This document shows, piece by piece, positions 1 to 64,000 of a stretch of DNA of 64,000 nucleotides. The notes beneath the pieces were generated by a model. That model was not told where the DNA came from. It saw only the letters and a list, made by a program, of their open reading frames with translations, and ran no database searches. The translations under genes were made by a program, and so were the position numbers. Origin of the DNA: a virus. The stretch is from IMG/VR virus record IMGVR_UViG_3300025536_000010, positions 124,001 through 188,000 of that record, one strand, 5' to 3'. Positions within the stretch are counted from its first letter, which is position 1, and each line of letters opens with the position of its first letter.

Positions 1-105
1 CAACAGATCGCCCAGAAGATGAACCGCAGCCCCGGGGCCATCAGCCAGGCTAAGCTGCGCATCCAAAAGATGCTCGACGAGGTCAACGAACTCGGACTGA
101 GGTAA
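1..105 (+). CDS. C-terminal end of a helix-turn-helix protein (partial)
   Basis: Only the last 34 residues are inside the window; the reading frame is open from base 1 to TAA at 103-105. The visible part (IAQKMNRSPGAISQAKLRIQ) has the look of a sigma-70 region-4 or similar helix-turn-helix: a short helix, a turn with SPG, then a recognition-like helix. It could be a phage sigma-like factor or another DNA-binding regulator. The next gene begins only three bases after the stop, so it probably ends an operon segment that continues into the baseplate genes. Family assignment rests on a short stretch and is tentative. Confidence 0.5.
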   Translation, partial: QQIAQKMNRSPGAISQAKLRIQKMLDEVNELGLR

Positions 106-108
106 GCA

Positions 109-564
109 ATGCCAGCACCCAACCCGTCGCCCAAAGCCAGTATGGACCCGAACTTCGAGAAGCGCGTCGAGGAACTCAAGGAGGCCGCTAAGCAGGAGGC
201 CGTGGAGCGCAAGCTGGGCAAGCAAGTGAAGTGGTTCAGGCCCAAAGGCTGGACCGGCGGCGAGTTCGAGTACGAGCCCATGAGCCTGCCGTTCGACAGC
301 AACAAGGCCAACCAGGACTACAAGAGCGCCGTTCAGAGTCCAGACTCGCCAGGCACCAGCGGTGACATCATCGCCACGCAGACAATGGCTGAGTGCCTGG
401 CGGTCATGGAGCGCGGCTTCCGGCAGCGGCACACAATGCGGCGCTGTCGCGCGATGGCCCACCACCTGGGGCGGCGCAAGGGCCAGGGCGAGACACAGGG
501 CGTCTTCGGCAACAACTACCTGGACTACCTGCGCAGCGTGATGAAACAGTCCAGCAAGAAGTGA
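109..564 (+). CDS. Hypothetical charged protein upstream of baseplate genes
   Basis: 151 residues, no family recognised. The first 50 residues are helical and rich in Lys/Glu; the middle is Ser/Asp/Pro-rich; the C-terminal third is strongly basic (Arg/His cluster near residues 104-125). There is no signal peptide or membrane segment. It sits between a helix-turn-helix gene and a gp25-like gene in one tight run, so a virion-assembly or small DNA-binding role are both possible. The start has only a weak purine-rich leader (GGTAAGC). Confidence 0.6.
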   Translation: MPAPNPSPKASMDPNFEKRVEELKEAAKQEAVERKLGKQVKWFRPKGWTGGEFEYEPMSLPFDSNKANQDYKSAVQSPDSPGTSGDIIATQTMAECLAVMERGFRQRHTMRRCRAMAHHLGRRKGQGETQGVFGNNYLDYLRSVMKQSSKK

Positions 565-571
565 GGACCGC

Positions 572-1054
572 ATGGCCACCGTCGTCGACTACGAGAACCG
601 GACTGCCGACCTGTCCGCCTTCCAGGGCGTGTTCCCGCATCTGCGTGGGCGTGAGCAGCTGCTGGCCCACGAACTGGTGCGGACCACGGACGGCGGCAGC
701 CTGGTCACCGGCGTCCTCAAGGGTGTCCAGCGCTTCCTCGTCATCCTGCTGACGCCGCGCGGCTCGAAGCTCTACCGACCCTCCGAGGGCACCTTTTTCA
801 TGACCGAGGCGCGGTTGGGGGCCTGGCGTACCCCGGCAGACGTCTCGACGGCGTTCTACGCCGCCCGCCTGCTAGCGGCCCGCCAGATGCGTGAAGTCGA
901 ACTGACCACGGACCCGCCCGACGAACGCTATGGTGTGGCGACCCTGAACGGGGTTACCCTGGTGGCCGATAAGGTGTCGATTCGCGTGGACTACGAAAGT
1001 CTGGCCGGCACCAAGGTCACCGTGATAACCCCGATTCAGGTGCCGATCAAATGA
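572..1054 (+). CDS. Baseplate wedge protein, gp25/W-like (putative)
   Basis: 160 residues. The central part (about residues 35-75) has the pattern expected of gp25/W-type baseplate wedge proteins: a Thr/Asp-rich loop, a VLKGVQRFLVILLTPRGS-type helix and strand, then a Gly-rich segment. Size and position directly before a cysteine peptidase-like gene and a baseplate J-like gene agree, because gp25 and J homologues are usually neighbours in contractile tails. In T4-like and P2-like phages this protein joins the inner baseplate to the sheath. Start is ATG after GTGAGGACCGC; the stop overlaps the next start (ATGA). The call leans on position as much as on sequence. Confidence 0.55.
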   Translation: MATVVDYENRTADLSAFQGVFPHLRGREQLLAHELVRTTDGGSLVTGVLKGVQRFLVILLTPRGSKLYRPSEGTFFMTEARLGAWRTPADVSTAFYAARLLAARQMREVELTTDPPDERYGVATLNGVTLVADKVSIRVDYESLAGTKVTVITPIQVPIK

Positions 1055-1524
1055 TTGCGGACCTCCTGACGGACCTGTACCAGCCGGAGGCGAAGATCAT
1101 TAAACAACTGTACCAGCGCCACACGGATACCAGCGACCCAACGAAAGGTGACTGCTTTGCAACCTGCGTGGCGATGATCCTGGGTCTGCAACAAGACGAA
1201 GTACCTAACTTCTGCGGCATTGCGACGGACTGGTGGCCTGGGTTCCAGAAATGGTTAGAGGAGCGACACCTAGTCGCTATCGAGGTCAACCTGCCGCCTC
1301 CTCCCTGGAAAAACCTTGGGGCGCTGACACCAGGCGTGCCCGTCATCCTCACAGGTAAAAGCCCAAGGGGTGATTGGTTGCACTCGATTGTTGGCATGAC
1401 GCGGTGGGATGAAGGGTTTGAGATACTCTACGACCCACACCCGGCTGGTGGCGGGTTTGATGGGCCACTCAAACATGTGCTGTTCTTTGCAGCGCTCAGA
1501 CCAGACAAGGCAGGGAAGCCATGA
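1051..1524 (+). CDS. Papain-like (C39-type) cysteine peptidase candidate
   Basis: 157 residues. GDCFATCVAMILGL (about residues 33-46) resembles the active-site Cys helix of C39/papain-like folds; a later LHSIVGM (near 110) supplies a candidate catalytic His, and LYDPHP (near 125) a candidate Asp. There is no signal peptide. It overlaps both neighbours by 4 bases and lies between gp25-like and J-like baseplate genes, so it may be a virion-associated hydrolase or a processing protease. Catalytic assignment is inferred from motif order only; it could be an inactive structural relative. Confidence 0.5.
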   Translation: MIADLLTDLYQPEAKIIKQLYQRHTDTSDPTKGDCFATCVAMILGLQQDEVPNFCGIATDWWPGFQKWLEERHLVAIEVNLPPPPWKNLGALTPGVPVILTGKSPRGDWLHSIVGMTRWDEGFEILYDPHPAGGGFDGPLKHVLFFAALRPDKAGKP

Positions 1525-3173
1525 TCGAACTCCGGCCGTTCTCGCAGCTGAATCCCGACGACGTGGCCCAGCAGCACGCTGAGGCCCTCCAGCGCGTCCA
1601 GGAGGACAACCCCAAGCTGGACCTGCGTCGAGGCGTATTCGCCGACCTCCTGATATACTACCATTCGATCCTGGCAGGCCAGGGTCAGATGAACATCAAA
1701 GACTACTGGCGGGCGCGCAGCCTCCAGGCGATGGAGGCCGACCCGGACCTGGCCACGGCCGACCCAGACCTGGTCGGCGACGTGATTTCTAACTTCAACG
1801 TCGCCCGGCAACCAGGGGCCAAAGCAACAGGCGAGGTCACCATCGTCGTTACCGACAGCATCACGGTGACCATCGGCATCGGGGCTGTTTTCGAGGCCCA
1901 GGGCCTGCGTTTCATTACCACGCGCGTCTTCACTGGCAAAACCTCCGGCCGGATCGACGACCCCGGCGACCGTTTGCTCACTCAGACGGCAGACGGTAAC
2001 TGGGCGTTCACCATCGAGGTCCAGGCCGAACAGGAAGGCGAGCAGTACCAGATCAAGAAGGACACGCTAATCGTACCGCTGGTGCTACCGCTCAACTATC
2101 GAACCTCGTTCGCCGCCAATGATTTCGAGGGCGGCTACCAGGCCGAGACGAACCAGGACTTGCTGCTGCGGCTCCAGGAAGGCGTAGCGGCGCGCGGCCT
2201 GGGCGGGCGCATCAACCAGACGGCCACGCTGCGCGCCGTCGAAGATTTCTCCAGAGTCATCGCCGTCTCCGTGGTCGGCTACGGGGACGCCGAGATGCTC
2301 CGCGACAAACACTGGGTTTTCCCGATCTCCGGCGGCGGCCGTGTCGATTGGTACGTCCGCAGCCAGGAAGAAGTGTTCCGCAAGAAACTGCTCAAAGAGG
2401 CCACGCTAATCTCCAAAACGGACAGCGGCGTCGGCACCTGGCAGGTTAGCATCGGCCGCGACGAGGCCCCTGGCTACTACGAGATCGACAACATCCGTCC
2501 CAAGGACTCCGGTAACGCAGTCGGCGGCTTCGAGATCCTGACGGACGAGCGCGTCGCCGACTTGACCGGCCCCGGGTTCGTCCCGGACGTCTTGGCGGAC
2601 AGCGACGAGTGGGTCTACACCCGCTTCCAGGCCGGTGTCGTCCAGTTCGTCGATACCGTGCAGAGCGCTGCGGCCCTGGCGCTAGGAGCCAAGCGTGAGT
2701 ACGAGCTAGAGGCCCGCTGTCTGCCTCTGGTCGCCGAGATCCAGGACACGTTCAGTACGCCGGACAGCCGACCCAAACCTTACGACTTGCTGGTCAAAGC
2801 CCCGGTGCCGTGTTTTCTCAACCTGACCTTCACTGTTTACAAGCGCTCCGGCGAGGCCGACCCGGACCTGGCAGCCATGAAAACGGCGCTATGTACGGAG
2901 GTCAACAGCGTTGGTTTCATAGGGCGGCTGTTCGCTAGCCAGCTGCACGACGTTATTCACGCTTATCTGCGGAACGACCAGACCGCTTCCGCCATCGACA
3001 TGTTTGGGCGTATCCGGTATCCTAGTGGTGAACCCGAATACGTCCGTGACAGCGAAAAACTCGAAGTACCGGACGACCCGGTAGCGCTGGTGAGTGCCAG
3101 GACGGTGCAGTTTTTCATCAGCCCCGAGGACATCAGTATCTCGGTCGAAACGTCTGTGCCGTCGAGTCTGTGA
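1521..3173 (+). CDS. Baseplate J-like protein
   Basis: 550 residues. N-terminal pattern (a helix with LRRGVFADLLIYY near 35-50, then SLQAMEADPDLATADPDLVGDVISNFNV) and a central beta-rich region with a GYGDAEMLRDKH segment fit the baseplate J/gp47/gp6 family that forms the wedge ring of contractile tails. ATG overlaps the preceding stop (ATGA). The C-terminal half contains a Val/Thr-rich beta domain. It is the strongest indicator that the left part of the window is a contractile-tail baseplate module. Confidence 0.7.
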   Translation: MIELRPFSQLNPDDVAQQHAEALQRVQEDNPKLDLRRGVFADLLIYYHSILAGQGQMNIKDYWRARSLQAMEADPDLATADPDLVGDVISNFNVARQPGAKATGEVTIVVTDSITVTIGIGAVFEAQGLRFITTRVFTGKTSGRIDDPGDRLLTQTADGNWAFTIEVQAEQEGEQYQIKKDTLIVPLVLPLNYRTSFAANDFEGGYQAETNQDLLLRLQEGVAARGLGGRINQTATLRAVEDFSRVIAVSVVGYGDAEMLRDKHWVFPISGGGRVDWYVRSQEEVFRKKLLKEATLISKTDSGVGTWQVSIGRDEAPGYYEIDNIRPKDSGNAVGGFEILTDERVADLTGPGFVPDVLADSDEWVYTRFQAGVVQFVDTVQSAAALALGAKREYELEARCLPLVAEIQDTFSTPDSRPKPYDLLVKAPVPCFLNLTFTVYKRSGEADPDLAAMKTALCTEVNSVGFIGRLFASQLHDVIHAYLRNDQTASAIDMFGRIRYPSGEPEYVRDSEKLEVPDDPVALVSARTVQFFISPEDISISVETSVPSSL

Positions 3174-3189
3174 CACAAGGAGGTGTACA

Positions 3190-4134
3190 GTGGTGGCGAT
3201 GGCCAATCGTAAAGCGGTCGACCTGCTCGTTGGACACATGAGCAAGTCGACCCGCACCATGTCTCGCACGTTCCGGGCCTACGAGCCCGATGAGCGTGTC
3301 GCCAACTTTAGCCTCTCGTACCTCGACGCTTTCGGCTATCTCAAGAACGAGCTTGAGAAGTGGAAAGACATCACCCTGGGCGACATCGTCGAAGCGGTGA
3401 AAGACTTCCAGGGCATGTTCGGCCTGCGCAAGAGCGGCCAGGTGTGCGTGAAGACCGTGCGGGCGATGGAGATGCCGCGCTGCGGCTGCCCGGATCACGT
3501 CCGCCCGTGGCAGAACTACGCGGCCGTGCGCAACTTCGCCAGGGCCAACCTGGCCAAGTGGCAGAAAGACAACCTCAAGTACGGTATCCAGGATTACCTG
3601 CCGGGGCTCTCAAAACCAGATTTTGAGAGTATCATCTACCAGTCCTTCCAGGCGTGGTGCCGCTACGGCCACGTCCAGGTCGAGCCGGTGCGGATGAACG
3701 AGCGCCCCGACATTATCATCGCAACCGGCCGTGGGCGCCAGTCGAACTTCGACGGCCCCGGCGGTACGCTGGCGTGGGCTTACTTGCCCAACGGCAACGA
3801 TCAGCAGCTGACAATGAAGTTCGACCTGGACGAGACGTGGACGCAAGACCCGACCATGCGCGGTGTTTTGCTCGACGCCGTCGCCAAGCACGAGTTCGGC
3901 CACCTGTTCGGGCTCGACCACAGTCGCGTCCAACAGGCACTCATGGCTGCCTACTACAACCCGGCGGTGCGGAACCCTCAGCAGAACGACGACATCCCTC
4001 GGTTCCAGGCCCGCTACGGCGTCAAGCAACCCGGCGACGACGGTGGCACGACCCCGCCTCCGTCTGGCAACAACCGCCGACTCATCCTTGAGGGAGTTTT
4101 CAGCGCCACGCTGGACGGTCAGAAGGTGGCGTAA
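3190..4134 (+). CDS. Matrixin (MMP-like) zinc metalloprotease with cysteine-switch prodomain
   Basis: 314 residues from GTG 3190, chosen because AAGGAGG at 3177-3183 lies 6 bases upstream; ATG 3199 is too far from it. Residues about 45-95 look like the peptidoglycan-binding-type prodomain of matrix metalloproteases (FGYL...AVKDFQGMFGL..SG). They end in PRCGCPD at residues 96-102, the cysteine-switch motif that keeps MMP zymogens inactive. The zinc site HEFGHLFGLDH is at residues 234-244 and is followed by a Met (ALM) that could be the Met-turn. No signal peptide is seen. The C-terminal tail is Gly/Pro/Thr-rich. It follows baseplate J, so it is probably carried in the tail and acts on host surface protein (inference). 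A 9-bp palindrome interrupts the gene at 3607-3629. Confidence 0.85.
   Translation: MVAMANRKAVDLLVGHMSKSTRTMSRTFRAYEPDERVANFSLSYLDAFGYLKNELEKWKDITLGDIVEAVKDFQGMFGLRKSGQVCVKTVRAMEMPRCGCPDHVRPWQNYAAVRNFARANLAKWQKDNLKYGIQDYLPGLSKPDFESIIYQSFQAWCRYGHVQVEPVRMNERPDIIIATGRGRQSNFDGPGGTLAWAYLPNGNDQQLTMKFDLDETWTQDPTMRGVLLDAVAKHEFGHLFGLDHSRVQQALMAAYYNPAVRNPQQNDDIPRFQARYGVKQPGDDGGTTPPPSGNNRRLILEGVFSATLDGQKVA
3607..3629. repeat. Short AT-rich palindromic element, copy 1
   Basis: Perfect inverted repeat with 9-base arms (CTCTCAAAA and TTTTGAGAG) around CCAGA, inside the metalloprotease gene and in frame with it. It shares the AAAA-xCCA-TTTT core of the other copies at 7642, 17492, 23395, 30839, 36997, 44835, 49440, 56042 and 57603. 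Confidence 0.6.
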
Positions 4135-4145
4135 GGAGGGCCGGT

Positions 4146-5720
4146 ATGCGGCACCTCGTTCTCTTCCTGCTGCCGGTGCTAGCCAGCATTGCCCTGCTCG
4201 CACCGGCGCAGGAGGTCAGGCCCGTAACGCGCCCTGACCCTCCAGTCGAGAAACAGCCAGATCCGGCGATCGCGCGTCTCCGCGAAAGCGTCCAACCCGA
4301 GTTCCTTGAGTGGAGCCCGGACTACGTCGTGGAGCGCTGCGCCGAGTTCCTGGCCACGATCAACGAGAAAGACCGCTACCGCATTCGCCTGTTCAGCTTG
4401 GCCGACGTGCCCCGGCAGTACCTGCCGGCGGCCATCGCCGGTCTGTACTTCGGCACGAACAAAGTGGCCCGGGTGCCGTTCACCCAGGTTCCACGGCCAG
4501 TGCCGAACACGGACAACCGGATCTTCTGGGTTGACCTCTGCTGGTTCAACTGGAGCTATGAGGCGTGGGAGGCCGCGAGCGAGGAAGACCCGTACTTCCG
4601 TGAACCCATCGTCAGCAGTCACAACGAGGGCCTGAAATACCTCAAAGAACAAACGCGGGCCAACCCAGTCATCCGCGGTGACTGGTTCCTGTGGTACACC
4701 TTCGACAACACCGAGTTCCTGAAAGTCGGCGAGACGTTCAACGAGAAAGCGTTCTACTACCGCTTCCTCTACGCCAACGTCGAGTTCGAGCGCACGGTCG
4801 CCGAGAACGGCAAAACCGTCAAGAAAAAGGTGCGCGGTGTCGGCCCAGCCAACGCCCACGAGTTCCAGCAGGCATGGCTGGTCGAGTTCAGTCACCTGAA
4901 AGACTTTCCGACCGACATGGGTTTCATGGTGGACAAGCGTCGCTCGGGCGTGTCCTACGAGAACCGCATCGGTTGGCGGGTCCGCGGCAAGAACGGCAAC
5001 TACTGGCGCACCTTCGACGTGCTGCGCTCGGTCGGCGACCAGGACTTCGTGGAGACGCCCTTCCCGAAGCTGTTCGATGCCGGCGAGCACATCTTCCAGG
5101 ACGTGCGCGGCAACCAGGTTTACCACCTGACCAACGGGGCTGACAAGTCGACGGACATCGGCGACCCGCGTATCGTCCGTGACCATACCTCGGGCGCCCG
5201 CGTGCTGATGACCGCCGGGTCGTGCATCCATTGCCACGATACCGGCATCATCCCGTTCAAGAACGAACACCTGGTTCTGCAAGACATCGGCGACCAGCTG
5301 ATGGCTTACGATAAGGCCCGAGCAGATCGCTTCAAACAGTTCTATCTCCAGGACCGGCGTATGAAGCTGGCCGTGGAGGAGGACCAGCGGAACTTCACGG
5401 AGTTCATCAAGGACTGCAACGGGCTGACACCGCAAGAAAACGCCACGCAGTTCAGCCGTATCCGCGGTTGGTACATGCAGGACGTGACGCTCAAGCAGGC
5501 CGCCCGCGAACTGGGTGCGGGGATCGAAGAGTTCTCGGACGCCATTGGTTACCAGGCGACCAAGGGCCGTCTAGGCCGCCTGGTACTGGACGGGCGGGCA
5601 ATCCCGCGCTACACCTGGGAGCGCGGCGGCTTCCAGGAGGCCGGGCTGCTCTTGATTGAGTGGCGAAAAATGACGAAAATGGAACAAGATAAGCTCAAGG
5701 AAGGACGGCGTAACTACTAA
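4146..5720 (+). CDS. Exported protein with one c-type haem motif
   Basis: 524 residues, start after a clear AAGGAGG. Residues 1-22 form a Sec signal peptide (MRHLVLFLLPVLASIALLAP, then AQE). A single CIHCH motif lies at residues 360-364, which in exported proteins is normally the covalent haem c attachment site. The remainder is Trp/Tyr- and Asp/Glu-rich, with no other family recognised. Planctomycetes have many large exported proteins with one CxxCH, so this may be host-derived. It is odd in a tail operon. It is followed at 11 bases by a second exported CxxCH protein, and the two may work together. Confidence 0.65.
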   Translation: MRHLVLFLLPVLASIALLAPAQEVRPVTRPDPPVEKQPDPAIARLRESVQPEFLEWSPDYVVERCAEFLATINEKDRYRIRLFSLADVPRQYLPAAIAGLYFGTNKVARVPFTQVPRPVPNTDNRIFWVDLCWFNWSYEAWEAASEEDPYFREPIVSSHNEGLKYLKEQTRANPVIRGDWFLWYTFDNTEFLKVGETFNEKAFYYRFLYANVEFERTVAENGKTVKKKVRGVGPANAHEFQQAWLVEFSHLKDFPTDMGFMVDKRRSGVSYENRIGWRVRGKNGNYWRTFDVLRSVGDQDFVETPFPKLFDAGEHIFQDVRGNQVYHLTNGADKSTDIGDPRIVRDHTSGARVLMTAGSCIHCHDTGIIPFKNEHLVLQDIGDQLMAYDKARADRFKQFYLQDRRMKLAVEEDQRNFTEFIKDCNGLTPQENATQFSRIRGWYMQDVTLKQAARELGAGIEEFSDAIGYQATKGRLGRLVLDGRAIPRYTWERGGFQEAGLLLIEWRKMTKMEQDKLKEGRRNY

Positions 5721-5731
5721 GGAGGTCAGGG

Positions 5732-6484
5732 ATGACCGGAGCGCTCTTTCTGGCCCTGGCGCTCACGCCGGGTCAACACTGTTACTCGCCTCGGCCGGTG
5801 TACGGGTACTACAACAACTACTACCCGCAGACCTACTACCAGCCGGCGCACCAGGCGTACTACCCGCAACACCAGCCGGTCTACCCGGCCCAGAAAGTTA
5901 TCGCGCAAGATATTGCCGTGGCCCCGTTAATCGTTACGGTGCCCGTGGACTCGAAAGCGGTGCCGGTGCATGCGCACGGCTCGCCCTATTACTACTCGGC
6001 CAGCGACGCCTACCGCGAGAAGGCGTACCTCCGCGAAGTAATCCGCGAGGAACTGCGCGCCCTGGCTACCGGCAACGTGCCGCAGCAGAACACGCAGCCC
6101 GTACAACGGCAGCCGCAGCAGCAGGCGCAGCCGCCGGTCCAGCAGAACCAACCAGTCGTTGAACAGCAGCGCCTGGACGACGAGACGCCGATGGAGATCC
6201 AGACGCAAGTGCTGGCGGCCTACAACGGTACGGGCAAATGCGTCGAGTGCCACGGTGGCTCCGAGAAAGCGTCGGGGCGGCGTGGCCGCGAGTTCCGCCT
6301 GGTGCTGGACACAGAGAACGGACCACGGTTGGCATACCAACCGCCGGCCAAGCGTTGGGAGATCTACGGCATGGCCTCGGCCGGTGCAATGCCGCCGGCT
6401 GCCGCCAAAGACGCAGCCAAGGCGATGGAGACGAAGTTCCTGTCGATCATGCTCCAGTACGCCAGCTACAAGCCGCAGCAGTGA
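5732..6484 (+). CDS. Exported Tyr/Gln-rich protein with C-terminal c-type haem motif
   Basis: 250 residues, start after AAGGAGG. A short hydrophobic N-terminus (MTGALFLALAL) may be a signal peptide. Residues 20-50 are a Tyr/Pro/Gln-rich low-complexity stretch (repeated YY, QP) and 115-150 a Gln/Pro-rich linker. CVECHGG at residues 170-176 is a haem c motif, and the last 80 residues resemble a small cytochrome c-like domain ending with AGAMPPAAAKDAAKAME. The architecture is an exported protein with a flexible stalk and terminal haem domain. It sits in the exported trio 4146-7194. Confidence 0.65.
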   Translation: MTGALFLALALTPGQHCYSPRPVYGYYNNYYPQTYYQPAHQAYYPQHQPVYPAQKVIAQDIAVAPLIVTVPVDSKAVPVHAHGSPYYYSASDAYREKAYLREVIREELRALATGNVPQQNTQPVQRQPQQQAQPPVQQNQPVVEQQRLDDETPMEIQTQVLAAYNGTGKCVECHGGSEKASGRRGREFRLVLDTENGPRLAYQPPAKRWEIYGMASAGAMPPAAAKDAAKAMETKFLSIMLQYASYKPQQ

Positions 6485-6516
6485 TGGATGCAACTTACCT
6501 CGAAAGGAGTCCGGTT

Positions 6517-7194
6517 ATGAGCAAGAAGATTTTCGGACTGGGCCTGCTGATTTTCGGACTGGCAAGCCTTTGTCTCGTAAGCGACGCGGACGCCCGCGGT
6601 GTCCTCAGTCAGAGGAGCCAGCGGACCACGATTACCAGCCGCAGCAACGGTTTCCGCGACGTGCAGCGGATTCAGACGACCACGCGCAGCGGGTTCCTGG
6701 GCCTGAACCGCCGGCAGGAGAGCCTCACGATCATCAACGGCAACCGCGGCTTCCAGGAGGTACGGTTCCAGGATCGCGGCAGGCTTGGGCGCAACCGCGT
6801 CGACGAGATTCGTTTCCAGACCGGCCCGGCCTATGTAAACCAGCAGCTGCTGATCGACAACCACGCACGGCAGCGGCTTTTGCTGAATCGGCAGCACAGC
6901 TTTACGCACGCCCCCAGGAACAACGTGGCGAACATTCGCTTTATTGACCGGGGGCCAGTGTACCTGAACGCACCGCCTATTACGCGGGCGGAGATCCGGC
7001 AGGAATATGTCTACCGGCAACCAGCACAGGTAATTGAGCGGGTGGAGGTCGCTCCGCAGACTGCGGCGGACTGTGACTGCGAGCAGGTCGGTAACGCTCA
7101 GTACCAGACGGAAGCTATCGTGACGCGGCGCTACACCTACAGCCCGCAGCTGGCGCTCGAACGACGGCAGTTCATGCAGCACCACTGCCGCTAA
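6517..7194 (+). CDS. Exported basic protein, function unknown
   Basis: 225 residues; ATG 6517 preceded by AAAGGAG. The N-terminus is a signal peptide with an internal duplication (IFGLGLLIFGLA) cut near DADARG. The mature part is rich in Arg, Asn and Gln with recurring NRxxF/RFxDRG segments (for example about residues 62-85 and 140-150), which suggests a degenerate internal repeat. Two Cys (DCDC) lie near residue 186. No enzyme family is recognised. It ends the exported trio and is followed by a strong terminator. Confidence 0.6.
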   Translation: MSKKIFGLGLLIFGLASLCLVSDADARGVLSQRSQRTTITSRSNGFRDVQRIQTTTRSGFLGLNRRQESLTIINGNRGFQEVRFQDRGRLGRNRVDEIRFQTGPAYVNQQLLIDNHARQRLLLNRQHSFTHAPRNNVANIRFIDRGPVYLNAPPITRAEIRQEYVYRQPAQVIERVEVAPQTAADCDCEQVGNAQYQTEAIVTRRYTYSPQLALERRQFMQHHCR

Positions 7195-7229
7195 GCAAAG
7201 CGACACACGGACAACCCGGTTAAGGCCCT

Positions 7230-7265
7230 GGGGCGGGCGGGACAACCCGCCTGCCCCTTTTCTTT
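7230..7265 (+). terminator. Rho-independent terminator
   Basis: Twelve-base G/C-rich arms (7230-7241 and 7246-7257, one mismatch) around ACAA, followed by TTTTCTTT. It closes the exported-protein segment. Confidence 0.8.
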
Positions 7266-7276
7266 GGGAGGCACGG

Positions 7277-7645
7277 ATGCCTAAAGCGATCCCCGTGGTG
7301 GACCCCAAGGATCAGGACAAGATCAACGGCTGGGCGGTCGAGTGCCCAGCCTGCGGGAACTGCCACGTTTTCGATCTGGTACGCTGGAAGTTCAACGGCG
7401 ACGTCGAGAAGCCGACGTTCGCGCCGTCCATGTTGGTGCAGAGCGGACACTACTCGAAGTTTCACAAGCCCGGCGAAACGTGCTGGTGTGACTACAACAA
7501 AAAGAATCCCGACAACCCGGGTTTCGAGTGCAGCCGCTGCCACAGCTACCTGCGCGACGGCGTCTGGGAGTATCTGAACGACTCGACGCACGCGCTGAAA
7601 GGACAGAAGGTGCCCGCCCCGGACTGGAACTTGCCCCAACCCTAA
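7277..7645 (+). CDS. DUF6527-like small protein
   Basis: 122 residues after GGGAGGCACGG. The pattern WKFNGDVEKPTFAPSMLV, then a Cys/His-rich middle (C..C, CSRCHSYLRDGVWEYL) and HALKGQKVPAPDW matches the DUF6527 family common in phages (tryptophan, PTF-P-S, C-H-F-I-x-DG and a final H-x-L-x-G-Q-x-V). The function of that family is not known; zinc binding through the Cys residues is likely. It is first after the terminator at 7230 and leads the next structural block. Confidence 0.65.
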   Translation: MPKAIPVVDPKDQDKINGWAVECPACGNCHVFDLVRWKFNGDVEKPTFAPSMLVQSGHYSKFHKPGETCWCDYNKKNPDNPGFECSRCHSYLRDGVWEYLNDSTHALKGQKVPAPDWNLPQP

Positions 7646-7660
7646 AAAGTGGATTTTGGA
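7642..7660. repeat. Short AT-rich palindromic element, copy 2 (leader type)
   Basis: CCTAAAAAGTGGATTTTGG, an imperfect palindrome with the GTGG-oriented core. It includes the stop codon of the preceding gene and ends 3 bases before ATG 7664, replacing a normal ribosome binding site. Confidence 0.6.
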
Positions 7661-7663
7661 ACC

Positions 7664-9190
7664 ATGCCGTACAAGTTCCCCGCTTCGGACCTCGATTCCG
7701 CCCAAACGCTGCTGGCCTCGGTCGGTGGCTTCTGGAACGGCGTCTACCAGGGTTCCTTCCTGGTCGAGAGCCTGCTCTACGCCCGCGCCCGGTTAGAGGA
7801 ACAGACCCACCTCGACTTCCTGGAACTGCTGGCCTCGGTCAGCCGTTTCAAACTGCCGGTCTTCCATACGGACGTCTGGTACTTGCTGACGCTCAAAGAG
7901 AGCGAGCGGAACCAGGCCGAGGCCAACCTGGCTAAGTTCGACGGCACTTACACCTTCGAGAGCGGTATCGAGTACGACGTGCCGGTGGACACAGAGTTCC
8001 ACGTTTGGCAACTGCCCGCGGGCTTAGTGAACTTCAACCTGGCGCTCAACCGTATCACGGCTTCCAGCGTTAGCCTGGCCAAAGGCGTCGATTACTTCCT
8101 CAAAGACGGGGCCGTCTGGTTCCGCCAGAACCCCTTCGAGAACGACTTGGTCGCCAAGCGCGAGGTCTTCGAGGACGGCGTCATCACCGACCGCGAATGC
8201 GGCCTGTGGCTCTATCGCGGGCAGTGGGACTGGGACGCGGTCTACACCCAGTTCTCCTACGCGCTGGGTATGAAACTCAAGTCCTCCCAGGCTGCCAAGG
8301 ATCTCGTCAACGCGATCTTCGACGCCCTCACCCTGGGCTGCACCGACCGCTACCTCAACCGGGCCTTCTCGGCTGTCTGCGGCGTACCCTTGGCCAAGGG
8401 CGCGGAGACGGTCGAGCACACCTACACCGACCGCCGCGGCCTTTGGGTCGTAACGGACAAAAACGTCTATCGCTTCCACCAGGACGCCAACCTGCTTGTC
8501 GACGTCGGCGACGCCCTGGTCGAGGGCCAGGCGCTCACGGACGCCCTCCGCTTTTTCGAGTTCGGCCGCGGCCAGGTGCCCAGCGAGATCCGGGCGCTGT
8601 CGGTCGGCAAGGGTCTGCTAGCCGAAGGCTATTTCCAAGATCTCGTTTTCGAGAACAAAGAAGTCTCCACGGAGATCGACGAGGACCAGACCTGGACCCG
8701 CCTGACTTTCGAGGTCGGCGGTTTTCCGCTCGACGTGCAAAAGTTCTGGGACGACGTTCACCGCAAGGGCGTGGAGAGCGGACAGACCCTGGCCATGCTC
8801 CTGGACCGGCGGACCAACAAGACGGGCCAGCCCAAGGCGGCAGCGTTACCGCTGACGATCAACCCGCTGGGTTTCTTGCTCCAGAACGTGTTCCGCAACA
8901 ACCTCTTTGTGGTCCTGATCCGAGCCAACTGCCTCGGCCCTGATGCCTTGGGGCTCCAGCATGCCCGTTTCCTGCGCCGGATTCTGCCGCCGCACACCTG
9001 CTGTATCGTGCTGGCGCAGCTAGAAGCGACCGATGAGGTTACTATGGACGGACCAGGAGATGAAACAACTCCCGGTTACGAGGAAGACCTGGGCGTCTTC
9101 CTGGGACTCACCAACACCGAAGAAGTCGAAGGCCCGGACCAGATCGAAGAAGAACTGCGTGTCTTCCAGATCAACGGCCGCTGCCAATAG
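7664..9190 (+). CDS. Putative tail/baseplate structural protein
   Basis: 508 residues from ATG 7664 (an in-frame GTG at 7649 lies inside the repeat element and is less likely). The N-terminal 60 residues are helical with a LYARARLEEQTHLDFLELLASVSRF segment, the middle is mixed alpha/beta, and the C-terminus is acidic. No enzyme motif is seen. Length, position among virion genes and even codon use suggest a large tail or baseplate component. The family is not recognised. Confidence 0.55.
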   Translation: MPYKFPASDLDSAQTLLASVGGFWNGVYQGSFLVESLLYARARLEEQTHLDFLELLASVSRFKLPVFHTDVWYLLTLKESERNQAEANLAKFDGTYTFESGIEYDVPVDTEFHVWQLPAGLVNFNLALNRITASSVSLAKGVDYFLKDGAVWFRQNPFENDLVAKREVFEDGVITDRECGLWLYRGQWDWDAVYTQFSYALGMKLKSSQAAKDLVNAIFDALTLGCTDRYLNRAFSAVCGVPLAKGAETVEHTYTDRRGLWVVTDKNVYRFHQDANLLVDVGDALVEGQALTDALRFFEFGRGQVPSEIRALSVGKGLLAEGYFQDLVFENKEVSTEIDEDQTWTRLTFEVGGFPLDVQKFWDDVHRKGVESGQTLAMLLDRRTNKTGQPKAAALPLTINPLGFLLQNVFRNNLFVVLIRANCLGPDALGLQHARFLRRILPPHTCCIVLAQLEATDEVTMDGPGDETTPGYEEDLGVFLGLTNTEEVEGPDQIEEELRVFQINGRCQ

Positions 9191-9203
9191 CGAGGAGGGA
9201 GCC

Positions 9204-9863
9204 ATGCTGGAGGTACTGCCGCTGCCCGAAGGCCGTGTCCGTATTCACCGCGTCCAGGAGTTCACCTTCCGCGACCGGGTACGGAACATGCTCCGGGAGC
9301 GCATACCTGACCCGGCCGCGGGTTATCGCCCGCACGGCTGGACCCCGTTGACCGACTTCGTGCCCAACGCCATCCTCTACGAGTGGGGAGCCGTCGTCGG
9401 CAACCTGCTGGCCAAGAAAGGGCAGCAGTACGGCATCGGCGGCATGTACATCGAGTTCGAGAACGTCGCCGACCCCGACGACGCCGTGGTAGAGCCGGAT
9501 TTCTCACGCGACGCCGACCAGGGCATCGACTACTACAACGACCTGGGCGAAAGCCCTGACCGGGATTACCTGCGGGTGCCCCTGATCGCCGCCTATCTCC
9601 AGTCGAGCGACGAGACAAAGTACCCCAAAGGCAACGAGGTCGTTTTCTTCGCTCAGACCTCTGGCGTGGAAGGCGTCCACGGCAAGCCGTTCTCCGACGC
9701 CGACAACAGCAAAGCATTCGGCGGTGCTCTGGTGGCCTTCGTTGACGAGGCCGATCACACGCGCGATTTGGTCCTGAGCCGCTTCTACCTCGACTCAGGG
9801 AGTCAGCAGGTGAAGCTGCCCACATCCCAGATAGGTTACGAATGGCGACTCCGTCTGAAATGA
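9204..9863 (+). CDS. Hypothetical virion-region protein
   Basis: 219 residues; ATG 9204 follows GAGGAGGGAGCC. The N-terminal half contains a WTPLTDFVPNAILYEWG segment and a Gly-rich loop; the C-terminal part is beta-rich with VVFFAQTSG and a FYLDSG..QVKLPTSQIGYEW ending. This kind of C-terminus is common in phage tail or fibre accessory proteins. The stop lies 22 bases inside the next small gene. Confidence 0.5.
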   Translation: MLEVLPLPEGRVRIHRVQEFTFRDRVRNMLRERIPDPAAGYRPHGWTPLTDFVPNAILYEWGAVVGNLLAKKGQQYGIGGMYIEFENVADPDDAVVEPDFSRDADQGIDYYNDLGESPDRDYLRVPLIAAYLQSSDETKYPKGNEVVFFAQTSGVEGVHGKPFSDADNSKAFGGALVAFVDEADHTRDLVLSRFYLDSGSQQVKLPTSQIGYEWRLRLK

Positions 9864-10081
9864 ACGACGACCTGCGGCCCGAGTACGACCTGAGCAAACT
9901 GATGCGGTTGCCGTCCGAGAAATTCCGCAAAATGCAGCCCAAGGAAGTACCGACCTGGCACTTCATCAAAACCCTGTTTGACCGGCTGACGCCGGACGAG
10001 CGCAGCAAGGTGGTCGGCGACTGGTGCAAAGCCTGCTGGAGGAACCCAGCAGCCGCCTGCAACTGCACGCGGGACGACTAA
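9842..10081 (+). CDS. Small hypothetical protein with C-terminal Cys cluster
   Basis: 79 residues. It is helical, with WCKACWRNPAAACNCTRDD at the C-terminus holding four Cys, a possible metal site. It overlaps the preceding gene by 22 bases and precedes the 611-residue gene by 15. The ribosome binding site is weak. Confidence 0.5.
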   Translation: MATPSEMNDDLRPEYDLSKLMRLPSEKFRKMQPKEVPTWHFIKTLFDRLTPDERSKVVGDWCKACWRNPAAACNCTRDD

Positions 10082-10096
10082 CAAGGAGGGGCACGG

Positions 10097-11932
10097 ATGT
10101 CCTTTGAACGCTTCCTCACACTGGTACAGGAGAGGGACCGGGTTAAAGCCGGGACGGTCAACAAACCGCTCCGCACCACGGACCAGAACGTCCGTTACCT
10201 GTGGGACGTCCTCCAGGCCGCCGGCATCGGCTCGACCGTCTACCTGCACCGGCAGACGGTGGAGCCCGAAGTCCACAAGGGCATGGCTGTCTGGCTCAAC
10301 CCGGACACCACGCGCTTCGAGCGCTGCCTGGCCTTCGCTGACGTCGACGGCGCCACGGGCGTCGTTTACACGGCCAACTCGGCTCAGGTCTGGGGCGTCG
10401 TCACGGAGAAGATCAACGCCACGCTGGCCGAGATCCTCTTGTTCGGCGTTGTTGACCTGAACCTGTCCGAAGCCGTTGCCGACAGCGACGACCTGGGGCC
10501 GGGCGTCTACTACCTCTCGTCCAGCCAGCCCGGCAAGCTGACGCGGCAGAAGCCACCTGTCTCGGTGGCCGTGCTGCGCGCCACCACGGACGGCAAGGTG
10601 TTCGTGATGCCGCAGTTCGTGGACTTCCTCGACCGGCACACGCACTACCGTTTCAGCTTGACCTGCGCCCCGGCTGGTGACACGACGCCGCCGGCTCCGG
10701 GCGGCACACACGCGATCACCAGCCCCAACGTCCTGACGCAAGGTTGGCTGCCGGCTGGACACAGCAGCTTCAACGGTAAAGCCCCGCCCGGAGCCGTCTT
10801 TGGCTACAACCTGGAAGCACACACGGCCCTCAAGAACCTGTGGCCGCCTCAACCGTTCAACAACGCCTACCTGGAGTTCGACCGCGGCGAAGACTCGGCC
10901 CTGGGCTTCATCGGCGTGCCGCTGGGCAGCAACGGCCTGTGCGTCGCCGACCGTTATGGCATCTGGTGGATGTCCAACTGCTACGGGGACGTGCCCTGGC
11001 CTACAGCGCTCGACACCGAAACGTCTGACAGCTACTCGGACTCTTCCGATGTGGAGTGCCCGCGGCATCTCCAGATGGCCATGCAGCTGTGGTTCACCAA
11101 GATCAATTTTGCCACCGACTTGACGTCGGTACTGTCGCTGCATTCGGGCGACAACCGCATCCGAGTCCGCTGCTACGGCAAGCCTGACCAGGTGGCCAGC
11201 ACCGGGCACCTAGAACTGTTCCTCAACCTGAACCTGGTGGTCAAGGACGACCAGCCTGGCTACCTGGCTTTCAAAGACTTCGACCCGGAGAAAGCAGAGT
11301 TCAAACGCGGCCCGGTGGTGGAAGGCTTCTACAAGCTCTCCAACAACGTCACCCTGGTCGGCACCAAAGTCGGCGAGCGCGAGATCGGTGACACCACCTA
11401 CGATCTCTACCAGGGCTTGGTCGGTATCGCTGTGGCCCCGGAAGAGACGCTCGAACTGCCGGTGCAGCTGGTACGGCTCAAAGGCGTCGAGGAAGACTTC
11501 TTCCAGGATCTGATGTATCTGGCCTTCCGCCCAGCTGTCCAGGAGGAATACCGCGCCAAGCTCGTCGTGCCGTCGGATCTAGCTATCCCCAACCCGCAGA
11601 TGAAGATCCGCATGGCGATTATGGGCCGCGCGGCCGGCACGCTGCCGGTCCTCACGGTAACGGCGCGCCGTGCCGCCAGACCCGAGGACGGCCTGGGTAC
11701 GCCGCTGTCCCTGCCGCTGACTGGCGCAGAGTTCTCGGTCACCATCGACACCCAGGGCGTACTGACCCTGGCAAACCAATACGTCGAGGCCGAGAGCGAA
11801 CCGTTTGACGTCGCGCCAGGGGATACAGTGTTTTTCACCGTCAGGCGCCTGGCCACGGACGGCTACGGAGCCGACGTGGGTATCCTGCGGCAGTCGGGCA
11901 TTTTGCTTTCAGGAGAAGACGATGAGGATTAG
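10097..11932 (+). CDS. Large putative virion surface protein
   Basis: 611 residues, start after AAGGAGGGGCACGG. No signal peptide. It is mostly beta-structured with Gly/Pro-rich turns, a Pro/Thr linker near residues 195-210 (DTTPPAPGGTH) and a Ser/Asp-rich acidic loop near 308-320 (SDSYSDSSD). The C-terminal third resembles an immunoglobulin-like or carbohydrate-binding beta domain (VTIDTQGVLTLANQ, VFFTVRRLA). No exact family is recognised. Order in the operon suggests a tail fibre or whisker. Confidence 0.5.
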   Translation: MSFERFLTLVQERDRVKAGTVNKPLRTTDQNVRYLWDVLQAAGIGSTVYLHRQTVEPEVHKGMAVWLNPDTTRFERCLAFADVDGATGVVYTANSAQVWGVVTEKINATLAEILLFGVVDLNLSEAVADSDDLGPGVYYLSSSQPGKLTRQKPPVSVAVLRATTDGKVFVMPQFVDFLDRHTHYRFSLTCAPAGDTTPPAPGGTHAITSPNVLTQGWLPAGHSSFNGKAPPGAVFGYNLEAHTALKNLWPPQPFNNAYLEFDRGEDSALGFIGVPLGSNGLCVADRYGIWWMSNCYGDVPWPTALDTETSDSYSDSSDVECPRHLQMAMQLWFTKINFATDLTSVLSLHSGDNRIRVRCYGKPDQVASTGHLELFLNLNLVVKDDQPGYLAFKDFDPEKAEFKRGPVVEGFYKLSNNVTLVGTKVGEREIGDTTYDLYQGLVGIAVAPEETLELPVQLVRLKGVEEDFFQDLMYLAFRPAVQEEYRAKLVVPSDLAIPNPQMKIRMAIMGRAAGTLPVLTVTARRAARPEDGLGTPLSLPLTGAEFSVTIDTQGVLTLANQYVEAESEPFDVAPGDTVFFTVRRLATDGYGADVGILRQSGILLSGEDDED

Positions 11933-12152
11933 CAACATCCTGGGGCCAGACGGCAAACCGTACGAGGTGCCGGACCCAAAACCTGAGTTCTTGCTGGAGT
12001 TCTACGTCTACGAGACAGGGAGCTTCGTTGACCCCTACTTGAGAGTTGCACCATGTCCTACTGGAACGGTTGGCCCCGAGAATGGGACTACAACGAGAAG
12101 CTCATCTGGCGAGCCCTCAGAGCCCTCCAGCGCTTCCCCGACAAGTGGCTAA
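11922..12152 (+). CDS. Small hypothetical protein, C-terminus in an overlap
   Basis: 76 residues; ATG 11922 has a good AGGAGAAG leader and overlaps the previous stop by 11 bases. Residues 1-44 look natural (ILGPDGKPYEVPDPKPEFLL). The last 33 are Ser/Thr/Gly/Pro-rich and read through the next gene in another frame. Either the true stop was lost or the tail is functional low complexity. Confidence 0.45.
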   Translation: MRISNILGPDGKPYEVPDPKPEFLLEFYVYETGSFVDPYLRVAPCPTGTVGPENGTTTRSSSGEPSEPSSASPTSG

Positions 12153-12454
12153 GCGCGAGGACCGTTACCGCCCTTATGGACCCGCCCTGCCACCGGAGTC
12201 ACGGCCGCGGCTTCTGCCGGGCGCTGTACAAGATGGGCTACCTCGACCGCGACGACTGCGGCCACTATCGGGTGAACGCGCTCGGCGTACGGCACAGCCG
12301 CATGAACGACGAAGTACGCGAGTTGATGCGGCGGCGGGCTTACCGGCCCGTGCCGCTGCCGGAGGGTCTGGAGCACCTGTTCACGGACGAATCCCAGGCG
12401 CTCAGCAAGGCGCGGAAGGAGAGCACGGATGCCTCTCGGGCACTGGAACGTTGA
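12053..12454 (+). CDS. Winged-helix-like DNA-binding protein (putative)
   Basis: 133 residues. Residues 15-75 suggest a winged helix: two helices, WLSARTVTALMDPPCHRSHGRGFCRALYKMGYLDRDDCGHYRVNALG with a helix, a recognition-like helix and a beta hairpin (shown here in part: RGFCRALYKMGYLDRDD). The C-terminus is charged. It overlaps 100 bases of the preceding small gene and 26 of the next. The ribosome binding site is weak (GAGAGTTGCACC). It may regulate the fibre genes that follow. Confidence 0.55.
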   Translation: MSYWNGWPREWDYNEKLIWRALRALQRFPDKWLSARTVTALMDPPCHRSHGRGFCRALYKMGYLDRDDCGHYRVNALGVRHSRMNDEVRELMRRRAYRPVPLPEGLEHLFTDESQALSKARKESTDASRALER

Positions 12455-13385
12455 ATGGCTGAACCACAACAGCCAACGAAGCTACCCCCTGGCGGATGAC
12501 GCCAGCGGCCTCGACGACAGCGGGGACTTCGAGCTTCCTGACGACTTCATCGTCGAACTGGACCTGCCGGTCCACGCCGGCATGGACGTAGACCCGGCGC
12601 GCTTCTTCATCAAACACATCGGGGCCTACTCGACCGGCTACGCTGTCATCGTCGGCTACCAACCCTCTGCCGGTGACGCTATCACAGTTGCCTCCGCCCT
12701 GATTCCGCGCCAGACGCACGCACGCAACACGGCCTACGCCCTGGGCGGCATCGAGCCCTTTGACGACACCGTGGGCAAGCTCGTCATCGGCAAGCTCGAC
12801 AACATCGACGAGCAGCCACCAGGCTACTGGAACTTCTCGCTGGAGAACGCCAGACTGGAACCCGACGCTGTCCGGCCGATCATTCGCGGTGTCTCCAGCG
12901 TCGTCTGCGTCAACGGCGACCAACGCTCGCTGCCGCTGCGTGGTGTGCTCGAACTCCAGGCCGGGCAGAACATGCAAATCATCCCGATCCTAGTGAGCGG
13001 GCAAGACCCAATCATTCGTTTCAACGCCATCGACGGCGAGGGTACAATCGACGAGTGCGTCTGCGAGGGCGACGCGGCTCCCACGGACCCGATCAAGCGC
13101 ATCAACGGCGTCGCCCCGACGCCTACCGGCGACTTCAACATCATCGGCACGGACTGCCTCCAGATCGAAGTGATCGCCAACGGTATTCGCCTGGTCGATA
13201 AATGCTCGGCCCCGTGTTGCGACTGCAAAGACCTGGAACGCATCACCCGCGACCTGGAACGCCTCAACAGTCAGGCCGCAACCGTCAACGACTTCGTCGA
13301 ACGCCTCCGAGACTCGGTCAACACGTTCGACCTGATCGTCCTCGGGTCCAAACTGGGCGACCGCGGCTGCGTCACCTGCGAATAG
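12429..13385 (+). CDS. Virion surface protein, family A paralogue 1
   Basis: 318 residues, start after AAGGAGAGCACGG. Its N-terminus (WNVEWLNHNSQRSYPLADDA, then DDSGDFELPDDFIVELDL) shares the pattern W-x-N-x-R-Y-P-L-x-x-A...D-x-G...LP-x-x-x-x-D-L with the genes at 14959, 16656 and 17510, so these are tandem paralogues. The middle is beta-rich; a Cys-rich segment (CSAPCCDCKDL) lies near residues 256-266, followed by a coiled helix (about 266-300). Ends CVTCE. Likely a fibre or decoration protein; cysteines may cross-link or bind metal. Confidence 0.55.
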   Translation: MPLGHWNVEWLNHNSQRSYPLADDASGLDDSGDFELPDDFIVELDLPVHAGMDVDPARFFIKHIGAYSTGYAVIVGYQPSAGDAITVASALIPRQTHARNTAYALGGIEPFDDTVGKLVIGKLDNIDEQPPGYWNFSLENARLEPDAVRPIIRGVSSVVCVNGDQRSLPLRGVLELQAGQNMQIIPILVSGQDPIIRFNAIDGEGTIDECVCEGDAAPTDPIKRINGVAPTPTGDFNIIGTDCLQIEVIANGIRLVDKCSAPCCDCKDLERITRDLERLNSQAATVNDFVERLRDSVNTFDLIVLGSKLGDRGCVTCE

Positions 13386-13394
13386 GAGGCCAAG

Positions 13395-14948
13395 ATGTCG
13401 CACCCCTTCGGCCGCCAACCTATCGGCCCCAACCAGCCGCCCGGCGGCGGTACAAACTATCCGTTTGTTGCGCCCGAGGACGATGTGCGCCAACTCCTCG
13501 GCGACTTCTACCTGTCTTACGAGGACGACACCTGCGCCTTCGCGCTACCGCTGCGCGTCACCTGGCTCTACGGCTTCGGCGACAACGTCGTGGCTGCGCC
13601 GTCTGGTACGCCCACGCCGGTCCACGCCCAAGACCTGGTCGTCAAAGACGCTGAGGGCGTTACGGTCTTCGACTCGACCCAAGCGGTCGATTTCAAGACG
13701 ACGGTCTGGGGCGGGCGCCTGCTGGTACTGGAGTGGACCACGGAGACACAGGTCTGCCGCTGCACTGTCCACACCGCCTGGGACGCCGAGGATACGCCGC
13801 TGACCTACGACAACCACATCGTCCCGGAGAACGGCGAACTCGACGCCCGGACCTACAACCGTCTGCCCGGCCGTGTAAAAGCGTTTCGAGTCGGCCTCCA
13901 GACGATCACCGGCAACGTCCAGTTCGACGCCGGTTTCAACATGGCTATCGCCGGCAGCAGCACGCCGCGCACGGATGGCACGTTGTTCGTCGACCGCGTC
14001 GACATGGACGCCGTCCCCGGCGCCGGGCTCGGTCGCCAACCAGGCTGCGAGGAAGCCGAGGTCGTCACGCGGCTCATTAACGCAATCGGCCCCGACAAGG
14101 GCGGCAACTTCATAATCGAACTGGATGAGTGCTACCGCGGGCAGCTAGCCGCTTTCGCCCAGGATACCGAAGACGGGCGCACCGCCGAGTACGGCGCTGA
14201 CATCTACACGGACGAAGAGGCCAAAAGCGCACTGAGAATCTTCAACGACTGCCAACCGTGCTGCCCCTGCGATTACTACGTCCGCACCTACAAGGGCCTC
14301 AAGCGCGTCTGGGACAAGTGGAAAACGGCCGGCGTGGCCGCCGAAGAGGTCCGCGACCTCTACAAGGACAACGTCAACCGCTGGGAGGAACAGCGGCAAT
14401 GCCGCATTGAGCACCCGGCACGACTGGTCGTCAGCGCCGACAAGCAGTGCCGTGTGTTCGTGGGTGGCACCTACTGTAACTTCTCGAAATGCTGTCTGCG
14501 GGACATCGAGTTCCGTTTCACGTTCGAGTGGATACGCAACGGGCAAACAGAACCCGAGCCGGTCCATGACCTGCGCGTGTTCGATTCTTTTGTGAACGCC
14601 AGTTACACCGAAGGGGAGGAGCCGATCACGCCGCTGGTGACTGCCTCAACCGTCCGTTTCCTGATCGACTACGCGGACCCGCAGGCGATCACCCTGGTCA
14701 AGTTCCGGGTCTGCATCACCTGCGAGCGCGGCGACACGCTCAAGGTGTGGTTCAGTGTCCACGTCCCTGACCCTGGCCTGGACGCAGCCGGCGAGCCGTG
14801 CGAGTTGCCAGTGATAGAGATCCCGGCGCACCTGATCGAGATCTGGCTGAACGACGGGTTGCCGGAGCCCGAGCCAGCACGGGCGCTCGTAGTGAAGCTC
14901 GCACCGCTCGACCCAGTCAACCCGGTTTCCAGCTGCGTCGTTTGCTAA
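13395..14948 (+). CDS. Virion surface protein, family A paralogue 2 (divergent)
   Basis: 517 residues, start after TAGGAGGCCAAG. The N-terminus keeps a shorter version of the shared pattern (NYPF, then LLGDFYLSYEDD). A Cys-rich stretch (CQPCCPCDYY, near residue 290) followed by a helix parallels the CSAPCCDCKDL element of the preceding paralogue, so the two probably share that module. The C-terminal 200 residues look like two immunoglobulin-like beta domains. No enzyme motif. Confidence 0.55.
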   Translation: MSHPFGRQPIGPNQPPGGGTNYPFVAPEDDVRQLLGDFYLSYEDDTCAFALPLRVTWLYGFGDNVVAAPSGTPTPVHAQDLVVKDAEGVTVFDSTQAVDFKTTVWGGRLLVLEWTTETQVCRCTVHTAWDAEDTPLTYDNHIVPENGELDARTYNRLPGRVKAFRVGLQTITGNVQFDAGFNMAIAGSSTPRTDGTLFVDRVDMDAVPGAGLGRQPGCEEAEVVTRLINAIGPDKGGNFIIELDECYRGQLAAFAQDTEDGRTAEYGADIYTDEEAKSALRIFNDCQPCCPCDYYVRTYKGLKRVWDKWKTAGVAAEEVRDLYKDNVNRWEEQRQCRIEHPARLVVSADKQCRVFVGGTYCNFSKCCLRDIEFRFTFEWIRNGQTEPEPVHDLRVFDSFVNASYTEGEEPITPLVTASTVRFLIDYADPQAITLVKFRVCITCERGDTLKVWFSVHVPDPGLDAAGEPCELPVIEIPAHLIEIWLNDGLPEPEPARALVVKLAPLDPVNPVSSCVVC

Positions 14949-14958
14949 GGAGGCGTCG

Positions 14959-16656
14959 GTGCCGATTCGTAACCTACACTGGACCAACCGCAACGACGGG
15001 ATCAAATACCCCGTCGACGATCAGGCAACGGCCCTGGACGATGCCGGTGCGCTCCTGCCTTCGGAGATTCTCGCGGACTTGTTCCTACGCTGGCCGAAGC
15101 ACCTCGGCGACTACGCTTTCCTGTCGTCGGTCAGTGTCACGCGCTCCTTGGTCACCGTCACGATCCAGGCGGCCCGCACGCTCGACGACGAGGATTTCAC
15201 CCCGCTGGCCGTGCTGTCTGTCACCAAGCCGGTCCAGGACGGCCGCGTCTACGCGCTCCAGCCGCAGGTCCAAGGCGTCGGCGGCTGGGTCGTTTTCGGC
15301 CGCGGCGTCCAATTCGATCCAACAGACGGTCTGGTCTACCGTGGTCGTTTCTCCTCACCACGGCAAAGTCGCCTGGCGCCGCGCGCGGCTCGGCCTTACC
15401 GTGGCTTGCCCGTTCACAGCGCCCAGGTCCAAAACGCGGCCACCAGGCTAACAGGCGTAGTCCTGCTGCGCGGCGTCCTACCCGTGCGCGTGGTCAAAGA
15501 GGAGCGGACGATTGACGGCGTACTGCGCGACTGCATCGTCATCCGCCTGGTCGACGTGGCCGGCGTCGACGGTTTTGCCGTACCGGCGGCAGCCCGCGAG
15601 ATCTCCGGCTTCAAAGAAGCCAGTTCTTTTCAGGAGTTCGCCGGCCCCTGCGCCAACCGGCCCGAGTCTGGTACTTGCGGCACGCCGGAACCTATCGAGT
15701 TCGTCAACGCCGTGGCCCCTGACTGCAACGGCGTCCTCACCCTGGAGTTCCGCGGCTGCGCCGCCGTAGCCCAGGTCTTGGGGACGTGCGGCATTATCGT
15801 AGACTGCGACCTGGGCCTGGCCCGAGCCTGCTTGCCGCCCTATATCCCCAGCAGCGACGGCAAACTGCCCAGTGAATACGACCCCATTGTTGTCGAACCG
15901 CCCATCGACCCGCCGCCACCGGACCCAGAGCCCGGCGCGTCGGAGTCGTTGGTGGTACTGGGCGAATTGCCTTATATCGACTGCTTCCACGACGGCGTGG
16001 CCGATGACTTCGTGAACAAGTATGGCCTGTGGCAGCTGGTCGAGGACGACAGTCCCGCGACCATGTGTGACGACGAATCGGTGCCTGTGTCTGAGTCCCT
16101 ATCGGCGTCGACATCCGCGTCGGTCGGTAGTGAGCGCATCTTGCAAAGCCTGGAGGCGTACACGACAGCCAGCCGCAACATCACGGTCTGGGAGGGCTTT
16201 GACGACAGCACGGTCTACCGGCGGATCATGACCGACGTGAAACTGGCCCTCGGCCCGGCTGGGTCCAAAACCAACGCCGGCATCGTCCTCAACTACCGGC
16301 AGGCGTCGCCAAGCAGCACGGCCTACCTGTACCACCTGGTCGAGATCGACTACGAGACACAGGAGTTCCGCATTGTTCGCTTCAACGGCACTAACACTGT
16401 GCCAGTAGTCCCGGTGTCGGTGCCAGGTATCCACCCGGACGCCTGGTATCGGATCGACGTCAACGTCGTGCCTGGGGCGACGCCGGGGCAGATCACGATC
16501 ACGGCGCAGCTGACGTCCATCTCCGAGCCCGGCCTTATCGACGTCACGCTCAGCGTGACCGTCAACGATTACGGGACGACGCAGGGTCGGTTCGGTTTCC
16601 ACACCAACCGCGCCCTGGCTCGGTTCAGCTACTTCTACTTGCGGGAGTTTCCGTAA
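14959..16656 (+). CDS. Virion surface protein, family A paralogue 3, with lectin-like C-terminus
   Basis: 565 residues from GTG 14959, preceded by AAGGAGG. The N-terminus has the shared motif clearly (LHWTNRNDGIKYPVDDQA, DDAGALLP). A Pro/Asp linker lies near 305-325 and a Ser-rich tract (SESLSASTSASVGS) near 375-390. The last 170 residues resemble a LamG/concanavalin-like domain: a GFDDSTVYRRIM strand pattern, LYHLVEIDYETQEFRIVR, WYRIDVNVV and a final RFGFHTNRALARFSYFYL. This suggests sugar binding at the tail surface. Specificity is unknown. Confidence 0.6.
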   Translation: MPIRNLHWTNRNDGIKYPVDDQATALDDAGALLPSEILADLFLRWPKHLGDYAFLSSVSVTRSLVTVTIQAARTLDDEDFTPLAVLSVTKPVQDGRVYALQPQVQGVGGWVVFGRGVQFDPTDGLVYRGRFSSPRQSRLAPRAARPYRGLPVHSAQVQNAATRLTGVVLLRGVLPVRVVKEERTIDGVLRDCIVIRLVDVAGVDGFAVPAAAREISGFKEASSFQEFAGPCANRPESGTCGTPEPIEFVNAVAPDCNGVLTLEFRGCAAVAQVLGTCGIIVDCDLGLARACLPPYIPSSDGKLPSEYDPIVVEPPIDPPPPDPEPGASESLVVLGELPYIDCFHDGVADDFVNKYGLWQLVEDDSPATMCDDESVPVSESLSASTSASVGSERILQSLEAYTTASRNITVWEGFDDSTVYRRIMTDVKLALGPAGSKTNAGIVLNYRQASPSSTAYLYHLVEIDYETQEFRIVRFNGTNTVPVVPVSVPGIHPDAWYRIDVNVVPGATPGQITITAQLTSISEPGLIDVTLSVTVNDYGTTQGRFGFHTNRALARFSYFYLREFP

Positions 16657-17495
16657 TGGCCCAGATCCTGTTCCCAGAATGGCGCAGGCAGAACGAGCCG
16701 ACCAAGTATCCGCTGGCGGAACAGGCCACCATGACCGCCCTGGACGGTCGTGTGCTAGTCGAAGGTACGTTCCTGGACGCCGCCCTGTACCCTATCGGAG
16801 CCAAAGCCGGCGTCTACCTGGCAGCCGTCACGCTCGATCACCAGAACGCTGTCATGGAACTGGGCGACCCGTTCGACAAAGCCCTGGCCTCGGCCACCTT
16901 CTCCTTGGTTGACCCGCCGGACGAGGTCGTCTTCGTCGACCGTTACGGCAGGCCGGCAGGCGTTATCGTCAGTGAGTCGACCCGGCTGGGCATCTTTCAG
17001 TCCTGGGGCGTCGGCCGGCACGAGTTCGCTCAGGAAGGCTCCGAGTTTGCTGCCACCTGCGTTATACCCACACCAGAGGTCGGCGTGCGCGGCTTCCTCC
17101 TGGAGACGGGCGAGTTGTTCGTAGGGGACGTGTGGCTGGTAGGCAGCGACGGCGTCGTCTTGCGCACCACGAACATCTCGGTGCCGGCCAGCTGCGGGCA
17201 ACCGGAGCGCACCGTCCGAGCCATCCGCGTCGACATCGTCGGCGACCCACTATTTCGCCGCCGGCTGTGTCAGCCGAACGACCTGTTCGACACGCCACGG
17301 TTCGTACGCACGGTGCGCGTCGTCGGCCCCAACTACACCTTCGAGTGTCCGCCGGACGCCGCCGGCAACCTCATGTTGGCCGCTGGCAACGGCCTGGCGG
17401 CAGACACGGTATTGCGGATCGCTGTTACCCCCAACGGGCTCAAGATCGGCTCGGTCGGCGAGTCGCAGAGTACCGAGAACGTGAACGCCTTCTAA
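16656..17495 (+). CDS. Virion surface protein, family A paralogue 4
   Basis: 279 residues. TAATG overlap couples it to the preceding gene. The N-terminus FPEWRRQNEPTKYPLAEQA carries the family motif, followed by a beta-rich region; conserved short segments such as CQPNDLFDTPRFVRTVRVVGPNYTF may mark a second shared domain. No signal peptide. It ends at the TAA inside repeat-element copy 3. Confidence 0.55.
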   Translation: MAQILFPEWRRQNEPTKYPLAEQATMTALDGRVLVEGTFLDAALYPIGAKAGVYLAAVTLDHQNAVMELGDPFDKALASATFSLVDPPDEVVFVDRYGRPAGVIVSESTRLGIFQSWGVGRHEFAQEGSEFAATCVIPTPEVGVRGFLLETGELFVGDVWLVGSDGVVLRTTNISVPASCGQPERTVRAIRVDIVGDPLFRRRLCQPNDLFDTPRFVRTVRVVGPNYTFECPPDAAGNLMLAAGNGLAADTVLRIAVTPNGLKIGSVGESQSTENVNAF

Positions 17496-17510
17496 AAAGT
17501 GGTTTATAGA
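17492..17510. repeat. Short AT-rich palindromic element, copy 3 (leader type)
   Basis: CTAAAAAGTGGTTTATAGA spanning the stop of one gene and touching the ATG at 17510 of the next. No Shine-Dalgarno sequence is present at this start. Confidence 0.55.
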
Positions 17511-18502
17511 TGTCCGAGAACTTCTACAACCTGAACGCCAACCGCTGCTACCCCTTCGTACTTCGCACAACGGGGCGCCCGGAGGACGGGCCGAGCACGC
17601 TGCTGAACCTGGCCCACGCCTGCGTGGTCGACGCCGGCTTCGTCCTCGCGGCCAAAAGTGGTTTCGCGTCGGGCGACCACACCGTCTACCTCAACCAGGT
17701 CCGGCGGCATGGCAGCACTTTCTATTTCGACTTCGCCTCGGACGCGCCTGAACTGTTCGAGGTGCCTTTGACGTTCACCCGCAACGTCGCCGATCCCGAC
17801 TACACCCTCAGCTTTACAGACTCGGGCGAGGTCGGGCTGTCTGAGTCGAGCGCATCGGGTAGTATGAGCCTGGGCGACGAATGTCTCGAACCGCTCTGGT
17901 CTGGTTTCCTGGTTTCGGGCAAGATGAGTGCCCTAGCACTGCTGCTGCCCGTGAACGGTACGATCACGAGGGGCGCCGGCGGTGCCGTCGTCGAACCGGC
18001 CTTGCTCCAGAACCTCGCTGGGACGTATGTCACGCGAGTCGGCCTGGCCAATGACGACCGCACCAGGGCGGACGCTCCCGAGGACTGCCCGGACATCGTG
18101 TTCCCTTACCCGACCGGGGTCATCCACATCCACACGAACTGCGTGGTGGGCGATCTGGTGTTCGTGGCAGGGGTCAACGCCGAAGTCCGGCAGAGTGACA
18201 CGGACAACGCTATCAGCTTTGGGGCCTCAGTCGGGGCCGGGGCGGGGCAGCCGTGCGACACCGTGGCCAGGTTCCCAGGGGAAGTGCCGCCCGAAGGCAG
18301 CAACCTCCTGGAAGGTGGGCTCCGCTGCAACGAGGTGTTGCGGTCGATCAACGGGATCGGTGGTCGGCAGTTCAACCTGATTGCCGGCCTGGGGGCCACC
18401 ATTGCCTCGGTGCCCGAGGAGAACAAGGTCGTCGTCGACCTCAACATGTTCGGCCTCGTGACGTGCTTCGACTCGATCTCCGAGGTATCGGAGAGTTGCT
18501 AG
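17510..18502 (+). CDS. Virion surface protein, family A paralogue 5
   Basis: 330 residues. The N-terminus FYNLNANRCYPFVLRT is a reduced form of the family motif. A Ser-rich acidic tract (SESSASGSMSLGD) near residues 104-122 parallels the one in paralogue 3. The C-terminal part has LRCNEVLRSINGIGGRQFNLIAG, which resembles the INGV/GNF segment of paralogues 1 and 3 (a glycine-rich turn before a beta domain). The ATG directly abuts repeat-element copy 3. Confidence 0.55.
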   Translation: MSENFYNLNANRCYPFVLRTTGRPEDGPSTLLNLAHACVVDAGFVLAAKSGFASGDHTVYLNQVRRHGSTFYFDFASDAPELFEVPLTFTRNVADPDYTLSFTDSGEVGLSESSASGSMSLGDECLEPLWSGFLVSGKMSALALLLPVNGTITRGAGGAVVEPALLQNLAGTYVTRVGLANDDRTRADAPEDCPDIVFPYPTGVIHIHTNCVVGDLVFVAGVNAEVRQSDTDNAISFGASVGAGAGQPCDTVARFPGEVPPEGSNLLEGGLRCNEVLRSINGIGGRQFNLIAGLGATIASVPEENKVVVDLNMFGLVTCFDSISEVSESC

Positions 18503-18512
18503 GAGGCCACGG

Positions 18513-21500
18513 ATGGCAGACCACCCGGCGTTCGACCCCACCAAATGCGACGTGGAGCCGGTCGAGCGGATTCCCTGCGAAGACCTGCTCGTCGATCCGC
18601 GCGTGCCGGACCCGCCGAAAGAGATCCCGGACTGCCCAGCGACCGAGATCGAGAAGCTGCCGCCGGACCCGCCCTGCCCGGAGTTGAACGTCAAACGGCA
18701 CCCGGATTTCCCGTCGCCGCAAGTGCCGGCGTACATGGACCACGACATCTGCGAAACGCCCAAGTTAAACTTCAAAATCGAGAAGGTCGGCTGCTGCGAC
18801 TTTGATTTTGTCATCGACCTGTGCATCCCTTGCCCGGACCTGGAACCGCTCTACCCGTTCATTAAGGGCGTGCCTTTCACGTTCAGCGAGTCGACGCTGA
18901 CCTACGGCTTCATCCGCAAGCCAAACTGCGACTTCGAGTTCAGGATCGACCTGGAGATCCACTGTCCGTTTATCGGCCCGCTCGGGTTCGCCGTGAACAA
19001 GGGGGTACGTTACGGCCCGGCGCTGCTGACGTACAGCTTCTCCAAAACGGGAGCTTGCGATTATTTCCTGAACATCGACGTCTCCGTGCCTTGCCCGGCC
19101 GTTGGACCTATTTTTCCTGGCGAAGTGACGCCCATTCCTTTCAACGGCGTCAGCACGCTCGGCTTCCTCGTCTACTGGTTCAATCGCGGCGTAAACTGCA
19201 ACTACGATCTGGACATTTTTGCGGCAGCGCCGTGCCCGCCTATTGGCCCAAACGAGCCGCTGACCAAGCTGATCCCGTACAGCAAGCAGCAGACGATCCG
19301 CTACTACATGAGGCGTGCGCAAAACCCGGACGGCTCGCCGAAGTGCGAGTACGAACTCATCATCGACGCCCGCATCAAGTGCCCGCGCATCGAGCCGATC
19401 AACCTCAAGACGGTGCCGCTGACCCAGGTAAACACTGCGCCCAAGCTGCGCTACATCTTCCTGAAAAACGAGACGACCTGCGAATACGAACTGGTTATCC
19501 AGGGCGAATACCACTGCCCGAAGATGCTGCCAGACATCGCGGCGCCGCAGGTGCGGCCGATCCCGTTCGGAGCGGTGCAGCAGATCGTCTACTTCTTCCG
19601 CAAGCAAGGCATCTGCGACTACTTCCTGGACATCAACGCCAACATTATCTGCCCGCCGATGAAGCCAGAGGTCTGGAAGAACGTCAACCTCCAGCTGGTG
19701 CAGGTGCCGCCCAAGCTGCGCTTCCGCTTCGTCAAGATCCCGCCCTGCGGCTGGGAGTTGGAGATCGAAGGCGAGTGGCACTGCCCGATCATCAAACCTA
19801 TCGAGGCGGCCAAGGGCGAGCGCGGCGTCAAATTCGGCGACCCGGGGCAGATCCGCTGGTGGTTCGTCAAGATACTGCCCTGCGAGTTCGAGTTGAAAAT
19901 CGAACTCGACGTGCCGTGCCCGATCCTCAAACCCATCGTCGAACAAGAAGTCGACCTGGTCAAAGTGTTTGAGGCGCCCAAGCTATTTTTCAAGTTTGTC
20001 AAAGACCCCGCCGCCGATAAGTGCGAGTTCACCCTGGACATCTCCGGGGAATGGTTCTGCCCCATCGTGGACCCGCCGGAAGACGCCCCCGGAGTCGCGC
20101 CGCTAGGCGGCGGCGCGGGCGGCGAAATACGCTGGTGGTTCAGACGGGAAGCGCCTTGCCACTACGAGCTAATCATCGAAGGCGAGTGCCCCTGCGTAGT
20201 CATGCAGCCGGTCGACTTGACCAGCATACCGATCACCTTCACGAACAACGACGAAGGCTGGTTCGACTTCTATTTCGAGAAAGACCCGGACGACTGCATC
20301 TGGACGCTCGTCGTAGAAGAGATCCGCGTGCCGTGCCCCAAGATCGGGCCGACCGTGCTCGTCACCAAAGACGTTCACCCGGAGGACGTGCCCGGAGCCT
20401 TGGGCACGCTGGAGTATGTGTTTGTCAAAGCCGGAGCCGGCTGCCAGTACGACCTGGAAATCGACCTCATCACTCCTTGCCAGGAACACCTGCCCGATTG
20501 CGCGGCACCCGACGTCAAGCCAGTCCTCTGTTCGGGAACGTGCGAAGGCGAGTTGACCTACTGCTTCACGAAATACAACGAGTGCGATTACGATCTCAGC
20601 ATCGACGTCACCGTGCCGATCTGTCCGCCGGTCTGTACCTTCGACATCGAGATAAACTGCCACGACGAACCGTTTACGCCGACCGGCACCTGCGATGTTA
20701 CCGTCGTCAACGGTTGCGAACTCCAGTTCGACATGGTCTTGGACCTGGTCTGCGGCGGCGACGGCGATCAAGGCGCACAGGGGCATCAAGGCGCGCAAGG
20801 TGGAGCCGGCGGTGCCCAAGGACCACAAGGCCACCAGGGCGATCCTGGCGCTCAAGGCGATCCTGGCGACCCCGGACCACAAGGCGATCAGGGGCACCAA
20901 GGCGACCAGGGCGAAAAGGGCTGCGGCACCTGGCAAGGCCAGTGGCTGGCGGCTACCGCCTACGCAGCGTGCGACATCGTCTTCAACGACGGTGAGACGT
21001 TCCTCTGCACCGACGACCACACCTCGGCAAGTGGTGATGAGCCCGACATAGGAGCAACCTGGGCGACCAAATGGGACCGCATGGCCACCGGCATCAACTG
21101 GCGCGGTCCCTGGACAACGGCGACTGTCTACGGCGAGCACGACGCTGTCGAGAACAACGGCTCGTCCTACATCGCCAAGCTGACGCACACTTCCAGTGCG
21201 GGCACGGAACCTGGCGTGGGCGGCGGCTGGAACGTCGCCTGGGATCTGATGGCGGCCAAGGGAGCACAAGGCGCACAAGGCTCCCAAGGTGACCAAGGCA
21301 ACCAAGGTGTCCAGGGCAGGCAAGGCAACCAAGGCTTCCAAGGAAATCAGGGCACCCAAGGCTTCCAAGGGAATCAGGGCCTCCAGGGCCTCCAGGGCTC
21401 GACCGGCTCCAAACTGGCCATCGTGCCCTACTGGGACGAGTACGTTGCCCTGGCCTGCGTCGAAGCCCCCGAAGTACGCTTCGAGGACATCTTGCGAGTG

Positions 21501-21809
21501 CAGTTCAGCGGCGACCACCGCGACACGGTCATCGTTGACATTGACCCGGTATTTCTCGGCGTCTGCGAACCTGGTAGCATCGTTCCCGTCTCGGCTGTAC
21601 CCGCAACGCCGATCCCGGTTGGCGTGCAGGTCTGCGGCGGGCTAGTTTACGTCCGCGTCACGCGGAGCAGCGCAACGCCGCGCTTTCAAGGCGAAGTGAT
21701 TGTAAAACTGTCGGGCATCCGGCGGGATCACACCTGGCGCTTCCGGCGGCATACCGAAGACGACATGGTCGCCAACAACGCCTTCTGGCAAGGCTGGAAA
21801 AAGGAGTAA
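18513..21809 (+). CDS. Giant repeat protein with collagen-like tracts and carbohydrate-binding-like modules
   Basis: 1098 residues, start after TAGGAGGCCACGG. Order: a Pro/Cys-rich N-terminus (1-85). Then about 14 repeats of 40-50 residues (86-710), each with a beta hairpin of the form [LI]-x-[YFW]-x-F-x-K...C-x-[YFW]-x-L-x-I-[DE]...[HP]CP. Then collagen-like G-x-y tract 1 (residues 751-803), two modules of the CBM5/12 chitin-binding kind (804-916; W...Y..GD.V..N..y....HTS...EP...W), G-x-y tract 2 (917-965), and a C-terminal beta domain ending WRFRRHTEDDM. No signal peptide. Probably a long tail fibre or capsid-surface fibre that trimerises through the collagen-like stems. The paired Cys per repeat may form disulfides. 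Confidence 0.75.
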   Translation: MADHPAFDPTKCDVEPVERIPCEDLLVDPRVPDPPKEIPDCPATEIEKLPPDPPCPELNVKRHPDFPSPQVPAYMDHDICETPKLNFKIEKVGCCDFDFVIDLCIPCPDLEPLYPFIKGVPFTFSESTLTYGFIRKPNCDFEFRIDLEIHCPFIGPLGFAVNKGVRYGPALLTYSFSKTGACDYFLNIDVSVPCPAVGPIFPGEVTPIPFNGVSTLGFLVYWFNRGVNCNYDLDIFAAAPCPPIGPNEPLTKLIPYSKQQTIRYYMRRAQNPDGSPKCEYELIIDARIKCPRIEPINLKTVPLTQVNTAPKLRYIFLKNETTCEYELVIQGEYHCPKMLPDIAAPQVRPIPFGAVQQIVYFFRKQGICDYFLDINANIICPPMKPEVWKNVNLQLVQVPPKLRFRFVKIPPCGWELEIEGEWHCPIIKPIEAAKGERGVKFGDPGQIRWWFVKILPCEFELKIELDVPCPILKPIVEQEVDLVKVFEAPKLFFKFVKDPAADKCEFTLDISGEWFCPIVDPPEDAPGVAPLGGGAGGEIRWWFRREAPCHYELIIEGECPCVVMQPVDLTSIPITFTNNDEGWFDFYFEKDPDDCIWTLVVEEIRVPCPKIGPTVLVTKDVHPEDVPGALGTLEYVFVKAGAGCQYDLEIDLITPCQEHLPDCAAPDVKPVLCSGTCEGELTYCFTKYNECDYDLSIDVTVPICPPVCTFDIEINCHDEPFTPTGTCDVTVVNGCELQFDMVLDLVCGGDGDQGAQGHQGAQGGAGGAQGPQGHQGDPGAQGDPGDPGPQGDQGHQGDQGEKGCGTWQGQWLAATAYAACDIVFNDGETFLCTDDHTSASGDEPDIGATWATKWDRMATGINWRGPWTTATVYGEHDAVENNGSSYIAKLTHTSSAGTEPGVGGGWNVAWDLMAAKGAQGAQGSQGDQGNQGVQGRQGNQGFQGNQGTQGFQGNQGLQGLQGSTGSKLAIVPYWDEYVALACVEAPEVRFEDILRVQFSGDHRDTVIVDIDPVFLGVCEPGSIVPVSAVPATPIPVGVQVCGGLVYVRVTRSSATPRFQGEVIVKLSGIRRDHTWRFRRHTEDDMVANNAFWQGWKKE
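18768..20640 (+). repeat. About 14 diverged coding repeats with a conserved Cys pair
   Basis: Each unit of about 130 bases encodes a hairpin ending in C-P; aromatic-x-F-x-K before the first Cys and L-x-I-D between the two are the best conserved positions. The DNA itself is diverged, so this is an old expansion. Confidence 0.7.
20763..20921 (+). repeat. Collagen-like G-x-y tract 1
   Basis: 53 codons of Gly-x-y dominated by Gln, Asp, Ala and His (GAQGHQGAQ...), with one break (GGAGGAQ). This is a triple-helix-type stem in the fibre protein. Confidence 0.8.
21261..21407 (+). repeat. Collagen-like G-x-y tract 2
   Basis: 49 codons of uninterrupted Gly-x-y rich in Gln and Asn (GNQGFQGNQ), between the carbohydrate-binding-like modules and the C-terminal domain. 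Confidence 0.8.
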
Positions 21810-21813
21810 TCGA

Positions 21814-23151
21814 ATGCTGGTCAGCGTTTTCACCCCGAGTCACAACCCCGAGTGGCTGGCCGACTGTTGGGCCTGCTTGCTGGAGCAAACGTACAAGGAA
21901 TGGGAGTGGATCATCGTCGCCAACGGCGACAACACCGACACAGTCGTCCTGTCTGTAGAGTTACTCTGCGGCGACGATCCGCGTGTCCGTGTCATCCGCT
22001 CCACCGAGACGAAGATCGGCGCGCTCAAACGGCTCGCCTGTGAGCAGGCGCTAGGCGACCTTTTCCTGGAGTACGACCACGACGACCTGCTCACCCACGA
22101 CTGTCTCGAAGCCGTGGTCGAGGCCGCCCGTGGGGCGCCCAAGGCCGCCTTTATCTGGTCCGACGACGTTAGCTGCGATTTCAGCGGGCAGAGCAAGCGC
22201 TACTCGGCTGACTGGGGCTGGCGGCAGACCCAGTGGACCTACAAGGGCAAGGAATACTGGATCAACGAGCATCACCCGATCACGGCTCGGTCCATGTGTG
22301 AGATTCTCTACACCCCGGACCACGTCCGCGTCTGGACCAGAGAAGCCTACCGACTGGTCGGCGGGCACAACAAGGAGATGCCCTACGGCGACGATCACGA
22401 ACTCATGGTGCGCACCTACCTCAAGGGCGTACCGTTCATTCATATCGCCAGGCCGTTGTACTTCCACCGGCAAGACGGCAAGAGCACCTGCCAGGTCAAA
22501 GTCAACGAGATCCAGCAGATCTCGCGGCAGAACCGCGACAAGTACCTGTACGACCTGGTCAAGGAATGGTGCCGCCGCGAAAAGCTGCCGATGTACGACC
22601 TGGGCGGCGCCCACGGTTGCCCGCTCGGCTACATCCCCATCGACATCAACCCCGCAGTCAAGCAGCACCCAGGCGGCATCTGCTGCGATGTCCTGCCCAA
22701 CGTCGACAACGAGGACGTCCGCGGCCTGAGCGGCCTTTACGCGCACCTCAAGCCAAACTCGGTCGGCTGCTTCCGGGCCTTCGACTTCCTGGAGCACATC
22801 CCCGGGCCGCAGATCCCGAAGCTGATGAACATGCTCTACGATCTGCTGGTGCCCGGCGGCTGGCTGCTGACTATGACGCCGGCCGTCTGCGACGACAACG
22901 GCCGGGCCGGACGCGGGGCCTATCAAGACCCCACGCACGTTTCGTTTTGGTCCAGCAACAACTTCTGGTACTACACCAAGAAGGACCAGGCCAAGTACGT
23001 CCCGGAGATCACCTGCCGCTTCCAGGCGGCGCGGCTGGCAAACCTCTACCCCAGCAAGTTTCACCACACGCATCTGATCCCCTACGTCCTCGCGGACTTG
23101 ATGGCTTTGAAAGACGGCAATGCGTACGCGCCGGGGCCGAAGGAGATCTAG
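21814..23151 (+). CDS. Family 2 glycosyltransferase fused to a SAM methyltransferase-like domain
   Basis: 445 residues, start after AAGGAGTAATCGA. Residues 1-230 are GT-A family 2: the N-terminal VSVFTPSHNPEWL strand, EYDHDD near 87-92 as the nucleotide-sugar/metal site, and an acceptor region with PYGDDHELMVR (a typical ED-like motif). Residues about 255-430 look like a class I methyltransferase (DLGGAHGCPLGYIPIDINP for the glycine loop, then FDFLEHIP and LLVPGGWLLTMTP). Likely makes and methylates a glycan. It overlaps the next gene (TAGTG). Whether it modifies the virion or the host surface is not shown. Confidence 0.7.
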   Translation: MLVSVFTPSHNPEWLADCWACLLEQTYKEWEWIIVANGDNTDTVVLSVELLCGDDPRVRVIRSTETKIGALKRLACEQALGDLFLEYDHDDLLTHDCLEAVVEAARGAPKAAFIWSDDVSCDFSGQSKRYSADWGWRQTQWTYKGKEYWINEHHPITARSMCEILYTPDHVRVWTREAYRLVGGHNKEMPYGDDHELMVRTYLKGVPFIHIARPLYFHRQDGKSTCQVKVNEIQQISRQNRDKYLYDLVKEWCRREKLPMYDLGGAHGCPLGYIPIDINPAVKQHPGGICCDVLPNVDNEDVRGLSGLYAHLKPNSVGCFRAFDFLEHIPGPQIPKLMNMLYDLLVPGGWLLTMTPAVCDDNGRAGRGAYQDPTHVSFWSSNNFWYYTKKDQAKYVPEITCRFQAARLANLYPSKFHHTHLIPYVLADLMALKDGNAYAPGPKEI

Positions 23152-25259
23152 TGCATACGTTCATCTTCAACAACAAATGGGCGCTCGGTGACACGGTCTG
23201 CCTCTCAGCCCTGGTGCGCGACCTACACCGAGCGTACCCCGGACAGTACCGCGTGCTGCTGGCCCAGCACTACCAGTCCTACTGGAAATACCTGAGCATC
23301 GCCAAGGCCCTGCCCGACAACGAGCAAGCCGCGGTGAAAGGCCAGGTGGTCCAGTTAGAGTACCTGTCAGGCATCAGGGCGGCCGGCAATGGCTCCAAAA
23401 GCCATTTTTTGGCTTACTGGCACCGGGCGTTCGAGAACGCCACCGGCCTGCGGGTGCCCTGCACCGAACCCAAAGGCGTCATCGGCTTGGCACCGGAGGC
23501 GCAGACGTCGCCCTACCCGTTCCGCTATTGGGTCGTCGTGGCCGGCGGCAAGCACGACGCCACAGTCAAAGTCTGGTACACGCATCGCTACCAGCAAGCC
23601 GTAGACACGCTCCAGGGCCTGGGCCTCAAGTTCGTCCAGGCCGGGGCTGACTTCAACAAACACTTTCACCCGCGGCTCCAGCGCGTGGAACAGTCCATCG
23701 GCAAGACCGACGACATTCAGGATTTCTTCCGCCTGATCTATCACGCCGAAGGCGTCCTCTGCGGCGTCACCGGAGCCATGCACATCGCCGCGGTCTTCGA
23801 CAAGCCCTGCGTCGTCGTGGCCGGTGGCCGGGAGGAGCCCTGGTGGGAGGCGTACACCAATTGTTACTTCCCCGAGTCTTTTGGCCCAGCCTGCGCGCCG
23901 GTGAAAGTCGAGCACACTTTTCTGCACACCCTGGGCCTGCTCGATTGTGGCTGCGGCAACCTCAACAAGGGCTGCTGGCGGGACCGGACAGTGCCCATCG
24001 AGCGCACGGACCACTCCAACGCCGCCCAGATCCACAAGCTATGCAAGCGGCCGATCCGCGACGCTCCCCAGGCCGTGCCCGAGTGCATGCACCTGATCGA
24101 AGTTGACCACGTCGTCGAGGCTGTCATGAACTACTACGAGAAAGGCATCTTGCCGCCCATCGGCAAGCCCACCCGCAAGTACGCCGAAGCGATAACGCTC
24201 GACTACCCAATGCAGCCGTTAGTCGGCACGCCGAAAGCGCCTAACCCGATCAAGGAACTCTGGGACAAGTCAGTCGCATCGGCGACGCCGATAGATCTGG
24301 CCCAGGAAAGAGAGAGACACAAGATCCGCGGCATCGGCACGAACATCACCCCACTGCTGCGCGACCTGCCGCCGCTGCCCAGGGAAGCCACGCACCTCAT
24401 GGTCAACCCGCCGACGCTGCGCGAGTTGGAAAAATGGGGCAGAGAGATGCCAAGGGAGGTTCAATCGCGGGTCGGGGAAGACCCTGACCTGGCAGTTCTC
24501 GACCACCCCTACATCGGCGGCAAGTTCACCGTGTTCGTCCTGGGATACGGGGAGCACCTGGCGCTGGTGAAACGCTGCCTCGGGTCGATCCTGGACAACG
24601 CTCCCTCAGCCAGGATCGACCTGCGCGTCGCCCTCAACCAACCGAGCAAGCCCATGCTCGACTACATCACCGGCTTCGACAAGAAGACTGTGACACGGGT
24701 CTATCTCGACCACGGCGACCGGCGGAAATACCCGGCCATGCGAGAGATGTTCTGGGACGACAGCTGCCCTATCGAAACCAAATACGTCCTGTGGTTCGAC
24801 GACGACAGCCACGTCGTCGACAAGAAATGGCTGGTCGAACTCGGCCACGTCATCGTCGGCAACCACCCGCACGGCAGTCGCATGTTTGGCTGCAAGTACA
24901 TTCACGACCTGATGGGCTTCCGCCGGCGCGGCTTTGCCCCTGAGAAGTGGTTCCAGGCAGCCCGCTGGTGGCAAAGTAAGCCGCTGCACCTGGCCAAAGG
25001 CGCGCGTACCGGCCCCAACGGCAGCGAGATCGTCTTCGCTTCTGGCGGCTTCTGGGCCTTGGCCACAGAAGTCATCCGCAAAGCAGACATCCCGGACGCG
25101 CGCTTGAACCACAACGGCGGCGACATCACCATCGGCGCCCAGGTCCACCAGGCCGGGTTCAAGGTTTGCGATTTCGCCCGCGGCAAGAAGCCGGTGTGCT
25201 GGTCGGACGCCCAGCGCCGCGGCTATCACGAGGCGTTCCCCTGGAGTGAGGTAACGTGA
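23151..25259 (+). CDS. Two-domain glycosyltransferase: GT9 (heptosyltransferase-like) plus GT2-like
   Basis: 702 residues from GTG 23151, which overlaps the previous stop; AAGGAG lies just upstream. Residues 1-340 resemble ADP-heptose:LPS heptosyltransferases (GT9): an N-terminal FNNKWALGDTVCLSALVRDL strand-loop-helix, a VVAGGKHDATVKVW strand, and GVLCGVTGAMHIAAVFDKPCVVVAGG as the donor site. A Pro-rich linker follows. Residues about 450-700 look like a second GT2-type domain (FTVFVLGYGEHLALVKRCL, LWFDDDSHV as the DxD site, and a late GGDITIGAQVHQAG). It may act with the RfaE/HldE-like kinase at the right edge of the window. Confidence 0.65.
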   Translation: MHTFIFNNKWALGDTVCLSALVRDLHRAYPGQYRVLLAQHYQSYWKYLSIAKALPDNEQAAVKGQVVQLEYLSGIRAAGNGSKSHFLAYWHRAFENATGLRVPCTEPKGVIGLAPEAQTSPYPFRYWVVVAGGKHDATVKVWYTHRYQQAVDTLQGLGLKFVQAGADFNKHFHPRLQRVEQSIGKTDDIQDFFRLIYHAEGVLCGVTGAMHIAAVFDKPCVVVAGGREEPWWEAYTNCYFPESFGPACAPVKVEHTFLHTLGLLDCGCGNLNKGCWRDRTVPIERTDHSNAAQIHKLCKRPIRDAPQAVPECMHLIEVDHVVEAVMNYYEKGILPPIGKPTRKYAEAITLDYPMQPLVGTPKAPNPIKELWDKSVASATPIDLAQERERHKIRGIGTNITPLLRDLPPLPREATHLMVNPPTLRELEKWGREMPREVQSRVGEDPDLAVLDHPYIGGKFTVFVLGYGEHLALVKRCLGSILDNAPSARIDLRVALNQPSKPMLDYITGFDKKTVTRVYLDHGDRRKYPAMREMFWDDSCPIETKYVLWFDDDSHVVDKKWLVELGHVIVGNHPHGSRMFGCKYIHDLMGFRRRGFAPEKWFQAARWWQSKPLHLAKGARTGPNGSEIVFASGGFWALATEVIRKADIPDARLNHNGGDITIGAQVHQAGFKVCDFARGKKPVCWSDAQRRGYHEAFPWSEVT
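23395..23412. repeat. Short AT-rich palindromic element, copy 4 (intragenic)
   Basis: CCAAAAGCCATTTTTTGG, arms CCAAAA/TTTTGG, inside the GT9 domain and in frame (encodes SKSHFL). AAGCCA...TGGCTT offers an alternative pairing. Confidence 0.55.
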
Positions 25260-25621
25260 AAGACGGGGTCAAGTTCGCCGTCGACAACATGGTGCTGTTC
25301 CAGATGCTCGGGGACAGCTTCTTCTATCAGGCCCTGCCGGCCTACTGCGGCGACTTGCAACAGGCCGGCAAGGCCGCCTACGACCGAGTCGTACGCGCGG
25401 CCCTCAAAAACGAAGACGACCCGGCCTGTTTCGGCTGCTCGTCGCTCAATAAAGTCATCGACCCGTGGCGGGATACGCTGGGGCAGCGTCTGGCCAAGGC
25501 GGATGCGGGCGATCTCGAAGCACTGGCGGCGTACATCGGCGGCAAACGGGGCTATCGCCCCAGGCCCATCGTGATGTACTATAAGGACGAGCGAGGGAAA
25601 AAAGCGATCCTTTCGTTCTAG
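25256..25621 (+). CDS. Small hypothetical protein
   Basis: 121 residues from GTG 25256, overlapping the glycosyltransferase stop (GTGA) after GAGGTAAC. It is helical, with CFGCSSL near residue 60 and a basic beta C-terminus (RPRPIVMYYKDERGKKAILSF in part). The C-x-x-C and basic tail suggest nucleic-acid contact, but no family is recognised. Confidence 0.5.
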   Translation: MKDGVKFAVDNMVLFQMLGDSFFYQALPAYCGDLQQAGKAAYDRVVRAALKNEDDPACFGCSSLNKVIDPWRDTLGQRLAKADAGDLEALAAYIGGKRGYRPRPIVMYYKDERGKKAILSF

Positions 25622-25640
25622 GACGGACAGGAGGCCAAGG

Positions 25641-26099
25641 ATGGCCGGGCGTAGACTGAAACTCCAAAAGTACGAACTGCTGCATGTCAACTTCCTCTAC
25701 CTGGGCGGCTTCCGGCTGCGCGTGGAGGCGAGTGACCCGCTCGGCAGCGGCGCCGACCCGAATGTCTTCCTTTTCCTCCGCGATGTCCTGAACCCTTACG
25801 ACCAGACGATTGATGATCTTTTCCAGGGCGTCGCTTCGGTCGTGGACATGGCCGAGTACCCCGTGGGGGAACCGAACAACAACACGACCTACCCAATGTT
25901 CAGGCTCGATTTCTTCGAGATCGACCTGCGAACAACGGAACTGGCGCAGAAGACCTGGCTGCTCGTCCAGGAGGAAGTCAGCAACCTGCTGCTGATCCTG
26001 GACCGCATGGAACAACTAGAACCGACCGAGGAGGTCTGGGTGGGGGCACCCGAGGAAGATGAGGGCGGCTCGTCTTCTTCCTCCTCTGTAAGTGCGTAA
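25641..26099 (+). CDS. Hypothetical protein with acidic poly-Ser tail
   Basis: 152 residues after AGGAGGCCAAGG. Alpha/beta core; the C-terminus is PEEDEGGSSSSSSVSA, a low-complexity acidic and Ser tail. No membrane segment. It may be a small virion or completion protein; no family is recognised. Confidence 0.5.
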   Translation: MAGRRLKLQKYELLHVNFLYLGGFRLRVEASDPLGSGADPNVFLFLRDVLNPYDQTIDDLFQGVASVVDMAEYPVGEPNNNTTYPMFRLDFFEIDLRTTELAQKTWLLVQEEVSNLLLILDRMEQLEPTEEVWVGAPEEDEGGSSSSSSVSA

Positions 26100-26111
26100 G
26101 GAGATGCACCA

Positions 26112-26435
26112 ATGCCAGATGCCAAAGGTAAGCGACCCCTGGTAGTCCTCGAAGATAGCACCCTGGCCGGCATGGCCCTCAACGCCGGCATCGTGCGCGA
26201 GTTCCCCTTCCTGTCTTCTCTGGGGAAGGCCGTGAAGGGCGACCTCCCGCGCCGCGGCTGCGGCTCTTGCGGCGGCAGCGGCGGTGTCCGCGCCGAAGTC
26301 TTTACTGCGGCAAAGTCCACCATCGCGGGGCTCGACGGGACCAAGAAGCGACGCCTCAAGGAATTACTGAACGCGCAAAACGCCCGCGTGACTTACAAGA
26401 ACGCCAGCGGCAAGGTGGTGCAGTTGACGTTCTAA
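26112..26435 (+). CDS. Small basic protein with CGSCGG motif
   Basis: 107 residues after AAGGAGATGCACCA. It has a Gly/Cys segment RRGCGSCGGSGG near residues 47-58 and a basic helical C-terminus (KKRRLKELLNAQN). One C-x-x-C pair is not enough for a zinc site without dimerisation. It ends the unit closed by the terminator at 26494. Confidence 0.5.
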   Translation: MPDAKGKRPLVVLEDSTLAGMALNAGIVREFPFLSSLGKAVKGDLPRRGCGSCGGSGGVRAEVFTAAKSTIAGLDGTKKRRLKELLNAQNARVTYKNASGKVVQLTF

Positions 26436-26493
26436 GCCCGCAGCCCATCCGCTACCTACCTCCACCCCACGTCTCCTACCACATTCAATCTTT

Positions 26494-26533
26494 GAGGCCA
26501 GTGCCGCGGTCCCCGGCGCTGGCCTCTGTCTTT
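26494..26533 (+). terminator. Rho-independent terminator
   Basis: Thirteen-base arms (26494-26506 and 26514-26526, one G-U) with a CGGTCCC loop, followed by TGTCTTT. The next 75 bases to 26608 hold a small TATCC/GGATA hairpin at 26541-26555 and no evident promoter. Confidence 0.75.
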
Positions 26534-26607
26534 GCCTAAATATCCGCCACGGATAAGTCACAATAGTTGAGGTGGAACCGCTTCGTTCTCTTAACCCCGG
26601 AGATCCC

Positions 26608-26829
26608 ATGTACTACACCTGCATCTTTCGCCCGGTAATCCTGATGGTCGCGTTCTACTTGATCGCGGCTACCGCCAACGCCTGCGGCGTCGCCCTGCCC
26701 TGGTGGCTTGCTGCTGCCCTGGCCGCCGGCATCGCCTTCGCCGACGAGATTCGCCTGGCTGCTCGGCACGCTGCCGAGGAAGCAAAGAAGCTCGCCGCGC
26801 TGCGGCGGCTCATCGCCAAGCACTACTAG
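26608..26829 (+). CDS. Small membrane protein
   Basis: 73 residues; ATG 26608 preceded by GGAG. Two hydrophobic segments (about 5-21 and 26-42), then an Ala/Arg/Lys-rich helix. The topology suggests a two-helix inner-membrane protein with a charged cytoplasmic tail, like small holin-type or host-takeover proteins. No family is recognised. Confidence 0.5.
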   Translation: MYYTCIFRPVILMVAFYLIAATANACGVALPWWLAAALAAGIAFADEIRLAARHAAEEAKKLAALRRLIAKHY

Positions 26830-26870
26830 CGTTCGCGCGATCTTCCCTGTTTCACCGAAAGGAGACTCTG

Positions 26871-27428
26871 ATGGTTGCTGCAACGAAGTCTGCGCGCAAG
26901 GTCCGTACCCCGCACCCGAAGAAGGCCGCCCCGGCTGCGCCGGCGCCGGTCCCGACCGTCTCGCCTGTCCCGCCGGCCGCGCCCGCCGCGGCGTACACGC
27001 CGCCGGAGGCCCTCGCGGCAATGATCCCGACCGAGATGACCGTGGTGGACCGCGCCACCCAGATGGCTCAGGAGGCCATCGACGCTACCTGGGCGCGTGC
27101 TCACTACGCGGCCTGGGCGTTTGTCGTCAGCGTGCCGACGCTGCTGACCATGCTGTATTTTGCCAACGCGATCAACGTCGCCGCGGTCTGGTTCTCCTGG
27201 GGGATTTTCTTCCTGGTGGGCTTGTTGTTCGTCAAGCTGCTGCGCGGCTTGTTCTACGGCGTCGCGCGGCTGCCTATCGTCGTACGCCTGGTGGCGTCTG
27301 TGTCCCTCGTCTGGCTCCTGTTCTACATCCAGGGGCCGCCGAAGGAACTGCTCCTGACGGCGTGTGTCAGTCTCCTCATGGTGAACTTGCTCTGCCTCGG
27401 TGTTCGAGGCGGCACCGTGCGGGAATAA
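26871..27428 (+). CDS. Polytopic membrane protein with Ala/Pro-rich N-terminus
   Basis: 185 residues; ATG 26871 after AAAGGAGACTCTG. Residues 1-45 are basic then Ala/Pro-rich; from about 75 to the end there are four hydrophobic segments (AAWAFVVSVPTLLTMLYFA, FSWGIFFLVGLLFVKLL, VVRLVASVSLVWLLFYI, LLLTACVSLLMVNLLCL). No signal peptide. Paired with the small membrane protein upstream, it could be a lysis or membrane-remodelling pair; that is inference. Confidence 0.5.
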   Translation: MVAATKSARKVRTPHPKKAAPAAPAPVPTVSPVPPAAPAAAYTPPEALAAMIPTEMTVVDRATQMAQEAIDATWARAHYAAWAFVVSVPTLLTMLYFANAINVAAVWFSWGIFFLVGLLFVKLLRGLFYGVARLPIVVRLVASVSLVWLLFYIQGPPKELLLTACVSLLMVNLLCLGVRGGTVRE

Positions 27429-27450
27429 AATCAAGAAGTGTAGTGTAGTG

Positions 27451-27570
27451 TAGCCAAGGCTACGCGAGATGGTTCTAGTGTTTCCCAACACTCGATCCCT
27501 CGCGTAGCCTTGGCAGCACCGTTCGGGTACACTGGGCCTTGGCTTAGTAGTTCTGCGTTTTTCTTACGCA
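27451..27570 (+). ncRNA. Structured intergenic RNA or attenuator-like element
   Basis: A perfect 15-base inverted repeat (27454-27468 with 27499-27513) encloses a second hairpin (AGTGTT 27477-27482 with AACACT 27487-27492, loop TCCC). A third copy of the complementary segment GCCTTGGC at 27536-27543 could compete for the left arm (GCCAAGGC 27453-27460). A last small hairpin TGCGT/ACGCA lies at 27554-27570 just before AGGAGGAGATA and ATG 27584. No T-run follows the main stem, so this is not a simple terminator. The region 27429-27583 has no gene. Confidence 0.45.
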
Positions 27571-27583
27571 TCAGGAGGAGATA

Positions 27584-27925
27584 ATGTCGCTGAACGTAGT
27601 CGAGAACGCCTGCACCTTCACCGGCGACCGCAGTCGCGGCGTGGTCGTGATCGAGTCGGACGCCCCCGGGCCGCCGTTCACCGAGTCGTTCCACGAACTG
27701 GACAGCACCGACGCCCGCAACCTGGCCCTCCAGTTCTCCGCCGGTTGCGGTTTGGCGCCGCCGCGTATCAACGGTAACGTGATCGGGCCGTACCCGATCA
27801 ACGGCGAGGGCCTGAGCCTCGAACACGTCAAAGACGGGCAAGGGCAGCCCCTGCCCCCACAGCATCCGCGTATGCAAGTCGCGCGCTACCGGATCGACGT
27901 CCCCGTGGCGGCGGCACTCCGATGA
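27584..27925 (+). CDS. Hypothetical protein downstream of the structured element
   Basis: 113 residues with a strong AGGAGGAG leader. Mixed beta protein with a Pro/Gly-rich middle (GPYPINGEG) and a C-terminal RYRIDVPVAAALR. Only one Cys pair; no motif recognised. It opens an operon of unknown proteins and overlaps the next start (ATGA). Confidence 0.5.
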   Translation: MSLNVVENACTFTGDRSRGVVVIESDAPGPPFTESFHELDSTDARNLALQFSAGCGLAPPRINGNVIGPYPINGEGLSLEHVKDGQGQPLPPQHPRMQVARYRIDVPVAAALR

Positions 27926-28596
27926 TAATCTGCCCCAACGCCCGACAGGCCAAACAGGTACTCACGATCTTGGACAGACGCTCCTACGAGGCTCTGTTCA
28001 AGGTCGTGCTGCGCTTGAAGACCGCCGAGGACCGCGGCAAACCGCTCGACGCCTACGAGCAACTGGTGGCCTACACCTACGAGTGGCTCAAGCATCTGGG
28101 CTGTGTCGACGCTGCCCAGATCGAACGACTCCTGAGCCGCATGCGTCAGACCTTGAAAGCCTTCGGGCAGCAGCTGACCTTCCACCTGGAAACAGTGCTG
28201 GCCAGGCCGCCTTGCTTGCTAAACCTCATCGACCGCCGCTACGCCGTCTGGGACGGGCAGCTGGACTTCTACGACTTCGTCGAAGACAGTGTCGTCACAG
28301 TCTTGCCTTACCGGCCGGTCACCCACTACACCGTCGACCTGCTCGCCCTGTTCGTCCAGAAACAAGCGTGGCTGGACAAGATTGGAGGCAAGGATGCCAA
28401 GCACACCCGACATCAACATCATGCCGCCGACCGTGGCACACCCGAGGGTGAACCAGACCCAGGTGCTGCGCAAGGTGCTGACCAGCGAGGAGACGTTTGC
28501 CACGACGCTCCTGGTACTGGTGATCGACCAGTGGGGAACGGAGGCTCTGGAGTGGAGCCCGACCGTCCTCCGCATGGAACTGGAGGAGACGTTTGA
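27922..28596 (+). CDS. Hypothetical helical protein with a read-through tail
   Basis: 224 residues. Residues 1-158 are well-formed alpha-helical sequence (ARQAKQVLTILDRRSYEALF, then LLSRMRQTLKAFGQQL). The last 66 residues are His/Gly/Asp/Pro-rich and lie across the first 203 bases of the next gene in another frame, typical of shadow coding. Either an ancestral stop was lost or the tail is used. A +1 shift would fuse it to the next gene, but no slippery heptamer is visible. Confidence 0.5.
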   Translation: MIICPNARQAKQVLTILDRRSYEALFKVVLRLKTAEDRGKPLDAYEQLVAYTYEWLKHLGCVDAAQIERLLSRMRQTLKAFGQQLTFHLETVLARPPCLLNLIDRRYAVWDGQLDFYDFVEDSVVTVLPYRPVTHYTVDLLALFVQKQAWLDKIGGKDAKHTRHQHHAADRGTPEGEPDPGAAQGADQRGDVCHDAPGTGDRPVGNGGSGVEPDRPPHGTGGDV

Positions 28597-29131
28597 CGTC
28601 CAGCTGCCGCAAGAGAACTTGGACAAGCTCGTGGCCGGTATCACCATCGTCACCACGGACATGTTCTTCAAGGACGTCAGCCGGTTCATCCAGCTGTGCA
28701 ACGTGCTCGCGGGGTCACCGTTTGACCCCGAAGAGTTCGATCCGGCGGATAGCCTGGAGTGCGCCTGGGGTATCACCGAGGCGCTCATGCTTTCCCCGCC
28801 GGATGAAGAAGACCCCGAGCCCTTTAGCGACGAGGTGCGCCACTACGTCGCTTTCGTACTCAAGGAGGAGGGGTACATCAAGGCCCCGGACATCCTGGGG
28901 ATCGCCTTGAACGCGGATCTTTCGGCACAAGTCAGTACCGACTTCGCCGACGACCCCGAGATGTTCCAGGCGCTCTACTCGATGCAGCAGGACAAGGCCA
29001 CCGAGATCGACGAGATCCTCAAAGGCAACCTGCTGGAGTTGCTAGGGCAGTTGAAGGCCCTGCCGCTGGAGAACGGCGACACGGCCGAAATCGAGAAGCG
29101 GCTGGCAGCCATGTTGAAGGTGACTGCTTAG
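28394..29131 (+). CDS. Hypothetical helical protein
   Basis: 245 residues; ATG 28394 after GGAGGCAAGG. Acidic, helical, with DPEEFDPADSLECAWGITEA, a pattern of long amphipathic helices, and a C-terminal coiled segment (ATEIDEILKGNLLELLGQLKAL). No enzyme motif is recognised. Overlaps the end of the preceding gene by 203 bases. Confidence 0.55.
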   Translation: MPSTPDINIMPPTVAHPRVNQTQVLRKVLTSEETFATTLLVLVIDQWGTEALEWSPTVLRMELEETFDVQLPQENLDKLVAGITIVTTDMFFKDVSRFIQLCNVLAGSPFDPEEFDPADSLECAWGITEALMLSPPDEEDPEPFSDEVRHYVAFVLKEEGYIKAPDILGIALNADLSAQVSTDFADDPEMFQALYSMQQDKATEIDEILKGNLLELLGQLKALPLENGDTAEIEKRLAAMLKVTA

Positions 29132-29161
29132 CCAGGTTTGCGTTAGAGCGAGGAGACTGCA

Positions 29162-29509
29162 ATGATGAGCGAAGTGATCCATCCCCAAATGCAGGACGAG
29201 GCGACGGTAGTCTGCGGGCTCTGCCGTGACGAAATCCTCCCCAACGAGGAAACGGAAAATAGCCCCTACGGCATCATCCACAAGGATTGCACCAACTTCC
29301 TCACCGACAGCTACGCCGACGAAGACGAAGAAGACTTCGACGACGAAGACGACGATGACGACGAAGACGAAGACGACGATGACGACGAGTTCGACGACGA
29401 TGATGACATCGGCCTCGACGACGATGACGACGATGAACTCCTCGACGATGACATCCTCGACGATGACGACGAAGACGAGGATGACGAAGACGATCTCGAC
29501 GAGGAGTAA
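29162..29509 (+). CDS. Zinc-knuckle protein with a very long Asp/Glu tail
   Basis: 115 residues after GAGGAGACTGCA (ATG at 29162, second ATG at 29165). The N-terminal 50 residues contain VVCGLCRDEILPNEET and a later HKDC, a C-x2-C...H-x2-C zinc-knuckle or Ribbon-like motif. From residue 54 to the end almost every residue is Asp or Glu (about 60 residues). Such a tail can imitate nucleic acid or bind basic proteins; phage DNA-mimic inhibitors use this logic. It is followed closely by another acidic small protein. Confidence 0.6.
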   Translation: MMSEVIHPQMQDEATVVCGLCRDEILPNEETENSPYGIIHKDCTNFLTDSYADEDEEDFDDEDDDDDEDEDDDDDEFDDDDDIGLDDDDDDELLDDDILDDDDEDEDDEDDLDEE

Positions 29510-29517
29510 CCGCTGCC

Positions 29518-29760
29518 ATGCACTTCGGCACGATGTACATCAACTGGGCCACCCGCAAAATGGACGTTGCGGGGATGGACGGTTGCGGCAACCCCGAGAT
29601 GACAGCCGAGGACGTCATCAAGTTTTTGGAGGAACCATGCGGCCCCGACGAGGAGCGTTGGGGCCTGATCTGGTGGGATGACGTCCACCAACTCTGTATG
29701 CACGACCTGGCAGGTTTCTCGGCCGAGGTAGACGACAAGGACGAAGACGATGAAAAATGA
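29518..29760 (+). CDS. Small acidic protein
   Basis: 80 residues. ERWGLIWWDDVHQLCMHDLAGF gives a Trp-rich core; the C-terminus is Asp/Glu/Lys (EVDDKDEDDEK). No family. It overlaps the next start (ATGAAAAATGA). Confidence 0.5.
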   Translation: MHFGTMYINWATRKMDVAGMDGCGNPEMTAEDVIKFLEEPCGPDEERWGLIWWDDVHQLCMHDLAGFSAEVDDKDEDDEK

Positions 29761-30001
29761 CACCTGCTACTACCACGACCCGCAGCACTGCGCTGGCGAA
29801 CTGTGGGAGTGTCAGACGTGCCACGAGAGCTACTGCCAGGCACACTCGCACGTCACCGACAACGGTGAGAACGTAGAGTGCGTCGCCTGTGAGAGGGACC
29901 GCAAAGAGCGCGAAGTGCCGGACGTCACCAAACACCCGCACTACGCCAGACTCAGCACCCTCGATCAGGCCGTAGACCGTCTCGACATCAAAGAGAAGTA
30001 G
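29750..30001 (+). CDS. Small zinc-finger protein
   Basis: 83 residues. Cys/His pairs CYYHDPQHC, CQTCHESYCQAHSH and CVAC are spaced like a B-box or a double zinc knuckle (C-x2-H/C, C-x2-C, C-x2-H). It likely binds zinc; the partner could be RNA, DNA or protein. The C-terminus is charged. Confidence 0.55.
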   Translation: MKNDTCYYHDPQHCAGELWECQTCHESYCQAHSHVTDNGENVECVACERDRKEREVPDVTKHPHYARLSTLDQAVDRLDIKEK

Positions 30002-30059
30002 CTACCAAGCTGGCGGTCGCCGCCGGACTTAGTAGAATGATGATGAAAGTGAGGTACTC

Positions 30060-30779
30060 ATGAAACCGCTACCGCTTTGCGACTTCCACGACGGGCGGCT
30101 CTGCACCTGCTACATGAGCAAAGCCATGCGTGACGCTGTTACGGGGGCCGTCATCCCCCGCGTCTGTTCGCACGTCGCCATGCAGGAGACAGTAGCCGGT
30201 GACCCGCTCATCACCGACATCAAATGTTTGGCCCAGGCGTGCGACATGATCGGCTGCGAACTCGTGCAGCAGAGCACCTACGACTGGTGGGGCAGGCATG
30301 TCGGGGACTACCCGGTTCCCAAAGGCATGCAGGCCGGCGAACTCGGCAAGAACGCCGAGTACGTCATCCGAGCCAAACCCGAGAACAAGGCCAAGCTGGG
30401 AGGGAGCAGCTGCTACGACATCGGCGTGGTCCCGGACCCCAACAACGAAGGGGCCTGGACCTGGATCTACGACTTCTACGGCCAGGGCGACCGCATCGAC
30501 CGACTGGTTGGCTCGCCCGTGCGCGGCCAGAAGGGGATCGAAATGCTCTGCCCGGCGCTCAAGCAGCACTACGACATGTGCTGCGACGCTGCGGCAGCGA
30601 AAGAAGCCGGCGACAAAATCGAGTTCATGTCCGTCGCCGACTTGCGGGCCAACTTCGAGCCGCTCCAGAAGAAATACCCGCAGCTGCGAAAGGCACTGCC
30701 GCTGCCACCTGTCTCGGCGGATGACGAGAACCGTTGGGTGTCCATCGTGGACACAACGCAGCGCGTCGGCGTCGGCTAA
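30060..30779 (+). CDS. Ycf35-like (DUF1257) protein
   Basis: 239 residues after GTGAGGTACTC. Residues 40-145 follow the DUF1257/Ycf35 pattern: ITDIKCLAQACDMIGCEL, then AEYVIR, CYDIGVV..N..G.W...YDFYG. The next two genes are a DUF2997-like protein and an AAA ATPase; Ycf35-like and DUF2997 genes are neighbours in cyanobacteria, which supports the call. Function of the family is unsettled. Cys near the N-terminus (CDFHDGRLCTCY) may add a metal site. Confidence 0.55.
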   Translation: MKPLPLCDFHDGRLCTCYMSKAMRDAVTGAVIPRVCSHVAMQETVAGDPLITDIKCLAQACDMIGCELVQQSTYDWWGRHVGDYPVPKGMQAGELGKNAEYVIRAKPENKAKLGGSSCYDIGVVPDPNNEGAWTWIYDFYGQGDRIDRLVGSPVRGQKGIEMLCPALKQHYDMCCDAAAAKEAGDKIEFMSVADLRANFEPLQKKYPQLRKALPLPPVSADDENRWVSIVDTTQRVGVG

Positions 30780-30800
30780 CCTGGTACGCAAGGGGCAGGA

Positions 30801-30836
30801 AGCCCGGCGGTGTTTCGGCACGCCGGGCTTTCTTCG
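30801..30836 (+). terminator. Terminator-like hairpin
   Basis: AGCCCGGCG (30801-30809) pairs with CGCCGGGCT (30821-30829), followed by TTCTTCGTCT. It is immediately followed by repeat-element copy 5. Confidence 0.7.
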
Positions 30837-30838
30837 TC

Positions 30839-30859
30839 TCTAAAAGCCATTTTTGAGGA
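30839..30859. repeat. Short AT-rich palindromic element, copy 5 (leader type)
   Basis: TCTAAAAGCCATTTTTGAGGA, directly after the terminator and 7 bases before ATG 30866; its 3' end supplies GAGGAG as ribosome binding site. Confidence 0.6.
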
Positions 30860-30865
30860 GAACGC

Positions 30866-31072
30866 ATGATCCTGAACTTCTACCACCGCAACGGCAAGAA
30901 GGAACGACGCCCGCTCGGTTACGGCGGCGGCCTCTGCCACGAAGCCACCAAGCCGTACGAACGGCGGGAGATTCCCGGTCAGATGAGAAACACGCCCACG
31001 CCCGAGGCGTATCAGGAACCGGCCGACACCACAGGTGAATCGGTCGTCGAACGGCAGCAACTGCGAGGTTGA
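30866..31072 (+). CDS. DUF2997-like small protein
   Basis: 68 residues. GKKERRPLGYGGGLCHEATKP (first part) fits the DUF2997 pattern (G-x-G-x-x-C-x-x-A/T-x-x, often with a following acidic Pro-rich part). Position between a Ycf35-like gene and an AAA ATPase supports it. Its role is unknown; the Cys may be functional. The C-terminus is low-complexity. Confidence 0.5.
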   Translation: MILNFYHRNGKKERRPLGYGGGLCHEATKPYERREIPGQMRNTPTPEAYQEPADTTGESVVERQQLRG

Positions 31073-31073
31073 T

Positions 31074-33044
31074 ATGGCTCTGGCGAGCCTGCGTAAAGAG
31101 TTCGGCGTAGCGGTCGGCGCCGCCGAGCAAGCCATCCGCGTGAACACCGACGAGTTGGACGACGCCATCTCCACCATCGGCGAAGTCTGCAAACAGCACG
31201 GCTGGGAACTGCGTGTCTGGGACCACGTCTCTGGCACGATCTGGCATAACGGCGAGCCGCCCAAGAAAGACGTTCCCGGCGGGGCTTTGACCAAGAAACA
31301 AGCGCTCATGGCAGACCTCAACTCACCCGAGGGGCCGACTACGCCGCTCCAGGAGTTGCTGGGCTTTTTAGCCGAGACACCTCGGCCCGACACCGAGGAC
31401 AAGGGCGAGGTGGTGCCCGTCGTCTTGGTGATGAAGAACTTCCATCTGCTGTTCGAGCGCGATCGCGGCCCGGCGGTCGCGGCCGTACAGCACCTGGTCG
31501 CGGACAAAGTCGGCGACCACGCCCTTTACAACAAACAGGACTCGAACAAGCAGCCGAGCTATATGCGGCAGCTGATGGACCAGTTCGGAATCGAGCCCGA
31601 GTCGGACACGGGCAAGTTCATCGTGGGCCTGATGCCGGCCCAGGCACAGCTGCCGCCCGAGGTCAGCCCCCTCTTCAAGGTCATCGAGCACGAACTGCCA
31701 GACGAGGAGGAGTTGGGGGTCATTCTGGACGGCATCGTACCTTCCGGCGAGGCCGCGCAGGACGAGGACGGGCCGGCAATCTCGAAGTCTGTACGCAAGC
31801 GGGTCTGCAAGCACGCTCGCGGGCTGACGCGCTTGCAAGCCGAAGGCGTCTTCTCCGCGTGCATGGTCCAGAACGGCAAGAAACAGAACTTCGAGGAGAT
31901 CTTGCCCAAGTACGTCTGGGAGCACAAAAGCCGCATCCTCAACCGCGAGGGGTTGGTGACCCTGTACGGCGGCAAGGAAACCTTCGACGATGTCGTCGGC
32001 TTGCACGGGGCCAAGGAGATCTTCAAAGACCTGCTGGCACCCGACAAGTACGACCCGGACAACCCCGATCTCCGGTCCAAGGGCGCCGCCTTGGTCGGCC
32101 CGCCGCGTACCGGCAAGTCGTTGATCGCCAAGGCGTGCAACGGCACGCTCGATCTACCCGTCCTGATGTGCGACCCCGGCTCGCTCATGGGCGGTTTCGT
32201 CGGCGACACCGAACGCAACACGCGGAAGTTCTTCCAGATCGTACGGGCACACGCCCCCTGCATCGCTGTGATCGACGAGGTCGAAAAGGTGATGCCGAGC
32301 GCGCGGGGCGGGGAACACGACAGCGGGGTCGGAAAGAGAATGGCAGGCCAGTTCATGACGCAGATGCAGGACATCCAGGAGCCCGTCTTCTGGGTGTTCA
32401 CGGCGAACGGCGTCGAGGACTTGCACGAGGCGTTTCTGGCGGATGACCGCGTGGACACTGTCATCTACGTTCACATGCCCGGCCCCGCGCAGCGGGCAGC
32501 CGGTTGGAAGATGTACATCCAGAAGTTCTTCCCGGCGGAAGTCCGGGGGAAAGCGTTCCCGCACCACCTGACCACGGAGTTCGACGAGGTGCTGGGCGAA
32601 TTCAAGAAGACCAAGAAGGTCAACGCGCTGGAGTGGGCCAACAAGTTCATTGCGGCGCTGCTTTGCCTGCACGGGGCGGAGCGGGAGGCCGCGCTGGCCC
32701 GCCTCGCCAAGCAAGACGACAACGTGTTCACGACCGTCAGCAACCAACTGGTTGACGACGCCGACTGGACGCTGGCGCGCATCAAAGCGGTTTGCCGCCT
32801 GGCCAGGAAGCGTAACCGGAGCCTGGCCCAGATCGCCAAGATGATGCCGCGCTACTCAGCAAAGCTGGAGAAGTCCATCCGCCGGCTCGAAAACTGGGCC
32901 GAGGACGAAGCCGTCGACAGCGAGACGGGCGAAGCCTACGTTCGCCCCGAAGATCAGCCGGACGCGCCGGCGGGTTCCGGCGGCAAGGTGAAGACGACAC
33001 GCAGCGGCAAGGTGAAGCGCAAAGTGCGCCGCGTCGCCGACTGA
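31074..33044 (+). CDS. AAA family ATPase
   Basis: 656 residues; ATG 31074 has GAGG 7 bases upstream (GTG 31035 is an alternative with poorer spacing). Walker A GPPRTGKS is at residues 342-349, Walker B CIAVIDEVEK at 396-405, with a sensor-like VFWVFTANGVEDLHEAF and an arginine-finger region after it. The N-terminal 300 residues are a separate regulatory region; the C-terminal 100 are basic (KVKTTRSGKVKRKVRR). Layout is like Ycf46-type AAA proteins, which would fit the neighbouring Ycf35-like gene. Probably a remodelling ATPase rather than a helicase; the substrate is unknown. Confidence 0.75.
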   Translation: MALASLRKEFGVAVGAAEQAIRVNTDELDDAISTIGEVCKQHGWELRVWDHVSGTIWHNGEPPKKDVPGGALTKKQALMADLNSPEGPTTPLQELLGFLAETPRPDTEDKGEVVPVVLVMKNFHLLFERDRGPAVAAVQHLVADKVGDHALYNKQDSNKQPSYMRQLMDQFGIEPESDTGKFIVGLMPAQAQLPPEVSPLFKVIEHELPDEEELGVILDGIVPSGEAAQDEDGPAISKSVRKRVCKHARGLTRLQAEGVFSACMVQNGKKQNFEEILPKYVWEHKSRILNREGLVTLYGGKETFDDVVGLHGAKEIFKDLLAPDKYDPDNPDLRSKGAALVGPPRTGKSLIAKACNGTLDLPVLMCDPGSLMGGFVGDTERNTRKFFQIVRAHAPCIAVIDEVEKVMPSARGGEHDSGVGKRMAGQFMTQMQDIQEPVFWVFTANGVEDLHEAFLADDRVDTVIYVHMPGPAQRAAGWKMYIQKFFPAEVRGKAFPHHLTTEFDEVLGEFKKTKKVNALEWANKFIAALLCLHGAEREAALARLAKQDDNVFTTVSNQLVDDADWTLARIKAVCRLARKRNRSLAQIAKMMPRYSAKLEKSIRRLENWAEDEAVDSETGEAYVRPEDQPDAPAGSGGKVKTTRSGKVKRKVRRVAD

Positions 33045-33050
33045 CTATAG

Positions 33051-33075
33051 CGGGGAGGCCCTCGGGCCTCCCCCG
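33051..33075 (+). terminator. Strong G/C hairpin, terminator-like
   Basis: CGGGGAGGCCC (33051-33061) pairs with GGGCCTCCCCC-type sequence to 33075, almost without a loop. It lacks a T-run, so termination would be weak or factor-dependent. It separates the ATPase from the next gene. Confidence 0.5.
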
Positions 33076-33098
33076 ATTGCCCCTTACCGGGGAGAACG

Positions 33099-34439
33099 AT
33101 GATTGCGACGAAAGAGAAAACCAACGGCACGCACACGGAAGGCGACAAGTTCAACATGGCCGTGGAGTCCACGGCTGACACGTTGCTCAAGGGCTGCTCG
33201 AAGGTCCGCTGCCGCTACGGCTGGTTCAGCACCGCCGCCAAGATCGACGACGACGTGCTGGGCGAGATGATGGGCAAGGAGACGCCGCAGGAAGTCAAGG
33301 ATGCCATGACGGCACAGAAGCGGCTGCTCAAGAGCAAGCACGAGGCCCTGGTCAACGCCAAGCAGGCATTCCAGGCGGTGAAGGACTACGTCAGCGCCAT
33401 GACGATCCCGCTGGTGGCTCTGCGGGCCGGCAGCGACGACGAAGCCGATCTGCGGAAGGACGGTGGCGTTCGGCTGATCCAGAAAAAGGACATGCAGGAG
33501 TTCGATGACCGCATGAAGTATCTGGTAGGGTTGCTGAACACGTCCGTCGAGAAACTCCAGAAAGCTCTGCCGTCTATCAAGGCGGAGGACAAAACGCGGC
33601 TCGACCGGCTGAACACGAAGCTCTACGACGATGGCGACTACCCGGCGGACGTGACCAAGCTCGTTCACGTCACCTACGGGTTCGAGCCCATCGGCGTTGA
33701 CGCCGAGTGGTCAACGCTCTGCCCGGAGATCTACAAGCGGGAGAGCGCCAACGCCCGCAAGAAGTTCGAGGCCGTCGTGGAGAGCGCCGCGGTCGAGTTC
33801 GCCGGCCGCTTCGTGAAGTACGTCAAGCAGGTGATCGAACAGCTGGGTAACCGTGTGCGGTTGAATCCGGTCAAGGACCGTACCAACATCGCGGTGCGCC
33901 TGGAGGACGACAAGACCGCTTCGGTCAACATCAGCGACGCCGAGGTCATCGGGCGGCTGACCCACGACGACGAGCCCGACGAGATCCCGGAGAACCACCT
34001 GCTGCTCCAACTGCGGCTCAAAAAGGCAATCAGCGCCAAAGGCCGCTCGACCGAAGTGTGGTTGGCCGCGCCCATCAAGGAGTCGGACTACCACACGCAG
34101 CTGCGGCCCTACGAAAGTAACACGGAGCGCAAGAAGCTCTACGACAGCACCGTGGACAACCTCAAAGCCGAACTGGCGGCTTTCGCCAACGTCGGCGAGA
34201 TGTTAGGGCCGTACCAGGGCGTGGTTGGCGACGGCATCAAGAAGGTCAAAGAGATGCTGACGAAAGCGTCCGGCAGCATGAATACCGAGACGATCACAAT
34301 GGCGCTGCGGGAGGGCAGCTACTTCCGTAACGAGATGAAAGCCGCCCTGGAGAGCGTGGCCCACACTGTCTCGTCCAAGGTGGGCGAGGCCCAGGCGAAA
34401 CGGCGCAGTATCAAGAAGAAGCTGATCGGCGCCGTGTGA
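33099..34439 (+). CDS. Hypothetical coiled protein
   Basis: 446 residues after GGGGAGAACG. Largely alpha-helical: long charged helices at about 65-175 and 340-440, with a Lys-rich end (KRRSIKKKLIGAV). No P-loop. It directly follows the AAA ATPase, so it could be its partner or substrate adaptor; that rests on position alone. Confidence 0.55.
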   Translation: MIATKEKTNGTHTEGDKFNMAVESTADTLLKGCSKVRCRYGWFSTAAKIDDDVLGEMMGKETPQEVKDAMTAQKRLLKSKHEALVNAKQAFQAVKDYVSAMTIPLVALRAGSDDEADLRKDGGVRLIQKKDMQEFDDRMKYLVGLLNTSVEKLQKALPSIKAEDKTRLDRLNTKLYDDGDYPADVTKLVHVTYGFEPIGVDAEWSTLCPEIYKRESANARKKFEAVVESAAVEFAGRFVKYVKQVIEQLGNRVRLNPVKDRTNIAVRLEDDKTASVNISDAEVIGRLTHDDEPDEIPENHLLLQLRLKKAISAKGRSTEVWLAAPIKESDYHTQLRPYESNTERKKLYDSTVDNLKAELAAFANVGEMLGPYQGVVGDGIKKVKEMLTKASGSMNTETITMALREGSYFRNEMKAALESVAHTVSSKVGEAQAKRRSIKKKLIGAV

Positions 34440-34633
34440 TGCGCTTCGAGGTACAACACAAGCGGCGGTGGTGGGTGTCTGCGGGCACCGTTGACGCCCC
34501 AGACGCCATCGCCGCCGCCTGTTACATCGCCCGCATGAAGCGGACTCGCCGCGTGCGGGTTCGCCCCGAAGACTCCCGGGATCGCTGGCTGTATTACCGG
34601 GTGAAGCTGGACACGGACGAGGACGACGCATGA
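34439..34633 (+). CDS. Small basic protein
   Basis: 64 residues from ATG 34439, overlapping the previous stop (TGATG). Basic, with Trp pairs and an Arg-rich segment (KRTRRVRVRPEDSRDRW), acidic at the end. The segment DAPDAIAAACYIARMKRT resembles phage proteins that add a helix over a beta sheet. Function unknown. Confidence 0.5.
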   Translation: MRFEVQHKRRWWVSAGTVDAPDAIAAACYIARMKRTRRVRVRPEDSRDRWLYYRVKLDTDEDDA

Positions 34634-34986
34634 ACGCCGACTTGACGCCCGCACATTTGAAACCGCGGAAGGCCAGGGAGAAAGTCTTCCGCGACCTGGC
34701 CGTGCAACAGTTTCACCGCCCGGGTGAGATCGAGGTGCGGCACAACGCCGGGAACAACGACCTGGCCGAAGTCTCCCTGCGCGGAGACGGGAAAAGCGCC
34801 TGGGTGCAAGCCTGGGTGCTGGTGGTCGAAGATAGCCGCCCGGCTGCCGACCAAACACACGCACCCGGCGCTTCGCTAAGCAAAGGCGAGGAAGCCGGTA
34901 AGGAACTGGACGAGGCGACCAAAGAGATCGCCGCCGCCCAGGAGACGGCCCGCCAGGCGGGTATGGGTCAAAAGCCCGCCCGATAA
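34630..34986 (+). CDS. Hypothetical protein with helical C-terminus
   Basis: 118 residues, overlapping the previous stop. Small beta domain (residues 28-75, WVQAWVLVVED) followed by an Ala/Glu/Lys-rich helix that may be a short coiled coil. No motif recognised. Confidence 0.5.
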   Translation: MNADLTPAHLKPRKAREKVFRDLAVQQFHRPGEIEVRHNAGNNDLAEVSLRGDGKSAWVQAWVLVVEDSRPAADQTHAPGASLSKGEEAGKELDEATKEIAAAQETARQAGMGQKPAR

Positions 34987-34992
34987 CGAGCC

Positions 34993-35847
34993 ATGCGCCA
35001 GTTTTCCGATCTCGGTATCGTCAGCACGCTCGCACCCAAGTACGCCGAGCGCGTCCGGCAGCAAGAGGAGCGATACCTCAAAGACAAGTTCCAGGAGCTT
35101 GTCGCCAAGAAACAGCAGGTGCCCTGGGACGCCATGAAAACGGCGTTTCCCAAAACGGGCCACCTGTTGATCGACGGCAAGACCTGGCGACCAACCCTTC
35201 TGTTCGACTGTCCCGTACTCACCGGCCAGCCCGGGACGCGCGTCAAGAAAATGGAAGCCAGCGAGGCCGTTGCCTGGTCGCCCAACAGCCGGTTCTTCTA
35301 CTGCAACCATCTCTTACCTCGCGGCGAGTCCCTGCAAATCTATCAGGGCAACAAGCGCGGTTTCTGCTGGTTCACCACGCCTGTCACCAGTCCTGTTCTG
35401 TGCGAGAAGCTCCCTCACGACAACAAACCTAAAGTGTGGATGAGTGAGACACCAATGGAGTGTTTCACCCAGCGCACGGGCATCCGCCTGGCCAAGGGCA
35501 AAGTGGTCATCGGTGGCCTGGGTCTTGGTTGGTTCCTCAACCAAATAGCGCGCCGCAAACAGGTGACCGAGATCGTGGTTGTCGAAAAGGAGAACATACT
35601 TATTCAATGGTTGTGGCCGCGCATCTGCTGGCACTACCCGGACGTCCAGGCCAGGCTTAACGCCGGGCAGCTGAACATCCGCTACGACGACGTCTACAAC
35701 GTGATCGACAAGCAGCACACGGAGGAGAACACGGTGTTCCTCCTCGACATCTGGGATACGTTTCTCAACTACGACAAACGTTTCTTCGATTGGAAGAAGA
35801 AGCTCGGCCCCAAACGGATCTGGGGTTGGGGGATGTTCGACAACTAG
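34993..35847 (+). CDS. SAM-dependent methyltransferase-like protein
   Basis: 284 residues. GKVVIGGLGLGWFLNQIARR (about residues 170-189) matches motif I of Rossmann-fold methyltransferases, followed by EIVVVEKE (acidic end of strand 2) and later FLLDIWD. This is the layout of spermidine-synthase-like or class I methyltransferases. The N-terminal 90 residues are an extra domain. Substrate unknown. Confidence 0.6.
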   Translation: MRQFSDLGIVSTLAPKYAERVRQQEERYLKDKFQELVAKKQQVPWDAMKTAFPKTGHLLIDGKTWRPTLLFDCPVLTGQPGTRVKKMEASEAVAWSPNSRFFYCNHLLPRGESLQIYQGNKRGFCWFTTPVTSPVLCEKLPHDNKPKVWMSETPMECFTQRTGIRLAKGKVVIGGLGLGWFLNQIARRKQVTEIVVVEKENILIQWLWPRICWHYPDVQARLNAGQLNIRYDDVYNVIDKQHTEENTVFLLDIWDTFLNYDKRFFDWKKKLGPKRIWGWGMFDN

Positions 35848-35862
35848 GTACTGGGGTCCAAA

Positions 35863-36960
35863 ATGACAAGGCAACGTGTAGCGGCAGTGACGGAACTGTT
35901 CGGTAACGGCAGCGACGACAGCATCGACCTCGAAGTGTCGCGCCGCCTCACTTTCCAGGGGCATGTCCCGCCGGACGAAGAGGTCATTCCGGTCGTGGAA
36001 CTGTCGAACGGCCTGCGTATCCTTAACGAGCGCAAGGCCGACCTGACCAAAGCCCGCGCGGAAGACATCCTGAGACTGCCCGAGTTTATCGTCCACGAAA
36101 GTCACGTCGACCGAAACCTTCGGGACGCGCATGTGACCTACATTATCAACTGCATGAAGCGCGGCACGTTCCACCCAGAGTGGGTGACGATCATCAGCTG
36201 CGTGTGCTTGGAGGCAGTCGCGGTCAGCGACGAGTTGACGCTGCCGGCTGGTACGGATTACCGCATGAACGGGCAGCACACCTGCTGGGGTCGGCTCTAC
36301 ATGCCGGACGACTGGCCCTGCCCGGTGAAGTTCATGCGCTACGAGGCCGCCAACGTACAGACCATGCGGCAGCTGTATGCCAGCATCGACCGCGGCGCGA
36401 TTCGCACGAACGGCAACGTCATCGACAGCTACCTGGCCGGCACCGAACAGTTTCGCGGTGTGCCCAGCGCCGCCATCCGCGCCATCGCCGCCGGCCTGTC
36501 GCTGTGGTTGTGGCCGGAGCCGAAACGCCAGAAGCGCGACGCCGACGACATCGCGCACCAGATCCAAACGACCTACAGCGAGCAGACGTCGCGTGTGCGT
36601 GACTACGTCATGAACTCGCCTCGCGGTACGGCGCAGAGGGGCATCCTCTACCGAATGGCCGTGATCGCGGCGCTATACGAGACGTTCAGCAAGCTGCCGA
36701 CCAGGGCTCACGAGTTCTGGGACGCCGTGCGCGATGGCGTCGGCTTCACCAGCGTCAAAGACCCCAGAAAGAAGCTGCACGACGCGCTCAACAACTGTGT
36801 CCTGGTGACCTCGGCCATCGTGCGCAGTTCCAAAAAGAGGCATGTGACACAGGAAGAAGTCTACCGCTGGTGCATCCAGTGCTGGAACTACTGGCGGGCA
36901 GAAGACGAGATGACGAACCTGCGCATCAGTCTCGACGGCAAGCGGCCCAAGGCGAAATAG
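35863..36960 (+). CDS. ParB/DGQHR-like protein (putative)
   Basis: 365 residues. RMNGQHTCWGRL (about residues 129-140) resembles the NGQHR motif of ParB-like or DGQHR-domain proteins such as DndB-related and phage regulators. The last 140 residues are helical with WRAEDEM. It may bind DNA or act on modified DNA. Only one motif supports the call. The start has only a weak leader. Confidence 0.5.
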   Translation: MTRQRVAAVTELFGNGSDDSIDLEVSRRLTFQGHVPPDEEVIPVVELSNGLRILNERKADLTKARAEDILRLPEFIVHESHVDRNLRDAHVTYIINCMKRGTFHPEWVTIISCVCLEAVAVSDELTLPAGTDYRMNGQHTCWGRLYMPDDWPCPVKFMRYEAANVQTMRQLYASIDRGAIRTNGNVIDSYLAGTEQFRGVPSAAIRAIAAGLSLWLWPEPKRQKRDADDIAHQIQTTYSEQTSRVRDYVMNSPRGTAQRGILYRMAVIAALYETFSKLPTRAHEFWDAVRDGVGFTSVKDPRKKLHDALNNCVLVTSAIVRSSKKRHVTQEEVYRWCIQCWNYWRAEDEMTNLRISLDGKRPKAK

Positions 36961-36973
36961 CAGCAGACGGTTA

Positions 36974-36996
36974 GGCCGGCGTGCGCCCCGCCGGCC
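36974..36996 (+). terminator. G/C hairpin, terminator-like
   Basis: GGCCGGCG pairs with CGCCGGCC around a seven-base loop; it is directly followed by repeat-element copy 6. No T-run. Confidence 0.5.
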
Positions 36997-37015
36997 CCTA
37001 AAAAGTGGATTTGAA
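36997..37015. repeat. Short AT-rich palindromic element, copy 6 (leader type)
   Basis: CCTAAAAAGTGGATTTGAA, right after the hairpin and just before ATG 37019. No Shine-Dalgarno sequence is present. Confidence 0.6.
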
Positions 37016-37018
37016 ATC

Positions 37019-37561
37019 ATGGACCAACAAAACGTACCTTCCCTGGAACGGCAGAACGAAGACGGGCTCTATGAGGAAGAACTCCAGAAGCTCGTTGATG
37101 GCATCGCAGAGGACGTCAAAGCCGGGAAGCTGAAACCCGAGGCGGTCAAAGAGCGCATCGGCGAGGCCGTGGAAGCCAGTGCTTACTCGCGGCAGATTCC
37201 GCTCTTGGCTGTGGTGGTGCGGCACCTCCACGAAGCACACATCCCGTTCTTGCGCGAGGTCATTGGGCCGTTCATCTGCGGGATAGTGTACGAACGCTTG
37301 ATCGCGCAGAAACTTGTCGAACCGCCGCCGCAGGAGCGCGTGATCGAACTCGGCAAGGTGCTGCCGCCGGCCGGCATCAAAGCCATCGAAGCCGTGCTGC
37401 GCCGAGTAAAGAAGAAAGAGTTCGACATCATGGACCCGCAAGCCGTCGACGGCATCAAAGCGGCCCTGGCCCCGCACAAGGAGCACCTGGCGACCCACGG
37501 CATCGACGACAGCTATCTCGCCTACGCGCTCATTTACGGGTTCAGCCAGAAGGGAGGATAA
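37019..37561 (+). CDS. Hypothetical helical protein
   Basis: 180 residues, alpha-helical, with acidic N-terminus and a Lys-rich segment (RVKKKEFDIM). No motif. It opens a run of small genes after a hairpin and repeat element. Confidence 0.5.
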   Translation: MDQQNVPSLERQNEDGLYEEELQKLVDGIAEDVKAGKLKPEAVKERIGEAVEASAYSRQIPLLAVVVRHLHEAHIPFLREVIGPFICGIVYERLIAQKLVEPPPQERVIELGKVLPPAGIKAIEAVLRRVKKKEFDIMDPQAVDGIKAALAPHKEHLATHGIDDSYLAYALIYGFSQKGG

Positions 37562-37563
37562 TC

Positions 37564-38040
37564 GTGGCGCGCACGAAATGCGTGATGATGCTCGTCGTTG
37601 AGTACGACGACGAAAAGACAGACGACGAGAGCGTCGCCTCCGCCTTGGATGGGGTCATGAAGTTCGGCCTGCGCGAACTCCAGCAGGACATGAACCACGA
37701 CTACGGCATCGTGGTCGTGGACATGACCAAAGGGTTCTACCCGTCGACCCAGAACCCGGATAACCCGCAGACACCGGACTGTTGGATCGACCTCGAAGAC
37801 GACGCCTCCACGATAGTCGGGCAGCCGAAGCCGCTCAGGATGCAACTCTACGAGGACAGTTACGGCGGCAGTGTCGCAGTCCTGAACAACGCCGGGGACC
37901 ACATGGCCCAGGTGTCTCTGGACTACTTCAACAACAAACTCCAAGCTATCATCTACGCCGACAGCGAGCAACCTATCGCTCAGCATGTTATTGTCGAGGA
38001 CGTGGAGGTGGCCCGTGCGCAGGCGTCTGCGGAAAGCTGA
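37564..38040 (+). CDS. Hypothetical protein
   Basis: 158 residues from GTG 37564 after GGAGGATAATC. Small alpha/beta fold; MMLVVEYDD at the N-terminus and a C-terminal strand-rich segment. No motif. Confidence 0.5.
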   Translation: MARTKCVMMLVVEYDDEKTDDESVASALDGVMKFGLRELQQDMNHDYGIVVVDMTKGFYPSTQNPDNPQTPDCWIDLEDDASTIVGQPKPLRMQLYEDSYGGSVAVLNNAGDHMAQVSLDYFNNKLQAIIYADSEQPIAQHVIVEDVEVARAQASAES

Positions 38041-38329
38041 CGTCCGCGTCGGCGACAAAGTGACTTGCATCGAGCGTGTCGATGCGTACTACTCGAACTA
38101 TGGGGGCAACCCCGAATGCTGGTTCGAGCCAGGAGAGGTGGGCGTGGTTGGTGCCGTGGATGTTCCCTGCACCACCTACGCCTACCGGAAACGGGGTGGC
38201 ACGGCCTCGTTCGTCTGTGTGGATTTCGAGAAACACGGACAGACGTGGCGCTGTGCCCTCTACTACAACAATGTCAGGAGACTGAAATGCCGAAGTCCAG
38301 AGGTAAGACCGTCGAGAACGCCAAGGTGA
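38015..38329 (+). CDS. Small KOW/SH3-like protein (putative)
   Basis: 104 residues from GTG 38015 with GGAGGTG 6 bases upstream. VRVGDKVTCIERV and a later WFEPGEVGVVGAV have the glycine/valine spacing of a small beta-barrel such as KOW or SH3. It overlaps both neighbours; the last 15 residues are read over the next gene. Confidence 0.45.
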   Translation: MRRRLRKADVRVGDKVTCIERVDAYYSNYGGNPECWFEPGEVGVVGAVDVPCTTYAYRKRGGTASFVCVDFEKHGQTWRCALYYNNVRRLKCRSPEVRPSRTPR

Positions 38330-39063
38330 AGAAGAAGTTCGACAAGATCTACGCCCAGAAGGAGAAGGACAAGAAGCCGAAGAAGGACACCAAGCCGAAC
38401 ATCGACTACCTGGTCAAGAAAGTCGACAAGTCCCAGAAGGACAAAAGCAAGGACCGCCCCAAGGAAAAAAAGGCGAAGAAGGAAAAGATCGCCTACTACG
38501 GCATGGACGGCGTGAAGGACAAGAAGCAGAAGCACGCTGTCGACCTGCTGCTGTACGAACTGCACCGCCTCAGCAAGCTGCCCGCCGAATGCACCATCAA
38601 GGTGTTCGGCGAGTACGACCGCGTCACGCAGAGCAACGACAAGAAGTTCCACTACTGGCGGGTGGACGAGATCGACGTGCAGTACCCCAACGGGGTGCAT
38701 GCGTCATTCCAAAACGGCACCCCCGAGGCCCTGGGCCTGCTCTACGCTTGCCAGCGCCTGCTGGAAGTCGCCCACGTCGAGCCGCGTCGCCCCAGAGGCT
38801 GGAGCAGCGACCTCGATGAGCGTCAGGACGCCATCGACGCCCTGGAAGTCGTCTGGAAGATGGGCGAGAAACCGGCCAAGAGCGATCCCTACGTCGGCCA
38901 AGTCTCGCCGGCCCAACCGCAGCCGGCGACCGAGCCGTCCGCGGCCGAGAACCTGCACGACCAGCTGATGGCCGAGTCCAACGAAGCGTCCGGGCGCATG
39001 CCGGACGAAGGTGACGACGACGAACCGCAGGCCCCGGCCCGCGACAACGAAGAAGACGAGTGA
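38287..39063 (+). CDS. Protein with a very Lys-rich N-terminal tail
   Basis: 258 residues; ATG 38287 after AGGAGACTGAA. Residues 1-75 are Lys/Asp-rich and repetitive (KKKFDKIY, KEKDKKPKKD), resembling histone-like basic tails. The middle (80-170) is a small alpha/beta domain; the C-terminal 60 are Pro/Glu/Asp-rich. A DNA- or RNA-associated role is plausible. No family. Confidence 0.5.
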   Translation: MPKSRGKTVENAKVKKKFDKIYAQKEKDKKPKKDTKPNIDYLVKKVDKSQKDKSKDRPKEKKAKKEKIAYYGMDGVKDKKQKHAVDLLLYELHRLSKLPAECTIKVFGEYDRVTQSNDKKFHYWRVDEIDVQYPNGVHASFQNGTPEALGLLYACQRLLEVAHVEPRRPRGWSSDLDERQDAIDALEVVWKMGEKPAKSDPYVGQVSPAQPQPATEPSAAENLHDQLMAESNEASGRMPDEGDDDEPQAPARDNEEDE

Positions 39064-39073
39064 CATCGACGCC

Positions 39074-39102
39074 ACCCGCCCCGGTGCCCAACCGGGGCGG
39101 GT
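39074..39102 (+). terminator. Terminator-like hairpin
   Basis: Perfect 12-base arms (39074-39085, 39091-39102) around GCCCA; no T-run. Confidence 0.55.
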
Positions 39103-39117
39103 AGTGGGAGGAATAGC

Positions 39118-39324
39118 ATGTTCTCCAGGAAGTTCGTCCGCCGGACCACGACCAGGACAACCAAGCCGGACGGTACGGTGGAAGAGAAGACAGTGGTGGA
39201 GCACGACGAGGGCGCCACCGAGCAGGACTTGGAGAAGACCCAGGCCGACGCCAACAAGGAGTTCGGCAAAATGGACAACTTCTTCAAGAAGATGGACGCT
39301 GCCTTCAAGGAACTATGGGACTAA
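39118..39324 (+). CDS. Small charged protein
   Basis: 68 residues after GGGAGGAATAGC. Thr/Lys/Glu-rich N-terminus then a helix with DNFFKKMDAAF. No motif. TAATG overlap with the next gene is possible. Confidence 0.5.
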   Translation: MFSRKFVRRTTTRTTKPDGTVEEKTVVEHDEGATEQDLEKTQADANKEFGKMDNFFKKMDAAFKELWD

Positions 39325-39635
39325 TGAACCGAGGCCGGCAAGTCCGCCGGCACAACGACCGCGTCTACATGATGGCTTTCGACGAGGATGGTGACGACGT
39401 CTACCCGCACTTCCTCGTCATCTGCCCACCCGACATCAAAACCAAGCTGCGGGCCACCGAGGTCATGGACCGCATCTTCCGCGAGACGGTGCAAACGAAC
39501 ATCGTCAAGAACCAGAACCAAGGCGAAGACTGGACCTACGACGATTACGCGAAGGCGCTCAAGAAAGCCGGTTTCGAGATCATCCAGGCCGGCTTCTGGG
39601 TGGAAAACGCCTGCAACATGAAAGGGGTCCGGTAA
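39315..39635 (+). CDS. Hypothetical protein
   Basis: 106 residues (alternative ATG at 39324). Basic N-terminus (NRGRQVRRHNDRVYMM) and an alpha/beta core with a YDDYAKALKKAGFEIIQ helix. No motif. Confidence 0.5.
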   Translation: MGLMNRGRQVRRHNDRVYMMAFDEDGDDVYPHFLVICPPDIKTKLRATEVMDRIFRETVQTNIVKNQNQGEDWTYDDYAKALKKAGFEIIQAGFWVENACNMKGVR

Positions 39636-40279
39636 TGGGACCGTATCGAAAAGAGTACGGACAAGGCGTCTGGCGCGTCTTCGGCAACAGCTCCGACGAC
39701 GGCGAGACGCCGGTGCTGGACGACTGTGTGGCTACCCTGCAAACGAGCAGTCTGGCCGACGCGCTGATCGAGCACCTGGAAGGCGAACGCCGGCTGCTGG
39801 TGATCGACGTCTCTGGCGGCGTGGTCCAGGAAGTTTGGGCGCCGTCTGGGTTCGAGGTCGTCCTGATCGACCACGACAACATGCAAGAAGGCGACCCGCC
39901 GTGCATCTACCCCAACGCCACGCTTGCCGACATGGACGAAGACGTGTGGGACCAGGTCCGCGTCGCCACTGGTGAGGGCCTGGGGACGTTCCAGTTTTCG
40001 GTCGAAGGCTATTGGGAAAACTTTAACGAAGGCACCGTAGCCGACGAAGGCAAGAACTGGTGGGTCAATGCGCCCGACCAGGAGGCCGTCGAGAAGTTCA
40101 TGGCGCTCAACGGACTCAAACTGGACGAGGGCGGCATCTCGCAGATCAGCAAGCACCACATCAGCGACGGCGTAGACGCCGTGGTTGAGCCGGACGGCAA
40201 ATACATCTGGTTGGCCGCTTACCGCGAAGAGGAGATCGCCGGTGCCGAGGAAAAAACAGGACCGGAAGCGGTGGGGTAA
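39635..40279 (+). CDS. Hypothetical protein
   Basis: 214 residues; TAATG coupled to the previous gene after AAGGGG. Mixed alpha/beta, acidic, with many Trp/Gly. Its last 13 codons overlap the next gene. No family recognised. Confidence 0.5.
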   Translation: MGPYRKEYGQGVWRVFGNSSDDGETPVLDDCVATLQTSSLADALIEHLEGERRLLVIDVSGGVVQEVWAPSGFEVVLIDHDNMQEGDPPCIYPNATLADMDEDVWDQVRVATGEGLGTFQFSVEGYWENFNEGTVADEGKNWWVNAPDQEAVEKFMALNGLKLDEGGISQISKHHISDGVDAVVEPDGKYIWLAAYREEEIAGAEEKTGPEAVG

Positions 40280-40457
40280 AAAATGCCCAGGCTGCGGCGC
40301 TGTGCAAAAGACAGCTAACCTGTGCAGCTGGTGCTACCCCATTGGCACCCACGACAACGTGCAGGAGCCGCACCCGGTCAAAGACAGCCTAATCGCACGC
40401 TACGCGGTGCTGGCTGACAACGAACAACCGCTATTCGGAGAAGACCGTGATTCATAA
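40242..40457 (+). CDS. Zinc-ribbon protein
   Basis: 71 residues from GTG 40242; AAGAGGAG lies 7 bases upstream. Basic start (PRKKQDRKRWGKK) then CPGC...CSWC, a short zinc ribbon. The C-terminal part is longer than a bare ribbon. Typical of phage nucleic-acid-binding adaptors. Confidence 0.55.
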   Translation: MPRKKQDRKRWGKKCPGCGAVQKTANLCSWCYPIGTHDNVQEPHPVKDSLIARYAVLADNEQPLFGEDRDS

Positions 40458-40851
40458 CTACATCCACCAGAGCCTGCTCGAAGCTGCGACCCAGGCTAGC
40501 TGGGACGAGGACTCCCAGATCCTCATGCTGGTGACCTTCCTGGCGAAGCTCGACGACCAGGACGGCACCCTGCACGAGCAGTTCAAGATGTACCTGGCCG
40601 AGCAGGCCGAGGCCGAAGACAACTCTGGCGAGCCGGAAACCGGCGAGAAGGGCTGGTCCCGCACGAGCAGCGGCGTCTTGCACTACATCATGCAGGTGCT
40701 CGACAAGACTGACCCGCGCCGCTGGTCCGTCCGGGCCGCGTGCGCCAAGAAGCTGTTCGTGCAGCCTAAGTATTTCGGCAAGCCGCTGCCGGCGCGGCAC
40801 GACCAGGTTTGCGCCACCTGTGCGAGGAAACACGGCGATGAGTACCAATAA
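40447..40851 (+). CDS. Hypothetical protein with C-terminal CATC motif
   Basis: 134 residues from GTG 40447, with GGAG upstream. Helical; ends HDQVCATCARKHGDEYQ, a half zinc ribbon. No family. Confidence 0.5.
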   Translation: MIHNYIHQSLLEAATQASWDEDSQILMLVTFLAKLDDQDGTLHEQFKMYLAEQAEAEDNSGEPETGEKGWSRTSSGVLHYIMQVLDKTDPRRWSVRAACAKKLFVQPKYFGKPLPARHDQVCATCARKHGDEYQ

Positions 40852-40863
40852 GAGGGGCGACTG

Positions 40864-41619
40864 ATGCCAAGAAAAAGTAAGCGCAGTTACAGCATCGACG
40901 TTGCAGCGCCGGAGTTATGCGAGGCCGTCCAGGCGGAGATCGGTCAGGCGCTCGACGTGATCGAGAAGCACTGGGGCTTCCGCCCGCAGTTGGACACGCA
41001 TTTCGATGGCATGCTGTACGTCCACGCAGACTTCAACCTGAAAGGCTTCGCCCACAAAGGAGCCGGCGTCTTCGTTAAACCGTCAAACCTTGCAAGGGTG
41101 ACGCCGAGAGAAATCTGCCGACGCATCGTCGGCGAGCTTGTGCAGCACCGTAACACCTGCAAAGAGTGCGGCACAAACACCATCGGCTTATGGGAGCGCG
41201 TGTACCGACAAAAGCGCGGTGCGGGCAGAGACGCACTAGCCCTCAACCCCGAGTACAACGTACCGCCTGATCCGGTTGAGCAGTACCTCTTTCCTGGACT
41301 GTCCAGGCAGCTAGCGGCCCTGCTTGAATCTAAAGAGAAACGGCTTGCGGATCGCCAAGCCGTATTGTCTGCCTACGTCGATCTGTGCGAGGGACGCGAC
41401 TTGCATGTCGGCGGGGCGCTGCATGTGCGAAACACCATGACAGGAAAAGAGTCCTGGGGCTCGATTGTGAAACTTTCGATACAGAACGGGTGTTTGACAG
41501 CCGAACTGGAAGTACGCGGCGTTGACGGTGAGGTCGTCCGCGTAACCGTACCCATACGCGGAGAACTGTCAACGCGCATACCGATTAAGCCGTTGGCACT
41601 AGAAAACGAGGGAGGTTGA
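40864..41619 (+). CDS. Translation factor eIF2beta/zinc-ribbon-like protein (low confidence)
   Basis: 251 residues after GAGGGGCGACTG. Middle segment CRRIVGELVQHRNTCKECGTNTIGLW contains two Cys pairs and helices; this spacing (a helix, then C-x2-C) faintly resembles archaeal eIF2-beta/eIF5 zinc domains, but only one ribbon half is complete. The C-terminal third is beta-rich. Treat as unknown; base composition is slightly more AT-rich and codon choice less biased than neighbours. Confidence 0.35.
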   Translation: MPRKSKRSYSIDVAAPELCEAVQAEIGQALDVIEKHWGFRPQLDTHFDGMLYVHADFNLKGFAHKGAGVFVKPSNLARVTPREICRRIVGELVQHRNTCKECGTNTIGLWERVYRQKRGAGRDALALNPEYNVPPDPVEQYLFPGLSRQLAALLESKEKRLADRQAVLSAYVDLCEGRDLHVGGALHVRNTMTGKESWGSIVKLSIQNGCLTAELEVRGVDGEVVRVTVPIRGELSTRIPIKPLALENEGG

Positions 41620-41623
41620 CGGA

Positions 41624-41854
41624 GTGGCGCTGCCTACCATCAACATCATCATCGAAGGGCCGGCGTGCGAAGAACGCCTGGCACTCTGCTACTTGCTGCA
41701 CCGGGAACTGCTCCACTCGCAGTTTCCGACGCAGTGCAACGAAACGTCTGTGCCGCACAACTACATCCAGAAGCTCGTCAGCTACCGTGAGGCCCTCAAA
41801 GCCGACGGTGTGACGCTGTCGATCACAACCAGAGAGGGTAATGCCGGTGGATGA
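41624..41854 (+). CDS. Small hypothetical protein
   Basis: 76 residues from GTG 41624 after GGGAGG. Starts with a hydrophobic strand (LPTINIIIEGP) and a Cys; helix in the middle. Overlaps the next start by 14 bases. Confidence 0.5.
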   Translation: MALPTINIIIEGPACEERLALCYLLHRELLHSQFPTQCNETSVPHNYIQKLVSYREALKADGVTLSITTREGNAGG

Positions 41855-42743
41855 GTACCAACTGTTTCATAAGCAGCGGATCATGTTCGCCATCGTGCCC
41901 GGTGAAAAGCTGGTCATTCTTTCTGATCCCGGCTTCATGACGCACGAGCAGTGGTTCAAAGCCCGAGGCTGGGAGCGCTACCTCGACAGTGCCACCCGCG
42001 GCTACTGGCACGCGCCCACCAACGTCGTCGCGTTCTACAGCGGCCCCTACTTCGACGCGGACGCGCGGGACGAGAAAGCATTCCTGGCCAACCTGCGCGA
42101 CCTGGTTTACCATCTCAGCATTCCCGGCGACGCCAGGGTCTGGGCCGGCGTGCAGCCGCAGGACAAGCCAGGCGGGCAGTGGCCGCCGCGAAAAGAGTTG
42201 GGGACAGTGGCCAAGTTCTTGCCGGCCGCAAAGAAGTCCTACGCCAAAAAGACAATGGGCTGCGGCGTGTTCGTCGTCAGGTACGAGGCCAACGCCGGCC
42301 ACGCCATCCTGCTGGGCCGCCGCGGCCCTGAGTGCAAGTGGGGCAGCGGCCTCTGGGCGCTCCCCGGCGGCATGATCGACGAAGGCGACACGCTCGAACA
42401 GACGGCCCTCAAGGAGGTCGAACAGGAGACGGGCCTGGTCGTGTCCCTGCCCGTCGCCTGGCCGCCGTTCTGCGTGCGTGGGTTGCTGGCCGTCACAGAC
42501 CACACGGCCGAGGAGATGCACCCCGAGATGAAGATGGAGCACATGTCCTCCTGGATCTTGGCGCACTACCGCGGCGGCGAGCCGCAGATCAAGGAGCCGA
42601 CGAAGTGTCTGGAGTGGCGCTGGTGGCACCTGCGCCAACTCCGGCTGATCGAAGGCTGCCACGACCGAGCGCACCCCCAGTATTACTGGTTGCCGTTCGA
42701 CCTTTGGCAGCACCTGCTACGGCCGCATTGTGGAGAGTTTTGA
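41841..42743 (+). CDS. Nudix hydrolase-like protein with altered Nudix box
   Basis: 300 residues. The Nudix box at residues 176-198 reads G-x5-D-x7-K-E-V-E-Q-E-T-G-L: standard G, second Glu/REU core changed to Asp, Lys for Arg and one Glu to Gln. The preceding GLWALPGG strand is typical. Nudix enzymes cleave nucleoside diphosphates linked to other groups; with these substitutions activity may be reduced or specificity changed. The first 135 residues are an additional domain. ATG follows GAGAGGGTA. Confidence 0.6.
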   Translation: MPVDEYQLFHKQRIMFAIVPGEKLVILSDPGFMTHEQWFKARGWERYLDSATRGYWHAPTNVVAFYSGPYFDADARDEKAFLANLRDLVYHLSIPGDARVWAGVQPQDKPGGQWPPRKELGTVAKFLPAAKKSYAKKTMGCGVFVVRYEANAGHAILLGRRGPECKWGSGLWALPGGMIDEGDTLEQTALKEVEQETGLVVSLPVAWPPFCVRGLLAVTDHTAEEMHPEMKMEHMSSWILAHYRGGEPQIKEPTKCLEWRWWHLRQLRLIEGCHDRAHPQYYWLPFDLWQHLLRPHCGEF

Positions 42744-42895
42744 TGAAGACCGCGAAAGAGTTCAAGACGTTCCAGGAACTGCGTCGCTGGTGGTATTCGC
42801 GCCCAGTCGATCCGCGACCAGCGCAGCAGACGGCCCCGCCCAGTCAACAACTAGGGCAGGGCCATAAGAACACAGCGCGTCACTTAAAACAATGA
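42743..42895 (+). CDS. Small peptide-coding gene
   Basis: 50 residues; ATG 42743 overlaps the Nudix stop (TGATG). Lys/Gln-rich with a WWYSRPVDPRP segment and a low-complexity Gln end. It ends only 4 bases before the convergent gene at 42900, with no terminator between them. Confidence 0.4.
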   Translation: MKTAKEFKTFQELRRWWYSRPVDPRPAQQTAPPSQQLGQGHKNTARHLKQ

Positions 42896-42899
42896 CGAT

Positions 42900-44081
42900 T
42901 TATTTGACCGTCGCGTAGGCGGAGGCCCAGGCTTCCATCTCAGCCTTGTTGAATCCCTGCCGGGCCTCGGCTGCCTTGGTCATGACCGGGGCAATGCCGT
43001 GGTCCGACAGGAGCGAATCGAGCATCTCGGCGTCTGGCCTCGGGAGGGTGGCCACTTCCTCGGCCATCTTCTCGGGGTCCACGTCACCCAGGGCCGTCTT
43101 GACCCGGTCGGCGAACTCGTCGCCGAGCAGGGCCTGCACGTCCGGCAAAGCCAGCTTCTTGAACGCCGACTTCTCATAGCCCTTACCGCTGGTGGTGAAG
43201 ACGTGCTCCACCATCGCGGAAGCGGCCTTGGAGAAAGTGGCCTTGAAGATGACCTCCTCGGGCCGCGGCAGACCTTCCTGGTACATACCCACGAAGTTCA
43301 GCCGGCGGTCCAGTTGGTCGATGGTATCGGCGAGTTTGACGAGGGCCTCCGGCTGGAGGGCCTTGCGAGGGGTGTCCTTGACGAACTTGGCGATCTTGAA
43401 GAACTCGGTACGGACGGTGTCGTTCTTCACGCGGCGGGCGCGGTCTTCGATCATCCGCACGACCTCGGTCGGATCGCACACGCCCATGCCGGCCTGCTTC
43501 TCCAGGAACTCGCGCTCGCTGCTGATGGCGGCGCCCAGGCGTGCAGCCTTCTCCAAGATCTTCTTGGACATCGTGTGCCGAATCGTGAACGGGAACTTGT
43601 CGCGGTGTTCGAGGACATACTCGGCCGCCGCCTTGACCTCGGCAGCCGTCTTCATCCGCAGGTGCCGGTCTTTGCGGCCCTGCTCGTCGACGAAGACGTA
43701 AGCGAACTCGGTGTCGGGCAGCTGGGCCTCGGCGTTCTTGTGCAAGTCGGCCCAGCGGCTGCGGACGGCCTCGCAGGCGGCCTTGATTCCCCAGTAGTCG
43801 ACGTACTGGGTGAGCAGGCGTTCGATGTGAACGCGGTCCTTTGGGTGGAACTCGGCGCGCTTCTCCTGGTAGTATAGGACCGACAGCCAAGTGGATGCGG
43901 CGCTGTCGCAGGGGTACTGCTTCCGCACCGGATCGGCATAAACGGTGTCGGGCCGCGTCCGTGGGCTCGTGATCTGGTCAAGGTTGGCCTGCTTGACGAA
44001 ACTCGGGAAGTCGTACTGCTTAGCAAGGCGTGCGAGTTCGACGTGGTTTTTGTCGGCGACATGGTCTGCAAGGAATGGCAT
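42900..44081 (-). CDS. Unknown 393-residue protein on the minus strand
   Basis: 393 residues; start at complement 44081 with GGAGGGAG upstream. Entirely alpha-helical, charged, with no P-loop and no clear family. The N-terminal half has helical repeats of the form LARLAKQYDFPSFV; the C-terminal half is lysine- and glutamate-rich. As one of only two minus-strand genes, near the terminase, it could be a head-assembly protein (scaffold, portal partner or protease substrate), but nothing in the sequence proves this. Confidence 0.55.
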   Translation of the reverse strand: MPFLADHVADKNHVELARLAKQYDFPSFVKQANLDQITSPRTRPDTVYADPVRKQYPCDSAASTWLSVLYYQEKRAEFHPKDRVHIERLLTQYVDYWGIKAACEAVRSRWADLHKNAEAQLPDTEFAYVFVDEQGRKDRHLRMKTAAEVKAAAEYVLEHRDKFPFTIRHTMSKKILEKAARLGAAISSEREFLEKQAGMGVCDPTEVVRMIEDRARRVKNDTVRTEFFKIAKFVKDTPRKALQPEALVKLADTIDQLDRRLNFVGMYQEGLPRPEEVIFKATFSKAASAMVEHVFTTSGKGYEKSAFKKLALPDVQALLGDEFADRVKTALGDVDPEKMAEEVATLPRPDAEMLDSLLSDHGIAPVMTKAAEARQGFNKAEMEAWASAYATVK

Positions 44082-44082
44082 T

Positions 44083-45693
44083 ATGGGCTCCCTCCGTACG
44101 TTGCAAACCCACGCTCCGTGGGTTCCCATTTTGAATATCCTGGAGTGCCCCGTCCGTACCCACGCGCTTCCGGCGCGTGCCACATGTCCCTTGTGTCGGG
44201 GAACCAGGTTGACTGTCTATGAGGATACCATAAGCGGTGGTGCCTGGCACTACTGCTTTGACTGCAAAAGCGCCGGGGACATGATCGAACTGGCTGCCAG
44301 GGCCTGGGGTTGCGGCCCAGATGCCGCTGTGCAGCGCCTGGTCGCCGAGGGTGTGCCGCTGCCGGAGGACAAGATCACCAGCGCGCAGGTGAGCTATTAC
44401 GTTCGGCACCGCCCGGAGTCGCAGAAGCGGCTCCGGGACTTCCGCGACTACACACGCGACTACCTGGCCAAGGTCCGCTCGAACTACCTGGGCAGCCTGC
44501 GGGCGGTCTTGCGGCTCACCAGCCAACTCACCGGCGAGCGCTGGACAGCCGGGCCGGGTCGCCTCTTCGGGGCCTGTCACCGCAAAAAGGTCGAGCAGAC
44601 TTTCAACCCCGGGCACTCCGGCCTGAACAAAACTTTTCGCGGCGAAGGCTGGACGGAGGTGCTGGCTTTTCCCTTCGAGGACGTGCCCGACCGGATCTGC
44701 GGTTTCCTGTTCGTCGGCCGGCACGGCGGCAAAGGCGACAGCGTCTTCCGCACCCCAGAGGCCCTCAACTACAGCCACATGAAAGCGTCCGACCGCCCCG
44801 AAGCTGGGTTGTTTGGCCTCAGCACGGTCGAAGACTCAAAAGCCATATTTGGCAACTTCGTAGTGGGTGTCGACGACCCGTGCCTGGTCTTACGGCTCCA
44901 GCTGCGGCACTTCCGTACGGCCGCGGCGTCGCTGCCGCTGGTGGCCTTCCACGACAGCCCGAGAGGGTTGACCCGCTGGGGCTGGCGCTGTCTGACAGGC
45001 AAGATGCCGCTCCTTTGGGGTTGGCAGCTGACACCCGGCTTGCTGGCCCAGGCGATCCGCAGTGAAGGCATGATTGCGCTCACGCCGCTGGCGACCGTGG
45101 ACGTCAAAAGCGTCGACCACTATCTGCGCGACGAGGAACCGCGCGACCTGTTTCGCCGGATCATCAAACGGGCTTTGCCCTGGCAAGACGCCCTCAAGGT
45201 CTGGTGCGAGACAGCGGCACCGGGCGCCGTCGCGGACCTGGTTGCCAACCTGGTGCCCTACGAACTGGACAGCAGCGGCTTGGCCAAGATCCACGGCAAG
45301 CTGGCAGACGCCCTGGCCGCCCCGAGTACGCCGCGCACGGTCAAGATGGGCCGCTTCACCCTGATCGAAGCCAACGACCAGTGGTGGTCACACAGCCAAG
45401 CCAACAAGCAGCTGGTCATGAATGCAGTGCTGCGCATCGACCGAGTGGCCGTACGGGATTCGGACCCCAAGCACCCGAGCGTGCCGCACTACATCGGCCG
45501 GATCGTCTATCGCGGCCAGGAGATCCCCTTCGAGCTACCTGTCTCGACCATGCAGCACTACCCAGAAAAGATCCTCCAGGACCGGCTTGCCAGGGCCGGT
45601 GTCAAGCAACCTCTCTTCGTGGCTCCGGGTTGGCAGCGTGGTGTCCGCCTGAGCAAGGTCGCGCTCCTGTTCCACACGCCCGACGCGACGTAA
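44083..45693 (+). CDS. DNA primase-like protein with CHC2-type zinc finger
   Basis: 536 residues if ATG 44083 is the start (AAGGA lies 8 bases upstream); this start lies 2 bases from the minus-strand start at 44079-44081, and hairpins at 44107-44179 leave some doubt. CPLC at residues 35-38 and CFDC at 58-61 form a CHC2/DnaG-type zinc-binding domain with the usual helix ending DAAVQRLVAEG. The larger C-terminal part (catalytic-like, residues about 200-480) is diverged, without a clean TOPRIM motif by eye. It would supply primers for phage replication. Confidence 0.55.
   Translation: MGSLRTLQTHAPWVPILNILECPVRTHALPARATCPLCRGTRLTVYEDTISGGAWHYCFDCKSAGDMIELAARAWGCGPDAAVQRLVAEGVPLPEDKITSAQVSYYVRHRPESQKRLRDFRDYTRDYLAKVRSNYLGSLRAVLRLTSQLTGERWTAGPGRLFGACHRKKVEQTFNPGHSGLNKTFRGEGWTEVLAFPFEDVPDRICGFLFVGRHGGKGDSVFRTPEALNYSHMKASDRPEAGLFGLSTVEDSKAIFGNFVVGVDDPCLVLRLQLRHFRTAAASLPLVAFHDSPRGLTRWGWRCLTGKMPLLWGWQLTPGLLAQAIRSEGMIALTPLATVDVKSVDHYLRDEEPRDLFRRIIKRALPWQDALKVWCETAAPGAVADLVANLVPYELDSSGLAKIHGKLADALAAPSTPRTVKMGRFTLIEANDQWWSHSQANKQLVMNAVLRIDRVAVRDSDPKHPSVPHYIGRIVYRGQEIPFELPVSTMQHYPEKILQDRLARAGVKQPLFVAPGWQRGVRLSKVALLFHTPDAT
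44107..44179 (+). other. Two short hairpins near the primase start
   Basis: ACCCACG/CGTGGGT (44107-44123) and CACGCGC/GCGCGTG (44161-44179). In the chosen reading frame they are coding, but they might instead belong to a 5' leader if the true start is further downstream. Confidence 0.35.
44835..44853. repeat. Short AT-rich palindromic element, copy 7 (intragenic)
   Basis: CTCAAAAGCCATATTTGGC inside the primase gene, in frame (SKAIFG). Confidence 0.5.
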
Positions 45694-45718
45694 AACCAGG
45701 CCCTCCTGGCCGCTGCGA

Positions 45719-45747
45719 GGCCCCAGGTGGCTCCTGGGGCCTTTTTT
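45719..45747 (+). terminator. Rho-independent terminator
   Basis: GGCCCCAGG pairs with CCTGGGGCC around TGGCT, followed by six T. It ends the primase transcript. Confidence 0.85.
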
Positions 45748-45998
45748 GTTCAGGACGCGGCAGCGGGCCGCTAATGCAACGGGAAGGGCCTTTCCAAAGT
45801 GTTAAGATAGGTAAGATAGGTAACATGTACGATAATAGTGCCTTCCGCGCTTGCGGCAGGGCCGCGCGCATGGTATCATTCATGTACAGTCTCCGTTGCG
45901 CAGTGCCACCGTTGCGGGTAAGCCACTGCCGACGCAAGATTCTTCCAGCGGCCGACACTACTGCGGGTAGTGCCGGCCGCAACCTTTTCCTACCCACA
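45748..45998. promoter_or_regulatory. Intergenic region between convergent primase and terminase genes
   Basis: No supported gene in about 250 bases. It holds two exact tandem 9-base repeats TAAGATAGG (45803-45820), two CATGTAC copies and an inverted repeat 45948-45980 (GCGGCCG-A-CACTAC against GTAGTG-CCGGCCGC) that could stop transcription from the minus side. An open frame crosses it but only as antisense continuation into the terminase; I do not accept it. Confidence 0.4.
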
Positions 45999-48389
45999 TC
46001 AAAAGTCATCCCAGTTGATGCGCTGGACCGGGTGGACGTGCTTGAGCAGCTTCTTCGGGATCTTCATGCGGGCGGCCTCGGCAATGTCGGGGAACTTGCC
46101 CACCATCCACCACAAGGCACAGCAGCCAATGTTGGTTGCCTGGGCGAAGTCGTCCGAGGCGTTCGGATTGCGAACGATGGTGTAGACGTCGGTGCCAAGG
46201 CGGCTGTCCACTTTCTCTTCAATCAGGGCTAGGAAGTCGCGCATCACGCCCTTCTTCGACTGGTCAACGTAGTCGTACTGGAAGAAGCGAATGATACCGT
46301 ACTTGATGCACTGGCACGTCGTCACCAGGCTGCGGCTCTTGTCCAGCGAGTACCAGGCGTGCGGGCTGGCATCATCGGGTTCGTGGAACTCCATGAAGTC
46401 GTGACCGACACCGTGGTAACGGATATTGAGGACGTTTGACGGCGGCAGGCCCGCCTGGAGCATGAGGATCAGTCGACCTTCACCTGCGTTCGAGTAGTCG
46501 TGGGCAAAGTGTGTGCATTTGAAGTGAATCATGGCCTCCAGGCAGAGGCGGGCCTCCCACTCGAAGTCGTGCGTCCGCACCGAACGCATGCCCCAGATGC
46601 AGTCAATCTGCCCGGTAGGCAGGATGCCCAGGACGGACAATGAGGTGAACGAGGTGCGCAGGCGCTGGGCCTCACCGTCCTTCTTCTTGGCGGCCCCGGA
46701 GACGCGCCCACCACCACCGCCCCAGTCCACTGCCAGGATCTTGTAGAGGTAGCGCGGCATCTTGGCGGCGGCCTCTTTGGCTTTGCACGGCCAGGGCAGC
46801 ACGGCCGCTGCCTTGAGGTCGCTTTCCGTGATTAGCTTCGAGCCGGCGTCGCACGACTCGCCGCAGACTTCGTTGAGGAACGTCGTCCGCGTCGTGTTGT
46901 AGTGGCCTTCGCTCTTACCGACCAGGATGTCCCACTTCTCTTGGTTGGCGTAGTGCATCGGCATGATGATCTGCGGGACGTGGTAGCCCGCAAACGTCCA
47001 GCGCCGCTCCGGGTAGGCGTGAACCCAACGACCCATGCGCGGGTTGACCGGCTGCCGGCACATCGAGCAGACCACGCCTGGGCACTCCTCGCAGATGTCT
47101 CGGTGCCACTTCCCGATCATCCCCCATAGATCCCAGTTCTCGGATGGGATGTTCCAGTGCCCGCAGCCGCCGCGCAGACACTTAATCATCCACTCGGCCT
47201 GGCTGCTGTCCTGCCACAGCGACTCCATCGTATTGTCGAGCGACTTCGGCGTGCCGGCGTACTGCTTCAAGGCCCAGGGTGAGCCGGACAGCGTCTCGTG
47301 GATGATTTGCAGGAAGTCATGATTCATGTCCTGCACTTCGTCGATGACGTTCTTGTCGGCCGGGATACCGCGGGTACGCTCGGCGTCGAGGAACGCATAG
47401 GAGAAGTACATCGCGCTGCCGTTGATGAAGCTGCGCTGGAGGATCTGGTTGGTCGTCTTCTTGCCGGTGAAGAGGCGGTGGACCGGCGAGTTGTCGATGA
47501 ACTCCCGAACGTAGTTGTGGGAGAAGCGCCGGATCATCTCGAACAGCGGCGTGACGTAGAGCGTCGAGAAGTAGGGGATGGAGTTGGAGAAGACCACGCC
47601 CTGAGCAGCCAGTGAGGTCGAGTTGTGGGACACGACCTTGCCGAGGATGAAGTTGTGGTCTTCTTCGACCTCGATGTCGACGGTGTTGGCCTGACCGTCT
47701 TCGTAGTTAGCCCGCACGCGCTCCCAGGCCAGTTCGCCGCATTTCCCCTGCACCGCCAGATAGTCGCCTCGATAGATGTGGCGGACCATCAGGAACTGTT
47801 CAATGTGGTTGTCCGCGTCCCGGGCCAGCAGGCGGTGGTCAGGGGTCACACGGACCTTGAAGCCCGACTCGGTCACCAGGCAGTTGACATCTTTGACGCC
47901 CGACTGCCAGACTTTGGTGACCTTGCGGGGTGTGAAAGTCTTCCGCGCGTCGGAGAAGGAAATAACAATGTCGCCGACCTTGAGGCTCTTGGCCGGTACA
48001 CGCTGCCCGTCCGCCAGCAAAACGAGTTCATTCTCGTCCATGCACTTCGATACCTGCCGCCCCGTTTTGAGGAGCGTGGTGCGGGCCATGCGCGTGCGGA
48101 AGAAGGGCTCGAAGGGGAAGTAGTTGTTCAGCTTGTAGGGCTTGCCCTTGAGCTTGAGCAGCAGCGGTAAGATCGGACGGAGGGAAACGCAGTTCCCCTT
48201 GCGCAGGAAGTGGCGGGCCAGGACAAGTTTCTTGGTGGCCTCGTCCTCGAAGCCAGTAAGCTCGGGCAGGCTGTCGTAGCCGACCGGACCAGCCCGGAGG
48301 AGAACGGACTTCATCCGTTCTTCCTGCTCAGCCATCCTGACTTCGTTCTCACCGTCAACAGTAAGCTGGTTTTCTGCGTCATAGTTCAT
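45999..48389 (-). CDS. terL: Phage terminase large subunit interrupted by a mini-intein
   Basis: 796 residues as translated. The mature protein would be 655. Walker A-like GRQVSK (residues 110-115) is followed, after the intein, by STSLA (257-261). Walker B VIDEVQD lies near 348-354. A Cys cluster C404, C409, C433, C436, C441, C444 suggests a bound zinc, uncommon in terminases. ILAVDWGGG (Asp 555) starts the RuvC/RNase H-type nuclease domain, later acids near DYSN and DYVD may complete it. TerL powers DNA packaging into the procapsid and cuts the DNA. Start ATG (complement 48389-48387) lies next to a divergent small gene. Confidence 0.85.
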   Translation of the reverse strand: MNYDAENQLTVDGENEVRMAEQEERMKSVLLRAGPVGYDSLPELTGFEDEATKKLVLARHFLRKGNCVSLRPILPLLLKLKGKPYKLNNYFPFEPFFRTRMARTTLLKTGRQVSKCMDENELVLLADGQRVPAKSLKVGDIVISFSDARKTFTPRKVTKVWQSGVKDVNCLVTESGFKVRVTPDHRLLARDADNHIEQFLMVRHIYRGDYLAVQGKCGELAWERVRANYEDGQANTVDIEVEEDHNFILGKVVSHNSTSLAAQGVVFSNSIPYFSTLYVTPLFEMIRRFSHNYVREFIDNSPVHRLFTGKKTTNQILQRSFINGSAMYFSYAFLDAERTRGIPADKNVIDEVQDMNHDFLQIIHETLSGSPWALKQYAGTPKSLDNTMESLWQDSSQAEWMIKCLRGGCGHWNIPSENWDLWGMIGKWHRDICEECPGVVCSMCRQPVNPRMGRWVHAYPERRWTFAGYHVPQIIMPMHYANQEKWDILVGKSEGHYNTTRTTFLNEVCGESCDAGSKLITESDLKAAAVLPWPCKAKEAAAKMPRYLYKILAVDWGGGGGRVSGAAKKKDGEAQRLRTSFTSLSVLGILPTGQIDCIWGMRSVRTHDFEWEARLCLEAMIHFKCTHFAHDYSNAGEGRLILMLQAGLPPSNVLNIRYHGVGHDFMEFHEPDDASPHAWYSLDKSRSLVTTCQCIKYGIIRFFQYDYVDQSKKGVMRDFLALIEEKVDSRLGTDVYTIVRNPNASDDFAQATNIGCCALWWMVGKFPDIAEAARMKIPKKLLKHVHPVQRINWDDF
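47622..48044 (-). other. Mini-intein in the terminase Walker A motif
   Basis: 141 codons, residues 116-256 of the precursor. Begins with Cys116 (CMDENELVLLADGQRVPAKS, block A), has VTPDHRLL (block B-like), ends with EVEEDHNFILGKVVSHN (blocks F and G) and is followed by Ser257. It lacks the homing-endonuclease blocks, so it can only splice. Removal joins GRQVSK to STSLA and restores the P-loop, so packaging would depend on splicing. Confidence 0.85.
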
Positions 48390-48402
48390 GAGGAGGACTT
48401 CC

Positions 48403-48627
48403 TTGTCTCAAAAGCAGCGCCGTCACCGCGGCAAGGCGGATGATACCTTTCTGCCGCAGCGTGGGCAAGGTGCAGAGGATGAGGGGGCGGACTGGATCGT
48501 CGGCTGCATCGTCGTCCTGCTCGAAGGCGCCTGCGGCCTGGTGATGGCGATTGCCCGCCCCCTCTGGGATCTGGTACGCTTCGTGTGCTGGGACGCCTGG
48601 CGCACGGAGCCTAAACGCAAACCCTAA
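48403..48627 (+). CDS. Small membrane protein next to the terminase
   Basis: 74 residues from TTG 48403, chosen because AGGAGGA at 48391-48397 is 5-6 bases upstream. An in-frame ATG at 48388 overlaps the divergent terminase ATG and is less likely. Basic start, then one hydrophobic helix (WIVGCIVVLLEGACGLVMAIA). Could be a lysis or membrane-anchoring protein. Confidence 0.5.
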   Translation: MSQKQRRHRGKADDTFLPQRGQGAEDEGADWIVGCIVVLLEGACGLVMAIARPLWDLVRFVCWDAWRTEPKRKP

Positions 48628-48641
48628 CACGGAGGCCACGC

Positions 48642-48857
48642 ATGGCTGTGTCCCGTTCGGCCCTGGACTTCCTGCGGCGCAAAGGTCTGGTCACTGATAT
48701 GCTGCGACCTGGCCCACGTCTCAACGTGAGCCAGCTGCTCGTTCACACCGTTCCCATTCCTTCGCCGCCCAAGCCCTTGCCGCACCTGTTGACGGGCTTC
48801 GAGGGCGACCCGCCACCCGACCGGGGCATGTCCAGGCCGTGGCCCGGACAACCGTAG
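48642..48857 (+). CDS. Small Pro-rich protein
   Basis: 71 residues after CGGAGGCCACGC. Pro/Leu-rich, no membrane segment, no motif. Confidence 0.45.
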   Translation: MAVSRSALDFLRRKGLVTDMLRPGPRLNVSQLLVHTVPIPSPPKPLPHLLTGFEGDPPPDRGMSRPWPGQP

Positions 48858-48871
48858 AGGTCGGAGGATTG

Positions 48872-49051
48872 ATGTCAAAGCACAATGGGGACGGTATGCT
48901 CGTCCCCAAGTTCATCGGCGGGCTCATGGTCGTGGGCGTCCTCTGGACGGTCCTCACCGGAGCCCTGTGGCACTGGGTCGTTGTCGGGGTCGTGACTGTC
49001 ATGACGCTGGCCGTGGCTAAAGCTGCCACACCGCCCAAGAAAGGTAAATGA
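48872..49051 (+). CDS. Small two-helix membrane protein (holin-like candidate)
   Basis: 59 residues; ATG 48872 after GGAGGATTG. Two close hydrophobic helices (about 12-28 and 30-48) and a Lys-rich end (PPKKGK) resemble a short class II holin. No endolysin is recognised nearby, so the lysis role is a suggestion only. Confidence 0.5.
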   Translation: MSKHNGDGMLVPKFIGGLMVVGVLWTVLTGALWHWVVVGVVTVMTLAVAKAATPPKKGK

Positions 49052-49509
49052 TGACCATTACCGAGTTGGTGATTGCGGCACTGGCGACCTGGGAGATAAT
49101 CGAGATCTGGCGGCACGGTAGTATCTTCGCCGACCGGCGGGCCTACGCCCAGGCCGAAGGCTACGGACACTTCCTACGGCGGCTGCTCGATTGCGGCTTC
49201 TGCCTGAGCCCGTGGGTCGCCTTCCTGCTCGTGCTGTGCCCGCTGACGCTGTCCCTGGCGGTCGACCCACCACGGCACTGGTTGGCTGGCTCGGTGTGGG
49301 CGTTCTTCCTGTTGTGGCGTTACGCCGTCTACGCCTTTGCCGTTGCTCGGCTCGCCAACCTCGGTAATGATCTCACGCACTCGTGGTGCCGCACACCAGA
49401 CACCAAGAAGCAGATCGCCGCGCAGTTCGCGGGCGATGATTCAAAAGCCACTTTAGAGGAGAGGCCGCATGGACCAGCAACCGATGCAAACGGAGAAGAC
49501 CACGTTTGA
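49048..49509 (+). CDS. DUF1360-like membrane protein
   Basis: 153 residues, ATGATG overlap with the previous stop. Three hydrophobic segments; the DCGFCLSPWVAFLLVL motif (about residues 48-63) matches the C-x2-C-L-x-x-W signature of DUF1360 proteins found in phages and bacteria. Function unknown. Its C-terminal 40 residues overlap the next gene and carry repeat-element copy 8. Confidence 0.55.
   Translation: MMTITELVIAALATWEIIEIWRHGSIFADRRAYAQAEGYGHFLRRLLDCGFCLSPWVAFLLVLCPLTLSLAVDPPRHWLAGSVWAFFLLWRYAVYAFAVARLANLGNDLTHSWCRTPDTKKQIAAQFAGDDSKATLEERPHGPATDANGEDHV
49440..49458. repeat. Short AT-rich palindromic element, copy 8 (leader type)
   Basis: TTCAAAAGCCACTTTAGAG, in the 3' end of the DUF1360-like gene, upstream of ATG 49469; its 3' end supplies GAGGAG. 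Confidence 0.55.
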
Positions 49510-49885
49510 CATGGCCGTTATGGCCAAGCTCAAAAACGCCGCCGACAGCGTGTTGACCGAGCACCCAGAGGTTGACTGCGTCTGTGCGGTCGTCTCCTGG
49601 AAGGGCAACCTCAACGACGCTGGCATCAAACACGGCATCTGGGTCGGTGACCAAGGGCCAGTCGGTACGGCCGAGGGCATTTTCGGCAGCATGTACCAAC
49701 TAATAAAGATGTTCGACGAGCAGGCCACGAGGGCCGTGAAATACGTCGAGCATGTCCGCGAAAAAGTTGAGGTTCTGGGAACAGAACTGAGGAACCGCCA
49801 TGAAGAACTCGAAGCGGTCAAAGCAGAAATCGCAAAGTGCAAAGCCCAAGTTCAGTCTGACGCCGGAGGAACAAAAACCACTTGA
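49469..49885 (+). CDS. Hypothetical protein with coiled C-terminus
   Basis: 138 residues. Residues 30-60 form a small sheet (VDCVCAVVSWKGNLNDAGI); the C-terminal 60 are a long coiled helix (TELRNRHEELEAVKAEIAKCK). The end overlaps the next gene by 86 bases. Confidence 0.5.
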   Translation: MDQQPMQTEKTTFDMAVMAKLKNAADSVLTEHPEVDCVCAVVSWKGNLNDAGIKHGIWVGDQGPVGTAEGIFGSMYQLIKMFDEQATRAVKYVEHVREKVEVLGTELRNRHEELEAVKAEIAKCKAQVQSDAGGTKTT

Positions 49886-50450
49886 GGACTTACTCAAGGA
49901 CCACGGCGTCAAGAACTGGGACTTCCTCATCGTCGGTGACGGCTCCGGGTCGAACTGGAACCGTGAGGCGGGCTGGGGCGCAGTCAGTATCGAAAAAATC
50001 ACAATGGAACGTCTCGTGTGGACCGGGACGATGAACAAGGGCACGGTCAACTTCGCAGAGATGATGGCTTACCAGCAGCCACTCAGCTGGCTGGCCGCCC
50101 GCGAAGAAGATCGCCGCGCCAAGCGCGCGGTGAAGTACCGGGCCTACCAGGTCCACATCTTCACGGACAGTGACTACTGCCGGCAAACCGGCAACAGCAA
50201 GAACCGCCTCGTGGCCAAGAACGGGGCGTTGTGGGCGGCGTTCGATAGTTACGTTCGGCAGGGCTTCGTGCTCAACTGGCACTGGATACCGCGCGGCAGC
50301 GTGGCCCTGAACTCCTACTGTGACAGGCTGTCGAAACTGGCAAGGCTCCTGATGAAAAAGTATAATCTCCAGGAGAAGCTAGAAACGGAACACTCCTGCG
50401 GGGGTGTACCGCGGACAGTCTACGACATCAACCCGTCCGAGGCGGGGTAG
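49800..50450 (+). CDS. RNase H-like protein
   Basis: 216 residues. Candidate catalytic acids in RNase H order: D47 (VGDGSGS), E87 (VNFAEMM), D123 (IFTDSDY) and D175 (YCDRLSK), with the WHWIP strand between. This fits a D-E-D-D RNase H fold that removes RNA primers. The start at ATG 49800 has a GAGG leader and overlaps 86 bases of the previous gene. The basic N-terminus is compatible with nucleic-acid contact. Confidence 0.65.
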   Translation: MKNSKRSKQKSQSAKPKFSLTPEEQKPLEDLLKDHGVKNWDFLIVGDGSGSNWNREAGWGAVSIEKITMERLVWTGTMNKGTVNFAEMMAYQQPLSWLAAREEDRRAKRAVKYRAYQVHIFTDSDYCRQTGNSKNRLVAKNGALWAAFDSYVRQGFVLNWHWIPRGSVALNSYCDRLSKLARLLMKKYNLQEKLETEHSCGGVPRTVYDINPSEAG

Positions 50451-50458
50451 GAGGGTGC

Positions 50459-50959
50459 GTGATAATCAACGAGGGCCGATTGGAGGTGCGCTGGTATCGC
50501 CCGTCCGACATGGTACAGCTTGTTGGGCTGCATCAATGCTGCCTACCCAAGGAAGGTTGGACGAGCAAGGATTTCTGGAAGTTCGTCCATAAGGCCGGCA
50601 CGACCAACATCCTCAAAGTGCTGTCCGACGACCAGGGCAAGATCGTATACGGTACGCTGCTGTACACCCTTGGCCCCGGTGAGTGCCGTCTCCGGCGTGT
50701 CTGTGTTTGGCCCGACTACCGCCGCCGCGGTCTGGGCACTTTCATGGTCCACACGACCATGACGAGCCCACGCAGTTCGCTCAAAAACCGCAACTTCGTC
50801 GCCAAGGTCAAAGAAGCCGACGTCACGGCCCAGCTGTTTTTGCGAAAGCTGGACTTCACGTTCAACGCAAAGGAGGCGCGCGCTCAAGACGACGAAGGCA
50901 AGGACTACTATGTCTTTCGCTTCAAAAAGCCCGAGTTTGCTGCCCTAGCAACCGGGTGA
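50459..50959 (+). CDS. GNAT family N-acetyltransferase
   Basis: 166 residues from GTG 50459. RRVCVWPDYRRRGLGTFMV (near residues 80-98) is the acetyl-CoA motif A (R/Q-x-x-G-x-G/A). Fits RimI-like GNAT proteins. Substrate unknown; phages use GNAT enzymes to modify host proteins. Confidence 0.7.
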   Translation: MIINEGRLEVRWYRPSDMVQLVGLHQCCLPKEGWTSKDFWKFVHKAGTTNILKVLSDDQGKIVYGTLLYTLGPGECRLRRVCVWPDYRRRGLGTFMVHTTMTSPRSSLKNRNFVAKVKEADVTAQLFLRKLDFTFNAKEARAQDDEGKDYYVFRFKKPEFAALATG

Positions 50960-50983
50960 CGGTATCGTTCAGACAGGTCTGTA

Positions 50984-51844
50984 ATGACGACCACAGTCAA
51001 AGTACGAACCCACACCGCCCACATCGTCGAGTTCGAGGACAAAGAGTACGAGGTCAGCCTGCAACCGGACTCGTGCGTTGATGTCCAAGTGAAACGTCTC
51101 GCGGACGGGTCGCTGGTGATCGGTTACCTCGTCCAAGACACCGACTGTCAACACCCGCTCAACGACTGCGACGGCTCCGGCAAGATCTACCGCCGCTACC
51201 GCGACGCTCCGCGCGAAGAGAAGGCGCAGTTCTACACGGAGATGGCCGTCGACGAATACGGTGAGAAAACTGGTAAGCCCAACCCGTACGCCGTGCTGCT
51301 CGACGTTTACATCCACTCTGGCGAGGTCTGGCGGGTCCACGGCTCAGGAAAGTATTTCCCGGACGAGCGCTGGGACGTCAGCAACACAGCTGGCGTTTGG
51401 GTGCCAGACGAGTCCTGCGTCCAGCATATCGAATTGACAGCTGCACAACAGGTACTCGGCGACCGAGGTAAAATCCTCTTCGGTGTACCGGGACGCTTCG
51501 GCAGCTACGGTTGGGAAGTCGGCACGAGACGGAAAATCGGGCTCAAAAGCCCGTTCAACGCGCTCCGCTCGGCTGTCGAATCCGGCTGTCATGTTGTGTT
51601 CCTCATTTCCTACGGCACGGAGTTTCGTGCTGCCGCTCGGCAAGAGGCCATCCGATGCGCTACCTCGGCGGTCGAAGAGTACAACAAATGGCTCTCTGGC
51701 GACTGCTGGGGCGTCTGCATTGACACTTTCGACGAGGACGGCGAGCCGAACGATAACGACTCCTGCTGGGGTTATATCGGCCAGGAGTACGCCGAGGAGG
51801 AACTTACCTTGGAGATGGAACACAGAGGCAAGCCAACGCCATAG
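50984..51844 (+). CDS. Hypothetical phage protein
   Basis: 286 residues. The C-terminal quarter (YNKWLSGDCWGVCIDTF, then SCWGYIGQEYAEEEL) is a recognisable type in phages, without known function. The N-terminus is beta-rich with a Cys/His segment (CQHPLNDCDGSG). A GC-palindrome CGGGCTCAAAAGCCCG lies at 51537-51552. Confidence 0.5.
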   Translation: MTTTVKVRTHTAHIVEFEDKEYEVSLQPDSCVDVQVKRLADGSLVIGYLVQDTDCQHPLNDCDGSGKIYRRYRDAPREEKAQFYTEMAVDEYGEKTGKPNPYAVLLDVYIHSGEVWRVHGSGKYFPDERWDVSNTAGVWVPDESCVQHIELTAAQQVLGDRGKILFGVPGRFGSYGWEVGTRRKIGLKSPFNALRSAVESGCHVVFLISYGTEFRAAARQEAIRCATSAVEEYNKWLSGDCWGVCIDTFDEDGEPNDNDSCWGYIGQEYAEEELTLEMEHRGKPTP

Positions 51845-51853
51845 GAGGAGCCT

Positions 51854-52276
51854 GTGGTAAAAAAGAAAAAAGCGTTAGCCGTCAAACTCGTGCCCGTCCC
51901 AAAGGCGTTCATGGAACAGGTAGAGAAAGCCTACTCGGCCGATACCATCGGCGGCCGTGAGCGCCTGCGTGATGTCTTTTTCTACCAAGGGCTGATGCGC
52001 ACCACCACGAGTGTCATCTCCGGCGGCGAACGATCCACCGAGGCCACAACCTGGGAGGTCGTGCCGGCCGAGAAATTCAAAGGCACGATCCTCAGCTACG
52101 CCGACATGCAGCGGCACGCCGACAACGGCACCTGGACATACGAGGGGATGCGCGTCCGCCTGGGTGAGGACTGGTGCGTCCTCACCCGCGAGATCCGTTT
52201 CGTCCTCGACAAGAAAGCGGCCATGCCCGGCGGCGCAGACAACCCGGCACGAGGTAAACCGCAAGGACTGTTCTAA
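51854..52276 (+). CDS. Small hypothetical protein
   Basis: 140 residues from GTG 51854 after AGGAGGAGCCT. Basic start (KKKKALAVKLVPVP), alpha/beta core, acidic near the end. No motif. Confidence 0.5.
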   Translation: MVKKKKALAVKLVPVPKAFMEQVEKAYSADTIGGRERLRDVFFYQGLMRTTTSVISGGERSTEATTWEVVPAEKFKGTILSYADMQRHADNGTWTYEGMRVRLGEDWCVLTREIRFVLDKKAAMPGGADNPARGKPQGLF

Positions 52277-52287
52277 CGAGAGACGTC

Positions 52288-52506
52288 ATGAGCCGACAGC
52301 ACCTGATAGAGTGTGAGAAGCTGCTGGAAGAGTTCGTCGAGAACATCGACGACACTGGCGGGCTCGGCGAAATGAAACCGGGTGTATTCGCGCCCCTGGC
52401 CGATCCATCCTGGTCGGACCTGGGTGACCTGTACATCCGGGCGTGCAAGGCTCTCGGCCGGGAGCCAGTGATCGAGCGAATAGAGGAAGACGATGGCGAC
52501 GGTTAG
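52288..52506 (+). CDS. Small acidic protein
   Basis: 72 residues after GAGAGACGTC. Helical, Glu-rich, no motif. Overlaps the next start. Confidence 0.45.
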   Translation: MSRQHLIECEKLLEEFVENIDDTGGLGEMKPGVFAPLADPSWSDLGDLYIRACKALGREPVIERIEEDDGDG

Positions 52507-52753
52507 CTGGGGTAACGACCAGCATACGCACTTCGTCGGCCGCAACGGTTGTTTCAAATGCTCCGGCATTACCGTACAGACGACCGATGGCGATAATCTG
52601 CTTGGCCTCGAACCGCTCACCAGCCGCGGCTTCACAGGTCGCTGCTGTATTGAAATCCCGGCGAGCGCCATCGACGGGCTGATTGCAGCGCTACAAGAAG
52701 CCAAGAGGGAGCTACAACCATGCGTTCCGGCACAAACCGCACCCAGGCGTTGA
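52493..52753 (+). CDS. Small Cys-containing protein
   Basis: 86 residues after GAGGAAGACG. NGCFKCSGITV and a later GRCCIEI give two Cys pairs; may bind a metal. C-terminal helix is Lys/Glu-rich. It overlaps the next gene. Confidence 0.5.
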   Translation: MATVSWGNDQHTHFVGRNGCFKCSGITVQTTDGDNLLGLEPLTSRGFTGRCCIEIPASAIDGLIAALQEAKRELQPCVPAQTAPRR

Positions 52754-52947
52754 GCCTGGCCCTGGCCAACGCCAAAACGGACGACAAACCCCGTTACGTC
52801 TGGATGTGGGACGGCGTATACTGGGTCGAGCGTGAGCCGCCCAAGGCTGCCTGGGCTGGAACAAATCTGGAAACGGTCACGGTCGTCAACCCCGAAGGCA
52901 CGACCGAGACGTTTGACCCGCAGAAACATGGAGAGAAACAATGCTGA
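52720..52947 (+). CDS. Small hypothetical protein
   Basis: 75 residues after GAGGGAGCTACAACC. Trp-rich beta segment (YVWMWDGVYWVERE). No motif. Its stop overlaps the dCTP deaminase-like start. Confidence 0.45.
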   Translation: MRSGTNRTQALSLALANAKTDDKPRYVWMWDGVYWVEREPPKAAWAGTNLETVTVVNPEGTTETFDPQKHGEKQC

Positions 52948-53636
52948 CCGGCAAGCAGATCGAGCGCGAGGTGGAGCGAGGCCGCATGACCATCTGGCCG
53001 TGGAATCCAAAACAGCTGAACCCCAACAGTTACAACTTGTGTTGGGATGCCCATCTCAAGATCTACAAGAAGACGGAGCCGTTGCTCCGTTGGTATGAAA
53101 CGCTGGAGAACCTGCGCCAGCGCGGGGCGATGACGACGCTCGAAATGTACACGCTGGCGGGACCGAAACCGATCCTCGAACCGCTCAACATGCGTACGAA
53201 GGAGGAAACGGTCGACCTGCTGATTCCGCCGGACGGCTTGACTCTTTTCCCGGAGATGCTCTACCTGGCCGCGACCGTCGAGTTCGCCGGCTCGGACTGG
53301 TTCATCCCGGAACTGCACGGCCGCTCGTCAATGGGCCGCCTGGGCGTCTTCGTTCACGTCACGGCCGGCTTCGGAGACTGTGGGTTCTCTGGGCACCCCG
53401 AACACACAGACGCCTACGGTGCGCACCAGCAAGACACCCGCGCACAGTGGACCCTCGAAGTCGTGGCTGTCCACCCCATCCGCGTCTACGCCGGCGTGCA
53501 AGTATGCCAAATCTGTTTTGCAAAGCCCGTGCAAGACGCGGACCTTGGAGATCTGCCGCGCTACAGCGGCAAGTACGTCGCCGACCGCGGCCCGAAGGCG
53601 TCCAACCTGTGGAAGGATTTCCTCGAACACGATTAA
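52941..53636 (+). CDS. dcd: dCTP deaminase-like enzyme (Dcd/dUTPase superfamily)
   Basis: 231 residues. GRSSMGRLG at 127-135, HVTAGFGDCGF at 139-149, WTLE at 170-173 (the position of the catalytic Glu) and RYSGKY at 207-212 follow the dCTP deaminase order. An extra stretch at about 150-168 splits GFSG from WTLE. Such enzymes make dUMP or dUTP for dTMP synthesis during phage replication. The HVTAG form is also seen in bifunctional deaminase/dUTPase types. Start after GGAGAGAAACA. Confidence 0.75.
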   Translation: MLTGKQIEREVERGRMTIWPWNPKQLNPNSYNLCWDAHLKIYKKTEPLLRWYETLENLRQRGAMTTLEMYTLAGPKPILEPLNMRTKEETVDLLIPPDGLTLFPEMLYLAATVEFAGSDWFIPELHGRSSMGRLGVFVHVTAGFGDCGFSGHPEHTDAYGAHQQDTRAQWTLEVVAVHPIRVYAGVQVCQICFAKPVQDADLGDLPRYSGKYVADRGPKASNLWKDFLEHD

Positions 53637-53671
53637 CATATAACGTGCAACAGGAGCCGTAACGAGGTACA

Positions 53672-54043
53672 ATGCCACCAGAAAACCGCAAACGCAGGCA
53701 ACCGAAGAAAACAGGGCCTGACACAAGTACCTGGTCGGAAGCCGACAAGGCTGCCTACGCTAAGAAGAAGGCCCTGGAGACACCGATTGCCGAGATGGCC
53801 CTCCAGGTGCGTGTTATCAACACGTTGGAGGACAACGGCGTCATCATGTGCAGTGACCTCATGAAACAGACCTACGAGGTGCTCATGGGGATGAAAAACT
53901 TCGGGGACAAAACGCTGACTGAGGTCCGGGACGCCATCAAGGCCCTGGGCCTCGACCCGCCCACCTGGGCCAAACCCCCGAAGCCAGTGAAGCTCCCCAG
54001 GGCCAAGAGCCAGGGGAACGCGATTTTCGGCGACATGTGGTAA
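53672..54043 (+). CDS. RNA polymerase alpha C-terminal-domain-like protein
   Basis: 123 residues after AACGAGGTACA. Residues 41-95 follow the alpha-CTD fold: VRVINTLEDNGVIMCSDL, then LMGMKNFGDKTLTEVRDAIKALGL, with the NFG-K-T-L turn of helix-hairpin-helix domains. Flanks are Lys/Pro-rich. It may replace or compete with the host alpha-CTD, for example to recruit polymerase to phage genes. Other helix-hairpin-helix proteins are an alternative. Confidence 0.6.
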   Translation: MPPENRKRRQPKKTGPDTSTWSEADKAAYAKKKALETPIAEMALQVRVINTLEDNGVIMCSDLMKQTYEVLMGMKNFGDKTLTEVRDAIKALGLDPPTWAKPPKPVKLPRAKSQGNAIFGDMW

Positions 54044-54045
54044 CT

Positions 54046-54450
54046 ATGAACACGAAAACGATGACGGCCGAGCAGCTGCTCGACGTCTCCACCCGCAGCA
54101 GCATGTTCGCAGAGGTGCAGCAGGAGATCCTTGCTCGTCTCGAAGCCTGGGACGAAAGCGCGAAGGACTACAACAACAAGATGGTGGAGTCCTTCTCGCG
54201 CTGCGCCAGTTTTGCGGTCTGCTCCCTGGCCGGCGCGCACCGTATGCCGCGCATGACCAAGGCGCAAATCCGCGAGTTCACAAATCTGCTTTTTGACTTC
54301 TTCTGTCGCGTCTGCCAGGAGCCGCAAGGAAAAAAGGACGAGCCCGAGCCTTTCGATATGATCCAGCAGGTATTGCAAGAATGGCACGGAGTCAACCTGG
54401 CGACCTCTGCAAGAAGTGCGGCAAGCCCGTCCCCAGAAACGAAGCCCTGA
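54046..54450 (+). CDS. Hypothetical protein
   Basis: 134 residues; ATG 54046 (an in-frame GTG lies 9 bases earlier). Helical, with a Cys-rich part (CRVCQEPQGKK). The last 23 residues overlap the next gene and are low-complexity. Confidence 0.45.
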   Translation: MNTKTMTAEQLLDVSTRSSMFAEVQQEILARLEAWDESAKDYNNKMVESFSRCASFAVCSLAGAHRMPRMTKAQIREFTNLLFDFFCRVCQEPQGKKDEPEPFDMIQQVLQEWHGVNLATSARSAASPSPETKP

Positions 54451-54569
54451 TCTACGCGGGCCTGCACGAGGACTGTTTCGTCCCCAACCACGGCGGGACG
54501 AAGACAGGGACCGTCGTGCGCGCCAACAAACTACCGTCCCGCAAGGGGCGCTGTCCCAACGACACCTGA
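54381..54569 (+). CDS. Small zinc-ribbon protein
   Basis: 62 residues. CKKCGKPVPRNEALIYAGLHEDC (start shown) is a C-x2-C...H-x3-C knuckle. Basic C-terminus. It overlaps 70 bases of the previous gene; the ribosome binding site is weak. Confidence 0.5.
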   Translation: MARSQPGDLCKKCGKPVPRNEALIYAGLHEDCFVPNHGGTKTGTVVRANKLPSRKGRCPNDT

Positions 54570-54581
54570 AAGGAGCGTTTG

Positions 54582-55979
54582 ATGCTGAGTGAGACGTACC
54601 AAGCGTGTGTGAACCTGGAGATGACCCACAGTGCCCTGGTGCTTACGCGCCACGACCGCGAAACCGGGCAATCCTATGTCATCGGCATCCTCCTGGTCCC
54701 CACCGCCGACTACGCCGAACACCTGACCAACATCGGCAAGATCATGGCGCAGCCGAAGTCGCCCGAGGTCATTGCGGACGAACTCCGCGCGGCCGGCTAC
54801 CCGGTGCTGCGCTACAACACCGTCAACCGCGAGAACCCCTGTTCCGAAATCTTCATAGGCTGGCATCAGTACGGACGCTCCCGCCGTGGTTCTTCGTCCT
54901 ACCTACATACTGCCGAGCGGGCCGACAACGCGCCCAAGGATACCTTCGGCATCAAGACCACCTTCCCGCCGATCAAGGAAACGCAGCTGGTGGAGATGGA
55001 CTTCGCCGGTGCCGAGTTGGGCGAGTTTGCGCGCAACGTCAAGGCAACCGCAGCGGGCGATTACCCAAGCAACCAGATCTTCATCTGCCAGAACTGCGGC
55101 AAGAACTACGTCTACGGCCAGGCCAAGGAAGCCATCCACCGCGAGTTGGGGCAAGCAGGCAGACCGATTGCTTTCTGCTGCGCGTTTTGCCAGCGTGACT
55201 ACCTCCAGAAGCGCGGCCGGATGCCCGCGGTCGGTGCCGAGATTCCGCTCGGCAAACCCGAGGTCTGTAACCTGCGTGCTGCTGTCGGCCTCAAGCTGAC
55301 CATCAACTACAAGGACAGCATCGTGGTCGGCGACGAGATCTGCCTCGCGGATGAAGCAGACGTGCGCCAGCTGTTGAACGCCCACGGCGTCGGCGCCGAG
55401 GACATTGAGAAGCTACTCAAGGATCGCACGCTCGACCTGGCCGACAAGGTGCTGCACTTGGACTACGACACGTTCGGGACGGAGAAATGGGCGAAGTCGA
55501 TCAAGGCCCACCTGGACAAGGCCAAAGCCGAGGGCTTGATGCCGCAGGCATTGTTCAGTATCGACAGCATCAGTGTCAGGGCCGCGGGCGAGCCCATTGT
55601 GGCGGACCCAACTCCCGAGCAGTCGGCGAACTTCTTCAAGCAGGCGGCAGCTGCGGCGCACTGGGGGTACTTCGTCAAAGAGCTAGTCCAGAGTGCGCAC
55701 AACGGGCTCATGGACGCTCGCGCAGTGAGCATCAACGGGCGGACGATCAAGGAAAACCCAGGCCGTACCGAAAACGAGGCGGACTTCTGGACAGTCGAAG
55801 GCGAGACGCGCTACGAGTTCCAAGATATTGCAAGCGCGGTCTACCACTGTCTCAGCCACCCAGGGAAGGGGTATCTCAATCTGTGGGCGCTCAAGTACGG
55901 CCGCGACGCCAGTGCAGCGGAGGCGCACGTCTTAACGGCACAGATCGGGGACGTGGTGGTGACCGGCGGCAGGCGCTAG
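54582..55979 (+). CDS. Unknown 465-residue protein with central zinc ribbon
   Basis: 465 residues; ATG 54582 with AAAGGAG 6 bases upstream. Central FICQNCGKNYVYG...FCCAFCQRDYL is a zinc ribbon of two Cys pairs. The rest is alpha/beta without known motif. Terminator-like hairpin at 56006 follows. Confidence 0.55.
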   Translation: MLSETYQACVNLEMTHSALVLTRHDRETGQSYVIGILLVPTADYAEHLTNIGKIMAQPKSPEVIADELRAAGYPVLRYNTVNRENPCSEIFIGWHQYGRSRRGSSSYLHTAERADNAPKDTFGIKTTFPPIKETQLVEMDFAGAELGEFARNVKATAAGDYPSNQIFICQNCGKNYVYGQAKEAIHRELGQAGRPIAFCCAFCQRDYLQKRGRMPAVGAEIPLGKPEVCNLRAAVGLKLTINYKDSIVVGDEICLADEADVRQLLNAHGVGAEDIEKLLKDRTLDLADKVLHLDYDTFGTEKWAKSIKAHLDKAKAEGLMPQALFSIDSISVRAAGEPIVADPTPEQSANFFKQAAAAAHWGYFVKELVQSAHNGLMDARAVSINGRTIKENPGRTENEADFWTVEGETRYEFQDIASAVYHCLSHPGKGYLNLWALKYGRDASAAEAHVLTAQIGDVVVTGGRR

Positions 55980-56005
55980 GAGGGCGAAGCCTGAGCGCGT
56001 GCGAG

Positions 56006-56037
56006 GCGCGCTCCCGGCGTCGGGGGCGGGAGCGCGC
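56006..56037 (+). terminator. Terminator-like hairpin
   Basis: Perfect 11-base arms GCGCGCTCCCG/CGGGAGCGCGC around a ten-base loop; no T-run. Followed directly by repeat-element copy 9. Confidence 0.55.
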
Positions 56038-56041
56038 TGAA

Positions 56042-56060
56042 CCTAAAAGCCATATACGAG
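56042..56060. repeat. Short AT-rich palindromic element, copy 9
   Basis: CCTAAAAGCCATATACGAG directly after the hairpin. GAGGAG follows, but the next convincing gene starts only at 56252; the stretch 56061-56170 holds no gene I can support, apart from very short frames. Confidence 0.5.
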
Positions 56061-56174
56061 GAGCCTGCGGCTCTGTCGCCGATGTGTTGAGGGAAGCCCG
56101 CCGTGGTTAAGCGCGACGCTCCCTTGACCCCTTAATAACTTCTTGGGCTCGCGCAGCGCAGCCCAGGAGAGATT

Positions 56175-56246
56175 TATAATAAGTAGGCTAGCTACTTAGC
56201 CTAAGATGTGCCCCAGGTATTAGGCTAACTGTTAGCCTAATGGAGG
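56175..56246 (+). promoter_or_regulatory. Promoter-like box with two operator-like palindromes
   Basis: TATAAT at 56175-56180. Then TAGGCTA-gctact-TAGCCTA (56184-56203) and ATTAGGCTAAC-T-GTTAGCCTAAT (56219-56241), the second a perfect 11-base palindrome abutting GGAGG (56242-56246). The shared half-site TTAGGCTA suggests one regulator at two sites, or an RNA hairpin that hides the ribosome binding site. A -35 box at the right distance is not clear. Confidence 0.6.
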
Positions 56247-56251
56247 TTTAC

Positions 56252-56737
56252 ATGGCTGTAACGTCGGCTTTTTTGCGAAAACAGGTGCGGGCGGCCAAAA
56301 ACGCTGCCATGATGGCCGCCCGCGCCAGGCGTCGTACGGAAGCATGGGGTTGTAAGATCCGCTGGCCCCCGTACGAGACGGAGTTCGAGATCCAGGCTCA
56401 TCTATACGCTGAACTTCGCGCCCTCGGCTTCCGTGTACGCGGCAACATCATGTCGGCCGACAACAACTTCCTCGACCTCGTCGTGTTCGACGACGCGAAT
56501 AACGTCATTGCCCTGATCGAGGTCAAGAAAGAGATTCACAAGCACGACTGGGATGACCCCATATTCATGAAGGCGTTGCGCGCACAGGTGCAGCGTTATT
56601 GTGACCTCGGCGGCCCGGTTCACCTGATTGTCGGCATGAAGAAGGCCGAGGCGTTCTTGGCCAAGATTCGCCGTAACGGCGGCAAGCTGCCCACGAAAGC
56701 GTGGGGGGCGGCGTGTTTGCGTCAGGAGACGCCATGA
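56252..56737 (+). CDS. PD-(D/E)xK nuclease-like protein
   Basis: 161 residues; ATG 56252 chosen because GGAGG lies 5 bases upstream (ATG 56240 is inside the palindrome). Residues 44-46 (E), D75 (NNFLDLVVFD) and E90-V-K92 (ALIEVKKE) fit the restriction-endonuclease-like fold. Basic N-terminus. It could be a replication/repair nuclease or a defence-type nuclease; its own operator-like control region is notable. Confidence 0.6.
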   Translation: MAVTSAFLRKQVRAAKNAAMMAARARRRTEAWGCKIRWPPYETEFEIQAHLYAELRALGFRVRGNIMSADNNFLDLVVFDDANNVIALIEVKKEIHKHDWDDPIFMKALRAQVQRYCDLGGPVHLIVGMKKAEAFLAKIRRNGGKLPTKAWGAACLRQETP

Positions 56738-57663
56738 GCTTACACGAGCACGATTTGATCTACCGCATCACCGAAGTACGCGGTGCCGAGCGGTATAACG
56801 CTCAGCGGCGGGCCGTATTGACCGGAGCGTTCCGCAGTACGGGTTGGACGCGGGAGGGCAACAAGAGCATCATCGCGTCCATGAACTCGCTGCGCCGTCT
56901 CTGGCAGAAGCGGCTGGCCGATCTCAAAGCCGCCGCTTGGGGTCCGCTGGCCAAGGAGAGCCACCACTGTTTCATGCGGAACTGTCCGCCTTTCGGCGTG
57001 CTCACGCACAAGATCACCAGCAAGCCCTGCAAGCGCACCCGCGTCTGCCCGTTCTGCTACGCCCGGCAGACGGTCCTGGAGATGTTCCTGTTCTTCGAGC
57101 GGGAACTGTACGGCGGCACCGACCCAGCGTCGCGGGTCGCCCGTCTGGAAGGTCGGCAGCTGGTGGAGGTTCACGTTGACCGCGCCTGCGACCTGCGGCC
57201 ATTTCCCGGCGAGGCGCGCGGACCCAAGATTCTCGACTACGGTCGGCGCCTGCGGGTCCGCGTCTTGAACGAGCATCGCCAGGACGAGCTGCGCCTGTGC
57301 GGGGCCAAGACCGGAGCGGTGCTCTACCGCCTGGAGCCGTTCACGAGTAAGCTACGGTTGGTCCGCAGCGGTATCCTGCTCACTTCGCAGGCGGTGCCGG
57401 ATTATTTCGGCACCAAGTACGGCCCCAACGACAAGATCATCAAGTACGACCGCGTCGACAAGCACCTGCTCGCTGAGGTCGTCGGCCGCGTCTGCCGCTA
57501 TCCGCGGCAGATGCTGATCGCCCCGGCCGAGGACGTCGTGGCGCTGTTGCGCGGCTTGCAGAACGCGCGCCTCCTGTCGTTCTACGGAGGCACGCCGAAA
57601 CCCCAAAAGCCAGTTTTGGAGGAAGCAGACGATGGCGAAGAAGAAGGCACGGAAGAAGTCTGA
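56734..57663 (+). CDS. Unknown protein with Cys-rich centre
   Basis: 309 residues; ATG 56734 overlaps the previous stop, AGGAG upstream. HHCFMRNCPPFG (near residue 67) and CKRTRVCPFCYAR (near 85) form a zinc-like cluster; the middle has basic helices, the C-terminus is Glu-rich. Such clusters appear in replication or recombination proteins, but no Rep motif is visible. Repeat-element copy 10 lies near the 3' end. Confidence 0.45.
   Translation: MSLHEHDLIYRITEVRGAERYNAQRRAVLTGAFRSTGWTREGNKSIIASMNSLRRLWQKRLADLKAAAWGPLAKESHHCFMRNCPPFGVLTHKITSKPCKRTRVCPFCYARQTVLEMFLFFERELYGGTDPASRVARLEGRQLVEVHVDRACDLRPFPGEARGPKILDYGRRLRVRVLNEHRQDELRLCGAKTGAVLYRLEPFTSKLRLVRSGILLTSQAVPDYFGTKYGPNDKIIKYDRVDKHLLAEVVGRVCRYPRQMLIAPAEDVVALLRGLQNARLLSFYGGTPKPQKPVLEEADDGEEEGTEEV
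57603..57619. repeat. Short AT-rich palindromic element, copy 10
   Basis: CCAAAAGCCAGTTTTGG, perfect arms CCAAAA/TTTTGG around GCCAG, at the end of one gene and 12 bases before ATG 57632; GGAGG follows. Confidence 0.6.
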
Positions 57664-57967
57664 GGCATTCGTGCCTGAGAAGGTTGAGCCCGAAGGCGGT
57701 GTGAAAGAGGCCCTTGATCTGGTCGACACCATCGACCGGATCATCGACGAGGACATCGACGGAGAAACCTATTCCAAAGGTGAGGATTTCTTCGGCGGCG
57801 TCTCCTCGCGCGCCGAAGACATCGGGGCCACCATCGAACGGACCAACAAGGTAAGTCCGGCACAGAAGCAAGCTCTCGACAACATGCTGGCCGGCGTCCG
57901 CAAATGGCTGCACACCGACCGGGACGACAGTCCCTCACGGACGCGGAGCCAGCGCAGGAGAAGGTGA
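57632..57967 (+). CDS. Small charged protein
   Basis: 111 residues after TGGAGGAAGCAGACG. Lys-rich start (AKKKARKKSE), acidic middle, Arg-rich end (SRTRSQRRRR). Helical; no motif. Nucleic-acid binding is possible. Confidence 0.45.
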   Translation: MAKKKARKKSEAFVPEKVEPEGGVKEALDLVDTIDRIIDEDIDGETYSKGEDFFGGVSSRAEDIGATIERTNKVSPAQKQALDNMLAGVRKWLHTDRDDSPSRTRSQRRRR

Positions 57968-57971
57968 ATTT

Positions 57972-58469
57972 ATGGCCGAAGAGATCACGAGCCCGCCGTT
58001 CCCGAACATGGTGTCGGGCGGTGGCTTGTACGACAAGCTGCGGGAACTCCGCGAGTGGGTCGAGGGCTACCGCGAAGCCCTTAATGACGAAGCCGGCCAG
58101 GCCGTCATTCCCGCCGTGGCTGAGTTCCCCGAGAAGAAGATGTACGTCCAGTACCAGCCGGTGCCGGTCCAGTTTTACCACTGGAGCCATCTGCGCCAGA
58201 TCCGGCGGGAGTGGGACATCTTGCTCCAGAACTACGAGGACGCCTGGAACTGCAAACCGTGCATCCGCCAGCGTGTCATGCTGGTCCAGCAGGCCGCCCT
58301 GCTGCTTAACGGCGCGTTCATGGACCCGGAGACGCGCGAGGCCAAACAGCAGGCAGAGCAGGAGCGCATGCAGCGCTCTTTCGAGCGGTTGATGGCCCAC
58401 TATAAAAACATCATGGACCCCGATGACGAAGAAGAGACGCAAGACCGAAAGAAGAAGCGGCGAGGCTGA
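57972..58469 (+). CDS. Hypothetical protein
   Basis: 165 residues. Helical with Tyr/Trp-rich centre (YVQYQPVPVQFYHWSHLRQ, then WNCKPC) and a C-terminal Gln/Glu/Arg helix. No motif. Overlaps the next start by 47 bases. Confidence 0.5.
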   Translation: MAEEITSPPFPNMVSGGGLYDKLRELREWVEGYREALNDEAGQAVIPAVAEFPEKKMYVQYQPVPVQFYHWSHLRQIRREWDILLQNYEDAWNCKPCIRQRVMLVQQAALLLNGAFMDPETREAKQQAEQERMQRSFERLMAHYKNIMDPDDEEETQDRKKKRRG

Positions 58470-59028
58470 GGACTACTTCGGCTTCCTGGAGGAAGAGTCG
58501 GCGCCGCTGCCGCACCAGCGGCGCAAGTACCTGCGGATGCACGAGTGGCCCGAGGAGGCGCCGATCCTCACCGCCGACGACATCTGCTACAACTTCACGA
58601 CCGACTCCGGTCGCCGCGACCTCATGGAGTGGTTGGAGGCGGCGTTCGCCCCACGTCACGACCGAGACGGTGTGACGCTGGTCGGCTACTGGCGCAGCAA
58701 GCCTTTCCGCCGGGCGACCAAGATGGTTCAGCGTGTCCTTGCTGAGTACACGGGCCGCGAGCGTTGTGACCTGTGGTTCTTCTGCGAAAAAAGCTACCGC
58801 GACCAACTGCCTGGTTACAGGTGGATCGCTGCGGTCTGGAACGAAGCCATGAGCCGCCTTGGGTACGACATACCCGAGAAGCAGCGGCGTGTCTCCGAAG
58901 AAGGCAGAATGTGGGGAGTTAAATGTGTTGATCCTCGTAAAGAGCGCAAGCCCAGACAGGGGCCTCGTTGCCTGGATGATCGCCCAGTCCGTCGCAAGCA
59001 GCCGGTTCACCGCCACGGTAAGCATTGA
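58423..59028 (+). CDS. Hypothetical protein with read-through tail
   Basis: 201 residues. Basic N-terminus; alpha/beta middle with DLWFFCEKSYR. The last 35 residues (Arg/Lys/Pro-rich) overlap the next gene in another frame and look like shadow coding. The ribosome binding site is poor. Confidence 0.45.
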   Translation: MTKKRRKTERRSGEAEDYFGFLEEESAPLPHQRRKYLRMHEWPEEAPILTADDICYNFTTDSGRRDLMEWLEAAFAPRHDRDGVTLVGYWRSKPFRRATKMVQRVLAEYTGRERCDLWFFCEKSYRDQLPGYRWIAAVWNEAMSRLGYDIPEKQRRVSEEGRMWGVKCVDPRKERKPRQGPRCLDDRPVRRKQPVHRHGKH

Positions 59029-59512
59029 CGCCAAGGACATACCGTTGCGCTATCGCCACCGGGCGGCCATCAAGATCGAATACGTCCGCCTGCGTCGCCG
59101 TAAGGATTACTGCGGGCAGCACCCTGGTCCCTGCCTGGCCCTGTTCCGCCGGCACCGTAAGAGTAGTTGTCTCGAAGGCACGGACTGGGTCGCGTTCAAC
59201 GACCTGCTCAATGACGTCCTCGACGCCCTGGGCGTCGACGCCGACGTTTTCTCGTTCAACCGCGAGTCCATGTGCTCGCGCTACTACATTCGTCGCGGCA
59301 CGCGGCGGTTGACGAACTACCTGTCGGACTCTGTGATTCGTTCTGGGAGGCCGATCTATTTTTGGCGAGAGAACTACCTCGCCGACTTCGAGGACTGGTG
59401 CGATAAAGAGGCCCCGGCCTCGACGTACCCCGACGACACGCCCGGCTATTACGCCAAGACGTTGGCAGAAGAGGAGGCTTGCCGTGCCCAGGAAGAGACA
59501 GCGTACGCATAA
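58925..59512 (+). CDS. Hypothetical protein
   Basis: 195 residues from GTG 58925 (GGGGAG about 8 bases upstream). N-terminal strand VLILVKS; Cys/His-rich middle (DYCGQHPGPCLALFRRHRK); the rest is alpha/beta. No motif. Confidence 0.45.
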   Translation: MLILVKSASPDRGLVAWMIAQSVASSRFTATVSIDAKDIPLRYRHRAAIKIEYVRLRRRKDYCGQHPGPCLALFRRHRKSSCLEGTDWVAFNDLLNDVLDALGVDADVFSFNRESMCSRYYIRRGTRRLTNYLSDSVIRSGRPIYFWRENYLADFEDWCDKEAPASTYPDDTPGYYAKTLAEEEACRAQEETAYA

Positions 59513-60044
59513 CGAGTGGTTCTTCCCTGTGGAGCGCGGCGGACGCAAGTCCTGCACGCACTGCAAGGCGAAACTGGAGCCGGGTGAGTGGATCTGGTCG
59601 TGGTGCGAATACCGCAACGCCAAGAGACATAGCATCCGCGACGTCTGCAAAGCGTGCTGGCCAGCACTCCGCGAGGATCTGCTGCGGCACGAACGGCAAT
59701 GCCCGGAGAACTGTACAATCAACCTGGAGATCCGTGGGGCTCCCAAGCCTGCGTGGATGACACTGCGGGAGGTGTGCGATGCCGCCGTTGAAGATATTCC
59801 CGGAGGATCTGGACAAATCCAGTGTGCGGGAAAGCCGTGTGTGGGTGAAAGAGAACCGGCGCGACGGTTGCCGGTGCCCAGCATGCCGGCAAGTGGTAGC
59901 AGAACGGAAGCGGCATTTGCACCACTCGATGGCCCGAGCGCTGCTGCTGATCTTCTGGTACTTTCAACGGAACCCCGGCAAGAACTGGTTGCATGTGGAG
60001 AGTTACCTCAAGCATCTGCCGGTCAGTCGGGCGCTTCGTGGTGA
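59484..60044 (+). CDS. Zinc-finger protein with read-through tail
   Basis: 186 residues from GTG 59484. Residues 24-70 carry CTHCKAKLEPGEW and DVCKACWPAL, a zinc-ribbon pair. The last 90 residues are Ala/Ser/Gly/Pro-rich and overlap the next gene by 266 bases in another frame; they look like shadow coding. Confidence 0.5.
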   Translation: MPRKRQRTHNEWFFPVERGGRKSCTHCKAKLEPGEWIWSWCEYRNAKRHSIRDVCKACWPALREDLLRHERQCPENCTINLEIRGAPKPAWMTLREVCDAAVEDIPGGSGQIQCAGKPCVGEREPARRLPVPSMPASGSRTEAAFAPLDGPSAAADLLVLSTEPRQELVACGELPQASAGQSGASW

Positions 60045-60315
60045 CTTTGCCAAGCTGCGGTTCTGGGGGTTGATCGAGAAGCGCCCAGGCGCGAAGGACG
60101 ACGGCAACCCCAGCAGCGGTTACTACGCGATCACCGCGAAAGGGAAGAAGTTCGTCCGTAACGAGATCTCGGTGCCGCCGTACTTCTGGATGTTCAACGG
60201 GAAGTGCCGCGGGTTCGCTCAGGACGAGGAAGAGGTGTACATTAAAGACGTGCTCCAGAAGAAGTTTTTCAACTACGACAAGTTGATGAACAACGAGGGA
60301 CTCGATACCGGCTGA
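59779..60315 (+). CDS. Winged-helix-like regulator with zinc ribbon
   Basis: 178 residues after GGGAGGTGTGCG. CRCPACRQVV (about residue 31) then a winged-helix-like region (ALLLIFWYFQRNPGKNWLHV, then LRFWGLIEKRP and a wing GYYAITAKGKKFV). Resembles phage and plasmid regulators with a helix-turn-helix and wing. Target unknown. Confidence 0.6.
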   Translation: MPPLKIFPEDLDKSSVRESRVWVKENRRDGCRCPACRQVVAERKRHLHHSMARALLLIFWYFQRNPGKNWLHVESYLKHLPVSRALRGDFAKLRFWGLIEKRPGAKDDGNPSSGYYAITAKGKKFVRNEISVPPYFWMFNGKCRGFAQDEEEVYIKDVLQKKFFNYDKLMNNEGLDTG

Positions 60316-60323
60316 GGTGAAGC

Positions 60324-60794
60324 ATGCTGACCAAAACAGAAGTAGAGGCCCTGGCCAGGAAGTGGCGCCCGTCCTTGCCCAGGGACTGGCGCACCGAATA
60401 CTGGGAGAACCTCGGCTGGCACTTCCGGTTCGTCAACGGCCGCGTCTGCATCAGTTACCATCAGTACCAGGGTGACCAGGGTTTCCACGCGATGATCTCC
60501 GACATCGGTGGCCCTGTCGGCAGCAGCAGCGGCGACTGGCACGACTCGACGTCCTATGCTACGCCGCGCGAGGCTGCCCTGGCAGCAGCCAAGAACGTCG
60601 CGGCCTATATCAAGAAGCGGACGGAGGAATTCGGTATCCTCCGCAAAGAAATCACGGACGCTCTGGAGTCGATTCGCAGCAACCGGCCCGACCAGCCGCT
60701 GCTGTTCCCGGACGATCCTGAGCCCAATACTGACGGCCCCTATGGACCAGAACACGATGAACCACGGCGTCGTAAGCCACGCGGACGTCGCTAA
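60324..60794 (+). CDS. Hypothetical protein
   Basis: 156 residues. Trp/Tyr-rich N-terminus (WRTEYWENLGWHFRFVNGRV), a Ser/Gly-rich loop and an Arg/Glu/Pro-rich C-terminus. No motif. Overlaps the next gene by 53 bases. Confidence 0.5.
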   Translation: MLTKTEVEALARKWRPSLPRDWRTEYWENLGWHFRFVNGRVCISYHQYQGDQGFHAMISDIGGPVGSSSGDWHDSTSYATPREAALAAAKNVAAYIKKRTEEFGILRKEITDALESIRSNRPDQPLLFPDDPEPNTDGPYGPEHDEPRRRKPRGRR

Positions 60795-61335
60795 GTTCGG
60801 TGGGCGCTTCGATGCCCGTTACTTGCTCATGTGCAAGGAACACGAAGCGCTCTACGACGAACTGGTGGCGCAGTTGACCAAGGAAGAGTTGTGCGACCTG
60901 GCCCAGCGCTTGCCCTACAACCAGCAGATCGCCGACGTGCTGCGGCCACGGGGCGTAGTTGCGAACCACCAGAGTTCGTTCATGCGCTGGCTCCTCGGTG
61001 AGCCCGCTGAGAGCGGGTCTTACATGTCGGCGACTTGGCGCCCGCCCAGGCCGCCACTACCGGGGCAGCCGAAGCGCGTGCTGGCCGTCTACTGTGCTGC
61101 GGCGGCGCAGTATACGGCTAGCATCATGCTGGAACGTGTCCTGGCACTGTCCCAGCAGAAGAAGTTGATCCTGGACGACTTGCTGGCCCTGATGAATTTC
61201 GGGGCGGGTAAGGATCTGGTAAGGCTGCGCGAAGCCATGAAGCGTGGCGGGAAAGAGAAACTCGAAGAGGTGAAGCCTGGCGGATCTGCACTGAATCAGC
61301 CAGGAGACGGCGCTGCCGGAGAAACGTCAACATGA
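60742..61335 (+). CDS. Hypothetical protein
   Basis: 197 residues from ATG 60742 (ATG 60757 is an alternative; neither has a good ribosome binding site). Helical; AVYCAAAAQYTASIMLERVL helix and a basic C-terminal (KRGGKEKLEEVK). No motif. Confidence 0.45.
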   Translation: MDQNTMNHGVVSHADVAKFGGRFDARYLLMCKEHEALYDELVAQLTKEELCDLAQRLPYNQQIADVLRPRGVVANHQSSFMRWLLGEPAESGSYMSATWRPPRPPLPGQPKRVLAVYCAAAAQYTASIMLERVLALSQQKKLILDDLLALMNFGAGKDLVRLREAMKRGGKEKLEEVKPGGSALNQPGDGAAGETST

Positions 61336-61988
61336 GCAGGCGCGCTGGTCCAGTGCGTACGACTGACTACGCAGAGGTCCATTCATTCGATGAGGCCGTC
61401 GTTTTCTTGAATGGTAAGCAGCGACGGCAGATTAGCGTCTCGACGCGGCAGGGCTACGAGATTTACGTCATCGTGACGGGCCGCGACGAGGACGGTGCCG
61501 TTTGGGAGGCCGGTATCGAAGCTGCCGGCGCGATTATCCTGCGCTACCGAGCAGACGGAAGCTACAAGGCCAGTATGCGGAACAAAGACAAACGGCGTTT
61601 CGCTACGGCTTACACGCGGGACCGTCTGAATCAGTTTGCGCCGCACGGGGTACGTTACCACCTGCTGCGCAATGGTACGTTGCTGCACACGCTCATCGGC
61701 AGCGGTTCGTGCGAGGATTGTGAAGACAAATGGTATAACCTACTAGGATACCAGGAGGACGCCATGCCAAGAAGTAACCGGCCTGTCAACGGAGTGCCGA
61801 TTGTGCAGCCGGTGCCTGATGCGCTGAGGCACGCTGAGGCGCATGCCGCGGCACCGGCATCGGTGCCGGATTACGAACATCGCTACAGTAACGGCGTCGT
61901 AGTCGTTAAGTTGCACGGCTGCGCCGTGACCGTTAGCGGTGTGCTACCGGACCACGGCGTTAGCGTTACGAGAGAGGTTGGGCGCTAA
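61332..61988 (+). CDS. Hypothetical protein, paralogue of the gene at 62416
   Basis: 218 residues, stop of the previous gene overlaps the start. SFDEAVVFLNGKQRRQIS, WEAGIEAAGAIILRYRADGSY and RLNQFAPHGVRYHLLRN share spacing and residues with the gene at 62416, so they are homologues. CEDCEDK follows. The C-terminus is a small beta domain. Function unknown. Confidence 0.5.
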   Translation: MSRRAGPVRTTDYAEVHSFDEAVVFLNGKQRRQISVSTRQGYEIYVIVTGRDEDGAVWEAGIEAAGAIILRYRADGSYKASMRNKDKRRFATAYTRDRLNQFAPHGVRYHLLRNGTLLHTLIGSGSCEDCEDKWYNLLGYQEDAMPRSNRPVNGVPIVQPVPDALRHAEAHAAAPASVPDYEHRYSNGVVVVKLHGCAVTVSGVLPDHGVSVTREVGR

Positions 61989-61990
61989 TC

Positions 61991-62407
61991 ATGTGGAGTC
62001 TGGAAAGTCTACGCCGGATCAACCAACAGGCGGCGAACAAAGCGCACCGCCTCAAGAAGAAGCCTCGTAGCTTCACGGTCGAGCAGCTGCGGCACGCCAT
62101 CGCCAATCGGGGTGAGGGTGTTGCCGTGCCCAGCCTCGGCAGTTTTACCCCGGACGGCTGGGTGGACACATTGGAGGCGAAGCGGGCCTGGCGGATGGTC
62201 GACAAGAGTTGGCAGGAGAAGCGTGATGGCCCCGCCATGACCATCCGCGAGATGCTGGAGTGGATGCTGGATCTCACACGCCAGAACCCCAAACACGCCT
62301 TCGCCGTGGTCGACGAGGGGCCGTTCCAGCTGCATGTCAGCGCCTTCTTGCCCGAGGAGAAACTACAGGGCCACCAGGTCCACGAGGATGACGGCAACCC
62401 TGATTAG
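61991..62407 (+). CDS. Hypothetical protein
   Basis: 138 residues. Basic helical N-terminus (RRINQQAANKAHRLKKKPR), a helical core and a Glu/Asp-rich end. No motif. It lies between two paralogues. Confidence 0.5.
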   Translation: MWSLESLRRINQQAANKAHRLKKKPRSFTVEQLRHAIANRGEGVAVPSLGSFTPDGWVDTLEAKRAWRMVDKSWQEKRDGPAMTIREMLEWMLDLTRQNPKHAFAVVDEGPFQLHVSAFLPEEKLQGHQVHEDDGNPD

Positions 62408-62415
62408 GAGCCGCC

Positions 62416-63096
62416 TTGGCCGCTAACCATCCGTACGCCGGCATCTCTGCATGCCACTTTATCAACTCGAAGGCGGACATCCACAGCTACGAGGATTGCG
62501 TCAGATTTTTGGGCGATGAATGCACCAAGAAGCTCGCCTCCAACATGCTCGTCTGTAGCGGGCCGCGGCACCTCTGTAACCCGCTGTGGTGTCACGTCCG
62601 TCTGTACGAGACGAACATCATCACTTACTGGCGGGACGGTTCGTTCATCGTCGACCACGGTGGCCACATCACGGCTACCACGGTGACGCGCCTCAACCAG
62701 TTCGGGCCGCATCTGGTGCATTTCTATCGCCACCGCAACAGGCTCTGGGTGAGCGGCGTGGAGTGCGGTCACGCGCGACAGGCTTTGCGCGTCGAACGGC
62801 GTGAAGACGGCTCGCAATTTGTTGCTCGCGCGGAGCCGGTGGAGCGCCCCGGCATCTTCGTTGGGGCGCCGCCAATACCTGTGGCGGACTTGACGCCCGT
62901 GGTGGTTGGCACTCCAATGCGCGTGAAGTTTACGGCAGAGGGTGGCTTCGTGGCCACCTACAGTGAAGGACCGGACGACGGGCGCGATTTGGACGCCTGT
63001 GTCCAGCAAGCCCTGGGTCGCCTGTTGGGCGGCAACGGGGACGGCTCAAGTTTGACAGGAGAACTACACAATGGCGAAGATCATCACCAACGGTAA
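62416..63096 (+). CDS. Hypothetical protein, paralogue of the gene at 61332
   Basis: 226 residues from TTG 62416 (TAGGAG at 62405-62410). SYEDCVRFLGDE, WRDGSFIVDHGGHITATT and TRLNQFGPHLVHFYRHRN match the other paralogue. Several Cys and His (CSGPRHLCNPLWCH) may bind zinc. The C-terminal 25 residues overlap the next gene. Confidence 0.5.
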   Translation: MAANHPYAGISACHFINSKADIHSYEDCVRFLGDECTKKLASNMLVCSGPRHLCNPLWCHVRLYETNIITYWRDGSFIVDHGGHITATTVTRLNQFGPHLVHFYRHRNRLWVSGVECGHARQALRVERREDGSQFVARAEPVERPGIFVGAPPIPVADLTPVVVGTPMRVKFTAEGGFVATYSEGPDDGRDLDACVQQALGRLLGGNGDGSSLTGELHNGEDHHQR

Positions 63097-63421
63097 GCAG
63101 CAGCTGGAAGCGGAGAAGGCCCTCAAGACGGAGGTGAGGGAACTCACCGGGGCGATCAAGGGCAAGAATACCGCGATCAAAGCGCTGGAGAAGGAGCTTA
63201 TCCTGAACAAGAAGGCGGTTGGCAAAACCATCGCCGAGAAGGAGAAGCTGTCCGTTATTTTGCTGGGTAAGATGTCGGCTGTCCAGAACCACCATCAGGA
63301 CATCGAAGACACCATCGACCAGTGGGCCGACGACAAGCTCAAGCCGGCGCAGGCGCTGCGGAAGATCCGCGGCATCAGTGCCAAGCTGGGCAGGTTGTGC
63401 AAGTCCGTCGTCCCCGGTTAG
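63071..63421 (+). CDS. Small coiled-coil protein
   Basis: 116 residues after AGGAGAACTACACA. A long Lys/Glu-rich helix (residues 10-70) predicts a coiled coil; a compact C-terminal helix follows. No motif. Confidence 0.5.
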   Translation: MAKIITNGKQQLEAEKALKTEVRELTGAIKGKNTAIKALEKELILNKKAVGKTIAEKEKLSVILLGKMSAVQNHHQDIEDTIDQWADDKLKPAQALRKIRGISAKLGRLCKSVVPG

Positions 63422-63477
63422 GACTGGCGTCTTGATCGCCCTTCGGTAACAATGCGTGCGACGCATGGAGGTGTCGC

Positions 63478-63669
63478 ATGTTACCTGAACCATCCAAGCC
63501 TGGAGTCCAGCTGTGCATGAAGTGCGGCTGGAAGTTCATCAGTCCTGACCCGGAGCGTATCCGTCGCTGTCAGGACTGCAAGAAACACGAAGAACTGTAC
63601 GAACCGCCCTCGGGGAGGCTAGTCCTCACCGAGGGCATCGTACACATCCTCTGGGAGTTCCAGCAGTGA
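63478..63669 (+). CDS. Small zinc-ribbon protein
   Basis: 63 residues after ATGGAGGTGTCGC. CMKCGWKFISPDPERIRRCQDC (in part) is a two-pair zinc ribbon. A small palindrome ATGCGT-gcg-ACGCAT lies upstream at 63452-63466. It overlaps the next start. Confidence 0.55.
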   Translation: MLPEPSKPGVQLCMKCGWKFISPDPERIRRCQDCKKHEELYEPPSGRLVLTEGIVHILWEFQQ

Positions 63670-64000
63670 GCGTCGTACGCAAGATCATCGTCCTGGGTGA
63701 CGTTATTCTCGACCGTACGGTTTTCTGCCGTATCAAGGGCCTCTCGCCTGAAAACCAAAATATCTTCGACGTCGAAGAGAAGCACGGCGACAACGCCCTG
63801 GGTGGGGCTGGCAACGTCGCTGCCAACTGCTTCGGGCTGTTCGGGCAGAAAGACGGTCAGTCGGTGCTACCGCTGTTCCTGGTCGCGGCCGACGATGCTG
63901 GCAGGGAGATTACCTGCCTGTTGAACTGTCTGCATGTGGAGTACGGCCTGGACCGTTACTACGGCGGCGTGACAGCGGAGAAGATTCGCTACGTCACCAG
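63666..64000 (+). CDS. RfaE/HldE-like PfkB-family sugar kinase, truncated by the window end
   Basis: First 111 residues from GTG 63666 (overlaps the previous stop). KIIVLGDVILDRTVFCRIKG, SPENQNIFDVEE and GGAGNVAANCFGLFG follow the pattern of D-glycero-beta-D-manno-heptose-7-phosphate kinase (RfaE N-domain, PfkB family). It would make ADP-heptose precursor; with the GT9-type gene at 23151 this suggests a heptose-type glycan pathway. The rest lies outside the window. Confidence 0.65.
   Translation, partial: MSVVRKIIVLGDVILDRTVFCRIKGLSPENQNIFDVEEKHGDNALGGAGNVAANCFGLFGQKDGQSVLPLFLVAADDAGREITCLLNCLHVEYGLDRYYGGVTAEKIRYVT

Follow-up and report, generated by a model that had tools for sequence, protein, structure and literature searches.

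A predicted matrix metalloprotease zymogen with a cysteine switch in a jumbo phage and its viral relatives

The PRCGXPD motif of the cysteine switch has been described for mammalian matrix metalloproteases (MMPs), and is presumed to work in the same manner in plants, fungi and the remaining animals (PMC6949598). Karilysin, an MMP of Tannerella forsythia, has a prosegment of 14 residues and an aspartate switch (PMC6949598), whilst the phage MMP described herein harbours a long prodomain and a cysteine; the matrixin catalytic fold is common to both, with karilysin (4r3v) appearing among the structure matches of the phage protein.

A number of matrixin-like or related enzymes are of viral or phage origin. 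The Mtz/Tim system of Listeria includes a metzincin of phage origin, which enhances both lysis and the release of virions; unlike the phage MMP, it is secreted, has a TIMP-like lipoprotein partner and sits with lysis genes, and the paper describing it mentions no cysteine switch (PMC8235301). Insect viruses (granuloviruses, ascoviruses, iridoviruses and entomopoxviruses) encode MMPs with matrixin-like domains, which act in animals. The metalloproteases of Lactobacillus phage 3-521 and Maribacter phage Colly_1 are likewise matrixin-like, but are distant from the phage MMP (9–16 % identity), and that of phage 3-521 is without the RCG switch. The main text of a 2025 MMP phylogeny is silent on both viruses and the switch (PMC12587646), and no paper on phage proMMPs was found in a search that covered few subscription papers.

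The stretch of DNA analysed here (the window; 64,000 nt) corresponds to positions 124001–188000 of an IMG/VR virus record of 234,886 bp, and contains a gene whose product resembles a complete proMMP.

The phage record and the architecture of the gene product

A simple gene call on the record yields 254 genes, with 91 % of the sequence coding and nearly all genes on one strand. The families present include a terminase large subunit, minor head and virion structural proteins, a tail fibre and an endolysin, as well as DNA polymerase A, ribonucleotide reductase, a multi-subunit RNA polymerase (Rpb1/Rpb2 domains) and tubulin/FtsZ. The record is a bona fide tailed jumbo phage of 235 kb, upholding the original prediction that the gene is phage-encoded. 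Matrixins are common among bacteria (PMC12587646), and one could suppose that bacterial DNA has been wrongly assigned to a virus here, or that the gene comes from a host and is in transit, with no phage role. This is almost certainly wrong, and is already contradicted by the phage hallmarks and one-strand coding of the record, by relatives in 21 further viral loci that group together in a single clade, distinct from the MMPs of bacteria, and by the conserved phage gene order that these relatives occupy. Elsewhere, the record (G000) carries a Pfam caspase domain (Peptidase_C14, 6e-23), DHODH, OMP decarboxylase, Thy1 and an intein.

The features of the gene are as follows, with residues here and throughout counted from ATG 3199 unless stated otherwise.

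3190–4134, + strand: predicted proMMP (matrixin) zymogen of 311–314 aa, starting at GTG 3190, GTG 3193 or ATG 3199 (open frame, Pfam, phmmer)
3319–3468, + strand: prodomain, a PG_binding_1-like helical domain, residues 41–90 (aligned to proMMP-1 and proMMP-3)
3475–3495, + strand: cysteine switch PRCGCPD (Cys95, Cys97), with the switch Cys retained in every viral relative
3556–4020, + strand: matrixin catalytic domain, residues 120–274 (Pfam PF00413, E 9.9e-30)
3889–3921, + strand: zinc-binding motif HEFGHLFGLDH, residues 231–241, which fits HExxHxxGxxH (sequence)
3937–3945, + strand: Met-turn ALM, residues 247–249, invariant across the phage family
4021–4131, + strand: Pro/Gly linker and a short element at the C-terminus, differing between family members (alignment)

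An AGGAGG Shine–Dalgarno sequence at 3178–3183 is best placed for initiation at GTG 3190 or GTG 3193 (spacing of 6–9 nt); ATG 3199 is a possible start, but lies 15 nt from AGGAGG. Counted from 3190, PRCGCPD occupies residues 96–102 and HEFGHLFGLDH residues 234–244, becoming 93–99 and 231–241 from ATG 3199. The distance from the switch Cys to the first catalytic His is 136 residues, versus 126 in the aligned human proMMP-1. As in a proMMP zymogen, where 70–90 residues are expected, a prodomain with PRCGXPD precedes the catalytic domain. Over this prodomain the Pfam match to PG_binding_1 (E 3.6e-4, 21.1 bits) falls under the cut-off of 23, and Peptidase_M10 (PF00413, M10A) scores 103.9 bits against a curated cut-off of 24. 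Human proMMP-1 (1su3) aligns with residues 30–285, covering the prodomain, switch and catalytic domain (phmmer, E 1.1e-29). This alignment spans the whole zymogen and reflects homology, far beyond two chance motifs. Thus the open frame and both motifs are as originally described, with full proMMP homology besides, and the gene product is, on the strength of sequence and model, very probably an MMP-type zymogen with a cysteine switch. The element that follows the Pro/Gly linker is possibly an anchor or targeting piece. No hydrophobic N-terminal stretch that could serve as a signal peptide is present in any of the 18 phage MMPs examined, unlike the neighbouring cytochromes and proteases, which do have a hydrophobic N-terminus.

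A first AlphaFold2 model of the full-length protein (pLDDT 74) already had MMP proenzymes among its matches, but was too loose to judge domain arrangement, and residues 31–277 were therefore remodelled with a deeper alignment of 30 sequences. The trimmed, template-free model (pLDDT 89.3, pTM 0.87) finds its best PDB match in proMMP-3 (TM 0.80 by query and 0.88 by target, rmsd 2.8, 246 columns), and the top 17 PDB matches are all pro-forms, including proMMP-1, proMMP-10 and proMMP-9. A predicted fold with no matrixin domain had been named beforehand as grounds for refuting the claim; the model has a matrixin fold, and the claim survived. The modelled prodomain sits against the catalytic domain much like that of zymogens with solved structures, a pose that is not independent proof, since AlphaFold2 training included MMP structures. 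By likeness to human proMMPs, a Cys thiolate is predicted to sit on the catalytic zinc.

Viral relatives and their gene contexts

A search for close relatives gave no real match among 50,697 GenBank phage records, and PHROGs contains no match to the phage MMP. IMG/VR scans, by contrast, returned 21 viral loci with relatives (L002, L056–L071 and L103–L106), the contigs being 43 to 408 kb in length; this count leaves out L072, a weak match covering residues 228–289 only. Besides the window phage, the MMP is present on at least 19 viral contigs.

Alignment of 16 phage proteins (the window protein and 15 homologues with 37–60 % identity to it) reveals RCG, HEFGH..GL.HS and ALMA to be invariant. 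In members outside this alignment the switch reads KRCGCLD, PRCACPD, PRCGVSD or PRCGCPD, and its Cys is kept in every viral relative, down to 37 % identity, which points to selection on the switch. A second Cys at position X of the switch (CxC) occurs in 17 of 20 distinct phage proteins versus 0 of 9 bacterial proMMPs (p 7e-5 by a Fisher test on a conservative 16/20, the related sequences not being independent). The structural-zinc histidines typical of MMPs, which Pfam does not need, are replaced, with LAWA for LAHA and K/R/E-FD for HFD. Separately, 14 of the 16 phage MMPs display a Cys directly before the catalytic His (VACHEFGH), the window protein having Lys at this position (residue 230). 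Maximum-likelihood analysis of 60 sequences groups the phage MMPs in one clade (UFBoot/SH-aLRT 87/75), from which 37 of the 38 bacterial rows are separate; L076, a long-branched planctomycete sequence of unsure placement, adjoins it. Judged by these alignments, the phage MMPs appear to be a phage-specific clade under selection on the switch, and the presence of this monophyletic clade across seven gene contexts suggests a selected function in phages.

In the window, the gene is accompanied by the following features.

1521–3173, + strand: baseplate J / baseplate wedge protein, encoded immediately before the MMP (PF04865 5.6e-10; phrog_6 4e-18)
4146–5720, + strand: exported protein with the c-type haem motif CIHCH (5223–5237), cassette partner 1; cellular homologues carry PSCyt1
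5732–6484, + strand: exported cytochrome c/PSCyt1-like protein with CVECH, cassette partner 2 (PSCyt1 E 0.054, weak)
6517–7194, + strand: third protein, beginning with what looks like a signal sequence (sequence; no Pfam match)
7649–13385, + strand: tail-block genes 7649–9190, 9033–9863, 10097–11932 and 12429–13385, in an order kept in 12 relatives
18513–21809, + strand: large protein with collagen-like GXY repeats, probably a tail fibre, and a candidate substrate of the phage's own under a rival reading only

The MMP gene was originally placed beside baseplate J, and this is indeed the case: it lies directly downstream in 12 loci of one phage lineage, with the order of the block kept over ~16 kb. 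One reading of this position is that of a virion-borne entry protease, held on or near the baseplate, activated on contact and cutting surface protein during infection. We consider this possible but rather unlikely. Consistent with it, the gene begins 16–25 nt after baseplate J within a tail block of conserved order in the 12 loci, the divergence of the MMP parallels that of baseplate J (42–57 % and 39–65 % identity to the window, respectively), and the absence of a signal peptide is as expected of a structural protein. However, the phage MMP is also found in six contexts besides the tail block (L062/L068/L070; L069; L071; L103; L104/L105; L106), bringing the total to seven, and within 10 kb of it in these six no tail-block gene in common with the window was detected by profiles at E 0.01 or by BLAST. 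The only recurrent gene that these searches found between the tail block and the other contexts is the MMP itself. In L103 the MMP adjoins terminase and the cytochromes, and in L104/L105 it lies among small non-structural genes; moreover, exported cytochromes, which would be improbable components of a virion, share this slot with the MMP inside the tail block.

A second use within the particle would be morphogenesis, with the protease maturing or trimming the phage's own proteins, such as the collagen-like fibres encoded 14–17 kb downstream. The record carries two collagen-like repeat genes; the large proteins with such repeats at L007:15977–19897 (record G000) and 18513–21809 of the window are probably tail fibres. 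Collagenases belong to the matrixins, and 11 of 12 tail-block phages have a Pfam collagen match above cut-off, located 14–17 kb downstream of their MMP. These phages are, however, of one ancestry and hence near to a single observation, and none of the eight tested MMP phages of other contexts has collagen above cut-off, records of 126–408 kb included. In addition, the phage MMP is without a hemopexin domain, and GXY fibres are common in phages. With collagen matches confined to tail-block phages among those tested, processing of its own fibres is a minor and improbable rival, and a collagen-like fibre as obligatory substrate was rejected, as MMP phages of other contexts are without it.

A different association is seen with the cytochromes. 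The MMP adjoins both exported CxxCH proteins, the larger of which has a single such motif, in seven phages (the window, L056, L057, L104, L105, L069 and L103), an adjacency that spans four gene contexts and in which cassette order varies, with the MMP first in five phages and last in two. Orthologues of partner 2 in L103 and L104 exceed the Pfam cytochrome c cut-offs. Partner 1 itself has no PDB or Pfam match and is connected to PSCyt1 only via cellular homologues, those of planctomycetes carrying this planctomycete cytochrome c domain. No adjacency of MMP and cytochrome was seen in the bacterial MMP loci scanned. The six contexts outside the tail block and the constant cytochrome neighbours in seven phages favour a cassette that can pass between phages over a component of the baseplate, and give the MMP the look of a mobile tool for attack on the envelope, not of established tail hardware.

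The same adjacency in seven phages and four contexts, together with cellular homologues of partner 1 in Planctomycetota and Myxococcota, could be taken to mean that MMP and cytochromes remodel the periplasmic electron transport or cytochromes of the host, akin to auxiliary metabolism, with entry and exit beside the point. This is very doubtful, as the cytochromes are exported by signal peptide and the MMP is not, and as about half of the MMP phages are without partner 1; for the latter reason the cytochrome pair is also not an obligatory companion of the protease.

Several further features of these neighbourhoods were recorded. The two haem motifs are split over two genes in phages and reside in one protein in planctomycetes. 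A proposed link between CxC and the cytochromes was discarded, as the cassette phages L056 (CGF) and L105 (CGV) are without the second Cys. In L002 the cytochrome slot is filled by 11711–12835, which harbours papain-like motifs (GDCVSHS, HAM and NSW; no Pfam match), and by 12811–13437, encoding an exported, thioredoxin-like product. An exported matrixin without the cysteine switch is also present in L071 and L106, in the latter directly downstream of the proMMP (L106:8991–9629). L071 additionally encodes a large chain of ribonucleotide reductase that bears a LAGLIDADG insert (14256–17699), and an exported domain fused to a matrixin catalytic domain (8300–9646). The same exported domain forms a separate gene in three MMP phages (L062:4139–5395, L068:2418–3404 and L070:644–1642), an arrangement that, by sequence, hints at a functional link; an apparent second MMP in these three proved to be only this domain.

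With regard to the host, 8 of 294 genomes of Planctomycetota and 6 of 189 of Myxococcota encode homologues of partner 1, against 0 of 201 of Chloroflexota. The planctomycete-cytochrome-like partners and these cellular homologues lend indirect plausibility to a planctomycete host, tempered by the homologues in Myxococcota. The accompanying premise of a protein-rich planctomycete wall is dated, as planctomycetes do have peptidoglycan (PMC4432640, PMC4432595).

Proposed mode of action

In its general form, the reading that we favour is that a latent zymogen made in the cytoplasm becomes active after leaving it and digests host envelope protein, a proposal that we regard as evenly poised between right and wrong. 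The PG-binding-like prodomain would lay Cys95 of PRCGCPD over the intact HExxHxxGxxH zinc site, as predicted from sequence and model by comparison with human proMMPs. Synthesis probably takes place at a late stage of infection, under the reducing conditions of the host cytoplasm and without a signal peptide; that none of the 18 phage MMPs has the hydrophobic N-terminus of its neighbours argues for this location. There the switch would keep the protease harmless to phage and host proteins. The zymogen might then leave the cytoplasm on the particle, in the tail-block phages, or by release at lysis, with the prodomain displaced either by proteolysis or by oxidation of Cys95, near which Cys97 often lies. 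The active enzyme would cut proteins in the envelope or on the surface of the host cell, at entry or lysis, and in many of these phages may work with the two adjacently encoded, exported c-type cytochromes.

Action on the envelope side is favoured by the adjacency of the MMP to exported cytochromes, and to trypsin-like proteases (L104 and L071), and by the presence of exported matrixin paralogues (L071 and L106). The trypsin-like proteases are exported and encoded just upstream of the MMP (L104:9232–10032 and L071:7374–8078). In animals, trypsin-like enzymes activate proMMPs, and by analogy these proteases may be the activators in the two phages. A more specific version of activation would be a redox-gated switch, in which Cys95 would hold the zinc in the reducing cytoplasm, whilst in the oxidising envelope or beyond it a Cys95–Cys97 disulphide would draw the thiolate away from the zinc and activate the protease, possibly with help from the exported cytochromes. 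We rate this as quite improbable; if true, the phage would possess a weapon armed by its own departure from the cell.

Comparison with animal and bacterial proMMPs

Human proMMP-1, -3, -10 and -9 (MEROPS M10A) share with the phage MMP a prodomain, PRCGxPD, HExxHxxGxxH and the Met-turn, at ~30 % identity across the whole zymogen and with a like predicted fold and domain arrangement. Unlike them, the phage MMP is without a signal peptide, hemopexin domain and structural-zinc histidines, and usually has CxC. Taken alone, this resemblance gives the switch an animal flavour, which is misleading. ProMMPs with PRCGxPD are also found in Paenibacillus (L013, L015 and L016), Streptomyces (L014), Nitrospira (L022), Myxococcales (L020) and Chloroflexota (L111), whilst the Bacillus proMMP has HRCAMPD; the planctomycete matrixins found here are without a cysteine switch. 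As such bacterial enzymes exist, a direct animal origin is not needed, and the cysteine switch should not be taken as a sign of one.

These bacterial proMMPs are similar to the phage MMP in their PG-binding-like prodomain, RCGxPD and matrixin domain, and several are also without a signal peptide. In contrast to the phage proteins, they keep the structural-zinc histidines, often have long C-terminal repeats, display CxC in 0 of 9 cases and are separate in the tree; inspection by eye revealed no contractile-injection neighbours. In the phages, a seemingly complete zymogen is maintained in a clade that moves between unrelated phages, often with exported cytochromes. The phage proMMP provides a defined protein for studying how large phages of uncultured hosts handle protein-rich envelopes, and a natural test of a redox-driven cysteine switch. 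Alongside the animal and bacterial enzymes, it adds a new branch to MMP evolution.
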